From positions 1-42,882 of the forward strand of contig JAHYJK010000011.1 of NCBI GenBank assembly GCA_019429225.1: 42,882 nt of DNA, given 5' to 3'. How positions within the stretch are numbered: the first letter of the stretch is position 1; each line of letters starts with the position of its first letter. Positions 1 through 42,882 of the stretch are shown here, piece by piece. The DNA is from Anaerolineaceae bacterium. Its GTDB lineage: Bacteria; Chloroflexota; Anaerolineae; Anaerolineales; Anaerolineaceae. The notes beneath the pieces were generated by a model that was not told where the DNA came from, ran no database searches, and was given only the letters and a program-made list of their open reading frames with translations. Made by a program: the position numbers and the translations under genes.

Positions 1-1
1 T

Positions 2-355
2 GCGATCGGGCAATTTATGGTTTGCGCCATTCTCAATTTTGGTACCGGCTTCATCACCGACCCACAGGGTTTAACTCAAATTTCATCCTTGTGGTGGACG
101 ATTCTATACAATGGAATTGCTTCCGTAGCCATCGGTTTTACCTTACAGGGTGTTGCGCAAAAATATGCCCCCCCCACAGACGCTGCACTGATTTTGAGTA
201 TGGAGGCGGTTTTTGCCGCTGTTTTTGGGTTCCTGTTCTTAAGTGAACGTTTCAGCAGCGAACAACTGATTGGCGGGATTATGGTAATGGCAGCAATCTT
301 ACTGGCTCAGGCAACCTTCCCACCCAAACACCTCCATAAGCCTGAACAGCAGTGA
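2..355 (+). CDS. DMT/EamA-family permease, C-terminal part (5' truncated by window)
   Basis: The reading frame is open to the left edge of the window, so only about the last 117 residues are present. They contain about four hydrophobic membrane segments, a short loop with Lys-Tyr-Ala-Pro-Pro and then the typical end of an EamA repeat (AALILSMEAVFAAVFGFLFL, SERFS, followed by a Gly-Gly and a last helix). This order is characteristic of the second EamA domain of drug/metabolite transporters, which have ten membrane helices and export or import small metabolites. The substrate cannot be inferred. The internal ATG at 17 is probably not the start, because the homologous region continues upstream. 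The gene ends in a short charged tail. Confidence 0.8.
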   Translation, partial: AIGQFMVCAILNFGTGFITDPQGLTQISSLWWTILYNGIASVAIGFTLQGVAQKYAPPTDAALILSMEAVFAAVFGFLFLSERFSSEQLIGGIMVMAAILLAQATFPPKHLHKPEQQ

Positions 356-375
356 GTATTTTTTGTTTTCTCAAG

Positions 376-406
376 TTGACACTTTTTGCTTGATTTGACG
401 TAGAAT
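376..406 (+). promoter_or_regulatory. Candidate sigma-70-type promoter for the LiaF-like gene
   Basis: A perfect TTGACA at 376-381 is followed by TAGAAT (five of six consensus bases) at 401-406. The spacer is 19 bases, longer than the usual 17, so the promoter may be weak or regulated. It lies 30 bases upstream of the ATG at 437. Confidence 0.4.
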
Positions 407-436
407 TTTAATCATTGCATGATTTGGAGGTAAAGG

Positions 437-976
437 ATGAAAAACAGGACTGCGATACTGATTGGAAGCATTTTAATCATTCTGGGCGTTTTTTCCATTA
501 TTGACGCACTCTTAGGGATTAATCTTTGGTCATTAGTTTTCCCATTAATATTGATTAGTTTGGGATTTCTCATTCTCTTTCGACCGAAAACTTTACCAGG
601 AGGAACAAATTTCATCCTCAGATTTGTGGGTGAAACAAATAAATCGAATGAATGGACGGTAGAACCAGCAGAGTACTGGAGTTTTGTCGGCAGCATGAAA
701 TTAGATTTTTCTCAAGCAGTTATCCCCGAAGGTGAGACATCCATCGTTATGTATAGTTTTGTCAACGATCTTGAAATCATACTACCAACAGATGCTGGCT
801 TGAAACTGATAGCCAGGGGGTTTGTGCATGACACAAAAGTCAAAGGAAACAAGGAGGATCATATTTTTGCACCTTTTGAATATGAGACACCGGGATATGC
901 ACAACAAACCAGAAAAATCAATATTCAGTCATTATCGTTCGTCTCCGAAGTTGAGATCAATGATCACGGATCATAG
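437..976 (+). CDS. LiaF-like membrane protein (cell-envelope stress family)
   Basis: A 179-residue protein. Residues 5-27 and 30-48 form two hydrophobic membrane segments separated by a very short turn, as in the LiaF N-terminal transmembrane region. Residues 80-178 form a beta-rich domain that resembles the LiaF C-terminal 'cell wall-active antibiotics response' domain, with alternating hydrophobic strands (MKLDFSQAVIPEG, NDLEIILPTDAGLKLIARG). In Firmicutes LiaF restrains the LiaRS two-component system; no LiaRS pair is nearby here, so the role is inferred from family only. The start is supported by GGAGG eight bases upstream of the ATG. The next gene begins one base after this stop codon, so the two are probably co-transcribed. 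Confidence 0.65.
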   Translation: MKNRTAILIGSILIILGVFSIIDALLGINLWSLVFPLILISLGFLILFRPKTLPGGTNFILRFVGETNKSNEWTVEPAEYWSFVGSMKLDFSQAVIPEGETSIVMYSFVNDLEIILPTDAGLKLIARGFVHDTKVKGNKEDHIFAPFEYETPGYAQQTRKINIQSLSFVSEVEINDHGS

Positions 977-977
977 A

Positions 978-1349
978 ATGACATCGATCAGAAAAAAACG
1001 TACATATAAACCGATTCTTTCCATGGATTTCGACGGTGTGATCCACTGGTATCGCAATGGGTGGAAGGGCATATCTGTCATTGACGATGATCCAGTGCCG
1101 GGTGCCAAAGAATTCATCGAGAATGCTCAGAATTATTTCACCATTGTGGTGTTCAGCTCCCGTTCCAGTTCTGAAGCTGGGATTGAAGCCATGCAAGCCT
1201 GGATGGAAAAACATGGTTTTCCCAAAGTAAAATTTGCCACAGATAAACCCAAAGCCTTCCTTACGATTGACGATCGAGCAATTCAATTTAAAGGTGAATG
1301 GTTTGATCCGCAGGAGTTGCTGGGTTTCAAACCCTGGAATAAAGAATAA
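978..1349 (+). CDS. Small HAD-like hydrolase
   Basis: A 123-residue protein with the HAD motif I SMDFDGVIH near the N-terminus (Asp nucleophile and Asp two residues later), a motif II-like FSSRSS, and a late acidic TIDDRA that fits motif IV. It resembles the short 'DFDGVI' proteins annotated as hypothetical HAD-family in bacteria; the substrate is unknown. ATG 978 is chosen because the protein then starts just ahead of motif I; an ATG at 960 in the same frame would overlap the end of the preceding gene, and an ATG at 822 would overlap it by about 150 bases, which is unlikely. No cap domain is present, so a phosphorylated macromolecule or large substrate is possible. Confidence 0.65.
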   Translation: MTSIRKKRTYKPILSMDFDGVIHWYRNGWKGISVIDDDPVPGAKEFIENAQNYFTIVVFSSRSSSEAGIEAMQAWMEKHGFPKVKFATDKPKAFLTIDDRAIQFKGEWFDPQELLGFKPWNKE

Positions 1350-1361
1350 GCTTCATCTGTA

Positions 1362-1440
1362 TCCTTTCAATAATGAGCGGTAGGGTATTTTTAGCGTGCA
1401 GGTGCACGCCAAAAATACCCGCTTACCTAGATTAATTGAA
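1362..1440 (+). repeat. Dispersed hairpin repeat, copy A
   Basis: An intergenic imperfect palindrome. Bases 1383-1399 pair with 1404-1420 (17 positions, one mismatch at 1393/1410) around a four-base loop, and an outer AGC/GCT pair (1376-1378, 1421-1423) extends it. The same element is found on the - strand at 41401-41480: both share the left flank TTTCAATAAT, a GCGGT box, the T5/A5 stem core with GCGTGC, the right-hand CCCGCTTACC, and an AT-rich tail. No run of T follows the hairpin on the + strand, so it is not a classic intrinsic terminator although it lies just after a gene end. Confidence 0.75.
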
Positions 1441-1461
1441 TTGAGATATTCAACTCAATTC
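1438..1461 (+). repeat. Short inverted repeat upstream of rarA
   Basis: GAATTGAG (1438-1445) is repeated in inverse as CTCAATTC (1454-1461) with an eight-base loop. It directly follows the dispersed hairpin and lies about 80 bases before the rarA start. It could be an operator or a secondary structure; nothing more can be said. Confidence 0.4.
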
Positions 1462-1542
1462 ATAGAACAAATTAGCAAAGAATTAATGTAAAATTAGGGG
1501 GATGATTGTTTATTTGCAATCAGTAAGAACAAGGAGATCAGC

Positions 1543-2919
1543 ATGAATGATTTGTTTGACCATGCAATGGGCGAACGAATGCAACAGGAAGCCCCGCTGG
1601 CTGCCCGTATGCGCCCGAGAACTTTTGACGATTTTATCGGGCAGGAACATATTATTGGAGAAGGAAAACTGCTACGTCGGGCTATTCAGGCAGACCGATT
1701 ATTTTCATCCATCATATTTACAGGTCCTCCAGGCACCGGCAAAACCACCCTGGCGCAATTAATTGCTTTACATACCAAAGCCCAATTTGAAACCATTTCA
1801 GCCGTGCTGGCAGGCGTGGCGGAACTTAGACGAGTCATTCATGAAGCAGAAGAAAGACGAAAATTATATCAACAGCGAACCATTCTCTTCATTGATGAAG
1901 TTCATCGCTGGAACAAAGCCCAACAGGATGCGCTGCTTCCGCATGTTGAATCGGGTATGGTTACGCTGATCGGTGCCACCACGGAGAACCCTTATTTTGA
2001 TGTCATTCCAGCACTGGTTTCTCGCTCTCGTGTTTTTCAACTGCAACCTCTTGAAGAGGAGCATCTCTTGAAAATCATTGACCGCGCGCTCTTTGATCCA
2101 GACTATGGTTATGGGAAACACGCCATCATTCTGGATGATGATGCCCGTAATCATTTGATTCAGATGTGTGGTGGGGATGCCCGTAATTTATTAAATGCCC
2201 TCGAACTTGCCATAGAGACCACAGCCCCGGATAAGACCAAGACCACCCACATCACCCTGGATGTCGCCCAGGAGTCTATCCAAAAACGCGCTGTTTTATA
2301 CGATAAAAGTGGAGATGTTCATTATGATACGATTTCTGCCTTTATCAAATCGGTACGTGGTAGTGACCCGGATGCAGCACTGTATTGGCTGGCAAAAATG
2401 ATGGCAGCTGGTGAAGATCCCCGCTTTATTTTACGCAGACTGATCATTCTGGCAGGTGAAGATATCGGATTAGCGGATCCACAGGCTCTGGTGGTAGCAA
2501 ATGCCGCTGCAAATGCGTATGAATTTATAGGTTTACCCGAAGGGATTTTTCCGATTGTGGAAGCTACCCTATACTTATCTACTGCACCAAAATCTAACTC
2601 TGTAATGGCTTACTTTGATATTCTCAAACGCATGGAAGCAGAGGGCATGGGACAGGTACCCATCCATCTGATGGACAGCAGCCGTGATGCCAAAGGGTTT
2701 GGGCATGGTAAGGGATATTTATATCCGCATTCATTCGAAGGTCATTTTGTACCGCAACAATACTTACCCAACCACCTGACAGGTATGCATTTTTACAAAC
2801 CCTCTGACCAGGGATATGAAGCCAATGTGCAAAAACGGGTCGAAGATTGGCGAAAAAAACAAACGGATGGGCTGCATAATCAAGCACCTGTTCAAAAACC
2901 ACCAACAAAAAAGGAATAA
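1543..2919 (+). CDS. rarA: Replication-associated recombination protein A (AAA+ ATPase RarA/MgsA)
   Basis: A 458-residue cytoplasmic AAA+ ATPase. Visible motifs are the N-terminal PLAARMRPRTFDDFIGQEH typical of the RarA/WRNIP1 and clamp-loader-like group, Walker A GPPGTGKTT at residues 61-69, Walker B LFIDEVHRWN (Asp118, Glu119), the sensor-1 region LIGATTENPYF, and the C-terminal tetramerisation domain with GSDPDAALYWLAKMM and RRLIILAGEDIGLADP. RarA acts at stalled or gapped replication forks and interacts with single-strand-binding protein in known species. Length is normal. The start has an AAGGAG-type ribosome site. It is followed two bases later by the first histidine phosphatase, so the three genes to 4200 are likely one operon. 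Confidence 0.95.
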   Translation: MNDLFDHAMGERMQQEAPLAARMRPRTFDDFIGQEHIIGEGKLLRRAIQADRLFSSIIFTGPPGTGKTTLAQLIALHTKAQFETISAVLAGVAELRRVIHEAEERRKLYQQRTILFIDEVHRWNKAQQDALLPHVESGMVTLIGATTENPYFDVIPALVSRSRVFQLQPLEEEHLLKIIDRALFDPDYGYGKHAIILDDDARNHLIQMCGGDARNLLNALELAIETTAPDKTKTTHITLDVAQESIQKRAVLYDKSGDVHYDTISAFIKSVRGSDPDAALYWLAKMMAAGEDPRFILRRLIILAGEDIGLADPQALVVANAAANAYEFIGLPEGIFPIVEATLYLSTAPKSNSVMAYFDILKRMEAEGMGQVPIHLMDSSRDAKGFGHGKGYLYPHSFEGHFVPQQYLPNHLTGMHFYKPSDQGYEANVQKRVEDWRKKQTDGLHNQAPVQKPPTKKE

Positions 2920-2921
2920 AT

Positions 2922-3584
2922 ATGGCAATTATCTTATTAATCCGGCATGGGGAAAATGATTGGGTGGGGAAAAAATTGGCAGGCAGACTGCCAGGAGTAC
3001 ATCTCAACCAGAATGGACTGAACCAGGCAAAAGTATTGGCAACAACCCTCCAAAACCTGCCCATCAAAGCCATTTACAGCAGTCCGTTGGATCGAGCGCT
3101 GGAAACTGCTCAACCACTGGCACAGGTAAAAAAGATGGAAATCTCCATTTGCGAAAACCTGAGTGAAATCAACTTTGGAGACTGGCAGGGAAAAACCATC
3201 AAGCAAATGCGTAGACTAAAATTATGGGAGACTGTCCAGAAACATCCCTCTCAAATGCAATTCCCTAATGGAGAGAGTTTCATCGGAGCCCAACACCGTC
3301 TGGTGGATTGTATTACACAGATTTCGGAAAAGCATGAACCATTCGATCTGGTTGCCTGTTTCAGTCATTCTGATGCCATCCGCTTGCTGGTTGCCTATTA
3401 TCTTAATGTCCCCCTGGATACATTTCAGCGCATCCACATTAACACCGCATCCATCAGTACATTGATGCTGACAAATGAACATATTTCTGTACCATTTATA
3501 AATCTGATCGATGTGAACAAGTTTGCATCTCAATATACAGAAGTGGAAAAGAAGCCATCTAAGAAAATTTCCAAAGACAAATGA
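2922..3584 (+). CDS. Histidine phosphatase family protein (copy 1)
   Basis: A 220-residue protein of the phosphoglycerate mutase-like superfamily. The catalytic LIRHGEND motif is at residues 6-13 (phospho-accepting His9), the second conserved arginine lies in YSSPLDRALETAQ, the acid/base region in EINFGDWQG, and the second catalytic His in ACFSHSDAIR. Such enzymes dephosphorylate small phosphometabolites (for example alpha-ribazole phosphate or phosphoserine); the substrate cannot be read from sequence. It starts two bases after rarA and is followed ten bases later by a paralogue. It has a longer basic C-terminal tail (rich in Lys) than the second copy. Confidence 0.85.
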   Translation: MAIILLIRHGENDWVGKKLAGRLPGVHLNQNGLNQAKVLATTLQNLPIKAIYSSPLDRALETAQPLAQVKKMEISICENLSEINFGDWQGKTIKQMRRLKLWETVQKHPSQMQFPNGESFIGAQHRLVDCITQISEKHEPFDLVACFSHSDAIRLLVAYYLNVPLDTFQRIHINTASISTLMLTNEHISVPFINLIDVNKFASQYTEVEKKPSKKISKDK

Positions 3585-3594
3585 AGGAATGAAA

Positions 3595-4200
3595 ATGACA
3601 AAAATCTTATTGATTCGCCATGGTGACACAGATTATGTTGATGAAGCTTTGGCTGGACGCATCGATAGCCCTTTAAATGCTGAAGGTCTCGTGCAATCTC
3701 TTCGAGTTGCTGAAGCACTCAAACATCTATCCATCGATGCCATTTATGCCAGCCCCTTGAAACGTACCCAGGAAACAGCACAACCTTTAGCAGCATTCTT
3801 AAAACTGGAGGTGAAAATAAACCATGAGTTGAACCAGGTGAATTTTGGTGATTGGCAAGGTCTATCTTTTGATGAACTGATCCAGGATCCCAATTGGAAA
3901 ATATTCCAGGAAAATCCTGCCCTGGCCAAAATACCTGGCGGTGAAAATGGATTTATGGTCAGAGAAAGGGTATCCATGGCAATGCTAAAGCTTACTAATC
4001 AACATCCGAATGATGCCGTGATTGCCATCTTTTCACATGGTAGCATCATCCGTCACACCATCAGCTATTTTATTGGTTTACCTTTGGAAAACCTGAATCA
4101 AATTCGAATCGCGCCTGCATCCATATCAACCCTGACCATTTCAGAAAGTAAGGGAAAACTGTTGCATTTCAATCAGGAATTACCTGTTAATTGGCTCTAA
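3595..4200 (+). CDS. Histidine phosphatase family protein (copy 2)
   Basis: A 201-residue paralogue of the preceding gene. It keeps LIRHGDTD (His9), YASPLKRTQETAQPL, VNFGDWQG and the second His in IFSHGSIIRH. ATG 3595 is preferred because AAGGA ends six bases before it; longer in-frame starts (3523, 3589) overlap the previous gene or lie too close to the ribosome site. The two copies share long blocks such as ETAQPLA and NFGDWQG, indicating a local duplication. Substrate is unknown. No good terminator follows; a short hairpin at 4199-4222 lacks a T run. Confidence 0.85.
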   Translation: MTKILLIRHGDTDYVDEALAGRIDSPLNAEGLVQSLRVAEALKHLSIDAIYASPLKRTQETAQPLAAFLKLEVKINHELNQVNFGDWQGLSFDELIQDPNWKIFQENPALAKIPGGENGFMVRERVSMAMLKLTNQHPNDAVIAIFSHGSIIRHTISYFIGLPLENLNQIRIAPASISTLTISESKGKLLHFNQELPVNWL

Positions 4201-4349
4201 ATTGGAATTTTTTATCCAATTTGCAACCTTTTGTCTTAAAATTGATCTAAAGAATTAAATTATTATTTTTTGAAAAGTATTCTGCTTGGAAACGTCATAC
4301 ATATATTAAATACCAACAAGTGCATAAAGATGATGGTAGATGGGTCTAA

Positions 4350-4907
4350 ATGAAAATAAAAAAGCCTGTAAAGAACAAAAAGAAGCAAAATAGGAACGTT
4401 CAGATTATCATTGGGATAGCTGTCATCTTACTGGTCAGTGTGTTGTTGTTATCCTTGCAAAATTCCCAACAGGCAGGTGTCCAAAAAGCCATCCAGGGAA
4501 AATCCGTTGGAGACTTCGCATTGACGGACCTGCAAGGTGAAAACATTCATCTCAGTGATTATCAGGGCAAATATGTCTTGTTGAACGCCTGGGCGACCTG
4601 GTGTCCCCCTTGTCGGGCTGAAATGCCAGATTTGAACAAATTTTATCAGGCACATCAGAACAAGGGATTTGAAATCCTGGCAATCAATGCTGGCGAGACC
4701 AGAGATATCGCTGCGCAGTTTGCGGACACTTTAGGATTGGGATTTAAAGTTGTTTTAGACTCTGATGGTACCGTATTAAACGGTCTGGGAATCACGGGTT
4801 TCCCCACATCGATTTTGATCGATCCGGAAGGCAAAGTTGCCATGATTCACATTGGCATGATCTTTCCAGAAGACCTGAACAGTAAAGTCCTGCCCTTCTT
4901 ACAATAA
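4350..4907 (+). CDS. Membrane-anchored TlpA/ResA-like thiol-disulfide oxidoreductase
   Basis: A 185-residue protein with a very basic N-terminus (residues 1-15), one hydrophobic helix (18-37) that would anchor it in the membrane with the rest outside, and a thioredoxin-fold domain from about 50. The active site is WATWCPPCRAEMP (Cys85, Cys88), and the cis-proline region is GITGFPTSILID. CPPC-type TlpA/ResA proteins reduce disulfides in apocytochromes or other envelope proteins; no cytochrome gene is nearby, so the partner is unknown. No Shine-Dalgarno sequence is visible. The gene converges on pepF, with a shared hairpin between them. Confidence 0.85.
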   Translation: MKIKKPVKNKKKQNRNVQIIIGIAVILLVSVLLLSLQNSQQAGVQKAIQGKSVGDFALTDLQGENIHLSDYQGKYVLLNAWATWCPPCRAEMPDLNKFYQAHQNKGFEILAINAGETRDIAAQFADTLGLGFKVVLDSDGTVLNGLGITGFPTSILIDPEGKVAMIHIGMIFPEDLNSKVLPFLQ

Positions 4908-4910
4908 AAA

Positions 4911-4949
4911 AAGCCCAAACGATGGGGTAAACCCCATTCATTTGGGCTT
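4911..4949 (-). terminator. Intrinsic terminator of pepF (may also act on the tlpA-like gene)
   Basis: AGCCCAAA (4912-4919) pairs with TTTGGGCT (4941-4948) and an inner ATGGGG/CCCCAT stem (4922-4927, 4932-4937) closes a TAAA loop. Read on the - strand the hairpin is followed by seven T residues, a textbook Rho-independent terminator for pepF. On the + strand it is preceded by A residues but followed by a mixed sequence, so it is weaker in that direction. Confidence 0.85.
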
Positions 4950-4969
4950 CATTATCTACTTTTGCATTC

Positions 4970-6781
4970 TTACTTCTCAGCTAATAATTTTTCCAGACGG
5001 TCTACAATACTACCCAGATAATTGAACGCTTTTTCCACTGGTGCCGACGAGGTTAGATCTACGCCTGCATCCTGTAATGCATCCAGCGGATAGACCGAAT
5101 TTCCGGCACTTAAGAAGGTGAGATATCGATCCACAGCGCCAGGTTGGCCGGCCAGGATATTTTCAACCAGGGCGTGTGCTCCGGATATACCGGTGGCATA
5201 TTGATACACATAATAGTTCATGTACATATGGCTGAATTGTGACCAGGTAATACCAACACGCTCATGATCGAAAGCTACTTCTTCTCCGTAGCCCTCGTGG
5301 AATAACTCGGCACAACGGTCAATCATGACTTTGGCATTCATGGCTTTGCCCTGCTCCAGACGTTGATGCATATCCAATTCCCATTGCGCCAGGGTGGGCA
5401 TGATGAAGAAGTAGCGGTGGAAATTCGACATGGCTTCTTCGATGAGTGCCAGTTGGAAAACAGGATCGGTTTGGGTACGCAATAAATAATCACGCACCAT
5501 GGCCTGATTGAAGTTTGAAGCCACTTCAGCCACAAACAAAGCATAACGACCATGAATGTAGGGTTGGGTATGTTTGGTGTAATAGGAATGCATCGAATGT
5601 CCCAGTTCATGTGCCAAAGTGCTCAGGCTGAAGACATCGTTGTTGTAACTCATCATGATGAAGGGACTGGTATCATACACCCCACTGGAAAAAGCACCCT
5701 GGCGCTTTCCCTGATTGACAGCCCAATCCACCCAGCGTTCAGTCGTGGCACCTTTGTTGAGAATACCGACATAATTTTCACCTAACGGCTGCATTCCTGC
5801 TGTAATCCATTCGATTGCCTGTTGGTATGGCACTACCGGTTTTTGATCGGTCAGGGGAGCTTTGATATCATACTCCTGAAATTCATCCAGTCCCAACCAT
5901 TGCTTGCGGATGCGCCAGTATTTATGCCAGGTGGGTAGATGTTTTCGGAATACACTGATTAAATTATGGAAGACTTCTTCAGGAATATTGTTCGGGAATA
6001 ACGAAGCTTCCAGCGTATTTTTGAAACCGCGCACATTCGCAACAAAAATATCTTTTTGTAATCCGGCAATCTGCAGCCCGGCCAACGTGTTCTTGTTTTT
6101 CAAGAATGCATCGTTATAGTTTTCCCAGGCTGTTTTGCGCACATTGCGGTCTTCATGACTGATCAGAGCCCCATAATTCCCCTGCTCAATGGGATAAGTT
6201 TGTCCTTTCTCATCAGTGGCAACACCAAACTTGATATCCACATTGGTCAGGCTATTGTAGGTTTGCACCACGGTACTCATCGGTTCGGATGCCATGGCGA
6301 GTACATTTTCGACCTCAAAGGAGCGGACTTTGGTTTGTTTGCGTTCGAGTTGCTCAAAATAGGTTTTGTAGAGCGCCAAATCCTGATCCTGCTGGCACCA
6401 TTCTTTTAAGGTTGGGAATCCAATCGCAATCAATTCCGGCTCGATAAAAGCGGTGGTGGCATGCAGTTTGGCATACTTTCCCCTGGCCTGCACGGCGCGT
6501 GCCTGCGCAGCCTGATCAGAATTGTCCACGGCACTGCCCAGACTGGCATACAGGAAAATTTTCTCCATTGCCCGGCTGACCCGCTCGGTCTCCTTCAGAC
6601 ATTTATACAATTGCTGAGGGCTTTGAGATAAAGTATTCCTGAACGGGGCAATCTGTTCGATTTCAGCTTCAATGCCAATTAAGGCCTTTTCCCACTCTTC
6701 CACGGACGGAAAGATGGCTTCCAGGTTCCAGGTCTGTTCCAATGGAACTTCAGCGCGTTTCAAAACTTGATTTGCTTCCAT
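4970..6781 (-). CDS. pepF: Oligoendopeptidase F (M3B zinc metallopeptidase)
   Basis: A cytoplasmic peptidase of about 603 residues, a normal length for PepF. The zinc site HELGHSMHS (His391, Glu392, His395 from the chosen start) is preceded by GAFSSGVYDTSPFIMMSY, which is diagnostic for oligoendopeptidase F, and followed by the substrate-binding region with a late FHEGYGEEV and HERVGITWSQFSHMYMNYYVYQYATG. PepF degrades peptides of roughly 7-17 residues. ATG at 6781 is chosen over GTG at 6787 because the GTG sits inside the likely ribosome site GAGGTG. It is transcribed alone on the - strand and ends at a strong terminator. Confidence 0.95.
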   Translation of the reverse strand: MEANQVLKRAEVPLEQTWNLEAIFPSVEEWEKALIGIEAEIEQIAPFRNTLSQSPQQLYKCLKETERVSRAMEKIFLYASLGSAVDNSDQAAQARAVQARGKYAKLHATTAFIEPELIAIGFPTLKEWCQQDQDLALYKTYFEQLERKQTKVRSFEVENVLAMASEPMSTVVQTYNSLTNVDIKFGVATDEKGQTYPIEQGNYGALISHEDRNVRKTAWENYNDAFLKNKNTLAGLQIAGLQKDIFVANVRGFKNTLEASLFPNNIPEEVFHNLISVFRKHLPTWHKYWRIRKQWLGLDEFQEYDIKAPLTDQKPVVPYQQAIEWITAGMQPLGENYVGILNKGATTERWVDWAVNQGKRQGAFSSGVYDTSPFIMMSYNNDVFSLSTLAHELGHSMHSYYTKHTQPYIHGRYALFVAEVASNFNQAMVRDYLLRTQTDPVFQLALIEEAMSNFHRYFFIMPTLAQWELDMHQRLEQGKAMNAKVMIDRCAELFHEGYGEEVAFDHERVGITWSQFSHMYMNYYVYQYATGISGAHALVENILAGQPGAVDRYLTFLSAGNSVYPLDALQDAGVDLTSSAPVEKAFNYLGSIVDRLEKLLAEK

Positions 6782-7223
6782 TTTCACCTCGGTAAATTAA
6801 ATCAATAATTGTAGGCACATCTCACCCCATCCATCCATAATAATTATAAAGCAAATTCATGATCAGTTGATATATGGAAATTTATTTGTTTCCTCTAGTA
6901 CCTTTTGATTGCTAAAGTGATGGGGATGAATAGAGCAATGGCTTAATAGGCAACTGCTGTACCATAATATTCGAATAAGCGAAGAAGAATAATCATAATT
7001 ATCTAAAATAATCATGATCAATCAATTTGCGATTCCTCTCCCTTCTACAAATCCAGTTCACTTAGACAACGGTAGCATGTTCTTGAGATTGCTTTACATA
7101 ATAATGGGATTTCAATTCGATTAACTTGAGTCACTTATAAAATCGTTTTCTGATTAATGCGTAAGACCACTGCATTTACGAAAAAAGCGTCATCTACAGG
7201 TATGTTATATCATTAGCACTAAA
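6782..7223. other. Intergenic region between pepF and the glucan locus
   Basis: A 442-base AT-rich stretch without a convincing gene on either strand. It contains a 30-base degraded tRNA-Lys fragment at 6936-6965 and two copies of TCATGATCA (around 6857 and 7012). No integrase remnant could be recognised by eye. The promoter of pepF (- strand) must lie at its left end, but no clear boxes were identified. Confidence 0.6.
6936..6965 (-). pseudogene. tRNA-Lys fragment (D-arm to anticodon arm), degraded
   Basis: 27 of 30 bases match 19957-19986 inside the intact tRNA-Lys, in the same orientation. The three differences are at 6947, 6952 and 6959. The match covers the 3' side of the D-arm, the anticodon stem-loop and ends at the base after the anticodon stem; there is no acceptor stem or T-arm around it, so it cannot be a functional tRNA. 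The change at 6947 would alter the first base of the anticodon from TTT to ATT. It is best explained as a leftover half of a tRNA target site. Confidence 0.7.
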
Positions 7224-10200
7224 TCAGCTTAGCTTCACCCAGAGATGATGCACAATGCCATCCCGCCGGAAAATATGCTGGCTGTTGATTTCATCCAGGC
7301 AATCACCTGCGATTGTTTGTGTTGTGCCATCGTTCAGGAAAACTTCAATGCCAGAATTTTTGGCCAGTTGAACCACAATGGGCACCCCACAACAAGTGAA
7401 TCCCAGGCAGCCAGCGGGTAATTGGATCTGCTGGGATATATCATTGACATCCTGGTATTGGATCGTCCTGGGTTCCGAAAGAAGTTCGCTGGGGTCAAAT
7501 AACAGCGCATTGAAAGTAAGGCATCCATTCTTGATCACCAATCCAACCTCAGCCATTCTGGCGATGACTTCTTCTTTCACCAACCCGGTCATGCCAGGCT
7601 GTTTTGCTCCCTGCCCATTGGGTGTGTGCGAATAAGGATCGGTGGGAAATGCGCCAAATTTGGCTGGAGATTTGTAGAGTCCAAGACCTGCACGAATATC
7701 CTCATATTTTTCTATTAATCCGGCTGAGGAAGAGTCAAACTGGTATTTCAAGGCAGTTTCCTGGACAGCCAGCAGCAGCTTCGAAACCATGTGCCAGTAA
7801 ACACTCCCGAGTCCTTCGTAAGCAAAAAATTTCCCGGACCGCCCTGTAAACTCGGCATGGTGGAATACATCCTCAAATAAGGCTGCTATTTTTTCTCCTT
7901 CTGAAACGACTAATTCAGCCAATTCTGGTTGTTTTGCCAGATTTTCCAAAGCTTCGTACACATCTTTGGCATTGTGCAGTTCTCCGCCAAAATGATACAG
8001 TCCATCCAAATCTCGTACGAGCAATGTTTTATCCTGCTTTTCTGCCAGAATAGCTGGCAGTTGCAAATCTCCAATTTGATCCATCGAAATCGTATTTTTG
8101 GATAGAAAACCCGGTTGGGGTTTATCTGGATATAAAATGTAAGTGTTCTGATCTTCACGGAAGAGAGCACTGCTTCGTAAACTTTGCAATAGTGCCAGCG
8201 ATTCATCGCCGGAAAGCAGTCCTGAAGAAAGAATAGAAACCTGACCCTCCAGCATTTCCTTCAGATGGCTGATGCTGGCATTATTTTCACCGACATCCAA
8301 AATGTTGTAAGTATGAAAAAGCTGATCGCTGCGTTTGTTAGCACGCAAAGAATGTTCAATAAATTGTTGCACCAGGTCTAAGAACTCAAGCAAGTCATTA
8401 CTGCTGATCGAATTCAAATTCCCAGAGAAATTCTGATCGTAAATTTTCCAGCGATAATCACTACCAGCCTGCCCAAGCGCATCCATCATAGCACGACGTT
8501 GTTTGTTATCAAATTCTGACGCCAGGACTGGGTAAAACTGCTCAAAGATCTTTTTCATCTGGGCAAAAAGCAAAACAACTTCTTCGCTGATGCTTAAATT
8601 GATAGTTGTTTTTTTACTCAACAGTTCTCGACAAAAAACAATATACCGGCGCAAATAACCCAGAGTAACCACGGATAAACCCTTACCAACTAACGCGTTA
8701 TTGGCATCATTCCACTCCGGGCGTTGCGTGTTCATCCAGATACCGCCCTCCGGGACAAAATTAACCAGCTTCGCTAAAAGCAAGATAAGTAATTTTTCCC
8801 CAAGAGAGCGATGTAGAACCTGACCATCTGAATCAAACATTAATTTTCCGTCTGTTCCAAACAATTTAACTCTTTCATCAATCTCGCCTTCCATCGCATC
8901 ATCAAAATGGATGGTATTATACGGATCCTCCAATAGGTCAGAATAAGGTTTGATGCGGTATGGAATATTCGCAAAGCTCAGGATGTGCGATTCAAGGAAG
9001 TCGCTCAATCGCCCTGGATGGACCTTTGCACTGATTTCCATCAACTTCAACAAGTAAATAATCTGATGATCACTCCAATAGCCTATATTAGCCCAGGGAT
9101 TTCCTGGATCCGGGATTTCCCAATCCAGACCAGATCGTGTGATACGGTATGGATTATATCCATCGGCAGTGGTAGCGCTCAGAAAAGTGAAAATCATTCC
9201 TTCCACAAATTCCGGGTAGGAATACGACAATGCTTCCCAATTCTGGAAAATATCACGCCAGTTCCCTTCATAGTCCAGGCGCACAGATCCATCCGGTTTT
9301 TTTATATTGATCGTAAACTTATTCCAGGGACGACTGGGATCTCCATGTCGACGGCTAAAAGTCAATGGCAAATAGATGTAGCCCAGCCGGATGAGATCCG
9401 TTGAACCCTGAGTCTGTAATCGGGTATGGAAGTCCCAAATATGAATTTTCTTCGGCAGGTTCTTCAAAAATTCAGAATGAGTCTTATGCAGTTGGTGATG
9501 ATGGTTAGAGACAAACTCTGAAAAATCAGCACTGTCAATCCTATACTGGTCGGCAAAGGTGCCACCGCGCATCAAATTAAACATAACATTTGAAAAATGA
9601 TGTGAAGTTCGAAGAATATTAGCACTCAACTGCAACCCATCAGCGCTGGCAACAATATTTTCCAATTGGTGAGTGTTGGCATTAACGTCTTGCTCAATTT
9701 CCAGGCTAAGTTCAGCTGATTTTTTCCTGAGATGATGGATCGTGTTTACAATGTCAACTGCGTCCTGTTGAACGTCAGCCACAAAATACCAGATTTTTTC
9801 CTTACCAGGTGGCAAGGTCGCTTTGGCATGGATAAAATAGGCTCCACGGTGGCCACACACATCTACTTCTGGTGATATTTCCTTTCCCTCCCGAAATTCT
9901 TCTAATTGATTGGAAGAGAGTAAGTGACTAACCTGATCGAATCCAACTTGAAAAATTATCGTCGCCAATAATGATTCACTTGGTTCAGCTAAATCAGTCA
10001 AAGTAGCATTCAATGTATAGATCCCCAAACCTGTTTCAAGATCTAATTCACTGCGCTTATAAGCATCCAATAAGATGCTTAAGGTATTCTGTGTAGCAGA
10101 AGAAACATTTGCAGGCAGGACGTTCTGCAAACCATCCAACAATTCAATCTGAATAGTAGCTTCCGATGTGTTTGAGCTCTTAAGAGAAGAGGTTTTCACG

Positions 10201-10682
10201 AAACCAAATTTCTCACCGGTGCACCAGGAATACGTAAATGTTAAATCCAGGCTTTTATTAATTTCTTCAAAAATAACTTTGGTGCCAGGTACATTTTTGA
10301 ACAAATTTCTTTCAATCTGGTACTTCCCACATTGACGGGCTGAAAATGGTTCCCATAACCAGGTTTGATTATCATGAAAAATTCGAAATATCGTCTTGCT
10401 ACCAGTATTGTCATAATTATCAGTTAATTTATCTTCCGTGTAATAAGGGAATAACGCCTGTTCAGCGCTAACACGGCCAGCAGATATACCTCCATTCGAG
10501 GAGATAAACATCCAATGGTTAGAACTGCTTACCAGGTTTATGAAAAAAGGAGCTAACACATCAGAATTGGCAATCTTATAAAATTTTTCATTTTGAATAT
10601 TAATAAATTCTCCGGTTGTGTCAATGGTTGATTTTTGTTGAAATGTGTGCCCGATCCAAATTGGACGCGAATCTTTGTTCAT
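7224..10682 (-). CDS. GH94-like glycoside phosphorylase, candidate beta-1,3-glucan phosphorylase
   Basis: A 1152-residue cytoplasmic protein without signal peptide. Residues 1-330 look like a large beta-sandwich, about 350-1060 a helical (alpha/alpha) barrel, and the end a small beta-domain, the layout of GH94-type phosphorylases. Conserved-looking blocks are GGISAGRVSAEQALFP (64-79), RRHGDPSRPWNKF (444-456), GNWRDIFQNWEAL (473-485), ATTADGYNPYRIT (503-515) and IGYWSDHQIIYLL (533-545); Asp538 matches the position of the GH94 general acid (S-D-D/H motif). Large GH94-related proteins of 1100-1200 residues are known in families GH149 and GH161, both acting on beta-1,3-glucans with phosphate. Next to two GH16 glucanases and a sugar importer this is the most economical function, but the family assignment is by memory. 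A plain hydrolase is the alternative. GGGAG precedes the ATG. Confidence 0.55.
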   Translation of the reverse strand: MNKDSRPIWIGHTFQQKSTIDTTGEFINIQNEKFYKIANSDVLAPFFINLVSSSNHWMFISSNGGISAGRVSAEQALFPYYTEDKLTDNYDNTGSKTIFRIFHDNQTWLWEPFSARQCGKYQIERNLFKNVPGTKVIFEEINKSLDLTFTYSWCTGEKFGFVKTSSLKSSNTSEATIQIELLDGLQNVLPANVSSATQNTLSILLDAYKRSELDLETGLGIYTLNATLTDLAEPSESLLATIIFQVGFDQVSHLLSSNQLEEFREGKEISPEVDVCGHRGAYFIHAKATLPPGKEKIWYFVADVQQDAVDIVNTIHHLRKKSAELSLEIEQDVNANTHQLENIVASADGLQLSANILRTSHHFSNVMFNLMRGGTFADQYRIDSADFSEFVSNHHHQLHKTHSEFLKNLPKKIHIWDFHTRLQTQGSTDLIRLGYIYLPLTFSRRHGDPSRPWNKFTINIKKPDGSVRLDYEGNWRDIFQNWEALSYSYPEFVEGMIFTFLSATTADGYNPYRITRSGLDWEIPDPGNPWANIGYWSDHQIIYLLKLMEISAKVHPGRLSDFLESHILSFANIPYRIKPYSDLLEDPYNTIHFDDAMEGEIDERVKLFGTDGKLMFDSDGQVLHRSLGEKLLILLLAKLVNFVPEGGIWMNTQRPEWNDANNALVGKGLSVVTLGYLRRYIVFCRELLSKKTTINLSISEEVVLLFAQMKKIFEQFYPVLASEFDNKQRRAMMDALGQAGSDYRWKIYDQNFSGNLNSISSNDLLEFLDLVQQFIEHSLRANKRSDQLFHTYNILDVGENNASISHLKEMLEGQVSILSSGLLSGDESLALLQSLRSSALFREDQNTYILYPDKPQPGFLSKNTISMDQIGDLQLPAILAEKQDKTLLVRDLDGLYHFGGELHNAKDVYEALENLAKQPELAELVVSEGEKIAALFEDVFHHAEFTGRSGKFFAYEGLGSVYWHMVSKLLLAVQETALKYQFDSSSAGLIEKYEDIRAGLGLYKSPAKFGAFPTDPYSHTPNGQGAKQPGMTGLVKEEVIARMAEVGLVIKNGCLTFNALLFDPSELLSEPRTIQYQDVNDISQQIQLPAGCLGFTCCGVPIVVQLAKNSGIEVFLNDGTTQTIAGDCLDEINSQHIFRRDGIVHHLWVKLS

Positions 10683-10707
10683 GTTAACTCCCGATAACCT
10701 TAATTTT

Positions 10708-11520
10708 CTAAGAATGAGATATTCTTACCCAATCTATCATATAACGAACTTCGTTTTTTTGTATTGATGTAACAGTTTCTTCAGGTAGACCATAAAATGG
10801 TTTCTTTAAACCATTGATTTTATAGGGATATCTACCACCGATTGCAAAATTTAAAACAATACTTTTTGGTTGATTAAAAATCCATGGACTGAAATATTCA
10901 ATCATTGGTTTGGTTACTCGATACACTAACTTATCATCAACGTAAAATTCCATACTTCTATCTTGTTGTAAATTTAATGAATAAACATGCCAATTTGTAA
11001 CATCATTGTAAGTAGGGAAATAGAAATAATTTACCAGTGCTGCATCTCCAGAATATCCTTTGCCATGCACTGCAGAACTGATCCAATCCGGTTCACCAAC
11101 GAACTCCATAATATCTATTTCTCCACAGCCTGGCCATGAGCCTTGCCCGATTAGCCAGAAGGCTGGCCATAAACCAGCGCCAAATGACATCTTAATTCTT
11201 GCTGAGATTTCGCCATGGATAAATTCAATCTTTCCCTTTGTATCAATTCGTCCGGAAATGAAATCAAAGGATTTACCTTCCCGGGTTATGTAGTTGGGAT
11301 GATATCTTGGGTGCAACACCAAAATACCATTTGCATCTGTCGGATCACCTGGTTCTGTGTAAACTGTTTCTAAAGAGTCAACGTAAGCTTGTTGTTCATG
11401 GTTGAAAATATCACCGGTGACCATAACATTCCAATGATCGCGATTAATCAGGTCACCGGTGAAATCCTCAAAAAATATTTCTTTATTTTTGTTTACGCTT
11501 GCATCATTTTCTCGTGTCAT
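10708..11520 (-). CDS. GH16 family endo-beta-1,3-glucanase-like protein without signal peptide
   Basis: A 270-residue GH16 enzyme. The catalytic signature GEIDIMEF places nucleophile Glu134, Asp136 and acid/base Glu139. Further GH16 landmarks are GLWPAFWLIG, the HGKGYSG loop after the active site, YVDDKLVYRV and the late VLNFAIGG. There is no hydrophobic N-terminus: the protein begins MTRENDASVNKNKEIFFEDF, so it is expected to be cytoplasmic or exported by another route. Laminarinases and licheninases of this type normally work outside the cell, which makes this one odd. It lies 25 bases upstream of the phosphorylase gene and 45 downstream of the lipoprotein GH16 gene, inside one operon. Substrate specificity (beta-1,3 versus mixed-linked) is inferred. 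Confidence 0.85.
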   Translation of the reverse strand: MTRENDASVNKNKEIFFEDFTGDLINRDHWNVMVTGDIFNHEQQAYVDSLETVYTEPGDPTDANGILVLHPRYHPNYITREGKSFDFISGRIDTKGKIEFIHGEISARIKMSFGAGLWPAFWLIGQGSWPGCGEIDIMEFVGEPDWISSAVHGKGYSGDAALVNYFYFPTYNDVTNWHVYSLNLQQDRSMEFYVDDKLVYRVTKPMIEYFSPWIFNQPKSIVLNFAIGGRYPYKINGLKKPFYGLPEETVTSIQKNEVRYMIDWVRISHS

Positions 11521-11565
11521 ATAAATAACACTGCAGATTGAGTGACATGTTTGTTTTTCGCTGGT

Positions 11566-12384
11566 TTAATTTACTTTTTGGAAGACACGGACGTAATCTA
11601 CCAGATATTGTTTTGGAAATACAACATCCAGCCCAATCGGTCCAGGTAATTGTCCACCAAGTGCCAGGTTTAAAATTATGAAGAAAGGCTGGTCAAATAC
11701 CCATTGGCGATCTCCAACATCAGCATAAGTGACTGTGTGATACAACTCGCCATCAAAATACCAATCGATCTTTCCTTCTTCCCATTCGATGGCATATGTA
11801 TGAAAATCATCTGCAATATTGAATGTTTGCCGGTTCCATTGCCCAATGCCAAGCGCTCCAGAATAACCAGGCCCATGCGCAGTGCCCATAATTAGATCAG
11901 GTTCTTTTCCGATGTACTCCATAATATCAATCTCACCGCAATCTGGCCAATTTGATCCATCAAATGAGGAACCTAACATCCAGAAGGCCGGCCACAATCC
12001 TTTGTCTTCAGGAACTTTTAATCTGGCTTCAATTCGCCCATATTGAAAATTTTGAAGACCTTGCGTTTTTAATCTTGCCGAGGTGTAATAGGAATTTTCG
12101 TATTTTTCCTGTAAAGCTTCTATGACTAACATTCCCTTTTCAATGCGCGCATTTTCTGGACGGTCTGTGTAATATTGAGCTTCACCATTCCCCCATCCCC
12201 AACCACCAATATCATACGTCCAATTATTCGTGTTGATTGATTTTCCATCAAATTCATCATTCCAAACCAATTGGTAACCTGGAGGAGGGGTAATCTCTGC
12301 TGCTTTTGTAATACATCCAGTCAACGTTGTTATCAAAACAACAAGCAAGATTAATTTAAGGATGTTCTTGTGTTTCATATCCAT
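11566..12384 (-). CDS. GH16 family endo-beta-1,3-glucanase, lipoprotein
   Basis: A 272-residue protein with a basic start, a hydrophobic stretch (10-22) and the lipobox LTGC with Cys24, so it should be lipid-anchored outside the membrane. The GH16 domain follows: LVWNDEFDG at the first strand, GLWPAFWMLGS, the catalytic GEIDIMEY (Glu151, Asp153, Glu156), GTAHGPGYSG, WYFDGELYHT and LNLALGGQLPGP. These match the laminarinase-like branch of GH16. GGAG six bases upstream supports the ATG at 12384. It follows the MalG-like permease by about 60 bases. Together with the ABC importer it suggests cleavage of a beta-glucan at the cell surface with uptake of the fragments. Confidence 0.9.
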   Translation of the reverse strand: MDMKHKNILKLILLVVLITTLTGCITKAAEITPPPGYQLVWNDEFDGKSINTNNWTYDIGGWGWGNGEAQYYTDRPENARIEKGMLVIEALQEKYENSYYTSARLKTQGLQNFQYGRIEARLKVPEDKGLWPAFWMLGSSFDGSNWPDCGEIDIMEYIGKEPDLIMGTAHGPGYSGALGIGQWNRQTFNIADDFHTYAIEWEEGKIDWYFDGELYHTVTYADVGDRQWVFDQPFFIILNLALGGQLPGPIGLDVVFPKQYLVDYVRVFQKVN

Positions 12385-12446
12385 TCTTTACTCCAAAAAT
12401 CGCCAGATATTTTTTTTACTTAAGGCAAACTTCTTTTGTGTTTGAA

Positions 12447-13286
12447 TTATCCTTTTACTGCTCCAGCTGTTAGACCAGAGACAATTTGACGTTGCAAGAC
12501 AAGGAATAAGACTAGCATGGGAAATGTCAACATTAAAACAGCTGCTGCTAATGTTGGCCAATTGCTTCCATACACACCTTGAAATACAATCAAACCACGG
12601 GTAATTGGATAGTAGTCTTTGTTGGTAAGATAAATGGTTGGAGCGATAATCTCATTCCAAATGCCAATCGCATGCAGAACAACGACAGTAGCAACCGCAG
12701 GTCGTATGAGTGGAAGAACTATTGACCACACAAAGCGTAAGTATCCACAACCTTCCAATGCTGCGGCTTCATCCAACTCTAAAGGCAGTGTTTTAATATA
12801 ATTCACCAAAATGATAATCCCAATCGGATTGACCAAAAACAACATGATATAACCAATCGGATTATTATAGAGGCCTAAACCCAGGATAAGACGAAACTGT
12901 GGAATGAGCGCAGGTGGCAAAAATAACGCGATTACAAAAAGGGTTAGCAGGGGTGTAGAAAATTTGACATATTTTCGCGATATTGGAAACGCCACAAAAA
13001 CAGCTGTAATGACATAGATAAATGTTGCCGTGAAAGTGTAAATGATTGAATTCCAAATATATTGTGGGAAATTTGCTTTTTCCCAGGCATCAGCAAAATT
13101 ACTGAAATTGAATGATGTTGTTATTCCAGTTGCATTCTTCATAAACTCTGGCATTGTTTTCAATGCTGTATTCACCAACATCAACAATGGTCCAAGGTAA
13201 GCCAGTACCAACAGAAATAAGAAAATATAAGATGCTACAAGCCCCCATTTAATTGATTTACCGTTGGATTCTTTAGCGTTTTTCAT
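12447..13286 (-). CDS. Carbohydrate ABC permease (CUT1, MalG-like)
   Basis: A 279-residue inner-membrane protein with about six transmembrane helices and the EAA loop ELDEAAALEGCGYLRFVWSIVLPLIRPA (residues about 177-204) that contacts the ATPase. The signature and the Ser/Thr-rich N-terminal loop match MalG/LacG-type sugar permeases. Its start overlaps the stop of the MalF-like gene by four bases (ATGA), indicating translational coupling. No ATP-binding subunit is encoded in this locus; a shared MsiK/UgpC-like ATPase elsewhere is expected. Confidence 0.92.
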   Translation of the reverse strand: MKNAKESNGKSIKWGLVASYIFLFLLVLAYLGPLLMLVNTALKTMPEFMKNATGITTSFNFSNFADAWEKANFPQYIWNSIIYTFTATFIYVITAVFVAFPISRKYVKFSTPLLTLFVIALFLPPALIPQFRLILGLGLYNNPIGYIMLFLVNPIGIIILVNYIKTLPLELDEAAALEGCGYLRFVWSIVLPLIRPAVATVVVLHAIGIWNEIIAPTIYLTNKDYYPITRGLIVFQGVYGSNWPTLAAAVLMLTFPMLVLFLVLQRQIVSGLTAGAVKG

Positions 13287-14212
13287 CCCATAATCCTTTC
13301 TTCCCGACGTCTTAAGAATGTTTGAACAGACAATCCTATCACCAATACTAAAACGAATAACACCATGGAAGCTGCTGCAGCATAGCCTTGCCTAAAACTG
13401 CTGGTTACACTTCCCGAAGTTTGTCCAAAGCCTACTGCGTAAATCAAATAACCTAAGACCTGTGTTCCATTGCGGTAACCAATTAAGACCAGGAATAACT
13501 GCCAGGCTTGTAAACTACCAATGATATTCAAAAGTAAATTTGTGTTAACACTGGGTGTTAACAATGGCCAGGTAACATTCTTAAAAACTTGCCAGTTATT
13601 TGCTCCATCCATTTCGGCTGCTTCATACATTTCAGATGGAATGGTTTGTAAACCAGATAAAAAGATCATCATGGTGATTCCCATATTCGCCCAGATTTGA
13701 ATGATAATGACCCAGATAAATGCTTCCGTGGGTGATCCTCCCAAAAATTCAGAGCGAAGACCAAAAAATTCAAATAACTTTGCCATTGGGCCACCAAGTG
13801 GGAAAAGGAACAGGGACCAGATCAGACCTTGAATGACTGCGCCTAGAATGACTGGCATAAAGAAAAGTGTTCGAAAAAAGTTCCGAGCACGAATTTTTGG
13901 GTTGTTTAATATAACCGCCGTGACCAACCCAAATAAGAATTGAATTGTTGTGACAAAAACTGAAAAAATTAACGTACGACCCAGCGCATCAAAATTATCT
14001 TTGGATGCCTGTCCCATAAAAAGGAATTCTTTATAATTATCCAACCCAATCCAATTAATTGTCGCACCTTTCAGACCGGTTGTATCTGTTAAAGAGAAGA
14101 TTGAGGTAGCTAAGGATGGCCCAAGCGAGATAATAAAGTAGAATGCTATACCCGGGAGTAATAGCAAATATGGGGTTAATCTTGATTTACCCCGACCAAA
14201 ATGGTAGTTCAT
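13283..14212 (-). CDS. Carbohydrate ABC permease (CUT1, MalF-like)
   Basis: A 309-residue permease with six hydrophobic helices, the first at about residues 15-35, and the EAA motif EMYEAAEMDGANNWQVFKNVTWPLLTP near the middle. It resembles UgpA/LacF/MalF-type partners of CUT1 importers. The start ATG at 14212 is chosen because AGGAGGAG lies just before it; a longer frame reaching 14269 would run through the upstream terminator hairpin. It forms a heterodimer with the following MalG-like protein. Confidence 0.92.
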   Translation of the reverse strand: MNYHFGRGKSRLTPYLLLLPGIAFYFIISLGPSLATSIFSLTDTTGLKGATINWIGLDNYKEFLFMGQASKDNFDALGRTLIFSVFVTTIQFLFGLVTAVILNNPKIRARNFFRTLFFMPVILGAVIQGLIWSLFLFPLGGPMAKLFEFFGLRSEFLGGSPTEAFIWVIIIQIWANMGITMMIFLSGLQTIPSEMYEAAEMDGANNWQVFKNVTWPLLTPSVNTNLLLNIIGSLQAWQLFLVLIGYRNGTQVLGYLIYAVGFGQTSGSVTSSFRQGYAAAASMVLFVLVLVIGLSVQTFLRRREERIMG

Positions 14213-14234
14213 TATTCTCCTCCTTCTATATAGA

Positions 14235-14266
14235 AAAGGCTTTCCACCGATTGGTGGAAAGCCTTT
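14235..14266 (-). terminator. Intercistronic hairpin between binding protein and permease
   Basis: AAAGGCTTTCCACC (14235-14248) pairs with GGTGGAAAGCCTTT (14253-14266) around a GATT loop: a 14-base perfect stem. On the - strand it follows the stop codon of the binding-protein gene by 12 bases and is followed by only a few T residues. It probably acts as a partial terminator or a 3' mRNA stabiliser that gives the binding protein higher expression than the permeases. Confidence 0.75.
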
Positions 14267-14278
14267 CAACGAAACGAA

Positions 14279-15622
14279 TTACTTTACAGCATCGAGACCA
14301 GATTGGAGGTCAGCTTGAACTTTATCTGCCAGTTCTTTTGCGTCATCATAAGTACCGAAGGGTTTGAAATAAGAAGCCCATGGATTGGCAAATTGTCCAG
14401 AACCCTTGGGAGCAATCCAATATTGCTCATAACCGACACGGAAGTTTTCCAGATATGGAGCAACTTCGGCACCGATTTTGGTGTCTAATGTAGCGCTTGG
14501 TTGTGTTGGAATGAATCCAACCGCATTGGCAAATGCCTGGTAATTTTCAGGGGTTGAGAACTCAGCTAAGTAATTTAGAGCTACTTCTTTATTTGGTGTA
14601 TTGGCAGCAATTGCCCAACCCTGATCATATTTGCCAAACAAGTACTTGTTATCATCTGCATTATCAGAACCAGGGAAAGGAATATATCCCCAATCAAACG
14701 CAGGTTCTGCAGCTTCGATTGCGGAGGCATACCAGGTTCCACCAGGGAACATAGCCACTGCGCCTGAAGCAAAACGACCAGGAGCAGCATCACCCGCCAC
14801 ACCACTGGCACCGGGTTCCATCATGTTCTGGGCATAAACTTTCATTTTTTCCCACATATCAAGCGCTTTTGCGTCATTCCATTTGATGGTTCCGGTCCAA
14901 AGACCTTCAACCAGAGCTGCCTGGTCAGGATAGATTGCGCCAGTCAAGCCATAAGCGCCAACAAAAATTGGCCAACCATCCTTACCTCCAGCCGTCATAC
15001 AGGGTGTTCCTGCAGCTGTGAATGTTTCACATGCTGTGACCAGCTCGTCCCAGGTTGTTGGAACAGTAACATTGTTAGCGGCGAATAAGTCTTTGTTGTA
15101 ATAAATGCCGCTATAGGAAACTCTACCAAGATTGACTGCGTACACTTTGCCATTAAAACTACCTGCATCATCAATGGTAGGCTGATCATAATTCTTTACA
15201 AATGCCTGATCAGAAATATCCATCAATAAACCAGCCTCAATCAATTGTTGCCAATTAGGTTTATCAACAAGCTTCATATAGGGTTGAGCGCCATTCGCAA
15301 AACCGAAAATGTCAATCACGTCGATATCATTGGCGGTTAATCTTGTCTGGGTCACAGTACTCAAGTCATTTGCATTAACAACTGACATGTCAATAGTCAC
15401 ATTCGGGTATTTATCACTGAAACTTTTGTTAAAAGCTTCCATGAATTCCACCATCGGAGGATTTTGATGGACTAGCACTCGAAGTGTTACTTTTTCTGCA
15501 GCTACTGGTTCACTGGATGACCCATCAGAAGTCGAGGGGGCAGTTTCTTTGGGGGCACAGGCGGCCAAAAAAATTGCAAAGACCATCAAAATAGTTATTA
15601 CTTTATAGATTTTCTTAAACAT
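14279..15622 (-). CDS. Sugar-binding lipoprotein of the ABC importer (SBP family 1)
   Basis: A 447-residue extracellular binding protein. The signal ends in LAAC with Cys22, a lipobox. It is followed by a Ser-rich linker and a mature domain with typical cluster-1 features: VTLRVLVHQNPPMVEFMEAF, IDVIDIFGFANG, YSGIYYNKDLFAANNVTVPTTWDEL, FASGAVAMFPGGTWYASAIE and ANTPNKEVALNYLAEF. It delivers oligosaccharides to the two permeases downstream. The GAAGGAG ribosome site lies ten bases before the ATG. It is the first large gene of the transport operon and the intercistronic hairpin after it fits high expression. Confidence 0.93.
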   Translation of the reverse strand: MFKKIYKVITILMVFAIFLAACAPKETAPSTSDGSSSEPVAAEKVTLRVLVHQNPPMVEFMEAFNKSFSDKYPNVTIDMSVVNANDLSTVTQTRLTANDIDVIDIFGFANGAQPYMKLVDKPNWQQLIEAGLLMDISDQAFVKNYDQPTIDDAGSFNGKVYAVNLGRVSYSGIYYNKDLFAANNVTVPTTWDELVTACETFTAAGTPCMTAGGKDGWPIFVGAYGLTGAIYPDQAALVEGLWTGTIKWNDAKALDMWEKMKVYAQNMMEPGASGVAGDAAPGRFASGAVAMFPGGTWYASAIEAAEPAFDWGYIPFPGSDNADDNKYLFGKYDQGWAIAANTPNKEVALNYLAEFSTPENYQAFANAVGFIPTQPSATLDTKIGAEVAPYLENFRVGYEQYWIAPKGSGQFANPWASYFKPFGTYDDAKELADKVQADLQSGLDAVK

Positions 15623-15728
15623 GGACGATTTTCTCCTTCGTAAGTAAAATGAATTTGATTAGATTAGAAAACAGAATTGCTGGGGTTTCTCAGACCAAAT
15701 TGTTTTAAGAACCATCACCTCCTGGATA

Positions 15729-15923
15729 TCATTGTTCTTTTCGTGACCGAGAAGCAGCTAAAGATCGAGCTGCTTGATTTGGTTGATAACCATTCTCCCT
15801 GATCACTTGCCAAACTCGTGCTCGAATTTCAGATCGCACTCCAGGGCGATCATTAATCACTCGGGAAGCTGTTGCCAGTGAGACATTTGCTAGTTTTGCT
15901 ACTTCTCTTAACGTGATAGTCAT
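15729..15923 (-). CDS. Free-standing LacI-family DNA-binding domain (64 residues)
   Basis: The 64 residues are a nearly complete LacI/GalR headpiece: [21 protein letters not shown] is the helix-turn-helix (residues 4-24), [22 protein letters not shown] the third helix and loop, and [14 protein letters not shown] the hinge helix. After this the frame stops with TGA, and no effector-binding domain is found in any frame in the 106 bases before the next gene. The headpiece sequence is intact and not obviously decaying, with GAGGG ahead of the ATG. It may be a small repressor, a cut-down pseudogene, or the split-off DNA-binding part of the LacI-like sensor encoded just upstream, whose own N-terminus lacks this domain. 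Confidence 0.75.
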
Positions 15924-15978
15924 AATTGCCCAGATCCCTCATTCCCAATATGAGACCGCTTTCATTCACATTGTATTG

Positions 15979-16022
15979 ACATGGAGTTTTTTTTACATGG
16001 ACAAAAAAGTGGATGACATGAA
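15979..16022 (-). promoter_or_regulatory. Three direct repeats upstream of the LacI-headpiece/transport operon
   Basis: ACATGGA (15979-15985), ACATGGA (15995-16001) and ACATGAA (16016-16022) are spaced 16 and 21 bases apart, start to start. On the - strand they precede a TACAAT -10-like box about 50 bases before the headpiece gene; the -35 is poor, as in an activated promoter. Direct repeats with such spacing are typical of AraC-type regulators, and the neighbouring hybrid sensor ends in an AraC-type domain. Confidence 0.4.
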
Positions 16023-16092
16023 CGATTCATAGAACCTGGATAAATTTCAAATATCCAAATTCTTTTTGACTATAAAAATGACGAGAAAAAAA

Positions 16093-19000
16093 TCAGATCA
16101 AAGATCGATATTCACCAGGAGAAACTCCCGTTTCTCGATGAAATATCCGGCTGAAGTATCCACTATCCAAAAAACCAACCTCAAAAGCAATTTCAGTGAT
16201 GCTCTTTTGGCTTGCCTTTAGCAACATCTTTGCCTGATTGATTCTGAAGCGTTGTAAATATTTAATGGGTGAAATACCTAGTTCTTGTCTGAAACAAAAA
16301 GTCATGTAATCTTCTGATATATTGACTAATGTTGCTAAATCTTGTCTGGATATTTGTTCTGAAAAATGTTCATGAATATATGACATGGCTTGTCGGACTA
16401 ATTTTTTTGCTTCCTGATTTAGTTTACGTTTCTGCTCGAGTGCATTGGTAATATGAATTACAGTTTCTTCTCTGCTAAACATGCCCTTGTTTAGGATAGT
16501 AGTCACACCTTGATTTAAACGGGACATATCTTCATCAGTTAATACTTTTCCAGTGACAACAATTACAGGAATTTCACGCAGCTTTTTGTCAGCCCGCATA
16601 GCTTCCAATACACCAAAACCATCTAATTTCGGCATTTGCAAATCTAACAACACCACATCAACTTTTTCCTTCTTAAGTATATTTAAGGCTTTGAATCCAT
16701 CCTGAGCCTGCAAAACGCGATAAGAGGAAGATTGTGACTTTACAATTCGAGAATGAACCTCCAAAGTATTGGGGTCATCATCCACAACTAGAAATGTCCT
16801 TACAGCCTGATCAGATTCAAACATAAGACGAACATGATCAAATGCCTGTGTTAAGTCTGAAAGTTCTATTGGTTTGGTGAGATAATCAAGATTCAGTAAC
16901 CCATCACCTTCATCTGAGAAAGAATAGAACAAGATAGGGATTCCCCTGGCCAAATGGCTGTTTTTAATTTCTCTCAGAACATTCCAACCCAGATCTGATT
17001 GTATACTCACATCCAGAATAATCGCATCCGGAGGAAACTTTGATAGTAATGACATCCACTGGGATGGCTGGTCCATCAGAACAATTTTTACATCAATGCC
17101 ACGGTTTTCTAAGAGAGTGCAAAGCTGTTTGCTTGTATTATCCTGTGTTACTAAAAACAAAACGGTTGGTTTGATTTGTGACACAGTAATATCTGTCAAA
17201 TCTTGGTCAAGAGGTTGGCCAACAGTGGATAAAGTAAAATAAAAACAGGAGCCTTCCCCCTCCACTCCAGATGATTCTAATCCTATTTTTCCATTATGAA
17301 TTTCAATGAGCATCTTGCTGATGGAGAGACCTAATCCTAAGCCTGGGTATCCCAGCTCAATGCTTCGTTCCGATCGGCGAAATTCATTAAAAATTAGAGA
17401 CTGTTCTTCCAGCGGTATTCCCAAACCTGTATCACAGACACGAATTGTCACATTTCCATCACCAGTTTCAACTGTCATACTTACTGATCCATAGGTTGTG
17501 AACTTTACTGCATTGTTTACGAGATTGAGGACGACTTGTCGTAAACGTGTACGATCTCCCCAAACGAAGGGGCCGGTTTGAGGTATATCTGCTTTCCAAA
17601 TCAATCCTTTATCAGCTGTTAATTGAGAACCACTATCAGCAACCAATTTAAGCAACTCACCTAAATTAATCATTTCCATATTTAATCGCAATTGTCCAGC
17701 TTCATTCGATGCCAGATCAATGACATCACCAATCAATCCACCCAGATGTTGAGCATAGGCATTGATGCGACTGATATCTTGTTGAACTGACTCTGGCAGA
17801 AGTGATTTTTCTTCATCACTTTCCTCCATCAAGATTCCACTCAAGCCCACGATTAAATTTAAAGGAGTACGTAGTTCATGACTGATGGTCGATAGAAAAT
17901 TACTTTTCATGCGATTTGCTTCTTCAGCCAAACGACGCCCCTCAGTTGCATGCCGATATAATCGCGCTTTATTGAGTGCACCACCAAGTTGCTGAACAAT
18001 AGCTCCATATAAATCCAGGTGTTCAGAATCGAATGCAATGAATCCGAGCTGTTTAGTGGGGTCTACGACAGGGATCAAAGTTAATTGAAACGCTGTATCA
18101 GGATCAAACAAGCCGGGAGGTGGAAACATTTGAATGTCAGTTTTTATTGGCTGTTGATCACGAACTAATAAATTCCCAATAGACCAGCTTTGGTCCAGAT
18201 CTTCTTCCTTACCTTCAATTAAACTCAACATTGCCGTTTGAATATTCATTGCTGGTAAGTAATCTGCAAGAATTTCAAAAATCTGCTGTTCATCGAGAGC
18301 ATTCAACAATCTGGCAGTTAACAAACTTAACTGACTGGCTTTCCAGCGTTCATCGATAATGTACTGGCTATGGTATCTCTGAACTTGAAGACTGATCTTT
18401 AATCGGCCCTCACTTATCATATTTTTGCTGATGGATCCGAACGAAAGATTTGTTCCGTAAGTTTCCGAACTCCATTTTTCCAGTAAAGAAAGTGCGGCTT
18501 GCCAGATGTGAGGATCATCATTACTGCTTGTCGTTATTCGGAGAGTCTCTTCAAGTATATGGCTAAAAGTTTGACTATTACCAGATTGAATTCCTTTCAG
18601 AAAAGCTTTGACCAGGTTCTGGGATAATGATAGACATTTTTCTTCGGTAAGATTTTGTGCCTGGTTCATAACAGCTGTGGAAATTAACCCAACAAGATAA
18701 GAAATCTGTTCGTCACTAGTAGATAATTGTATTTCTTTATTCGCCACAGGATCATTTACGAAATTCATGGGTTGGTTACAACCACATGATTCCCTGATAA
18801 CGAGACGGGTCTCCACATACTCACGTTCATTTAAATCAGTACTTCCTTCAAGATGCGCAAGCATCAATTCAACAGCACGATACCCCAGCGAGAATAAGGG
18901 AACATGGATACTGCTGAGCCCTGGTTCATTGACAGCTCCCTCAAGTCTATTATCGAAACCGATAATAGCTACATCTTGTGGGATTTTTCTTCCAGCCTCT

Positions 19001-19827
19001 TCAATCGCTTTCATGGCACCTAATGCAGACTCATCATTACTGGCCAGCGCAGCTGTAAAATCAACTCCACCATTCAGCAACTCCTGCATGGCATGAAAGC
19101 CGCCCGGATACACATGCCGGCCATAGACAATCAAACGTGGGTCCTGAGCAAAACCAAATTGTTCACAACCCAGTTGGTAAGCCTTCAAACGCTCTCCACT
19201 ATCCCCTTCCATATCCTCCAGCGTACCAGCAATAAAGGCCACTCGCTGATGTCCATGACCTTTCAAGTGTTGTAAGGCGTCAAATATACCACTGGAATTA
19301 TGAGCAACGATTGAAGGCCCATTTTCGCCCGCACCAATAAATATTACTGGATGTCCTACAGTTATCACCTTCCTGACATAATCAGATCGTTCTTTGGAGT
19401 GAAGTGGATTGGCAATAATGAGTCCATCCGTATTTTTGAGCCCAATTGGAACATAATCGTTTTCTGAAGAAATCATTGGCCAGGCAGGTCGTAGAGGATC
19501 GGTTGGACTGGCTGAAGGTCCGAGACCACAACCTAACAGTAAATTACAACCAAAATCGCGAGCAGCACAACTGATTCCGCGAAACACTGGATCCAGATAG
19601 CTTAGGTTTGTTGCCGTCCGGTAAAATTGCCATCCAGCTAATACACCAAGCGTAGGTCTACTGTGTCGGAAATTATTACCCATCTTAATATTGTATACCT
19701 TTTTGGAAGATCTTTTTCTTCCCGGGTTACCAGACTCCAATACCATACCGCTCATGGATACTAAGACCAATCTACTACTGATTAAAAATTGGGTATGCAG
19801 TTTTCGAACCCTGATCCAAAGGTTCAT
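16093..19827 (-). CDS. One-protein sugar-sensing hybrid: LacI-type sensor, histidine kinase, two receivers, AraC-type output
   Basis: A 1244-residue protein. Residues 57-350 are a LacI/periplasmic-binding-like sensor (TLGVLAGWQF, HGHQRVAFIAGT, ASNDESALGAMKAI, IIGFDNRLEGAVNEPGLSSI). Residues about 370-620 are helical with a GAF-like part. The kinase follows with FLSTISHELRTPLN (His650), the N box LNLVNNAVKF and G boxes DTGLGIP and GLGLGLSISK. Receiver 1 (885-1000) keeps Asp939 but lacks the acidic pair; receiver 2 (1010-1125) has VVDDDPN and Asp1062. The end (1143-1244) is an AraC-type double helix-turn-helix. No membrane helix is visible, so it should sense a sugar inside the cell. Functionally it resembles Bacteroides hybrid two-component regulators but with a cytoplasmic LacI-like sensor. 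Met49 (19683) is an alternative start closer to the first sensor strand; no strong ribosome site supports either. Confidence 0.88.
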   Translation of the reverse strand: MNLWIRVRKLHTQFLISSRLVLVSMSGMVLESGNPGRKRSSKKVYNIKMGNNFRHSRPTLGVLAGWQFYRTATNLSYLDPVFRGISCAARDFGCNLLLGCGLGPSASPTDPLRPAWPMISSENDYVPIGLKNTDGLIIANPLHSKERSDYVRKVITVGHPVIFIGAGENGPSIVAHNSSGIFDALQHLKGHGHQRVAFIAGTLEDMEGDSGERLKAYQLGCEQFGFAQDPRLIVYGRHVYPGGFHAMQELLNGGVDFTAALASNDESALGAMKAIEEAGRKIPQDVAIIGFDNRLEGAVNEPGLSSIHVPLFSLGYRAVELMLAHLEGSTDLNEREYVETRLVIRESCGCNQPMNFVNDPVANKEIQLSTSDEQISYLVGLISTAVMNQAQNLTEEKCLSLSQNLVKAFLKGIQSGNSQTFSHILEETLRITTSSNDDPHIWQAALSLLEKWSSETYGTNLSFGSISKNMISEGRLKISLQVQRYHSQYIIDERWKASQLSLLTARLLNALDEQQIFEILADYLPAMNIQTAMLSLIEGKEEDLDQSWSIGNLLVRDQQPIKTDIQMFPPPGLFDPDTAFQLTLIPVVDPTKQLGFIAFDSEHLDLYGAIVQQLGGALNKARLYRHATEGRRLAEEANRMKSNFLSTISHELRTPLNLIVGLSGILMEESDEEKSLLPESVQQDISRINAYAQHLGGLIGDVIDLASNEAGQLRLNMEMINLGELLKLVADSGSQLTADKGLIWKADIPQTGPFVWGDRTRLRQVVLNLVNNAVKFTTYGSVSMTVETGDGNVTIRVCDTGLGIPLEEQSLIFNEFRRSERSIELGYPGLGLGLSISKMLIEIHNGKIGLESSGVEGEGSCFYFTLSTVGQPLDQDLTDITVSQIKPTVLFLVTQDNTSKQLCTLLENRGIDVKIVLMDQPSQWMSLLSKFPPDAIILDVSIQSDLGWNVLREIKNSHLARGIPILFYSFSDEGDGLLNLDYLTKPIELSDLTQAFDHVRLMFESDQAVRTFLVVDDDPNTLEVHSRIVKSQSSSYRVLQAQDGFKALNILKKEKVDVVLLDLQMPKLDGFGVLEAMRADKKLREIPVIVVTGKVLTDEDMSRLNQGVTTILNKGMFSREETVIHITNALEQKRKLNQEAKKLVRQAMSYIHEHFSEQISRQDLATLVNISEDYMTFCFRQELGISPIKYLQRFRINQAKMLLKASQKSITEIAFEVGFLDSGYFSRIFHRETGVSPGEYRSLI

Positions 19828-19900
19828 AAGTTTAATTCTTAGCTAAATGAAAAACCAGGAAAAAAATACAGAGATTTTTTTAACAATTGGTATTAATGAA

Positions 19901-19926
19901 AAAATTCCTGATTACTCAGGAATTTT
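19901..19926 (-). terminator. Intrinsic terminator of tRNA-Lys
   Basis: AAAATTCCTGA (19901-19911) pairs perfectly with TCAGGAATTTT (19916-19926) around TTAC. On the - strand the stem ends in TTTTT followed by TCATT, two bases after the tRNA 3' end. Confidence 0.75.
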
Positions 19927-19928
19927 AG

Positions 19929-20000
19929 TGAGCGCGCAGGGGCTCGAACCCTGAACCAATGGCTTAAAAGGCCACTGCTCTACCATTGAGCTACGCGCCC
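19929..20000 (-). tRNA. tRNA-Lys (anticodon TTT)
   Basis: A 72-base cloverleaf on the - strand: acceptor stem GGGCGCG/CGCGCTC with discriminator A, D-arm GCTC-loop-GAGC, anticodon stem GTGGC/GCCAT with loop CTTTTAA (anticodon TTT), five-base variable region, and T-arm CAGGG-TTCGAGC-CCCTG. The 3' CCA is not encoded. It has its own promoter and terminator. A degraded copy of its D-arm/anticodon region lies 13 kb away at 6936-6965 in the same orientation, marking this gene as the probable insertion site of the glucan locus. Confidence 0.95.
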
Positions 20001-20014
20001 GTAGGACGATCAAA

Positions 20015-20043
20015 AGTTTACTACAAACAATAATCACTGTCAA
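20015..20043 (-). promoter_or_regulatory. Promoter of tRNA-Lys
   Basis: On the - strand a perfect TTGACA (20038-20043) and TAAACT (20015-20020, four of six) are separated by exactly 17 bases. The predicted start would be only a few bases upstream of the mature tRNA 5' end. Confidence 0.6.
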
Positions 20044-20080
20044 CTTATTGCGCTCCTATTGAGTTTTTATACAAACAAAA

Positions 20081-20102
20081 AAGGAGCCAATCATGGCTCC
20101 TT
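20081..20102 (-). terminator. Intrinsic terminator of the fasciclin-domain gene
   Basis: AAGGAGCCA (20081-20089) pairs with TGGCTCCTT (20094-20102) around a four-base loop. On the - strand six T residues follow. It lies 27 bases after the stop codon. Confidence 0.9.
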
Positions 20103-20128
20103 AACTTCTGTCAAATTTTATAAAATCT

Positions 20129-20656
20129 TTACGGGAGGACTACTCGATCAATCACGTGAATAACACCATTATCAGCTTCAATGTCGGCTTTAATAATGTT
20201 TGCGGTACGGTCATTTACATCCGTTAGGACACCACCACTTTGAAATAAGAATCCACCTTGTAATGTTCTGATACGGCTAGAACCAAAAACCTCGTCAGAA
20301 TTTCGATCTCCACGGGCAACATGGTAAAGCAGTACCTGGGTTACTAATTCTTGATTGCTTAATAATTGCTCTGCTGTCAAACCAAGTTCACCAAGCAATG
20401 AAACAAAAGCGGCGTCAGTTGGTGCAAAAACTGTGAATTGACCATTCCCAGCTAAGGTTTTCAAAACTGCAGGGTCAGCAGCTCCTAATGCAGAAATCAA
20501 GATTGAGAATTCACCAGACTCTTTATTTGCAGCCAAAGCCACATCAACGATCGTTTGTCTTTCAGGTTTTGCAGCTTCTACCGGTGAAGCAAATCCTAAA
20601 GCCATAACAACAACAGCAACTAATGATAAAACTAGCATCAATTTTGAACGTAACAT
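20129..20656 (-). CDS. Secreted fasciclin (FAS1) domain protein
   Basis: A 175-residue protein with a clear signal peptide (basic MLRSKL, hydrophobic 7-22, cleavage after about VEAA at 27-30) and one FAS1 domain: TIVDVALAANKESGEFSILISAL, then the H1 box GQFTVFAPTDAAFVSLL, a helix-rich middle, YHVARG, and the end DNGVIHVIDRVVLP (H2 region). Single-domain FAS1 proteins are secreted adhesion or matrix proteins; a precise role is unknown. AGGAG lies seven bases ahead of the ATG. It is a single-gene transcript with its own terminator, divergent from the kinase gene. Confidence 0.92.
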   Translation of the reverse strand: MLRSKLMLVLSLVAVVVMALGFASPVEAAKPERQTIVDVALAANKESGEFSILISALGAADPAVLKTLAGNGQFTVFAPTDAAFVSLLGELGLTAEQLLSNQELVTQVLLYHVARGDRNSDEVFGSSRIRTLQGGFLFQSGGVLTDVNDRTANIIKADIEADNGVIHVIDRVVLP

Positions 20657-20992
20657 TTTTCGTCTCCTATTTTCTAAAGTTTTTAGTTTTGATGTGTCGG
20701 ATTATCGAGAATTTTGTTTTCAATAAACAATGTTTGTATAATGTTTAATAATATATTTACAATGTTTTGTAGAATCAATAAATTCACTTTGCATTTCCGA
20801 AAAAGTTGCGATAATTGGAGAAACCAAAATTATATTAATTCTTGATGTCCAGATTGTTTGAGAAGATAGTTATTTATTTATCTATATTGGTTGAGTTTTC
20901 AAAAACTCATCTCTACGCCATATTTGCAAATTAGACCTAATTATCATACACTTATCGTATCTTTTTCTCGTCCTCAAGGAGTTATTCTTATT
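20657..20992. other. Divergent intergenic region (fasciclin gene / kinase gene)
   Basis: A 336-base, very AT-rich gap that must carry promoters for both genes. On the + strand TATAAT at 20737-20742 has a weak TTGTTT 17 bases upstream; on the - strand GATAAT near 20700 could serve the fasciclin gene. A near-perfect palindrome TGAGTTTT-C-AAAAACTCA lies at 20892-20909, about 85 bases before the kinase start, and may be an operator. No further gene is seen. Confidence 0.4.
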
Positions 20993-23125
20993 ATGGAACT
21001 TGAATACAATACCTTCTTACGTGATCGCTATCGGGTGGAAAAACAACTCGGAAAAGGTGGCATGGGCGCTGTATATCTGGCGTTGGATACCGTCTTGCAG
21101 ATGAAAGTGGCAGTCAAAATTAACCAGAACCCGCGCCAGGAAGGACGAGAACAATTCTTGCAGGAAGCACGCTTGTTGGCTGGTTTACGCCATCCCAATC
21201 TTCCGCGGGTTATTGATTATTTTGTGATTGAAGATAGCCAATACCTGGTGATGGATTTTATCCCTGGTGATGACCTGGGCGCCATCGTCAAGCGTGAAGG
21301 AAAACAGGAAGTCGATAAAGTGCTTTATTGGGCTAAACAACTCGGGAAAGCCCTTAATTATCTCCACACACAGGAACCCCCTGTCATTCACAGAGATATT
21401 AAACCCGGCAACATCAAAATCACCCCTCGCGGCGAGGTAATCCTAGTGGATTTTGGTATTGCAAAGTCTTCAGATATTACTCAGGAAACCTCCACCGGCG
21501 CCAGAGGGCTTACCCCTGGTTACTCACCACCTGAACAATATGGTTCTGGTCGAACTGGACACTACTCTGATCAATTTGGGCTGGCTGCTACACTTTACAA
21601 CGTCCTGACCAATGAAAAGCCTGTGGATGCAGTAGAACGACTGCTCGGCCAGGCTACCCTCAAACCAATCCATGAATTAAACCCGGATGTTCCTCCTCAT
21701 ATTGAAGAGGTTATTACAAGAGCGCTATCCATTAAACCAGAGGATCGTTACAGTTCCATTCTCGATTTTGTTCAATCATTAGGACAATCCAGTATCCCTG
21801 GTCCGGACGAAACGATGATCGCTCCTGTGCGAACAACCCCGGCTCAAAAACCACAACCAGTCATGAATGCAGAAGCGACCCGTGTTGGAGCTTCTTCACC
21901 CGTTCCATCCACTCCTGTCTCCACACCGGTCTCCTCATCGCCTTCCTATCCCATCTCGCAACCTGCACAAAAACAAAAATCCAAATTGATCTGGTTCATT
22001 CCAGTTGTATTAGTCGTAGGCGCCATCGTTTTATTTGGTGGGGGTTGGTTTGTGTGGAACACATTCCTGGTTGAAAAAGAGACACCTCCACCTGCAACAG
22101 CTAATGTAGTTTTATTTACGGAAACTTCTGTTCCGATCCTTGTTCCAGTCGAAGAATCAACACCCACTTATACGCCTGAGCCGATACCTACTGATACCCA
22201 GGAGCCAACCGCTACCGACATTCCAGAACCCACCATCACCCCGACTCAGGCGTATCCCAGTATTGGGCGTGATGGGATTGTGGCGTATGTCAGTGATGTC
22301 GGAGATGGGGAAACATTCCAGCTCTGGACAATGAAAGTGTATAAACAACCAGATGGCACGTTAATCGCTGGAGACCAAACACAATTAACAACCAATCCAG
22401 GAAACAAATCTTACCCCAACTGGTCACCTGATGGGACAAAAATAATCTTCTCGGCTGAAAGTGGTGATACGGAAAATAAAATTGACTTATACACAATCAA
22501 TGTTGATGGCAGTGGCTTGTCCAATCTCATTGCAATTCCGGGCAATGAAACAGAAGCAGCCTGGTCTCCAGATGGTGAGTGGATTGTTTTTACAATAGAT
22601 AATCGCTCTGATGGTATCAAACAATTGATGATTGTCCGCCCAAATGGAACTGATTTAAGGCGTTTGAGTACAGATAAGCAGGAGTTTTCTCCAGAATGGT
22701 CACCTAAGATGGATCGCTTGGTTTACGTACTTCCATCATCCAGTTTGCGCTATTTATGGATGCGTGATCCAGCGAATGATTTTGTGGATATGGAAAGAGA
22801 TATGTTCTACATGCGTCTTAAATATATGGGCGACCCTGCCTGGTCTCCAGATGCTTTATGGATGGCTTACACCAATGTTCAGGGACGTACCCAGGATGTT
22901 TACTTGACACGAATCCTTTCCTTTGGTCTGGAAGTTAAACGATTGACAAACACAACCTTTGACTCCTACCCGGCCTGGTCACCTGATTCTACCTGGATCC
23001 TATTCCAATCAAATCGTGATACAAACATGGAAATTTACATTATGGATATCGATGGCCAAAATCAGACAAACTTGACTTTAAGCCCCGATTCTGATGAAAT
23101 GCACCCTGCCTGGCAATTAAAATAA
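20993..23125 (+). CDS. Transmembrane Ser/Thr protein kinase with extracellular TolB-like beta-propeller
   Basis: A 710-residue receptor-like kinase. Residues 12-265 are a PknB-type kinase: GKGGMGAVYLA loop, catalytic Lys42, HRDIKPGN with Asp135, and LVDFGIAKS with Asp153. A Pro/Ser/Thr-rich linker (270-330) leads to one membrane helix (332-353), a second Thr/Pro-rich spacer, and an outer domain with at least five PD40/WD40-like repeats (YPNWSPDGTKIIFS, AAWSPDGEWIVFT, PEWSPKMDRLVYV, PAWSPDALWMAYT, PAWSPDSTWILFQSNRD). Such propellers could bind a ligand or wall component. ATG 20993 is chosen because the kinase fold starts directly after it and AAGGAG is present 12 bases upstream; an ATG-less extension reaches 20891. 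The targets are unknown. Confidence 0.93.
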   Translation: MELEYNTFLRDRYRVEKQLGKGGMGAVYLALDTVLQMKVAVKINQNPRQEGREQFLQEARLLAGLRHPNLPRVIDYFVIEDSQYLVMDFIPGDDLGAIVKREGKQEVDKVLYWAKQLGKALNYLHTQEPPVIHRDIKPGNIKITPRGEVILVDFGIAKSSDITQETSTGARGLTPGYSPPEQYGSGRTGHYSDQFGLAATLYNVLTNEKPVDAVERLLGQATLKPIHELNPDVPPHIEEVITRALSIKPEDRYSSILDFVQSLGQSSIPGPDETMIAPVRTTPAQKPQPVMNAEATRVGASSPVPSTPVSTPVSSSPSYPISQPAQKQKSKLIWFIPVVLVVGAIVLFGGGWFVWNTFLVEKETPPPATANVVLFTETSVPILVPVEESTPTYTPEPIPTDTQEPTATDIPEPTITPTQAYPSIGRDGIVAYVSDVGDGETFQLWTMKVYKQPDGTLIAGDQTQLTTNPGNKSYPNWSPDGTKIIFSAESGDTENKIDLYTINVDGSGLSNLIAIPGNETEAAWSPDGEWIVFTIDNRSDGIKQLMIVRPNGTDLRRLSTDKQEFSPEWSPKMDRLVYVLPSSSLRYLWMRDPANDFVDMERDMFYMRLKYMGDPAWSPDALWMAYTNVQGRTQDVYLTRILSFGLEVKRLTNTTFDSYPAWSPDSTWILFQSNRDTNMEIYIMDIDGQNQTNLTLSPDSDEMHPAWQLK

Positions 23126-23140
23126 ATAATTCCGTAACCG

Positions 23141-23180
23141 ACTAAAACAGATGGCATTTTTGTCGTCTGTTTTTTTAGTA
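23141..23180 (+). terminator. Intrinsic terminator after the kinase gene
   Basis: ACTAAAACAGATGGCA (23141-23156) pairs with TGTCGTCTGTTTTTTTAGT (from 23161), with two G-T wobbles, around a TTTT loop. A run of seven T follows the GC part on the + strand. The AT flanks are symmetric, so it could work in both directions. Confidence 0.85.
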
Positions 23181-23227
23181 CTATAATCAACTTTATCGGA
23201 TTCATTTACCCCAAAAAAGAGGTTAAT

Positions 23228-23680
23228 ATGATCGTTCGAAATTGTATGAAAAAAAGGGTTTTTTTCATCCATGTTGATGAGACAATCGCTGGTGCAGCAA
23301 AATTAATGCAGGAGTACCATATCGGCACGCTACCAGTAGTCGACAGTAACCATAAATTAATTGGTATACTCACATTGAATTCGTTGTTGCGCATTGTTTT
23401 ACCGGATTTTATTGATTTCATAGCAAACTTTTCTTTTATCAATAATCTGGGGGCATTTGAAACCAGGATCCCTTCTGAGGCTGAATTAGATATTCAAATA
23501 AAGGAGATTATGGAAGAACCTATATTCGTACAGGAAGATTGGAGTCTGGTGCATGCTGTAGCTATCCTGCATAATGAAGATTTGGCTGATATTCCAGTTG
23601 TTGATGCTTCCAGACGTCTGGTTGGTTTAGCATCACATGTAGATCTCGGTACTGCTATCATCCGAAGCTGGAAACTTTGA
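23228..23680 (+). CDS. CBS-domain pair protein
   Basis: A 150-residue protein made of two CBS modules. CBS1 is at residues 1-58 (VRNCMKKRVFFIHVDETIAGAAKLMQ, GTLPVVDSNHKLIGILTLNSLL), CBS2 at about 88-148 (IKEIMEEPIFVQEDWSLVHAVAILHNEDLADIPVVDASRRLVGLASHVDLG). CBS pairs bind adenine nucleotides and act as regulators. GAGG precedes the ATG. The stop is 25 bases upstream of a membrane transporter gene on the same strand, so it may be a nucleotide-sensing regulatory subunit of that transporter. This link is an inference from the arrangement. Confidence 0.9.
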   Translation: MIVRNCMKKRVFFIHVDETIAGAAKLMQEYHIGTLPVVDSNHKLIGILTLNSLLRIVLPDFIDFIANFSFINNLGAFETRIPSEAELDIQIKEIMEEPIFVQEDWSLVHAVAILHNEDLADIPVVDASRRLVGLASHVDLGTAIIRSWKL

Positions 23681-23705
23681 TCCAATCATCCATAGAAAAT
23701 CATAA

Positions 23706-25010
23706 ATGATCAACTTACCTGTTATTTTTTCATTATTCATTTTTATCGTTGTCCTGATAATCATTTTTTCAGAAAAAGTAAACCGCACCATTGTAGCAAT
23801 GGTTGGGGCAACTTTAATGGTTGTTGTCGGCATTTATTTCGGTTTTTATAATCAGGAACAGGCTGTTGCCGTGGTTGACTTTAACACCCTGGGTCTACTC
23901 ATCGGCATGATGATTTTGGTGGGCTTATTGGAACCAACTGGCTTCTTTCAATTTCTGGCAGTAATGGCTGCAAAAATATCAAAAGGCAAGCCCATCCGTT
24001 TATTGATTTTCTTGACTGCGGTAACATCTGTTGTCTCAATGGTTCTGGATAATGTGACGACAGTGGTACTTATCGCTCCAGTGACAATCCTCATTTGTGA
24101 AATCCTTGGATACAATACCAGACCATTTCTGATTTCCGAAGCTATTTTATCCAATATCGGAGGTATGGCCACCCTGGTTGGTGATCCCCCCAATATCTTG
24201 ATAGCTTCAGCAGCAAATTTTACTTTTGTTGATTTCCTGAGAAATGCGCTTCCAATTGTTTTAGTCACATGGTTGGTGTCAATCGTTGTCCTCAATTATT
24301 TATTCCGGAAAGAATTACAATCATCCAAGATTATTGATAATGGTGCCGTGGTAGCCCAACTAAATCCTAAAGAAGCAATTAAAGAACCCAAGGTTGTATA
24401 TAAAGTACTGGTAATGATCGCAATTGCATTGATAGGTTTTAGTTTTGAAGGTCTTATCAATTTAGAACCTTCAATAATCGCTATTGGAGCATCGTCTCTA
24501 GCATTATTATGGGTAAACCCTTCCAAAGTCAAAGATGTGTTCAACCTGGTGGAATGGGACGTTCTGGTTTTTTTTAGCTCATTATTTATTCTGGTAGGTG
24601 GATTAGAAAATGCAGGCGTGCTCCATTACCTGGCACAGGCAATTCTCTCCATTGGAAATCTACACCCGGTAATTCTTGGGGTAAGTCTATTATGGATTGT
24701 CGCTTTACTCTCTGCAATTGTGGATAATATCCCGATAACCATTGCAATCATCCCCGTCATTTTAGAATTAGAAACCATGGGGATTCCTGTAGCACCCTTG
24801 TGGTGGGCATTGGCATTCGGTGCTGGTTTGGGTGGAAATGGAACTATTATCGGATCAACGGCAAATGTGATAGTCACTTCACTTTCGGATCGAACCCGAT
24901 ATCCAATTTCACCGATGTTATGGAATAAAAAAGGTTTGCCGGTTATGTTTATAAGCCTGACTGTTGTGTCAGGCTTGTACGTGCTATTCTTCTTCCTGAT
25001 CGGTTTTTAG
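23706..25010 (+). CDS. ArsB/NhaD-family ion transporter (IT superfamily)
   Basis: A 434-residue membrane protein with about eleven hydrophobic segments. The diagnostic NIGGMATLVGDPPNILIASAA (residues 150-170) and its inverted repeat in the second half (FGAGLGGNGTIIGSTANVIV) match the ArsB/NhaD/P-protein family, which exchanges H+ or Na+ with cations or exports arsenite. The N-terminal half also has VVSMVLDNVTTVVLIAPVT, and the second half ALLSAIVDNIPITIAIIPV, both typical. No arsenic-resistance genes are nearby, so a sodium/proton or dicarboxylate-like role is equally possible. The last 27 bases overlap the end of the convergent gene on the - strand. Confidence 0.88.
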   Translation: MINLPVIFSLFIFIVVLIIIFSEKVNRTIVAMVGATLMVVVGIYFGFYNQEQAVAVVDFNTLGLLIGMMILVGLLEPTGFFQFLAVMAAKISKGKPIRLLIFLTAVTSVVSMVLDNVTTVVLIAPVTILICEILGYNTRPFLISEAILSNIGGMATLVGDPPNILIASAANFTFVDFLRNALPIVLVTWLVSIVVLNYLFRKELQSSKIIDNGAVVAQLNPKEAIKEPKVVYKVLVMIAIALIGFSFEGLINLEPSIIAIGASSLALLWVNPSKVKDVFNLVEWDVLVFFSSLFILVGGLENAGVLHYLAQAILSIGNLHPVILGVSLLWIVALLSAIVDNIPITIAIIPVILELETMGIPVAPLWWALAFGAGLGGNGTIIGSTANVIVTSLSDRTRYPISPMLWNKKGLPVMFISLTVVSGLYVLFFFLIGF

Positions 25011-25595
25011 CTGCCAGTTTTGTCGAGCCAGACTCAAACTGCTCAGATAGGTTGAATCGCCTAATAAAAATCTTAGTTCTTCTTCAAAGATTTCGATAGG
25101 AGCATTCAACCGTTCAGAATATCGCAAGCAACTCTTTTCTTCTTCCAGAATTAATTTGGTATCATCCAAAGTTACCTGTCTATTATCATTCAAATCTAAG
25201 GGATGCAGCACACAGTAAAAGGGTTTCAGAAACCATGGATGCTTTCCTAATTGTTCGGAAGCAACCTGCAAAGCACATTTGTGATCTGTTCTCAAAAAAA
25301 TACAGGTTTTTCGTTTGAACGGTTGTTTTCTGCTAACAAGTCTGGAATGAATCACTTTTCCACTCAATGTAAAAGAATCCATTTCAATTTCGGTGAGAAA
25401 CCAATCCCCTCGATTGTAATTTGTTGGATCCATGCAAGATTGAACAATTTCGGCAAATTCAATAATTCTTTCCTTCTCCAGTAAATCGATCCAAACACCA
25501 AAAGCACAACACGCTCCATGACACTCATGCAACTGGCAGCGCTGTAATGTTTCTGGAATAAACATCCGGGGAGAAATCGTTAAAGATTGAGGCAT
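24984..25595 (-). CDS. Cys-cluster protein (DUF3109/YkgJ-like)
   Basis: A 203-residue soluble protein with an N-terminal cysteine cluster C-x4-C-x3-CC (RCQLHECHGACCAFG, residues 19-33) and further cysteines in CMDP, KTCIFL, HKCALQ and FYCVLHP. This spacing is typical of DUF3109/YkgJ-type proteins, which are predicted to bind zinc or an iron-sulfur cluster; no biochemical role is firmly known. The C-terminal half has the motif LEEEKSCLRYSE. The gene converges on and overlaps the transporter by 27 bases. Not part of an evident operon. Confidence 0.7.
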   Translation of the reverse strand: MPQSLTISPRMFIPETLQRCQLHECHGACCAFGVWIDLLEKERIIEFAEIVQSCMDPTNYNRGDWFLTEIEMDSFTLSGKVIHSRLVSRKQPFKRKTCIFLRTDHKCALQVASEQLGKHPWFLKPFYCVLHPLDLNDNRQVTLDDTKLILEEEKSCLRYSERLNAPIEIFEEELRFLLGDSTYLSSLSLARQNWQLKTDQEEE

Positions 25596-25615
25596 TTTCT
25601 AATTCTAACAAAAAG

Positions 25616-25650
25616 CTTTCAATTAAGGGCTTATGTTAAATAATTGAAAG
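25616..25650. repeat. Perfect ten-base inverted repeat
   Basis: CTTTCAATTA (25616-25625) and TAATTGAAAG (25641-25650) form a perfect stem with a 15-base loop, located between two divergently transcribed genes. It could be a regulatory site for either; there is no T run to make it a terminator. Confidence 0.45.
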
Positions 25651-25751
25651 GACACTGTATATACCAAATCATTTTTTTATCGTTATCATTATTGTAGAAT
25701 ACTTACTGCCAATGAAAGTTGGCAACAAATTTGCAACTAGAAAAAGACATT

Positions 25752-26012
25752 ATGGAAAAAATAAATCATCTCCATGGACATTCTGAATATTTTAAAGACC
25801 TTGTGACCTTTATTCCCCTACAAAGTTTGGGAGAATTCACACTTTATTTGTCCAGTTTCCATGATAAAATTATTTCAGGGGAGTTGGTAGAATTGCCCGG
25901 TGAATTACAGGAAAATAAAATGCAGACCAGCGAGGTAATTCAAGAACTTCAAATATTACACCAAAAGGCATTTGGAAAAAATCATTTTTCTCAACCTATT
26001 AAGCTAAACTAA
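25752..26012 (+). CDS. Small protein of unknown function
   Basis: An 86-residue, mildly charged soluble protein from ATG 25752; a TTG at 25719 in the same frame would add 11 residues. It starts MEKINHLHGHSEYFKDLVTF and has a leucine-rich middle (LGEFTLYLSSFHDKI) and a predicted C-terminal helix (SEVIQELQILHQKAF). No known motif is recognised and there is no signal peptide. It precedes a single-domain response regulator by 70 bases on the same strand, so a signalling role is possible but unsupported. The codon-like composition matches neighbours. Confidence 0.5.
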   Translation: MEKINHLHGHSEYFKDLVTFIPLQSLGEFTLYLSSFHDKIISGELVELPGELQENKMQTSEVIQELQILHQKAFGKNHFSQPIKLN

Positions 26013-26082
26013 TTATCATAAAATGAATCATACAATTATCACTAACGATATGGGGACGACTAAATCAATTATAGCTAATACT

Positions 26083-26445
26083 ATGGCAAAGATACTATTC
26101 ATTGACGACGACACAAACACCCTTTCCTTAATGGAGCAGATTGCGTTAATTTTGGGACACCAGGCAATTTTGTGCCCTGCCGCAAAAGACGCGATGCGGA
26201 TGGCGTTGGAAACCTTACCAGATTTAATCATGCTTGATATCAATATGCAGGAACTCAATGGTTTTGATGTTGTTAAACATTTGCGCAATAATGAAATAAC
26301 CTTGAAAACACCAATTATCATCCTTTCAGCCAGTGAACCTGATTTTGAAACTGAAAAAGCTATCGCTGTAGGGGCTGATGGATTTATTCCAAAACCATTA
26401 ACCATCAGAGATCTTGAGACTGTCATAGCGAAATTCAATATATAA
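26083..26445 (+). CDS. Single-domain response regulator (CheY-like)
   Basis: A 120-residue receiver domain: MAKILFIDDD acidic pocket (Asp8-10), phospho-acceptor Asp52 in LIMLDINMQ, switch residue in IIILSASEP, and the Lys in FIPKPLT. There is no output domain. ATG 26083 gives a standard receiver start; an ATG at 26023 in frame would add an unusual 20-residue leader. The next gene (luciferase-like oxidoreductase) starts 9 bases later. Which kinase feeds it cannot be told. Confidence 0.85.
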   Translation: MAKILFIDDDTNTLSLMEQIALILGHQAILCPAAKDAMRMALETLPDLIMLDINMQELNGFDVVKHLRNNEITLKTPIIILSASEPDFETEKAIAVGADGFIPKPLTIRDLETVIAKFNI

Positions 26446-26453
26446 TTCTTACC

Positions 26454-27329
26454 ATGAAATTTGGTCTTGTTCTTCCAAATTATGGTCCACAGGCATCACG
26501 CTTTGCCATTATTGATTCAGCCATTGCAGCTGAAAATAATGGGTTCGATTCTATTTGGCTGACCGATCATCTTGCTCTGCCAGACGCGGATGCAAACGTT
26601 TTTGGCCATATTTACGAATCATTAACGACCATGTCATATCTGGCTGCCAGCACCAGAACGATAAAACTGGGATTATCAACTCTGGTTTTGCCACAACGCA
26701 ATCCAATTGAGGTGGCAAAATCTCTGGCAACCTTGGACAATTTATCCGGGGGTAGAATAATCGTCAGCGTTGGTATTGGCTGGTCAAAAGGTGAATATCA
26801 GAACCTCGGATACGACTTTCACACCCGGGGTAAACGCATGAACGAAGCCATAAAAGTTTTGAGAACCTGTTGGCGGGGTCAACGCACTGTAAGTTTTCAC
26901 GGTGATTTTTATCATTTTGAGAACATGGCCTTCTCCCCAACCCCTGTTCAACCAGGCGGACCTCCACTCTGGGTTGCTGGTAATTCTCAAAAAGCCTTAA
27001 AACGCGCAGTCGGATTGGGCGATGGCTGGCATCCGAACGCAAGTTCACCGATTGAATTAAAAGAATCCTTACATGATGTACAATCAATTATTCAAGTACG
27101 TCCATTTACGATTGCTGTTCGAATTGGTATTCTTCTTGGAGATCATCATGAGCCTGAACAATCAACTATTGTTTCAGGTAACAAAGACCAAATTATTCAG
27201 CAGATCAGGGATTATCAAAATTCCGGTATGAATTATGCAATACTCGATTTCAAAGCAAATTCCCAATCTGAAAGAGAAAGAGCCATCAAACTATTCATGC
27301 AAGAAATAGCACCTGCTTTTATAGAATAA
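26454..27329 (+). CDS. Luciferase-like (LLM class) flavin- or F420-dependent oxidoreductase
   Basis: A 291-residue TIM-barrel enzyme. Typical LLM features are MKFGLVLPNYGP, NGFDSIWLTDHLALP, STRTIKLGLSTLVLPQRNPIEVAKSLATLDNLSGGRIIVSVGIGW, the H-x-R-x-K/R-x-MNEA element (residues about 122-132) and a conserved PPLWVAGNSQKALKRAV. The family includes F420-dependent dehydrogenases and alkanal monooxygenases; the cofactor cannot be decided from sequence alone. It is followed two bases later by a lipoprotein gene, so the two are co-transcribed. Confidence 0.88.
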   Translation: MKFGLVLPNYGPQASRFAIIDSAIAAENNGFDSIWLTDHLALPDADANVFGHIYESLTTMSYLAASTRTIKLGLSTLVLPQRNPIEVAKSLATLDNLSGGRIIVSVGIGWSKGEYQNLGYDFHTRGKRMNEAIKVLRTCWRGQRTVSFHGDFYHFENMAFSPTPVQPGGPPLWVAGNSQKALKRAVGLGDGWHPNASSPIELKESLHDVQSIIQVRPFTIAVRIGILLGDHHEPEQSTIVSGNKDQIIQQIRDYQNSGMNYAILDFKANSQSERERAIKLFMQEIAPAFIE

Positions 27330-27331
27330 AT

Positions 27332-28426
27332 ATGGGAAACGTTAAAAGAATTATTCATCAACTTTTCAATACAAGACGATTTTTTTTAATGATTTGCACT
27401 GTATATGTCGTATTAATGATTTCTGCCTGTAATGAACAACAACCCGAACCTGTACCTACCTTACCCGAAACGATCATACCCATTTTGGAATCCCCCTATC
27501 CATCAAATACATCCTCAGCTACCCATGAAATTATCTCTTCAGACCCAACCAATGAAACAACTATTCCACCAGAAACAATTACATCTTCAAATACTCCAGA
27601 ACCAACCTTTACATTTACACCGGATTTATCTGCAACAATCACTTTCACTCCGACGATCACTCTTACACCTACACGCACAAGAATTCCATCTCGAACACCA
27701 ATTCCAACCCGAACATACAGACCCTCACGCACACCTATACCTACCAATACGCCTACCCCGTCGTTAGCCTTTTTCCGGATCAATAATATTGGTCCATTTT
27801 CGTTTGTGTCCTCCCCTGTTCGCCCTGAAGCGATCGTCAGCCCGGGTGAAGATGGTCTGATCATTGTCGAATTAATCGGTGAGGATGGCAGAATGATTAC
27901 AAAGGAAAATATAAATTATCAAAATTATCTGGGGCGACGAATTGGAATTGCGCCAGAGGTAAGTTTTGAATTACAAAGAGTGGCTGAATATGGCAGATTA
28001 TCAATCTACACGAAGGACCGTTTTAGTCGCATGATAGCATTAACTTCAGTAGATCTCTTATTAATACAATTGGGAAGTAACAAAATTACCCTGCCAAAAG
28101 ACTTAACCGAGCCTTATATCATTCGTCAACCAGCTGCAGAAGATACTGTTCAAGGTGGTGTAATTGTCGTGCAGGGTCTGGCACGTATACTCAGCGCTTC
28201 TCCTATCATCATCGAGTGTATTGACCCGGATGGAAATATTGTGGGAGATGCAAGAGTTGAAGTGGAAGCTCCCAATCAAATCTTAAGTCACATTCCATTC
28301 GAAGCTTATATTCCTTATTCCGTAGATGAAAGCACGAACATCCGCTTCACGGTACGCCAGGAAAGCGCGTCCCGTTTACCTGGTACTTTATACTTGTATA
28401 GTTTTGAAATTACGCTTGAACCTTAG
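27332..28426 (+). CDS. Lipoprotein with Thr/Pro-rich spacer and C-terminal Gmad2-like domain
   Basis: A 364-residue protein. The N-terminus has a basic part, a hydrophobic helix (about 19-31) and a lipobox ending ISAC (about residue 33). A long low-complexity spacer rich in TPT, PTRT and PSRT repeats reaches to about residue 145, a common feature in Anaerolineae surface proteins. The C-terminal region (IIRQPAAEDTVQGGVIVVQG, PIIIECIDPDGNIVGDARV, FEAYIPYSV, GTLYLYSFEITLEP) looks like a Gmad2/Ig-like fold. A surface-attached role is likely. The last 17 bases overlap the convergent DUF402 gene. Confidence 0.7.
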   Translation: MGNVKRIIHQLFNTRRFFLMICTVYVVLMISACNEQQPEPVPTLPETIIPILESPYPSNTSSATHEIISSDPTNETTIPPETITSSNTPEPTFTFTPDLSATITFTPTITLTPTRTRIPSRTPIPTRTYRPSRTPIPTNTPTPSLAFFRINNIGPFSFVSSPVRPEAIVSPGEDGLIIVELIGEDGRMITKENINYQNYLGRRIGIAPEVSFELQRVAEYGRLSIYTKDRFSRMIALTSVDLLLIQLGSNKITLPKDLTEPYIIRQPAAEDTVQGGVIVVQGLARILSASPIIIECIDPDGNIVGDARVEVEAPNQILSHIPFEAYIPYSVDESTNIRFTVRQESASRLPGTLYLYSFEITLEP

Positions 28427-28883
28427 GCAATTGATTTACAATCTCAAAAAAATAATCTTTCAAATCCTGTAAGCTTTCGAGAGCCATATTCCGAAGTGTC
28501 TTGCTTAAATCCAGTTGATTGAATTGATCTTCATCAAAAACAATTTTCCTTCCATCAGGATAAACCCACAAATCCAGGGCGAGGTCTGCATAAGAAATCT
28601 GATAATCGGTGATGACCGCTGGTTTACAGATATCACAATACCAACCTTTCAATTTATTATCATCGCGATCTCGAATTTCAAAAATGTTATACCAACGGTC
28701 TTTGAAAAAGGCTTCCAAAAATCGATCATTTCGCTTTATCACAATATCAAGTAAAGTAGTATCGTCCCGATTAAACAATGCTTCAACCATCACTATATTG
28801 TTATCGCGCAGCAATTCCTTTCCTTCATATCGCCAGGTTTCAACACCTTTCACATTTTGTTTTATTACTGTAATTTTTTTCAT
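28410..28883 (-). CDS. DUF402-family protein
   Basis: A 157-residue protein with the DUF402 fold: NDRFLEAFFKDRWYNIFEIRDRDD, then the signature KGWYCDICKPA, ISYADLALDLWVYPDGRKIVFDEDQF, and a C-terminal helix. Known DUF402 proteins are nucleoside-diphosphatases or associated with antibiotic biosynthesis (FomD) and others bind RNA. Its start overlaps the stop of the thiamine ABC ATPase by four bases, so it is the last gene of the TPP-riboswitch operon. A phosphatase role on a thiamine phosphate is a tempting but untested idea. Confidence 0.8.
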   Translation of the reverse strand: MKKITVIKQNVKGVETWRYEGKELLRDNNIVMVEALFNRDDTTLLDIVIKRNDRFLEAFFKDRWYNIFEIRDRDDNKLKGWYCDICKPAVITDYQISYADLALDLWVYPDGRKIVFDEDQFNQLDLSKTLRNMALESLQDLKDYFFEIVNQLPKVQA

Positions 28884-29923
28884 TTTTCATCCTGCAGGAG
28901 GTTAATCTGATTTGGATCAATTGAAATTTTGATCATAGATCCAATGCGTATCGGTTGATCCACCAGAAAGGAAAACTCCAGATCACTCATTCGGATTTTT
29001 ACCCGCCATTGATTGCCTAGAAAGACATCATCAAGAACTTGCGCCTGAAATTGATTCAAATTGCTGTCTGTCATGGATAAGGCATCAGGTCGTAAGAGTA
29101 AAATAACGGGATCTTCCAATTTTGCATTTTGGGGTAAGCCAGTATTAATTGTAAAATCACCAATTCTTGTACTGACCATCAAAGGTTGAGTTGATTGGAT
29201 AACGCCTTCAAGTAAATTGGATAAGCCGATAAATTGAGCTACCCAGGCATTTTTAGGCGTTTGATATATATCCTCAGGGGATGCATTTTGAATAATCTGG
29301 CCTTCATTCAATAAAACCAGACGATCCCCAATCGTAAAAGCTTCCTCCTGATCGTGAGTAACATAAATGGCAGGGATATTACTTTCATGCAGAAGTAATC
29401 TCAACTCATCCATCAATTTTTCGCGTAAATTCCGATCCAGGGCTCCCAAAGGTTCGTCCAACATTAATAATCGCGGTTCCGGTGCCAGTGCTCGCGCCAA
29501 CGCAACCCGCTGTTGTTCGCCTCCTGAAAGGTCTGCTACCTGACGGTGTCTGAACTCCTGCATTTTTACTTTCGCGAGCACAGAGTTTACTTTTTCCTCT
29601 ACAAAATCAACAGGTAAATTCTGCATTTTCAGACCAAAGGCAACATTTTCAAACACATTTTTGTGTGGAAATAAAGCATAATCCTGAAACATGAAGCCAA
29701 ATTTTCTTTTGTGTACCGGTACGTCCTTTAAGTTTTGATTGTTCCAAAATACATCTCCGGATTCAGGTGCTTCGATTCCAGCAATGATTCTCAATATTGT
29801 GCTTTTTCCACTGCCTGATCTACCCAGGAGACAGATTGTTTCACCTTGTTGAACATCAAAACTCACACCTCGCAACAATGGTTGGTTTTCATATTCTTTG
29901 TGTAGGTTTTTCACAGATAACAT
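28880..29923 (-). CDS. thiQ: ABC transporter ATP-binding protein, probably thiamine (ThiQ-like)
   Basis: A 347-residue ATPase: Walker A GRSGSGKST (34-42), Q-loop FMFQDYALFP, signature LSGGEQQ (132-138), Walker B LLMLDEP (Asp156, Glu157), switch His in VTHDQEEAFT. The C-terminal 110 residues form a TOBE-like domain, longer than in typical ThiQ and closer to FbpC/PotA lengths. The substrate is assigned from context: it is encoded directly after a thiamine-binding protein and fused permease behind a TPP riboswitch. An iron- or polyamine-type ATPase cannot be excluded by sequence alone. Confidence 0.85.
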   Translation of the reverse strand: MLSVKNLHKEYENQPLLRGVSFDVQQGETICLLGRSGSGKSTILRIIAGIEAPESGDVFWNNQNLKDVPVHKRKFGFMFQDYALFPHKNVFENVAFGLKMQNLPVDFVEEKVNSVLAKVKMQEFRHRQVADLSGGEQQRVALARALAPEPRLLMLDEPLGALDRNLREKLMDELRLLLHESNIPAIYVTHDQEEAFTIGDRLVLLNEGQIIQNASPEDIYQTPKNAWVAQFIGLSNLLEGVIQSTQPLMVSTRIGDFTINTGLPQNAKLEDPVILLLRPDALSMTDSNLNQFQAQVLDDVFLGNQWRVKIRMSDLEFSFLVDQPIRIGSMIKISIDPNQINLLQDEK

Positions 29924-29936
29924 GCTGAACTCATTT

Positions 29937-31640
29937 CTAAAACTCTTTAATCTTTGGTAATTTTAATCGTTCGATCAGGATAATAGATAGTGCACAGATG
30001 ATCATCAAGATGGTGGACATTGCCATGGCTTGCCCATAATTCAGTCCACCGGGTTGTGATAGATAACGATAGATCGCAATGGGTATTGTTGGCTGTTCTG
30101 GTCGAGCCAGAAATGTTGTGGCACCAAATTCTCCCAGAGAAATTGTGAAGGCAAACAACGCTGCAGAAATGATGGCGCGAAACAAAATCGGAAATTCTAC
30201 CTGCCAGAATGTGCGCCAGGGTGATGCTCCTAAAACCATGGCCGAATATTTCAACTCGCGTGGGATGGTCGCCATCACAGGTTGTAAAATCCTGACGACA
30301 AAAGGCATAGCAACCAGAGAATGAGCAATGGGAACCAGTAAAGGAAATGACCGAACATCTAAAGGTGGACGATTAAATACCAATATGAACCCCAGACCTA
30401 AAGTAACCGCCGAGGTTCCTAATGGCAGCATCAGGATGGGATCAAGGAGTTTACCCCAGCGAGAGCGTGATGAGATTACGCTCGCCGCCAAAAAACCCAA
30501 AAATAAAGCGATTCCTACCGTTATCAGTCCAAAATACAATGAGTTGAGAATTGCATCAATGGGAGGGACATAAAACAGCGATTCACGGCGATTCAAAAAC
30601 AATTCCTGATAATACACCAGAGAAAATCGATTACCCGTCGATCCATCCAAATTTCTACTGAAATCCGTCAATAAAAAAGAACGTAAAACCAATGAGAATA
30701 AAGGAGCAGCAAATAAAATAATCAGGTAAGACATTGTGCCCATCAGAAATGATCTTTGTTTCCACCCCGTAATCGGTTTGGCAACTTCTTCAGGATCTCT
30801 GGGGGTTAAAGCAACTGATTTTGTTTTTATTAATCTTGTATATAATATTGTCAAAACCAGCGTGAAAAGTAATTGAATAGCTGAAAGTAAACCTGCGATT
30901 GGCAGATTAAGCATGTGCAATGCCTGTATATAAATTTCCACTTCCAGTGTGGAAAATTTTGGTCCGCCTAATAATAAAATTACGGCAAAACTGGTAAAGT
31001 TGAATAAAAAGATCAGGAGAATTGCAGAAAGGAGAGCGGGTTTCAATAAAGGAAAGGTTATTTTTTGCCAGACTCGCACCGGAGATGCACCTAATGTCCT
31101 GGCAGCAAATCCTATTTTTGGGTCCAATTGGCTCCAGGCTCCACCCACAACACGGATAAACACCGTTGAATTATAAAAAACATGGGCTAGAAGAATGGCA
31201 CCTAATGTATTTATGATTTGAATCGGTGGTTTGTCGAGAGAAAAAATTGTTTGCAGCAATAAATTGAACCAACCTCTTGGTCCTAATAAAGCATTAAACC
31301 CTGCTGCGACAACCACGGTAGGCATGATAAATGGGATGGTTGTCAGCAGGCGAATAAATGATTTTCCAACAAAACGGTATTTTGCCAGTAAATAAGCTGG
31401 TGGAAAACCAACAACAATCGTAAGTACAGTAGAAAGGATAGCTTGCCAAATTGTAAAAAACAAAGGCTGAGTAATGACCTTTAAGGGTATGGAAGCCAGC
31501 ACTTCCGATGTTGTTGCCTGCCATGCCATTCTGAAATTTGCAAGCAGCGGCTGGAAATAGAAAATTAACAGGAATACAAACGGCAAACTCCAAAGCAAAA
31601 TAGCTGGGACTGTCCTGATATACTTCAGACCTTGTTTCAA
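29937..31640 (-). CDS. thiP: Thiamine ABC permease, two-domain fused (ThiP-like)
   Basis: A 567-residue membrane protein with two permease units of about six helices each. Each carries an EAA loop: AARTLGASPVRVWQKITFPLLKPA in the first half and SAMVLGASPWRTFWQVEFPILFRA in the second. This internal duplication is the hallmark of ThiP/FbpB-type permeases. It starts four bases after the binding-protein gene and ends 13 bases before the ATPase gene, within the TPP-regulated operon. Confidence 0.9.
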   Translation of the reverse strand: MKQGLKYIRTVPAILLWSLPFVFLLIFYFQPLLANFRMAWQATTSEVLASIPLKVITQPLFFTIWQAILSTVLTIVVGFPPAYLLAKYRFVGKSFIRLLTTIPFIMPTVVVAAGFNALLGPRGWFNLLLQTIFSLDKPPIQIINTLGAILLAHVFYNSTVFIRVVGGAWSQLDPKIGFAARTLGASPVRVWQKITFPLLKPALLSAILLIFLFNFTSFAVILLLGGPKFSTLEVEIYIQALHMLNLPIAGLLSAIQLLFTLVLTILYTRLIKTKSVALTPRDPEEVAKPITGWKQRSFLMGTMSYLIILFAAPLFSLVLRSFLLTDFSRNLDGSTGNRFSLVYYQELFLNRRESLFYVPPIDAILNSLYFGLITVGIALFLGFLAASVISSRSRWGKLLDPILMLPLGTSAVTLGLGFILVFNRPPLDVRSFPLLVPIAHSLVAMPFVVRILQPVMATIPRELKYSAMVLGASPWRTFWQVEFPILFRAIISAALFAFTISLGEFGATTFLARPEQPTIPIAIYRYLSQPGGLNYGQAMAMSTILMIICALSIILIERLKLPKIKEF

Positions 31641-31644
31641 AAGC

Positions 31645-32724
31645 TTACCTCAAAACGACCAATGTCCAATCCTGTATCCATTTCTCACGGTTCTGTGATA
31701 CTAAATCCAGATCTAATTTTGCGGGTTGGTCCGGTATCTGAGCAAATTTCTCAAATTCAGGTGGTAATTGGGCTTTTTCATTTGCAGGGTAAACAAACAT
31801 CTGCAAAGGCAAATCTTCCTGAAATGGCACATCCAGAAGAAAATCAACAAATTTCTCCGCTAATTCCCGCTGTTGGGTCCCTTTTAAGATACCCACAAAT
31901 TCAATCTGGCGAAAACAGGTATTGGGTGCAATGATAGAAGCCGTTGGAGCATCATCCAAAGGTGTCTCAGAAAAAATAACCTCTGCTGGTGGACTGGACC
32001 CATAGGAAACGACCATGGGCTGATTCCCTTTACCGGCAGATGCACTGAAATTGCTATAATATGCGCTCTCCCAATCATTGACAACCACCACACCATTTGC
32101 CTTCAAGTCCGTCCAAAAATCCAGGTATCCATCTTCGCCAAATTCAGCGATGGTTGCCAGCATAAATGCAAGACCTGGCGAAGATGTTGCCGGGTTTTCC
32201 ACCACCAATAATCCTTTGTATTCAGGCAGTAATAGATCACTGAGTGATGAAGGAATGGAGAGCTGATTTTCCTCAAAATAGGCTTTGTCATAGTTGATGC
32301 AAACATCGCCAAAATCAACCGGCAAGGCATAATTCTCCGGATCTAATCGAAGTGAATTATCAATATTTACAAGCATTGGACTGTTATAAATTTCAAAGAT
32401 GTTCTCTTCCAGCGCTCTGGATAAAAATGTATTATCCACACCAAAAAACACATCTGCCTGTGGTGATTCTTTTGTCAAAATTGCGCGATTTAACGCAGCG
32501 CCTGTGTCTCCAGATAACACAAATTTTATTTCTACATTATTTTCGTTTTCAAAATTAGCAATCAAATTTTCACTGATTGCGAATGAATCGTGTGTCATGA
32601 CGTTCAATACACTCGGTTGGTTATCCTCGACCGAAGGTGTTTCTGTTTCTCGTCCACCATTACAGGCACTAAACATAATCACCATCAAACTGGTTACCAT
32701 TATTAATAATTTGCTAATTTTCAT
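31645..32724 (-). CDS. thiB: Thiamine-binding lipoprotein (ThiB/TbpA-like)
   Basis: A 359-residue lipoprotein: basic start, hydrophobic helix and a lipobox MFSAC (about residue 22). The mature protein begins with a short acidic/Ser spacer, then LNVMTHDSFAISENLIANFE, the start typical of thiamine-binding proteins, followed by GDTGAALNRAILTKESPQADVFFGVDNTFLSRALE and PVDFGDVCINYDKAYF. ATG 32724 is preferred as AGGAG lies four bases ahead; frames extending to 32790 would overlap the pyrophosphokinase gene. It binds thiamine, or a phosphate ester of it, outside the cell. Confidence 0.92.
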   Translation of the reverse strand: MKISKLLIMVTSLMVIMFSACNGGRETETPSVEDNQPSVLNVMTHDSFAISENLIANFENENNVEIKFVLSGDTGAALNRAILTKESPQADVFFGVDNTFLSRALEENIFEIYNSPMLVNIDNSLRLDPENYALPVDFGDVCINYDKAYFEENQLSIPSSLSDLLLPEYKGLLVVENPATSSPGLAFMLATIAEFGEDGYLDFWTDLKANGVVVVNDWESAYYSNFSASAGKGNQPMVVSYGSSPPAEVIFSETPLDDAPTASIIAPNTCFRQIEFVGILKGTQQRELAEKFVDFLLDVPFQEDLPLQMFVYPANEKAQLPPEFEKFAQIPDQPAKLDLDLVSQNREKWIQDWTLVVLR

Positions 32725-32731
32725 CATTCTC

Positions 32732-33385
32732 CTAAATTGTTTCCTGTTGTGAGCTAAAACTATGAACACATAATAATTCGCCAGATCCAAATTCGATTTT
32801 TGCGGTTGGATCTGTCATTTGATTACTGATGCCTCTGGATTTCCATCGCACCAGATCCTCTCCATCCAGAGGATACATCAGTCCGGTTGTTTGAACACCT
32901 GATACAATTTCACTGATCGGAATTAAACTCACTATGTCCCCGGAAGCACCTTCTATGATTTGCCTGGATTTACAATAGAAAACTTCACTATTTTTCGTTA
33001 GAATTTTGATATCTACATCCTGGTATTTTGGGTTGGAGAAAAACAAAAAATTCACAAGGAAATGGTCGATTCTCCTTCCTGTTGCTCCCAGTATGAGAAT
33101 CTCCTCAAACCCCAAATTCAAGACATGATCAACCGCTAATTCCAAATCAGTTTCATCCTTCTGAATGGGAAATTTAATGATGTCCACACTGTCTTGTCCA
33201 AAATAATCCAAATCTGTTATATCAATTGAGTCCAAATCACCGATGATGATATGCGGTGTCAGGCCAGAATTCATCAAATGCATTAATCCACCATCAACAG
33301 CAACCAGTAAATCCGCCTGGTTGATTTTCTGCATAATTCGATCATTCTTTTCAAATTCACCATTTAAAAACAAGGCTGCTTTCAT
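32732..33385 (-). CDS. thiN: Thiamine pyrophosphokinase
   Basis: A 217-residue enzyme making thiamine diphosphate from thiamine and ATP. Motifs seen are VDGGLMHL (residues 30-37), GDLDS (49-53), KDETDLELAVDH (76-87) and GATGRRIDHFLVN; the last third is a beta-rich TPP-binding domain. Start ATG 33385 is chosen since GAGG lies six bases upstream, and any longer frame would run through the riboswitch terminator. First gene of the TPP-controlled operon; uptake genes follow seven bases later. Confidence 0.93.
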   Translation of the reverse strand: MKAALFLNGEFEKNDRIMQKINQADLLVAVDGGLMHLMNSGLTPHIIIGDLDSIDITDLDYFGQDSVDIIKFPIQKDETDLELAVDHVLNLGFEEILILGATGRRIDHFLVNFLFFSNPKYQDVDIKILTKNSEVFYCKSRQIIEGASGDIVSLIPISEIVSGVQTTGLMYPLDGEDLVRWKSRGISNQMTDPTAKIEFGSGELLCVHSFSSQQETI

Positions 33386-33407
33386 ATCCATCCTCATACT
33401 CTGAAGA

Positions 33408-33433
33408 ACAAAAAACCCACCAGTCGGCGGGTT
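33408..33433 (-). terminator. Riboswitch expression-platform terminator
   Basis: On the - strand AACCCGCC pairs with GGTGGGTT (one G-U) around GACT, followed by six T residues. It sits between the TPP aptamer and the pyrophosphokinase start (33385), so ligand binding should favour this hairpin and stop transcription of the whole operon. Confidence 0.85.
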
Positions 33434-33450
33434 ATACATCAATCTTGCGC

Positions 33451-33543
33451 ATATTCCTCCGCCGGCATGATCCGGATCAGGTTTGCGGGTCGAGAACTTT
33501 TATTGTTCTCCTCTCAGCCCAAATGGACTCCCCGTTGCTCCTT
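33451..33543 (-). ncRNA. TPP riboswitch (THI element)
   Basis: The - strand carries the conserved blocks in order: CGGGGAG near 33535, GGCTGAGA (33512-33519), a variable stem, ACCC (33487-33490), AACCTGATC (33476-33484), then CCGGATCATGCCGG and GCGGAGGAA (to about 33453). These are the P2/P4 core and the pyrophosphate-sensor consensus of the TPP class. It lies directly after a good promoter and before an intrinsic terminator, controlling thiN-thiB-thiP-thiQ-DUF402 in response to thiamine diphosphate. Confidence 0.95.
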
Positions 33544-33553
33544 ATATTTTTAA

Positions 33554-33581
33554 AGTATATGAGAAATGATGACAATGTCAA
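33554..33581 (-). promoter_or_regulatory. Promoter of the thiamine operon
   Basis: A perfect TTGACA (33576-33581) and TATACT (33554-33559, five of six) are 16 bases apart on the - strand. The expected transcription start lies about 10 bases before the TPP aptamer, a normal arrangement. Confidence 0.8.
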
Positions 33582-33692
33582 GAAGATTGACAAACCTTTA
33601 AGGTTTTCCAAATTTTTAATGAAACACTAATTTTTTCATCCATTGTCTTCAATAAAAAAATAGATCTCAAATCCTACAAAAGCTTTATCATG

Positions 33693-34076
33693 TTATTTTT
33701 TCTCAGATTCAGGCTCTGGAATTGGGCAATATCCGGGTACAGGAAACAGGATGCGATTTTTAGCAATCCAATCATAAATTTTTGATCCAAGGCCAAGCTT
33801 AATCGATAACCAAAAAAAAGGAATGAAAATCCAAAGTAACGGTAAACGACCTGAGATTAACAAGAGAGCTTCCATTCCTTCTTTACGAACGTTCCCATTC
33901 TTAACAACTTGTATTCGTTTCATCGCCTTTTCTAAGGGGATATTATATTTTTCCAATAAACCTGGAGTAAATAAATCAAAGATCTTCAATTTATTCATCC
34001 AATCCAGTTTCTTCAGTTTCCTGGCACTGTAAACACAAAATGGGCAAGTACCGTCATAAAAAACAATTGTATCCAT
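33693..34076 (-). CDS. DCC-family thiol-disulfide oxidoreductase-like protein (DUF393)
   Basis: A 127-residue protein starting MDTIVFYDGTCPFCVYSARKL, the DCC-family signature D-G-x-C-x-x-C (here YDGTCPFC). The middle follows the family pattern (lysine-rich helix, FDLF segment, then MEALLLISGRL), and a hydrophobic stretch near residues 85-108 may associate with the membrane. The family is predicted to act in thiol-disulfide exchange. It lies 35 bases after the alpha/beta hydrolase on the same strand. Confidence 0.88.
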   Translation of the reverse strand: MDTIVFYDGTCPFCVYSARKLKKLDWMNKLKIFDLFTPGLLEKYNIPLEKAMKRIQVVKNGNVRKEGMEALLLISGRLPLLWIFIPFFWLSIKLGLGSKIYDWIAKNRILFPVPGYCPIPEPESEKK

Positions 34077-34111
34077 GATTAATTCAAATCCTTAACACTT
34101 TCTTACTTCAT

Positions 34112-34897
34112 CTATCTTACACGACGCTGCCATTTTTCTTTGATTTGTAAATTTCGAGGAGAATCATCCTCTCCTAATTCTAGAAATTCACTTAGAAGCC
34201 TTGAAAATTTACTGCTCTCATCCAACATAGGGAAGTGCCCCGACTCTTCAAAGATAATGGAGTGTATATTCGATCGAAGTGATTGAATAATTTCTAAAGA
34301 TGGAACTCGGACGACAGAATCGTTTTGACCAAAGACGAATAAGGAAGTCTTCTCAAAGGAAGCAATCATTTCGAGGTGGTTGGTCGTTTCAAGTTCCGAA
34401 ACCGTTGTTTGTATCGCAATAGGATCGTTCTTAGATTCGTCACTTCTTACAGCCTCTGTTTCGATTCCTTTTCCCAATAATTTATCCACAAGGCCAATGT
34501 GGTCACCTAAAAGTAAACGGGTATTCAGCAATTCAAATGATAAAGGCAAAGAAATAGATAAAATTTTCTCTACCAGTTCGGGATTACGGCGTGCAAATTC
34601 ATACGCCACAATAGCACCAAGATTATGACCAACAATCGCAACCCGGGAAAGTCCAATTTTTTCAATAAAATCTCTCACAAGCGCTATCTGGTCATTAATG
34701 CTGTATCGATTGTTCTTAGCACTATCTCCAAAGCCCCATAAATCAAGTGCATAGGCTCTGTTTGTAGATGAGATCGTTTGCATCGTCGGAACCCAATACC
34801 GCCAGGAGCCAACCCATCCATGCAAAAATAATACAGGTTTCCCGCGACCAATTACTTCATAGTGTGCTAATTGACCATCGATAAAAATAGCACTCAT
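34112..34897 (-). CDS. Alpha/beta hydrolase-fold protein with Asn in place of the nucleophile
   Basis: A 261-residue single-domain alpha/beta hydrolase: oxyanion-hole strand PVLFLHGWVGSWRYW, elbow VAIVGHNLGAIVAYEFARRNPE, acidic residue Asp193 in FVFGQNDSVV, and His221 in ESGHFPMLDE. The usual elbow is G-x-S-x-G; here Asn92 takes the Ser position, confirmed in the codon AAT. The rest of the triad is kept. It may be inactive, a binding protein, or have a different mechanism. The start overlaps the stop of the preceding response regulator (ATGA), so it belongs to the signalling operon. Confidence 0.85.
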   Translation of the reverse strand: MSAIFIDGQLAHYEVIGRGKPVLFLHGWVGSWRYWVPTMQTISSTNRAYALDLWGFGDSAKNNRYSINDQIALVRDFIEKIGLSRVAIVGHNLGAIVAYEFARRNPELVEKILSISLPLSFELLNTRLLLGDHIGLVDKLLGKGIETEAVRSDESKNDPIAIQTTVSELETTNHLEMIASFEKTSLFVFGQNDSVVRVPSLEIIQSLRSNIHSIIFEESGHFPMLDESSKFSRLLSEFLELGEDDSPRNLQIKEKWQRRVR

Positions 34898-35265
34898 GCA
34901 ACCCCGTCAAGAATCTCTTTTAACCGTCTGTTTAGATCATCCGGTGCAAATGGTTTCAATAAATAATCCACTGCTCCAGCTTGTAAACCAGCTTTTATTT
35001 CCGAGTCCTGCCCTTTTGCGGAAAGAAATACGATTGGTATGTTTTCGGTTTTTGGATCATTTTTAATTTTTTCACAGGCTTCATATCCAGACATAACGGG
35101 CATACGTACATCTAACAGGATCAAGTCTGGCATGATTTTCTTTGCCATCTGACATGCTTGTTCTCCATTTGCAACTGAAACGACTTCATGTCCCACATAT
35201 TTCAGGGTAAATTCGATCAGATCCCGGATATCCTGTTCATCTTCAGCGATCAGTATCTTTGCCAT
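34894..35265 (-). CDS. Single-domain response regulator
   Basis: A 123-residue receiver domain: ILIAEDEQD acidic pocket, phospho-acceptor Asp52 in LILLDVRMP, switch Ser in IVFLSAKGQD, conserved Lys in YLLKPFAPDD. No output domain. It starts within the stop codon of the large kinase (TAATG, one base shared), so the two are translationally coupled and it is the kinase's probable first target. Confidence 0.93.
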   Translation of the reverse strand: MAKILIAEDEQDIRDLIEFTLKYVGHEVVSVANGEQACQMAKKIMPDLILLDVRMPVMSGYEACEKIKNDPKTENIPIVFLSAKGQDSEIKAGLQAGAVDYLLKPFAPDDLNRRLKEILDGVA

Positions 35266-38200
35266 TAAGCATTAACCTTTTCAAGTTTAATAGGGAGCAT
35301 AATTGTGAATGTTGATCCTTCTCCTGGAATGCCAGATGATTCCATTTTTATGTTTCCTCCATGCATTTCAATGAGGGTACGGGCAATTGACAAACCTATA
35401 CCAGTTCCTGCAGAATTCACATTGACTGCATTCTTGCCTCTAAAGAATCTTTCAAAAATATGTTCCTGTTCATCTCTGGCTATTCCAACTCCAAGATCTG
35501 CAACCTCAATATTGATAAATTCCCCCAGGGATTCTAGAGAAATTGTGATTACACTTTCGTCGTACGAATATATTCTGGCATTATTGAGAATATTTAATAA
35601 AACCTGTTCGATTCTTTCCGGGTCAGCCATGATGGAGGGAATTTTTCCAATTGGATTGATTTGATAAGAGATTTGTTTTGAATCAAACATTGCAGAATTT
35701 TTGTGAATTTCAACAATATTGTTTATTTTTGACAGCAGGTCGAATGATTCAGGTCTCAGAACGATATTTCCGGTTTCAATCCTGGAAACATCCAGAATAT
35801 CATCAACCAGTGATTTTAATCGATTTGTGTTTGACTGAATAATCTCTAAAAAGCGCTTTTGTTGTTCATTGATCATACCTGATGCACCCATCAGCAAAAC
35901 TTCTACATACCCTTTGATCGATGTCATTGGCGTACGTAACTCATGGCTGATATTGGAAATAAAATCCGTCTTCAACTGGTCTATCTGTACCTCGACAGAA
36001 ATATCTCTAAAAACTGAGACTGTACCTAAAAAGTCATTACGCCAAATTACAGGTGATAGATGCACAGAAATGACTTGATTTTCACTTAAGTTAATTTTTT
36101 CAGAAATTACTGCATCCGACTTGATTTTTGATGGTTGATTTGTCCAATCATAAATCATTGAAATCCAATGATTAATTTTGTCTCCATAATAAGTTTGCAA
36201 TCCCCGTAATGAATGATCGATCGCATTTTCTTCGATCTTTAAAATGTTATTTGCGGATTTATTTAAGAGCATAATCTCCGATTGGACACCTGTAACCAGG
36301 ACACCATCGGCAACCGCTTCCAGAATGGCTTGTGATCGACTGGCTTCAACTTCCTGATCTCGCAACATTGAACCAAGATTTTCAGATTGATCACGGACTA
36401 ATTTAAAGATCTCAGTATTATTTAGAGCCATACTGATCTGACCGGCAATTGCTTCACCTAATTCCAGATCCCGATTGGTAAAGAAATCAGGTGATTCATG
36501 GAAAATCGATAAGATGCCCAAAATCGACTCCCCAAATTTTAACGGGATAAACATCCAACTTGAAAAAGGTATCGTAGGGTTTTCTTTAGAGAAATTTTCA
36601 ACAAGAATTGAATTTTTCTCTGCAAATACTTTATTGAAATAGGTTTCTACTGAATCTAGTGGAATTACGGTTTCATCATTGGTTGGTTGATGAATTGCCT
36701 GGAATGTTTTCTCGCCTTCCAGGACATATACCAGACTACCTGACACATTCATCGAGTAATTAATCATTTTCAATGTGCTATCCAGAATCTGATCGATATC
36801 CATACTGCCAGAAAGTTCGTTTGATATTTTGAGTAGCATCTCAGTATTGCGATGTTCTAAAACAAGTTCTTTGGTACGTTCATCCACACTTTCTTCCAGG
36901 TTTTCTTTCAACTCTACTGTCTCTGACAGTAAATAGGCATTATTGATAGCCATTGAAGCTTGATTTGCTAAAGTCATTGCCAATTCGGTTTCATCGTGTA
37001 AAAAGCGCCTTGATGTTGGAGATTCCAATGCAATCCACCCAAACACTTTATCTGAACTCTGCAAGGGAATTAATAACACTGATTTTGTACCTCGCTGAGA
37101 AAAATAATGTTGTAGTGAATCATCAATCTCATTTTCTTCAGCGATATCCTGAATGTGAGATGTACCGCGAGATTGAATTAATTTCTCGAAAAGTGGTTGT
37201 TGATTAACGTTTAAATTGGGAAAGTGTTCTAACGCTGGTTTTTGGAATGACAATTTTACATCACCATTTCCACTTAATAAAAATATAGAAATCATTTCAC
37301 AATTGATAATATTCAAAACGTAATCGGCTGTTAACTTTGTGATGTGGGATATATCCAACGAGCGATTAACCTCAGATGAAAATTGGTTCAACCAGGTCAA
37401 TTTTTGAGTTCGTTCATCAAGTTCTGATCCTCTTCTAAGCGAATCCTGATACAAACTGGCATTATCCAAAGCGATCGCTGCCTGAGAAGCAAAGGCTTCG
37501 GCCAATTGCACCAGCTCTTCGTTATAATAATTTTTTTCTCTTTTCTCTAAGGCGATCACTCCAATAACTTCGGTTTTTGAAATCAGAGGTATACCCAGCC
37601 AGGATAAATTTTCAATTTCCATTAATGATGGAAAACGTATATCTTCTCTTATATCCGAAATGAGAACGGATTTTTTGGTGTTGAACATCTCCTGAAAGAG
37701 CAGAGAATCATCGATTTGCACTTGTAAGCCCGTTCTGTCCTCTTTATCCGTAAATCCGTCTGTTGCAATAACTCTTAATTGATTTTTCTCTTTTTCCCAC
37801 AAAGTTGCAGTTTGATAATCAATCAATTGTCTCAATTTAATCAACAAAGAATTTTGTAATTCCTGTCGATTCAAACTGGCTGAAATAGTTTTAGAAAGAT
37901 CTGAAAGAATTTTTAGTCTTTCTGATTGTTTTTCAGTGGTCAAAAATAGATCAGCATTCGCTAATGCTAAATTTGCCTGTTGTAATAAAGAAAGAGTGAT
38001 CGATTCATCTTCATCAGAAAAGGCTTTCTCTTTATTAAAAACCTCCAATATCAGTACACCAATACATTGATTCGATGAGATCAATGGTGCTTGAAGGCAG
38101 GCACATGGAATTTGATTTTGAGTAGCTCGTAAATATAGAACTGCTTCTGTTTCAGTCAACCGATAATTCACAGGAAAATCCATATCATTCAACATAAGTG

Positions 38201-40448
38201 TTTTTTGATGTTCGCAGATTTCAACCGGGAGACTGGGGCGTACAAATTGAATTTCGAGTAAGCTTTCAGAATAGTTATAAATGTGTTCTGGTTTGACAGA
38301 CTGATCGAATTCATTCCACAAACCAATCCATCCTGCATCTGCAGCGGGAATAAATTCAATCAATACTGCCAATAATTCTTTCAATATTAGTTCTGGTCGA
38401 AGGCTGGTTATCTTTTGGCTAAACTGATTGATTTTTTTCAATTCATCAATCAATTTATCCTGTTCCATTTTTTCATTGATCGCTTCGATCGTTCGCAAGG
38501 ATAAATTCGCCTGATCTACCACATATGCCAATTGGTTCGCCGCTGAAAGGATCAGTTGAATATCACCCTGATCAAAAAAGCTAAGCGTGTGACTTCCAAA
38601 CCAAATTTCCCCAATGCCTTGGTTCTTCACAATCATCGGAACAACAATGGCTGATTGTAAATCACATCGATCCACAATATTTTGATAAAAGTTGGGAATG
38701 GGTTTTGTTTCATCAAATTTCCCAATTAACAAAGGTTCTTTCAAATGAGTAACAGTCCCAAGAAAATCTGAGGAGGAAAGGGATAATTCTCCTTCACTCA
38801 GATCAAGTTGCCAGTATCCATAGTTCGACTCCGGTTTCCACTCCAATTTCATGCTGGCTTGATCTACCAGAAATATTCCACCTACATCAGCATGCAACAA
38901 TAGCGATAATTCATTAATAGAAAATGCTAGCACTTCACTCAAGGTAGCATTTGAACTGGCTAAGGATGAGATTCTTCGAAGTGTTTCCGCTCGTTGTGTT
39001 CTTAGTCTAGATTGTATAAGCAGGTAAAGATTTTCTATGAGAGGGGCTGTTTGATTTGCAACGATCATCAATAAATGCATTTCATCCTGAGAAAAAATTG
39101 TTGCTCCATTATGATGATTGGCCGCCAGAATATAACCCATGGGCTCGCTACCAGGAGACAAAGGAATCAACACAGCTTCCCGGATGGATGCAGCACTGGC
39201 AAGATGTGATAAACCAAGGTCAGACCATTGCCTGTTATCCATCGCATTTTCAACGATCAAAATATCCTGAGAAAACAGTATGTTTCCCGCAACGCTATCT
39301 GAATCGATATTGATTCGGATAATATCAACGATTGGATCTGGTAAACCTTTAAAGGGTTTCTTAGCCTCCAGTATATTTGTTTGTTCCTCAAATATGATAA
39401 AACCAAAGATATCAATGGGTAACAGGTTTTCAAAACTATTTATTATATTTTTGAATAATTCTTGTGGCTCCTGAATTTTACTGAATGAGTAGGATAATTT
39501 CGCTAAACCGCTCAACTCCAGTGATTTCCGCTTTACTTCATGGTTCTTCCAGGCGTTATAAAGACCAATTGAAATCTGATTCATAAAACCAGGTTCCAGT
39601 TCCTGTACTTTTTTTGAGATTCCTGAAGTTTCAATATTTCCTAAGACAATCACCCCGGCCAAAGCATTGTTTATCCACAAAGGGATCCCTGCAAGTTCGT
39701 GAAGATTCAATTCCAATGTTTCTGCAGACATCGGAATATGGGCAGCCTTCAGATCGTCAAGAAAAATTTTTTCTTTTTTCTCAATAACCTGCCCGGCAAA
39801 ACATTCATTCACATAGTAACGTTTAGGGAATTCTTGAGAATCAATATTTCCGAATTTATGAAATGGATAAGAAATTATCTCTTCTTTTTCATCATCCCAA
39901 ATCGCAATTTCAACATAATCAGTTGGGAGTCTATTTTGAATTTCTTCAAACAAGATTTGAATAATTTGATCGAGTTCTTCATTATTTGAAATTTTTTCCA
40001 GAATTTTCAGTGATAATTCATGGATTTCATCTTCGCCGACGCGACGTGTAATTTGATCTTTATCTTTGATGAATGATACCAACATTCCATCAGATGTTTG
40101 GTAACTATAGATAGCATACATTTCACCATCTAACTGAAAATTGTATCTTCCGGGTTGGATGAAAATTTTATAAAAATCTTTGTTATTCGCTTTTTTGGCT
40201 AGCAAGTTAATATCGAATTCTTGCCCTTGTTTTTGATCCAGCAAATAGGAGATCCCTGAACTTTGATACTTTATCCTGCCACCTTTTTCAACCAATAAAA
40301 CTGGGTGTGAGTAATCAATCTCTTCGTCCAATTGAGCGGTATTGGTATCTTTGTCTTGCAGCTTAAATCTAATCAATGGCATGATTGAAACTAATAGGAC
40401 GCCAAGCATTGCCAATGAGATAAGACCAATGAAAAGATAAATAATCAC
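35265..40448 (-). CDS. Giant multi-GAF hybrid-type sensor histidine kinase (no receiver)
   Basis: A 1727-residue protein. Residues 3-28 are one membrane helix; the rest should be cytoplasmic. About seven GAF domains follow in series (approximately 135-300, 310-470, 490-645, 670-835, 845-1000, 1015-1175, 1200-1345), many ending in the same pattern A-N-Q-x-x-x-A-I-x-N-A. A PAS domain (1372-1485, ILEAVADGVLVTGVQSEIML) leads to the kinase core: DFISNISHELRTPMTSIKGYVE with His1502, N box ILNNARIYSYDE, and G boxes DLGVGIA and GTGIGLSIAR. The start is GTG at 40448 with only a weak ribosome site. It lies 15 bases after a receiver/GGDEF gene and overlaps a single-domain receiver, so it likely phosphorylates one or both. 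The ligands are unknown. Confidence 0.93.
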   Translation of the reverse strand: MIIYLFIGLISLAMLGVLLVSIMPLIRFKLQDKDTNTAQLDEEIDYSHPVLLVEKGGRIKYQSSGISYLLDQKQGQEFDINLLAKKANNKDFYKIFIQPGRYNFQLDGEMYAIYSYQTSDGMLVSFIKDKDQITRRVGEDEIHELSLKILEKISNNEELDQIIQILFEEIQNRLPTDYVEIAIWDDEKEEIISYPFHKFGNIDSQEFPKRYYVNECFAGQVIEKKEKIFLDDLKAAHIPMSAETLELNLHELAGIPLWINNALAGVIVLGNIETSGISKKVQELEPGFMNQISIGLYNAWKNHEVKRKSLELSGLAKLSYSFSKIQEPQELFKNIINSFENLLPIDIFGFIIFEEQTNILEAKKPFKGLPDPIVDIIRINIDSDSVAGNILFSQDILIVENAMDNRQWSDLGLSHLASAASIREAVLIPLSPGSEPMGYILAANHHNGATIFSQDEMHLLMIVANQTAPLIENLYLLIQSRLRTQRAETLRRISSLASSNATLSEVLAFSINELSLLLHADVGGIFLVDQASMKLEWKPESNYGYWQLDLSEGELSLSSSDFLGTVTHLKEPLLIGKFDETKPIPNFYQNIVDRCDLQSAIVVPMIVKNQGIGEIWFGSHTLSFFDQGDIQLILSAANQLAYVVDQANLSLRTIEAINEKMEQDKLIDELKKINQFSQKITSLRPELILKELLAVLIEFIPAADAGWIGLWNEFDQSVKPEHIYNYSESLLEIQFVRPSLPVEICEHQKTLMLNDMDFPVNYRLTETEAVLYLRATQNQIPCACLQAPLISSNQCIGVLILEVFNKEKAFSDEDESITLSLLQQANLALANADLFLTTEKQSERLKILSDLSKTISASLNRQELQNSLLIKLRQLIDYQTATLWEKEKNQLRVIATDGFTDKEDRTGLQVQIDDSLLFQEMFNTKKSVLISDIREDIRFPSLMEIENLSWLGIPLISKTEVIGVIALEKREKNYYNEELVQLAEAFASQAAIALDNASLYQDSLRRGSELDERTQKLTWLNQFSSEVNRSLDISHITKLTADYVLNIINCEMISIFLLSGNGDVKLSFQKPALEHFPNLNVNQQPLFEKLIQSRGTSHIQDIAEENEIDDSLQHYFSQRGTKSVLLIPLQSSDKVFGWIALESPTSRRFLHDETELAMTLANQASMAINNAYLLSETVELKENLEESVDERTKELVLEHRNTEMLLKISNELSGSMDIDQILDSTLKMINYSMNVSGSLVYVLEGEKTFQAIHQPTNDETVIPLDSVETYFNKVFAEKNSILVENFSKENPTIPFSSWMFIPLKFGESILGILSIFHESPDFFTNRDLELGEAIAGQISMALNNTEIFKLVRDQSENLGSMLRDQEVEASRSQAILEAVADGVLVTGVQSEIMLLNKSANNILKIEENAIDHSLRGLQTYYGDKINHWISMIYDWTNQPSKIKSDAVISEKINLSENQVISVHLSPVIWRNDFLGTVSVFRDISVEVQIDQLKTDFISNISHELRTPMTSIKGYVEVLLMGASGMINEQQKRFLEIIQSNTNRLKSLVDDILDVSRIETGNIVLRPESFDLLSKINNIVEIHKNSAMFDSKQISYQINPIGKIPSIMADPERIEQVLLNILNNARIYSYDESVITISLESLGEFINIEVADLGVGIARDEQEHIFERFFRGKNAVNVNSAGTGIGLSIARTLIEMHGGNIKMESSGIPGEGSTFTIMLPIKLEKVNA

Positions 40449-40463
40449 CCTAAATTTCCAATT

Positions 40464-41360
40464 TTATTTTTGATGATCATTTCTTCGTTCTTCAGCAGCT
40501 AATTCTGTGATTTCGCGAATATCTGCAAATTGATGGGTATTGGGTGATACCATGCCAACAGATAGGGTCATTAATGGAGCCTTATCCGGAGCACCTTTTT
40601 CATCATGGACTGACAGGTAGCCTTGATCCCGATCCATAAAGTTGTAGTGAGTTTTTATACTCTCCGAAAATTTTTCCTTGAGACGGGTAAATAACTTTTG
40701 TGATTGGTTGAAATCTGAAATCAGAACGAAATTATCACCACCTGCATGACCGATAAAATCATAATCCTGGGTGCCAACTTCATCCAAAATATCTCCTAAT
40801 AACATGCCCGTGAAACGCAAAACATCATTGGCGGCAATAAATCCATACGCCTCTTTAAATGGCTCCAGATGATTGATACGAATATCGAATAACGCCCAAT
40901 TTTTCTCACGTATGATTTTTCGCAATTGATCTTCTATTAATCTTCCGGAAGGTAATCCAGATTGGGCATCTGTCAGGCTTTCTCTTTCAGCTCTGGCAAT
41001 TGCATTTTGAACTCGTAGGCGTAACTCTTCAATATCGAATGGCTTGGTAATGTAATCATCTGCACCCAATTCTAATCCCTGTAATTTATCACTGCGCTCA
41101 TCCTTTTGGGTTAAGAAAATAATTGGAATGTGACTTGTGCGCGTGTTGATTCTCAAACGGCGACACACTTCATACCCGTCGATATCGGGTAGCATGATAT
41201 CTAAAATGATTAAATGGGGCATTAATTGTCTGGTTTTATCAAGGGCTACTTCTCCTCGAGGAGCGATATCTACATCATAACCAAGCCCTGAAAAATAAAT
41301 ATTCAACATATTCGAAATATCATGATCATCTTCAACAACCAATAGGCGACCTTTACCCAT
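40464..41360 (-). CDS. Response regulator with degenerate GGDEF domain
   Basis: A 298-residue protein. Receiver: LLVVEDDHD, phospho-acceptor Asp54 in LIILDIMLPD, Lys106 region ITKPFDIEEL. A short helical linker leads to a GGDEF-like domain (about 128-290): LTDAQSGLPSGRLIEDQL, IAANDVLRFTGMLLGDIL and the active-site segment FIGHAGGDNFVLIS, where the consensus GGDEF/GGEEF is GGDNF (207-211). The changed residue and missing inhibitory-site motif suggest loss of diguanylate cyclase activity. ATG 41360 has GGAGG five bases upstream. First gene of the signalling operon. Confidence 0.9.
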   Translation of the reverse strand: MGKGRLLVVEDDHDISNMLNIYFSGLGYDVDIAPRGEVALDKTRQLMPHLIILDIMLPDIDGYEVCRRLRINTRTSHIPIIFLTQKDERSDKLQGLELGADDYITKPFDIEELRLRVQNAIARAERESLTDAQSGLPSGRLIEDQLRKIIREKNWALFDIRINHLEPFKEAYGFIAANDVLRFTGMLLGDILDEVGTQDYDFIGHAGGDNFVLISDFNQSQKLFTRLKEKFSESIKTHYNFMDRDQGYLSVHDEKGAPDKAPLMTLSVGMVSPNTHQFADIREITELAAEERRNDHQK

Positions 41361-41400
41361 TTGTACCTCCAAATTTGTGACTAAGAAATAATCGTATCAT

Positions 41401-41480
41401 ATCAATAAATCGGGGTAAGCGGGTGTTTTTGGCAGGCGCACGCTTGCCAAAAACACCTTGACCGCAAATTATTGAAAAGA
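41401..41480 (-). repeat. Dispersed hairpin repeat, copy B
   Basis: On the - strand this region follows the same order as the repeat at 1362-1440: TTTTCAATAAT, GCGGT, a T5 stem arm, GCGTGCG, the A5 arm with CACCCGCTTACCCC, and an AT tail. Bases 41422-41437 pair with 41442-41457 (16 positions, one G-T) around a four-base loop. It lies in the gap between the hexapeptide-repeat gene and the signalling operon, with no other feature there. Confidence 0.75.
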
Positions 41481-41631
41481 CACAAATAATCGAACAATTG
41501 CTTATCATCGGCATCAATGCTCAAAATTTAAGTATCAGATTTCGGATGACATCCTAATTATACTTAATCCGATTAACTTATGGGATCAAAGAGACGTCGA
41601 TTATTTCAGAAATTGGACAGACCTATACCGA

Positions 41632-42882
41632 TTATCGATTTTCTCTCGGATAGAATTGGCGATGCAGGTCAGATTGTTTTAATTTGTGGTGATCACTTTC
41701 CTCATAAGTAACATCATGATCGATCACCCGCCTATCATTCGAACTGATCAAAATTACATCCGACTCAATCGTTCTGGCTGGATAAATCACCAATCCGGAT
41801 CCAATCCGACAATTGTGCCCTACACATCCCCCTAAAACCGGCCGATTCGCACGAACCAACTCACCATTTGCACCTCTCGCCCGTAATTCGACTGGCAATA
41901 AATTGAAGTCTGTAAATGTGGTTCCAGCACCAACAAATGAATTACGTCCGATAACACTCATCTGAAGGCAGGTATTCTGTGCAACCATGCTATTATCCAT
42001 CAATGTGGTCATAAAAAGCGAGGCACGAAATGGAAGAAATGTACCATCACCAATCACAGATAGCATTAAATTGCATCCCTGAGAAATGTTTACATTATTC
42101 CCAATCATACAATTTTCAATGACCACCCCGGCACCAATCGTAACATTATCCCCTATGGTTGAAGGTCCATGAATAACAGCACTCGGATCTATGGAACAAT
42201 TTTTTCCAACTGTGACCAATTTCGAACAGGTCAATAATTGCTTCCCTTCATACATGGATGTGAATAACACGCTTAACATAAATTTGGGATCATTTTTTAA
42301 GCGCATTTCAAATCGAGCACCTCTGGCAAATAATCCAAATATCGCGTCGGCAATAAAAACATGCACCCAGGAATCGATGGCGATCAGGCTTTGTAATGGA
42401 ACCTGGTAAACCAGATCACCCTGATTAAAAGCCATGTAAGTTGGTACATGATAGTAGCCAATCTCCTGTGACTGCAGATCCATAACTAAGGGTTCAACCC
42501 CCTCAACCGGACCTTTCGGGTAGTACCAAAGATCCGCGAAATAGAGGTCATCCACTTTCTCATAAGAGCTTGATAATGGCAGACAATGCTCTCTAAAAGC
42601 AGCATCTTCGATGGTAAATGCCGCTCGTACAGCACAATTTTTTTTCTTTGCAAGTTCGATAAATGATTGGATAAATGTTTCATCGAAAAATAAATTATCC
42701 CGAAATACGATACAGGATTTATTATCGATCGGAATTTTTTCTCCAGGAGAAACGTCAATTTCTTGATTGGTATAAGGCGCCAGTGCGTCTCTTTGAACTA
42801 ACCATAAAGGTTTATTCAGGATTCTCAGATCTCTGGCCGGTTCATTAAACGGTAATACCTGCCTGTCGGAGCGCAAAACAAT
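41632..42882 (-). CDS. Hexapeptide-repeat (left-handed beta-helix) nucleotidyl/acyltransferase-like protein, N-terminus cut by window
   Basis: At least 416 residues; the frame is open to the right edge. The N-terminal half (VLPFNEPARDLRILNKPLWLVQRD) looks like a nucleotidyltransferase-type or GlmU-like fold, with no complete G-x-G-T-R motif visible in this part. The second half has repeated hexapeptides (VIHGPSTIGDNVTIGAGVVIENCMIGNNVNISQGCNL, LGGCVGHNCRIGSGLVI) that form a left-handed beta-helix. Proteins of this kind are annotated as GlmU-like or as sugar-nucleotide enzymes in Chloroflexota; the exact reaction is unknown. It ends with the dispersed repeat downstream. Confidence 0.75.
   Translation of the reverse strand: MVLRSDRQVLPFNEPARDLRILNKPLWLVQRDALAPYTNQEIDVSPGEKIPIDNKSCIVFRDNLFFDETFIQSFIELAKKKNCAVRAAFTIEDAAFREHCLPLSSSYEKVDDLYFADLWYYPKGPVEGVEPLVMDLQSQEIGYYHVPTYMAFNQGDLVYQVPLQSLIAIDSWVHVFIADAIFGLFARGARFEMRLKNDPKFMLSVLFTSMYEGKQLLTCSKLVTVGKNCSIDPSAVIHGPSTIGDNVTIGAGVVIENCMIGNNVNISQGCNLMLSVIGDGTFLPFRASLFMTTLMDNSMVAQNTCLQMSVIGRNSFVGAGTTFTDFNLLPVELRARGANGELVRANRPVLGGCVGHNCRIGSGLVIYPARTIESDVILISSNDRRVIDHDVTYEESDHHKLKQSDLHRQFYPRENR

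What the first reader, a model, noticed from the sequence alone, without database searches (positions are those of the whole stretch)
1362..1440. New dispersed hairpin repeat family (second copy at 41401-41480)
Two intergenic elements of about 80 bases, in opposite orientations and 40 kb apart, share flanks, stem and right-hand CCCGCTTACC. The stems differ by compensating changes (GGGTATTTTT/AAAAATACCC versus GGTGTTTTT/AAAAACACC), so the fold is maintained. This resembles REP or MITE-like elements.
Basis: seen in the sequence. Interest (0 to 1): 0.55.

Follow-up and report, generated by a model that had tools for sequence, protein, structure and literature searches.

The report
Hairpin mini-transposon of a Chloroflexota bacterium
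The two hairpin repeats are copies of a 90-base mini-transposon probably moved by a known type of jumping gene, and its hairpin seems to stay paired because DNA copying rewrites one arm from the other rather than because the fold is needed.

Summary
[quoted passage not shown] At least 28 places in this genome carry it; 85 copies were collected from sister genome G005. Copies have 15-bp terminal repeats and 8-bp target duplications: 121 of 157 match at 7 or more of 8 bases, control 1%. G005 has an empty site for window copy 2. The same genome holds a 1753-bp element with matching ends, an 8-bp duplication and an IS66-family transposase. The elements are not REPs.

The inner 17-bp hairpin covaries strongly; the terminal repeats hardly do. 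Three results suggest template switching between the arms rather than selection on the fold. Loops occur in both orientations: 529 reverse-complement pairs of copies against 1 for plain reversal and 1 for plain complement. Single mismatches show no preference for pair-keeping changes. Pair-keeping double changes arose after insertion. New member of a known kind.

The parts
1351..1358 (.). left target-site duplication of copy 1 (cttcatct; decayed, 6 of 8 match)
1359..1447 (+). MITE copy 1, whole element (89 bp)
1359..1373 (+). left terminal inverted repeat of copy 1
1383..1399 (+). left hairpin arm GGGTATTTTTAGCGTGC
1400..1403 (+). hairpin loop AGGT
1404..1420 (+). right hairpin arm GCACGCCAAAAATACCC
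1433..1447 (+). right terminal inverted repeat of copy 1 (degenerate; intact in the orthologous copy L242 of G001)
1448..1455 (.). right target-site duplication of copy 1 (attcaact)
41386..41393 (.). target-site duplication of copy 2 (8 of 8 match)
41394..41483 (-). MITE copy 2, whole element (90 bp); empty in G005
41442..41458 (-). left hairpin arm of copy 2
41438..41441 (-). hairpin loop GTGC of copy 2
41421..41437 (-). right hairpin arm of copy 2
41484..41491 (.). target-site duplication of copy 2 (8 of 8 match)

Best explanation
The element is a MITE: a short DNA without genes, bounded by terminal inverted repeats that an IS66-type (ISBst12-like, single-ORF) DDE transposase recognises in trans. 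It inserts into AT-rich intergenic DNA and duplicates 8 bp. Its interior is a near-perfect 17-bp hairpin with a 4-base loop. During replication the nascent strand can switch template between the two arms, or between sister strands, which rewrites one arm from the other (compensating changes, paired indels) or flips the loop. The hairpin therefore stays paired while its sequence drifts, even in copies that are dead and at fixed sites. Shown here: copies, ends, target duplications, empty site, same-genome element with matching ends and transposase, covariation, loop inversion, compensation after insertion. Inferred: that this transposase moves the MITE, and that template switching (not selection) is the cause.
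For: MITE: 121 of 157 deduplicated copies have at least 7 of 8 matching bases in an 8-bp duplication, against 1.0% of mismatched flank pairs; mean identity is 0.86 at length 8 and 0.33-0.48 at lengths 6, 7, 9 and 10. Empty site for copy 2 in G005: two BLAST pieces that overlap by exactly 8 bases with 90 bp missing. 8 of 154 copies overlap an ORF of at least 150 aa, against 2322 of 2793 random places. Mobiliser: own-genome 1753-bp element with two inward ends, 8-bp duplication and a 549-aa ORF matching PF03050 DDE_Tnp_IS66 at 40.8 bits, cut-off 23.1. A 1873-bp element in G332 with ends GTATCCTCTCAATAATTGGGGG, 8-bp duplications at 3 of 3 copies looked at and a 50%-identical transposase. Covariation: 35 double-change cells at 11 of 17 inner pairs, shuffles 5.9, 0 of 500; all 147 distinct copies: 128 against 25.8, 0 of 500; TIR 1 against 1.0. 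Template switching: loop reverse complements 529 pairs of copies, reversal 1, complement 1, and 16 of 16 repeated non-palindromic loop types have their reverse complement in the set; copies identical outside the loop carry GGAC or GTCC, ACCT or AGGT; G>A (pair broken) 52 against C>T (G.T kept) 38 copies; 9 shared insertions: 6 both-side positions, 5 of them Watson-Crick to Watson-Crick, random mean 1.48, P = 0.001; stem divergence 29/300 against 53/464 outside.
Against: No transposition was observed. The richest genome, G005, has no detected match to this transposase at E <= 1e-10 nor to PF03050. The NCBIfam IS66 model scores below its cut-off (105 against 180 bits). The 9 shared insertions were picked by hand from 17 flank-matched pairs, and most changes there are single (17 positions). 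118 of 120 short elements with ends and target duplication keep a strong inner fold, which a needed hairpin would also give, although most loci were fetched by hairpin-based searches. Copies are related, so cell counts are not independent events. Among 48 loop transformations some others reach 256.5 pairs. TIR double changes are slightly raised in the 147-copy set (18 against 11.6, 13 of 500 shuffles reach it).
Confidence: 0.72

Rival explanations
1. The hairpin is kept by selection at each site because its RNA or extruded DNA does something there, for example mRNA stabilisation or regulation of the gene downstream; copy 2 lies 33 bases before the start codon of a response regulator.
For: Strong covariation; compensation after insertion; 8 of 154 copies in ORFs; copy 2 ends at 41394 and the ATG with its GGAGGT lies at 41360.
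Against: Stem diverges as fast as the rest of the element (9.7% against 11.4%); broken single changes are common (12 of 17 in the shared insertions by my count); no excess of pair-keeping C>T over pair-breaking G>A; loops flip freely; sister genome G005 lives without copy 2.
Confidence: 0.15
2. The hairpin is selected only through transposition: it helps the element to be copied or recognised, and covariation reflects different successful master copies.
For: 118 of 120 short elements with ends and target duplication in the fetched loci have a strong inner fold; other hosts' MITEs with similar ends have other hairpins, 12 of 18 with z <= -3.
Against: Pair-keeping double changes private to one or two copies arose after insertion at shared sites, where selection on transposition cannot act. 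4 of 18 elements with such ends in other hosts have no marked hairpin (z > -1); one copy in HGW-Chloroflexi-2 lacks the hairpin (L121).
Confidence: 0.18
3. REP or REPIN elements spread by a RAYT (TnpA-REP) tyrosine transposase.
For: Palindromic, intergenic, many copies; three Y1_Tnp genes in the genome.
Against: 8-bp target duplications and long TIRs; GTAG foot in 13 of 157; no copy in the three RAYT loci.
Confidence: 0.02
4. Gene conversion between dispersed copies carries both arms together and mimics compensation.
For: Two site pairs carry different subfamilies at the same place (L354/L365, L223/L017).
Against: Of the five in-place double states, two are in no other collected copy and two in one other copy; the fifth occurs in five copies. 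Does not explain flipped loops.
Confidence: 0.08

Closest known systems
IS66 family, ISBst12 group (for example ISDge4 of Deinococcus geothermalis, PMC12898284, passages seen)
   Same: Ends start GT and resemble GTGACTACTCAGCA / GTAACTGCTCAGCA; 8-base direct repeat; a single transposase ORF in the full-length partner.
   Different: The window element is a gene-less 90-bp derivative with an inner hairpin; the partner's transposase is 549 aa (449 in ISDge4) and scores below the NCBIfam IS66 cut-off.
Prokaryotic MITEs in general (review PMC10969869, passages seen; MITEPsy1, PMC3189936, passages seen)
   Same: Short, TIRs, direct repeats, AT-rich intergenic targets, transcripts that can fold, moved in trans by a parental IS.
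   Different: The word IS66 does not occur in that review; here only the interior hairpin covaries.
Template-switch maintenance of hairpins and quasipalindromes (PMC8794818 and PMC8604942, abstracts and passages seen)
   Same: Compensatory double changes, stem indels, fully inverted loops; in yeast, arm homogenisation and spacer inversion on arms longer than 9 bp with spacers of 2-5 bp.
   Different: There in rRNA genes or coding DNA; here in a dispersed mobile element with dozens of copies per genome.
REP / REPIN elements with RAYT
   Same: Intergenic palindromes in many copies.
   Different: No RAYT link, no constant GTAG foot; TIRs and 8-bp target duplications present.

Membership tests
MITE | short, non-coding, many copies | tested here: met
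   89-90 bp for most copies; 28 distinct places in the cut list for this genome, 157 copies collected from the genus
MITE | terminal inverted repeats | tested here: met
   15 bp, 86% of cells paired
MITE | target-site duplication and empty site | tested here: met
   8 bp, 121 of 157 with at least 7 matches; empty site of copy 2
MITE | autonomous element with matching ends | tested here: met
   1753-bp element in the same genome
MITE | mobilisation in trans | not testable with these tools
   needs a transposition assay
IS66 / ISBst12 group (the partner element) | IS66-type DDE transposase | tested here: met
   PF03050 40.8 bits over cut-off 23.1; NF033517 105 bits, below cut-off 180
IS66 / ISBst12 group (the partner element) | 8-bp duplication, ends starting GT, one ORF | tested here: met
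   brp13-type element; family yardstick from passages of PMC12898284
IS66 / ISBst12 group (the partner element) | catalytic DDE triad | tested here: inconclusive
   candidates D230, D356 or D357, E470 by motif recall and alignment of two full-length proteins; no structure made
REP / REPIN | GTAG-type foot of the palindrome | tested here: not met
   13 of 157
REP / REPIN | association with a RAYT gene | tested here: not met
   3 Y1_Tnp loci, no model match at E <= 1
Rfam families | match at gathering score | tested here: not met
   one search lists only a tRNA and a TPP riboswitch in the window
template-switch footprint | arm homogenisation plus loop (spacer) inversion | tested here: met

The most novel reading that the evidence does not exclude
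The family is a natural, largely unselected recorder of replication template switching in bacteria: hundreds of identical hairpins scattered over sister genomes whose arms are copied onto each other and whose loops flip after insertion. If so, strong covariation here marks a mutation process, not an RNA function, and covariation alone is not proof of a functional RNA in mobile repeats.
Probability: 0.55. Interest if true: 0.62.

Novelty: new member of a known kind. Interest (0 to 1): 0.45.

Why it matters
It names a mobile element behind intergenic hairpins of this Chloroflexota genus and ties its ends to IS66-type elements found in other Chloroflexota and, by record titles, in Desulfobacterota-type and Phycisphaerales bins. 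It also offers a test case for a general question: whether compensating changes in stems arise by selection or by arm-to-arm copying. With orientation marked by unequal ends, loop flips can be read directly, and shared insertion sites date the changes. Methods that call a hairpin functional because it covaries could be misled by such elements.

Tried and rejected
REP/RAYT: three Y1_Tnp genes in the genome but no copy in their loci. Known RNA family: no Rfam match for the element in the window. Transcription terminator: the G+C-rich core is preceded by T and followed by A on either strand, so no U-run follows; judged from the sequence, no scan run. Another IS66 gene of this genome (L199) shows none of the ends sought within its fetched locus. 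The L090 ORF has no Pfam hit at E <= 0.001 but matches the NCBIfam IS66 model; no partner end was found in that locus. PDB sequence search with the transposase: no match at E <= 0.1. No structure prediction was made.

Pairs left out of the in-place count: 8 of the 17 flank-matched pairs (L222/L058, L223/L017, L244/L362, L254/L025, L290/L348, L345/L371, L354/L365, L393/L348), because flanks did not meet at the element, subfamilies differed, or (L244/L362) both duplications differ in step, which suggests independent insertions into one site. Including L244/L362 would add double changes in favour.

Alignment A1 holds 42 of the 56 reduced copies; I left out 14, mostly the more degenerate ones, by eye. 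The check on all 147 and 161 distinct copies gives the same inner result; its TIR double changes are slightly above shuffles in the 147 set (13 of 500 reach them) and not clearly so in the 161 set (59 of 500).

Literature: the combination IS66 with MITE terms gave 7 papers, of which I saw passages of two, neither describing an IS66-derived MITE; 'miniature inverted-repeat' with 'template switching' and 'bacteria' gave 2, which by title and abstract are unrelated. The library lacks most subscription papers, so this is no proof of absence.

Full report
What is there. The two hairpins are copies of one element. Copy 1 is window 1359-1447 (+), copy 2 is 41394-41483 (-). BLAST of copy 1 against the own genome gives 26 rows, 19 distinct places. 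Among 40 other relatives, BLAST finds it in three, all of the same genus (4 of 41 genomes with the own one). The end motif TGTATCATCTCAATAA with up to 2 mismatches rings in 8 of 8 genus genomes, though weakly in two of them: G002 has 8 hits against 2 for the reversed control, G004 one against 0. The covariance model gives 55 matches in G000, 46 in G001, 118 in G007, 150 in G005, 42 in G006, 106 in G003 and none in G002 and G004. These include opposite-strand echoes of the palindrome, and 150 candidates at most were scored per genome. I count 28 distinct places for G000 in the cut list.

Anatomy. A copy reads GTRTCMTYTCAATAA, then about ten unpaired bases, a 17-bp arm, a loop of mostly 4 bases, the other arm, about twelve unpaired bases, and TTATTGAGATGATAC. 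In 157 deduplicated copies the flanks match at exactly 8 bases: 83 have 8 of 8 and 38 have 7 of 8, while 1.0% of mismatched flank pairs reach 7; mean identity is 0.86 at 8 and 0.33-0.48 at 6, 7, 9 and 10. Duplications are 83% AT against 64% in flanking DNA. 8 of 154 copies overlap an ORF of at least 150 aa, against 2322 of 2793 random places. In G005 the site of copy 2 is empty: two BLAST pieces overlap by 8 bases, with 90 bp missing. G005 also lacks copy 1, but that site is not clean. The window copy 1 duplication has decayed to 6 of 8 matches; that of copy 2 is 8 of 8.

The mobiliser. PF03050 was sought in the 8 genus genomes and matched in 5. One own-genome match, G000:C14, lies between two inward ends of the same type, 1753 bp apart, with duplication atgaattg on both sides. 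Its 549-aa ORF scores 40.8 bits against PF03050, cut-off 23.1, and 105 against NCBIfam NF033517, cut-off 180. With this protein 7 of 61 relatives match at E <= 1e-10, apart from the own copy with fragments or broken frames. G005, the genome richest in MITEs, gave none. In G332 three copies looked at are 1873 bp with 8-bp duplications and a 548-aa transposase, 50% identical to the own one over the alignment, PF03050 48.1 bits. ISDge4 of the ISBst12 group has ends GTGACTACTCAGCA / GTAACTGCTCAGCA and an 8-base direct repeat (PMC12898284, passages). So the partner is IS66-like, and the MITE is most likely moved by such an enzyme; that step is inferred.

Spread of the ends. Of 400 genomes sampled from the phylum 13 have GTATCATCTCAATAAWTCGGGG within 2 mismatches, the reversed control none in the rows shown. 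Outside the loci I assigned to HGW-Chloroflexi-2 and -3, 79 ends were looked at; 18 have a second end within 400 bp and at least 6 of 8 duplication matches. Of these, 12 have an inner fold at z <= -3, 2 lie between, 4 are above -1. Ends are thus shared while interiors differ, and a hairpin is common but not universal.

The hairpin. On 42 copies the 17 inner pairs have 35 cells changed on both sides at 11 pairs; shuffles give 5.9, and 0 of 500 reach it. The 15 TIR pairs have 1 such cell, as in shuffles. With all 147 distinct copies: inner 128 against 25.8, 0 of 500; TIR 18 against 11.6, 13 of 500; with 161 copies TIR 21 against 16.3, 59 of 500. So the inner hairpin covaries and the TIRs little or not.

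Selection or copying? First, the loop. The unequal ends fix the orientation of an element. Among 135 clear loops, 529 pairs of copies carry loops that are reverse complements; plain reversal and plain complement give 1 each; other rearrangements of the four positions reach at most 256.5. All 16 repeated non-palindromic loop types have their reverse complement in the set. Copies identical outside the loop carry GGAC (2) or GTCC (4), and ACCT (2) or AGGT (1). Second, single changes: at G-C pairs, G>A breaks the pair and C>T leaves G.T; 52 and 38 copies are seen (8 and 9 variant types), so there is no preference for keeping the pair (copies not independent). Third, time: 9 pairs of copies share one insertion in two genomes. 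They show 6 positions changed on both arms (5 Watson-Crick to Watson-Crick; random mean 1.48, P = 0.001) and 17 changed on one arm, and the stem diverges like the rest of the element (29/300 against 53/464). One pair, L003/L386, also lost one T and one A in step. The states involved are rare: A-T at pair 5 is in window copy 1 alone of 157, T-A at pair 1 in L376 alone, A-T at pair 13 in two copies, A-T at pair 1 in two, A-T at pair 14 in five.

Reading. Arm homogenisation with loop inversion is the published footprint of template switching between inverted repeats (PMC8604942 and PMC8794818, abstracts and passages). I think it most likely that this process keeps the hairpin paired. Selection through transposition or local function is not excluded: 118 of 120 short elements with ends and duplication in the fetched loci keep a strong inner fold, though most of these loci were found by searches that favour the hairpin.

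Verdict. A real MITE family with IS66-type ends: new member of a known kind, not a REP. Confidence is about 0.95 for MITE, 0.85 for an IS66-type mobiliser and 0.6 for template switching as the main cause of covariation.

Noticed in passing
L158, L099 and L163 versus L168, L171, L184: The same IS66-end MITE occurs as a 90-bp form without a marked hairpin and as a 154-168-bp form with a large inner palindrome.
   Followed up: partly
L354 / L365 and L244 / L362: Same insertion place in two genomes but different hairpin subfamily (same duplication gatctaaa), or both duplication copies differing in step: repeated insertion into one site or replacement.
   Followed up: partly
L299:1284-1588: Two MITE-like units about 215 bp apart, with ends and a 7-of-8 duplication around the whole 306 bp.
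   Followed up: no
L121, right end at 7850: A copy in HGW-Chloroflexi-2 with both ends but without the hairpin.
   Followed up: no
L026, L027, L028: Three Y1_Tnp (RAYT-like) genes in the own genome; their own palindromes were not sought.
   Followed up: no
window 33436-33544 (-): TPP riboswitch.
   Followed up: no
window 35265-40448 and 40464-41372 (-): 1727-aa GAF-rich histidine kinase and a response regulator just downstream of MITE copy 2.
   Followed up: no

Follow-up and report, generated by a model that had tools for sequence, protein, structure and literature searches.

In the window, as we call the whole 42,882-nucleotide stretch of Anaerolineaceae DNA analysed here, one open reading frame joins a LacI-type sugar sensor to a histidine kinase and an AraC-type output, and this raises the question of where such a protein senses its sugar and how it acts on DNA. 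A sequence-only reading had proposed that a LacI core, a linker, a kinase, two receivers and an AraC-type end follow one another in this single frame, without a visible membrane helix, and that the protein would sense a sugar inside the cell and act on DNA in a single chain. The frame (16093..19827, reverse strand) encodes 1244 residues counted from the first ATG. Pfam matches above cut-off place Peripla_BP_3 at residues 186-348 (E 1.8e-27), HisKA at 640-711, HATPase_c at 757-867, Response_reg at 1013-1116, together with a second, weaker receiver stretch, and HTH_18 at 1164-1241. These matches bear out the proposed order. The features of the locus are collected in Table 1. A tRNA-Lys (TTT) gene lies just upstream of the kinase gene (19928-20000, reverse strand), and elsewhere the window encodes a serine/threonine kinase fused to WD40-like propeller repeats (20891-23125, forward strand) and a second large signalling protein, a 1727-aa frame (35265-40448, reverse strand) whose final part includes a histidine kinase region and which has receiver-like frames in its vicinity.

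Table 1. Features of the kinase locus, in window coordinates.
Feature	Position	Strand	Basis or remark
Soluble hybrid kinase	16093..19683	-	LacI core, tentative globin-like part, GAF fold, HisKA/HATPase, two receivers (the first degenerate), AraC end; start probable
LacI-type sugar-binding core, about residues 49-350 of the 1244-aa frame	18778..19683	-	Pfam Peripla_BP_3, PDB sequence matches, fold
Linker, residues 347-647	17887..18789	-	Globin-like helical domain (about 370-500, tentative), GAF fold (about 491-627), helix into kinase
Direct repeat, 21-bp period, ATGAATCGTTCATGTCATCCACTTTTTTGTCCATG	15996..16030	-	Candidate site of the AraC end of the kinase
-10-like hexamer TACAAT	15970..15975	-	About 20 nt after the repeat
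LacI-type operator TGAAAGCGGTCTCA, 5/7 pairs	15951..15964	-	Nearest relative has TGAAAGCGTTTTCA
Free LacI headpiece, 64 aa, without sugar-binding core	15729..15923	-	Pfam LacI, E 7.1e-18
ABC importer sugar-binding lipoprotein	14279..15622	-	Pfam SBP_bac_8
ABC permease 1	13283..14269	-	Pfam BPD_transp_1
ABC permease 2	12447..13286	-	Pfam BPD_transp_1
GH16 glucanase, lipoprotein-like signal	11566..12384	-	Pfam Glyco_hydro_16, N-terminus
Second GH16 protein, no evident signal	10708..11520	-	
GH149 beta-1,3-glucan phosphorylase	7224..10682	-	NCBIfam equivalog match at 1552.7 bits (cut-off 1150)

The kinase appears to be soluble. Translation probably starts at M49 (position 19683), leaving the first 48 codons untranslated, because a 79%-identical homolog begins at the equivalent position and the 48-residue extension is unconserved. 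It is within this extension that the 19-residue hydropathy mean peaks, at 1.40; a permease and a lipoprotein from the window, used as positive controls, gave 2.66 and 2.38. By hydropathy, neither the kinase nor some 40 homologs have a membrane helix or a signal peptide, and most of the homologs start 10-25 residues ahead of the sensor, without a clear helix. The absence of a visible membrane helix, as first read from the window, thus extends to the relatives. Pfam found no LacI helix-turn-helix headpiece on the chain either, and the homologs open directly at the core.

The sensor matches the LacI family in sequence, not extracellular receptors: residues 49-365 match 54 PDB sequences, and all 54 belong to regulators of the LacI family. 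With an AlphaFold model of the full-length chain (pLDDT 72.6), the best folds are those of LacI (Z 27.4), CcpA, CelR-cellobiose and PurR (Z 25-27). Periplasmic ribose-binding proteins come slightly below (Z 24), as both groups share the fold; sequence and the missing export signal therefore decide the location of the sensor more than the fold does. AscG and CelR-cellobiose, both beta-glucoside regulators, are among the nearest sequences and folds. R213 (in GERLxAY), N264 and D265 (ASNDE) and D292 (GFDNR), which we take from these motifs to be the sugar-contact residues of LacI, are invariant in 40 homologs. These results support the first reading, and we infer that the core reads an internal sugar.

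Between sensor and kinase, the linker had been described as GAF-like, which fits its second part only. Pfam recognises no domain in this region. In a model built from 37 homologs (pLDDT 88), the second part has a GAF fold, to which numerous GAF domains align over about 125-150 residues with Z 10-11. The first part is closest to a stressosome protein's N-domain (3zta; Z 13.4, with 130 of 139 residues aligned) and to phycobiliproteins (Z 10-11, with a globin-like arrangement), and we call it globin-like only tentatively, because helical models can reach scores of this size by chance. The kinase motifs that follow are intact. The two receivers announced for the chain are both present, but the first is degenerate: it has no acidic pair, positions 893-896 being unconserved, and its Asp939 is found in 32 of 40 homologs. 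The second retains all catalytic residues (D1016, D1017, D1062, T1092 and K1114), and both His650 and Asp1062 are invariant in the 40 homologs.

Such kinases are a recurrent family of the Anaerolineae, judging from a search with the linker that recovered homologs in 18 of 147 family genomes and in 33 of 396 genomes of the class, almost all of them about 1200 aa long; some of the class-level homologs (G037) end in GGDEF. Named records with a homolog include Anaerolineaceae, Longilinea arvoryzae, Levilinea, Caldilineales and Thermoflexales. These were recovered with the alignment as query, a contig scan with the single kinase protein having given no matches, and two homologs (L068 and L074) are broken into several frames in their assemblies. 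In most close relatives, the kinase gene adjoins importer, permease, GH16 and GH149 genes, as it does in the window. The locus is apparently an operon for the import and phosphorolysis of beta-1,3-glucan of the laminarin type, and the kinase, paired with a small, putative DNA-binding neighbour described below, apparently controls the use of this storage glucan.

Two conserved DNA elements lie between the kinase gene and this operon. The one closer to the kinase stop is a direct repeat, ATGAAnnGTCCA-N11-CTTTTnTCCAnG, whose half sites are 21 bp apart. It is kept with 0-3 mismatches in most kinase loci, whether or not they have the small gene, and has diverged (6-7 mismatches) in the distant loci L064, L137, L143 and L144. 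At up to three mismatches it has a single match in each of three genomes (that of the window, G007 and G002), always at the promoter of the kinase operon, and a control pattern read backwards gave one match in six genomes. In most homologous loci a -10-like hexamer stands at the same place, some 20 nt past the repeat. These regularities make the repeat a candidate binding site for the AraC domain of the kinase.

The small gene between kinase and importer encodes the helix-turn-helix and hinge region of a LacI repressor and nothing more. The claim of action in a single chain hence holds for the kinase itself and not for the module, which has this separate headpiece gene and the two DNA elements besides. 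The headpiece frame stops after 64 codons, and no core was found in any frame of the 107 nt ahead of the importer gene, which rules out a frameshifted core. About 15 genomes have a headpiece of 62-81 aa at the same position, and those of L070 and L057 lack an ATG and have TTG and GTG in frame. An assembly artefact is unlikely, because the gene order repeats in many independent assemblies, even though the named records with a headpiece are metagenome assemblies. Among the 111 LacI helix-turn-helix matches listed from 12 genomes, only four are short frames, all at this site; a class-wide census gave only full-length frames among the best matches listed, matches like the free headpiece being weaker. 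Ratios of pN/pS between 0.14 and 0.43 over a large divergence indicate that the gene is under purifying selection.

The history of the free headpiece looks like that of a repressor that shed its sensor and retained its DNA-binding part. Two genomes carry a half-length LacI, made of the headpiece and the N-subdomain of the core (L069 7979-8521 and L071 10163-10705; 177 aa from the motif), with a GGGAGCGCTCCC operator upstream. In this form constraint is stronger on the headpiece (pN/pS 0.14) than on the half core (0.43), and the form may be an intermediate on the way to the free headpiece. We also considered that one LacI gene was literally split into the core of the kinase and the headpiece. 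The half core of L071 has no significant similarity to the core of the window's kinase (E 19) or to the kinase of its own locus (E 0.36), so that loss of the core from a separate repressor is likelier.

The second DNA element is a CG-centred palindrome of the LacI operator type, found about 32-51 nt ahead of the headpiece gene in most loci. The best copies have 5-7 of 7 pairs, many with a shuffle p near 0.01; that of the window is imperfect and among the weaker ones (p 0.03-0.09). The motif AGCGNT stands behind the repeat in 13 of 15 loci with the headpiece and in 1 of 18 without it, which is significant by a plain Fisher test (2e-6) but comes down, once corrected for relatedness, to three independent pairs, too few for significance; the association is suggestive. 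In L040 and L144 the headpiece lacks a typical operator. L073 is the reverse case: no headpiece gene was found there, yet 137 nt past the stop of the kinase gene, where the operator usually lies, it has the palindrome GAGAGCGCTCTC. The type of operator tracks the recognition residues of the headpiece, SLAT occurring with TGAAAGCGTTTTCA and SR[TSA]T with GGAAGCGCTTCC, in keeping with a published recognition code for these positions (PMC2978694). In most loci the operator lies 40-42 bp behind the repeat, about four helical turns, the exceptions being the window's clade (35) and L071 (47). We propose that the headpiece binds this operator. A full-length LacI of the same genome (L156), with the similar recognition helix SIATVSR, could instead be its actual user.

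Taken together, we lean, if only slightly, towards a two-layer control in which the kinase activates the operon on imported glucan and the headpiece autorepresses it; domains, residues, conservation, the positions of the sites and the uniqueness of the repeat are observed, and the ligand, the phosphotransfer, both DNA-binding events and the direction of each effect are deduced from the sequences. An imported beta-1,3-gluco-oligosaccharide, or a close metabolite, would bind the LacI-type core, and the signal would travel through the globin-like and GAF parts of the linker to the kinase. His650 would be phosphorylated and the phosphate passed to Asp1062 of the second receiver, the first being degenerate. 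The AraC end would then bind the direct repeat and activate the promoter from which headpiece, importer, glucanases and phosphorylase are transcribed. The headpiece, encoded by the first gene of this transcript, would bind the operator, which lies just past the -10 box, and repress the operon that it belongs to. It would thus be a brake that ignores sugar and whose level rises and falls with operon output. Free LacI headpieces bind DNA weakly, so this one may need a partner. The wider claim, that in Anaerolineae the functions of a lac-type repressor are divided over neighbours, with the sensing core in an activating kinase and the free headpiece as a specific operator-binding autorepressor, we put forward with reserve, as falling a little short of an even bet.

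Several observations could be explained otherwise. The kinase might control the operon while the headpiece is the remnant of a neighbouring LacI repressor, its operator being a relic or serving another full-length LacI. The half-length forms of L069 and L071, the lineages without a headpiece and the similar helix of L156 all fit this, but drift is not expected to leave such low pN/pS ratios over a large divergence, to retain alternative start codons or to make recognition helix and operator co-vary, and we regard a remnant as unlikely. The headpiece might instead assist the kinase, by binding or bending DNA next to the AraC site and so aiding activation. The nearly constant distance between operator and repeat in most loci would suit a helper; the deviating spacings of the window's clade and L071 would not, and an operator behind the -10 box is in the classical position of a repressor, which makes a helper quite improbable.

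The input of the kinase leaves room for other explanations. In place of the imported glucan, its ligand could be another compound, such as free glucose or a sugar phosphate, or the ligand could inhibit the kinase: LacI-family cores bind diverse metabolites, and the context of the locus points to a pathway and not to an exact ligand. We hold this to be distinctly improbable, given that the kinase is kept beside one pathway in most close relatives and that beta-glucoside regulators are among its nearest folds and sequences. That the kinase is simply a hybrid regulator of the ordinary Bacteroides type, sitting in the membrane or sensing outside the cell, seems extremely improbable, in spite of the identical order of kinase, receiver and AraC end and of the fold shared with periplasmic ribose-binding proteins, because about 40 homologs lack a signal or membrane helix and the sensor sequence matches the LacI family only.

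Under the two-layer control that we favour, the output logic of hybrid kinase-AraC regulators would be fed from inside the cell by a LacI core, in a phylum other than Bacteroidetes and with a predicted DNA site. If the wider claim of functions divided over neighbours holds, a stand-alone LacI headpiece would be a natural, selected transcription factor and not a laboratory fragment. Its conservation raises the question of what minimal piece of a repressor can make a specific switch. L069 and L071, with their half-length LacI, would offer natural examples of sensor shedding and of the rewiring of control. We found no natural headpiece-only LacI protein and no LacI-core hybrid kinase in the open-access literature, which is weak evidence of absence.

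Several known systems share parts of this arrangement. In LacI-family repressors (CelR, AscG, CcpA, LacI), the core corresponds to the sensor of the kinase and the headpiece to the free protein, with an operator of the same type. There the two form one chain and here they are two proteins, the headpiece being devoid of the core that binds the effector and dimerises. E. coli XylR, in which a LacI-type ligand domain is fused to an AraC DNA-binding domain, is a cytoplasmic one-component regulator under direct allosteric control, without kinase or receivers. It shares with our protein the cytoplasmic LacI-type sugar sensor and the AraC output in a single chain, to which the latter adds kinase and receivers. 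Hybrid kinases of the ShkA type (6qrj), the best Foldseek match of the whole model, likewise continue from the kinase into two receivers, the first of them degenerate, but have neither LacI core nor AraC output. ShkA is controlled by c-di-GMP. Within our own data, the LacI core is a modular input feeding different signalling outputs, because it also occurs, at the N-terminus and without export signal, in proteins whose C-terminal output is GGDEF, as in G037 and G051, or a kinase that lacks an AraC domain, as in L076 and L101. These differ from our protein in lacking the AraC end, and no headpiece gene stands beside those examined. In one locus (L045 2356-18696, of G051) five LacI-core proteins lie in a row; Pfam, applied to one of them and to the G037 relative, gave a GGDEF output.

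The hybrid two-component regulators (HTCS) of Bacteroides, such as the fructose sensor BT1754 (PMC3404733, PMC3878776), likewise combine a sensor, a kinase, a receiver and an AraC domain in a single polypeptide encoded next to a glycan-use locus. Their sensors are by definition periplasmic and membrane-anchored (PMC3878776), and the family has been described as restricted to Bacteroidetes (PMC3404733, PMC3878776). Our protein has the kinase, receiver and AraC end in one chain but no periplasmic sensor with a membrane helix: it has a soluble LacI core, a linker of globin-like and GAF parts and an extra, degenerate receiver, and it belongs to Chloroflexota. The published motifs of the Bacteroides hybrid regulators are direct repeats with a period of about 21 bp (PMC3878776), and by sequence match and uniqueness a predicted site of this kind (period about 20-21 bp) stands close to the glycan operon that adjoins our kinase gene. 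The kinase is hence a variant of the hybrid two-component regulator that departs from it in the periplasmic sensor, and the conserved free headpiece next to it is the more surprising of the two.
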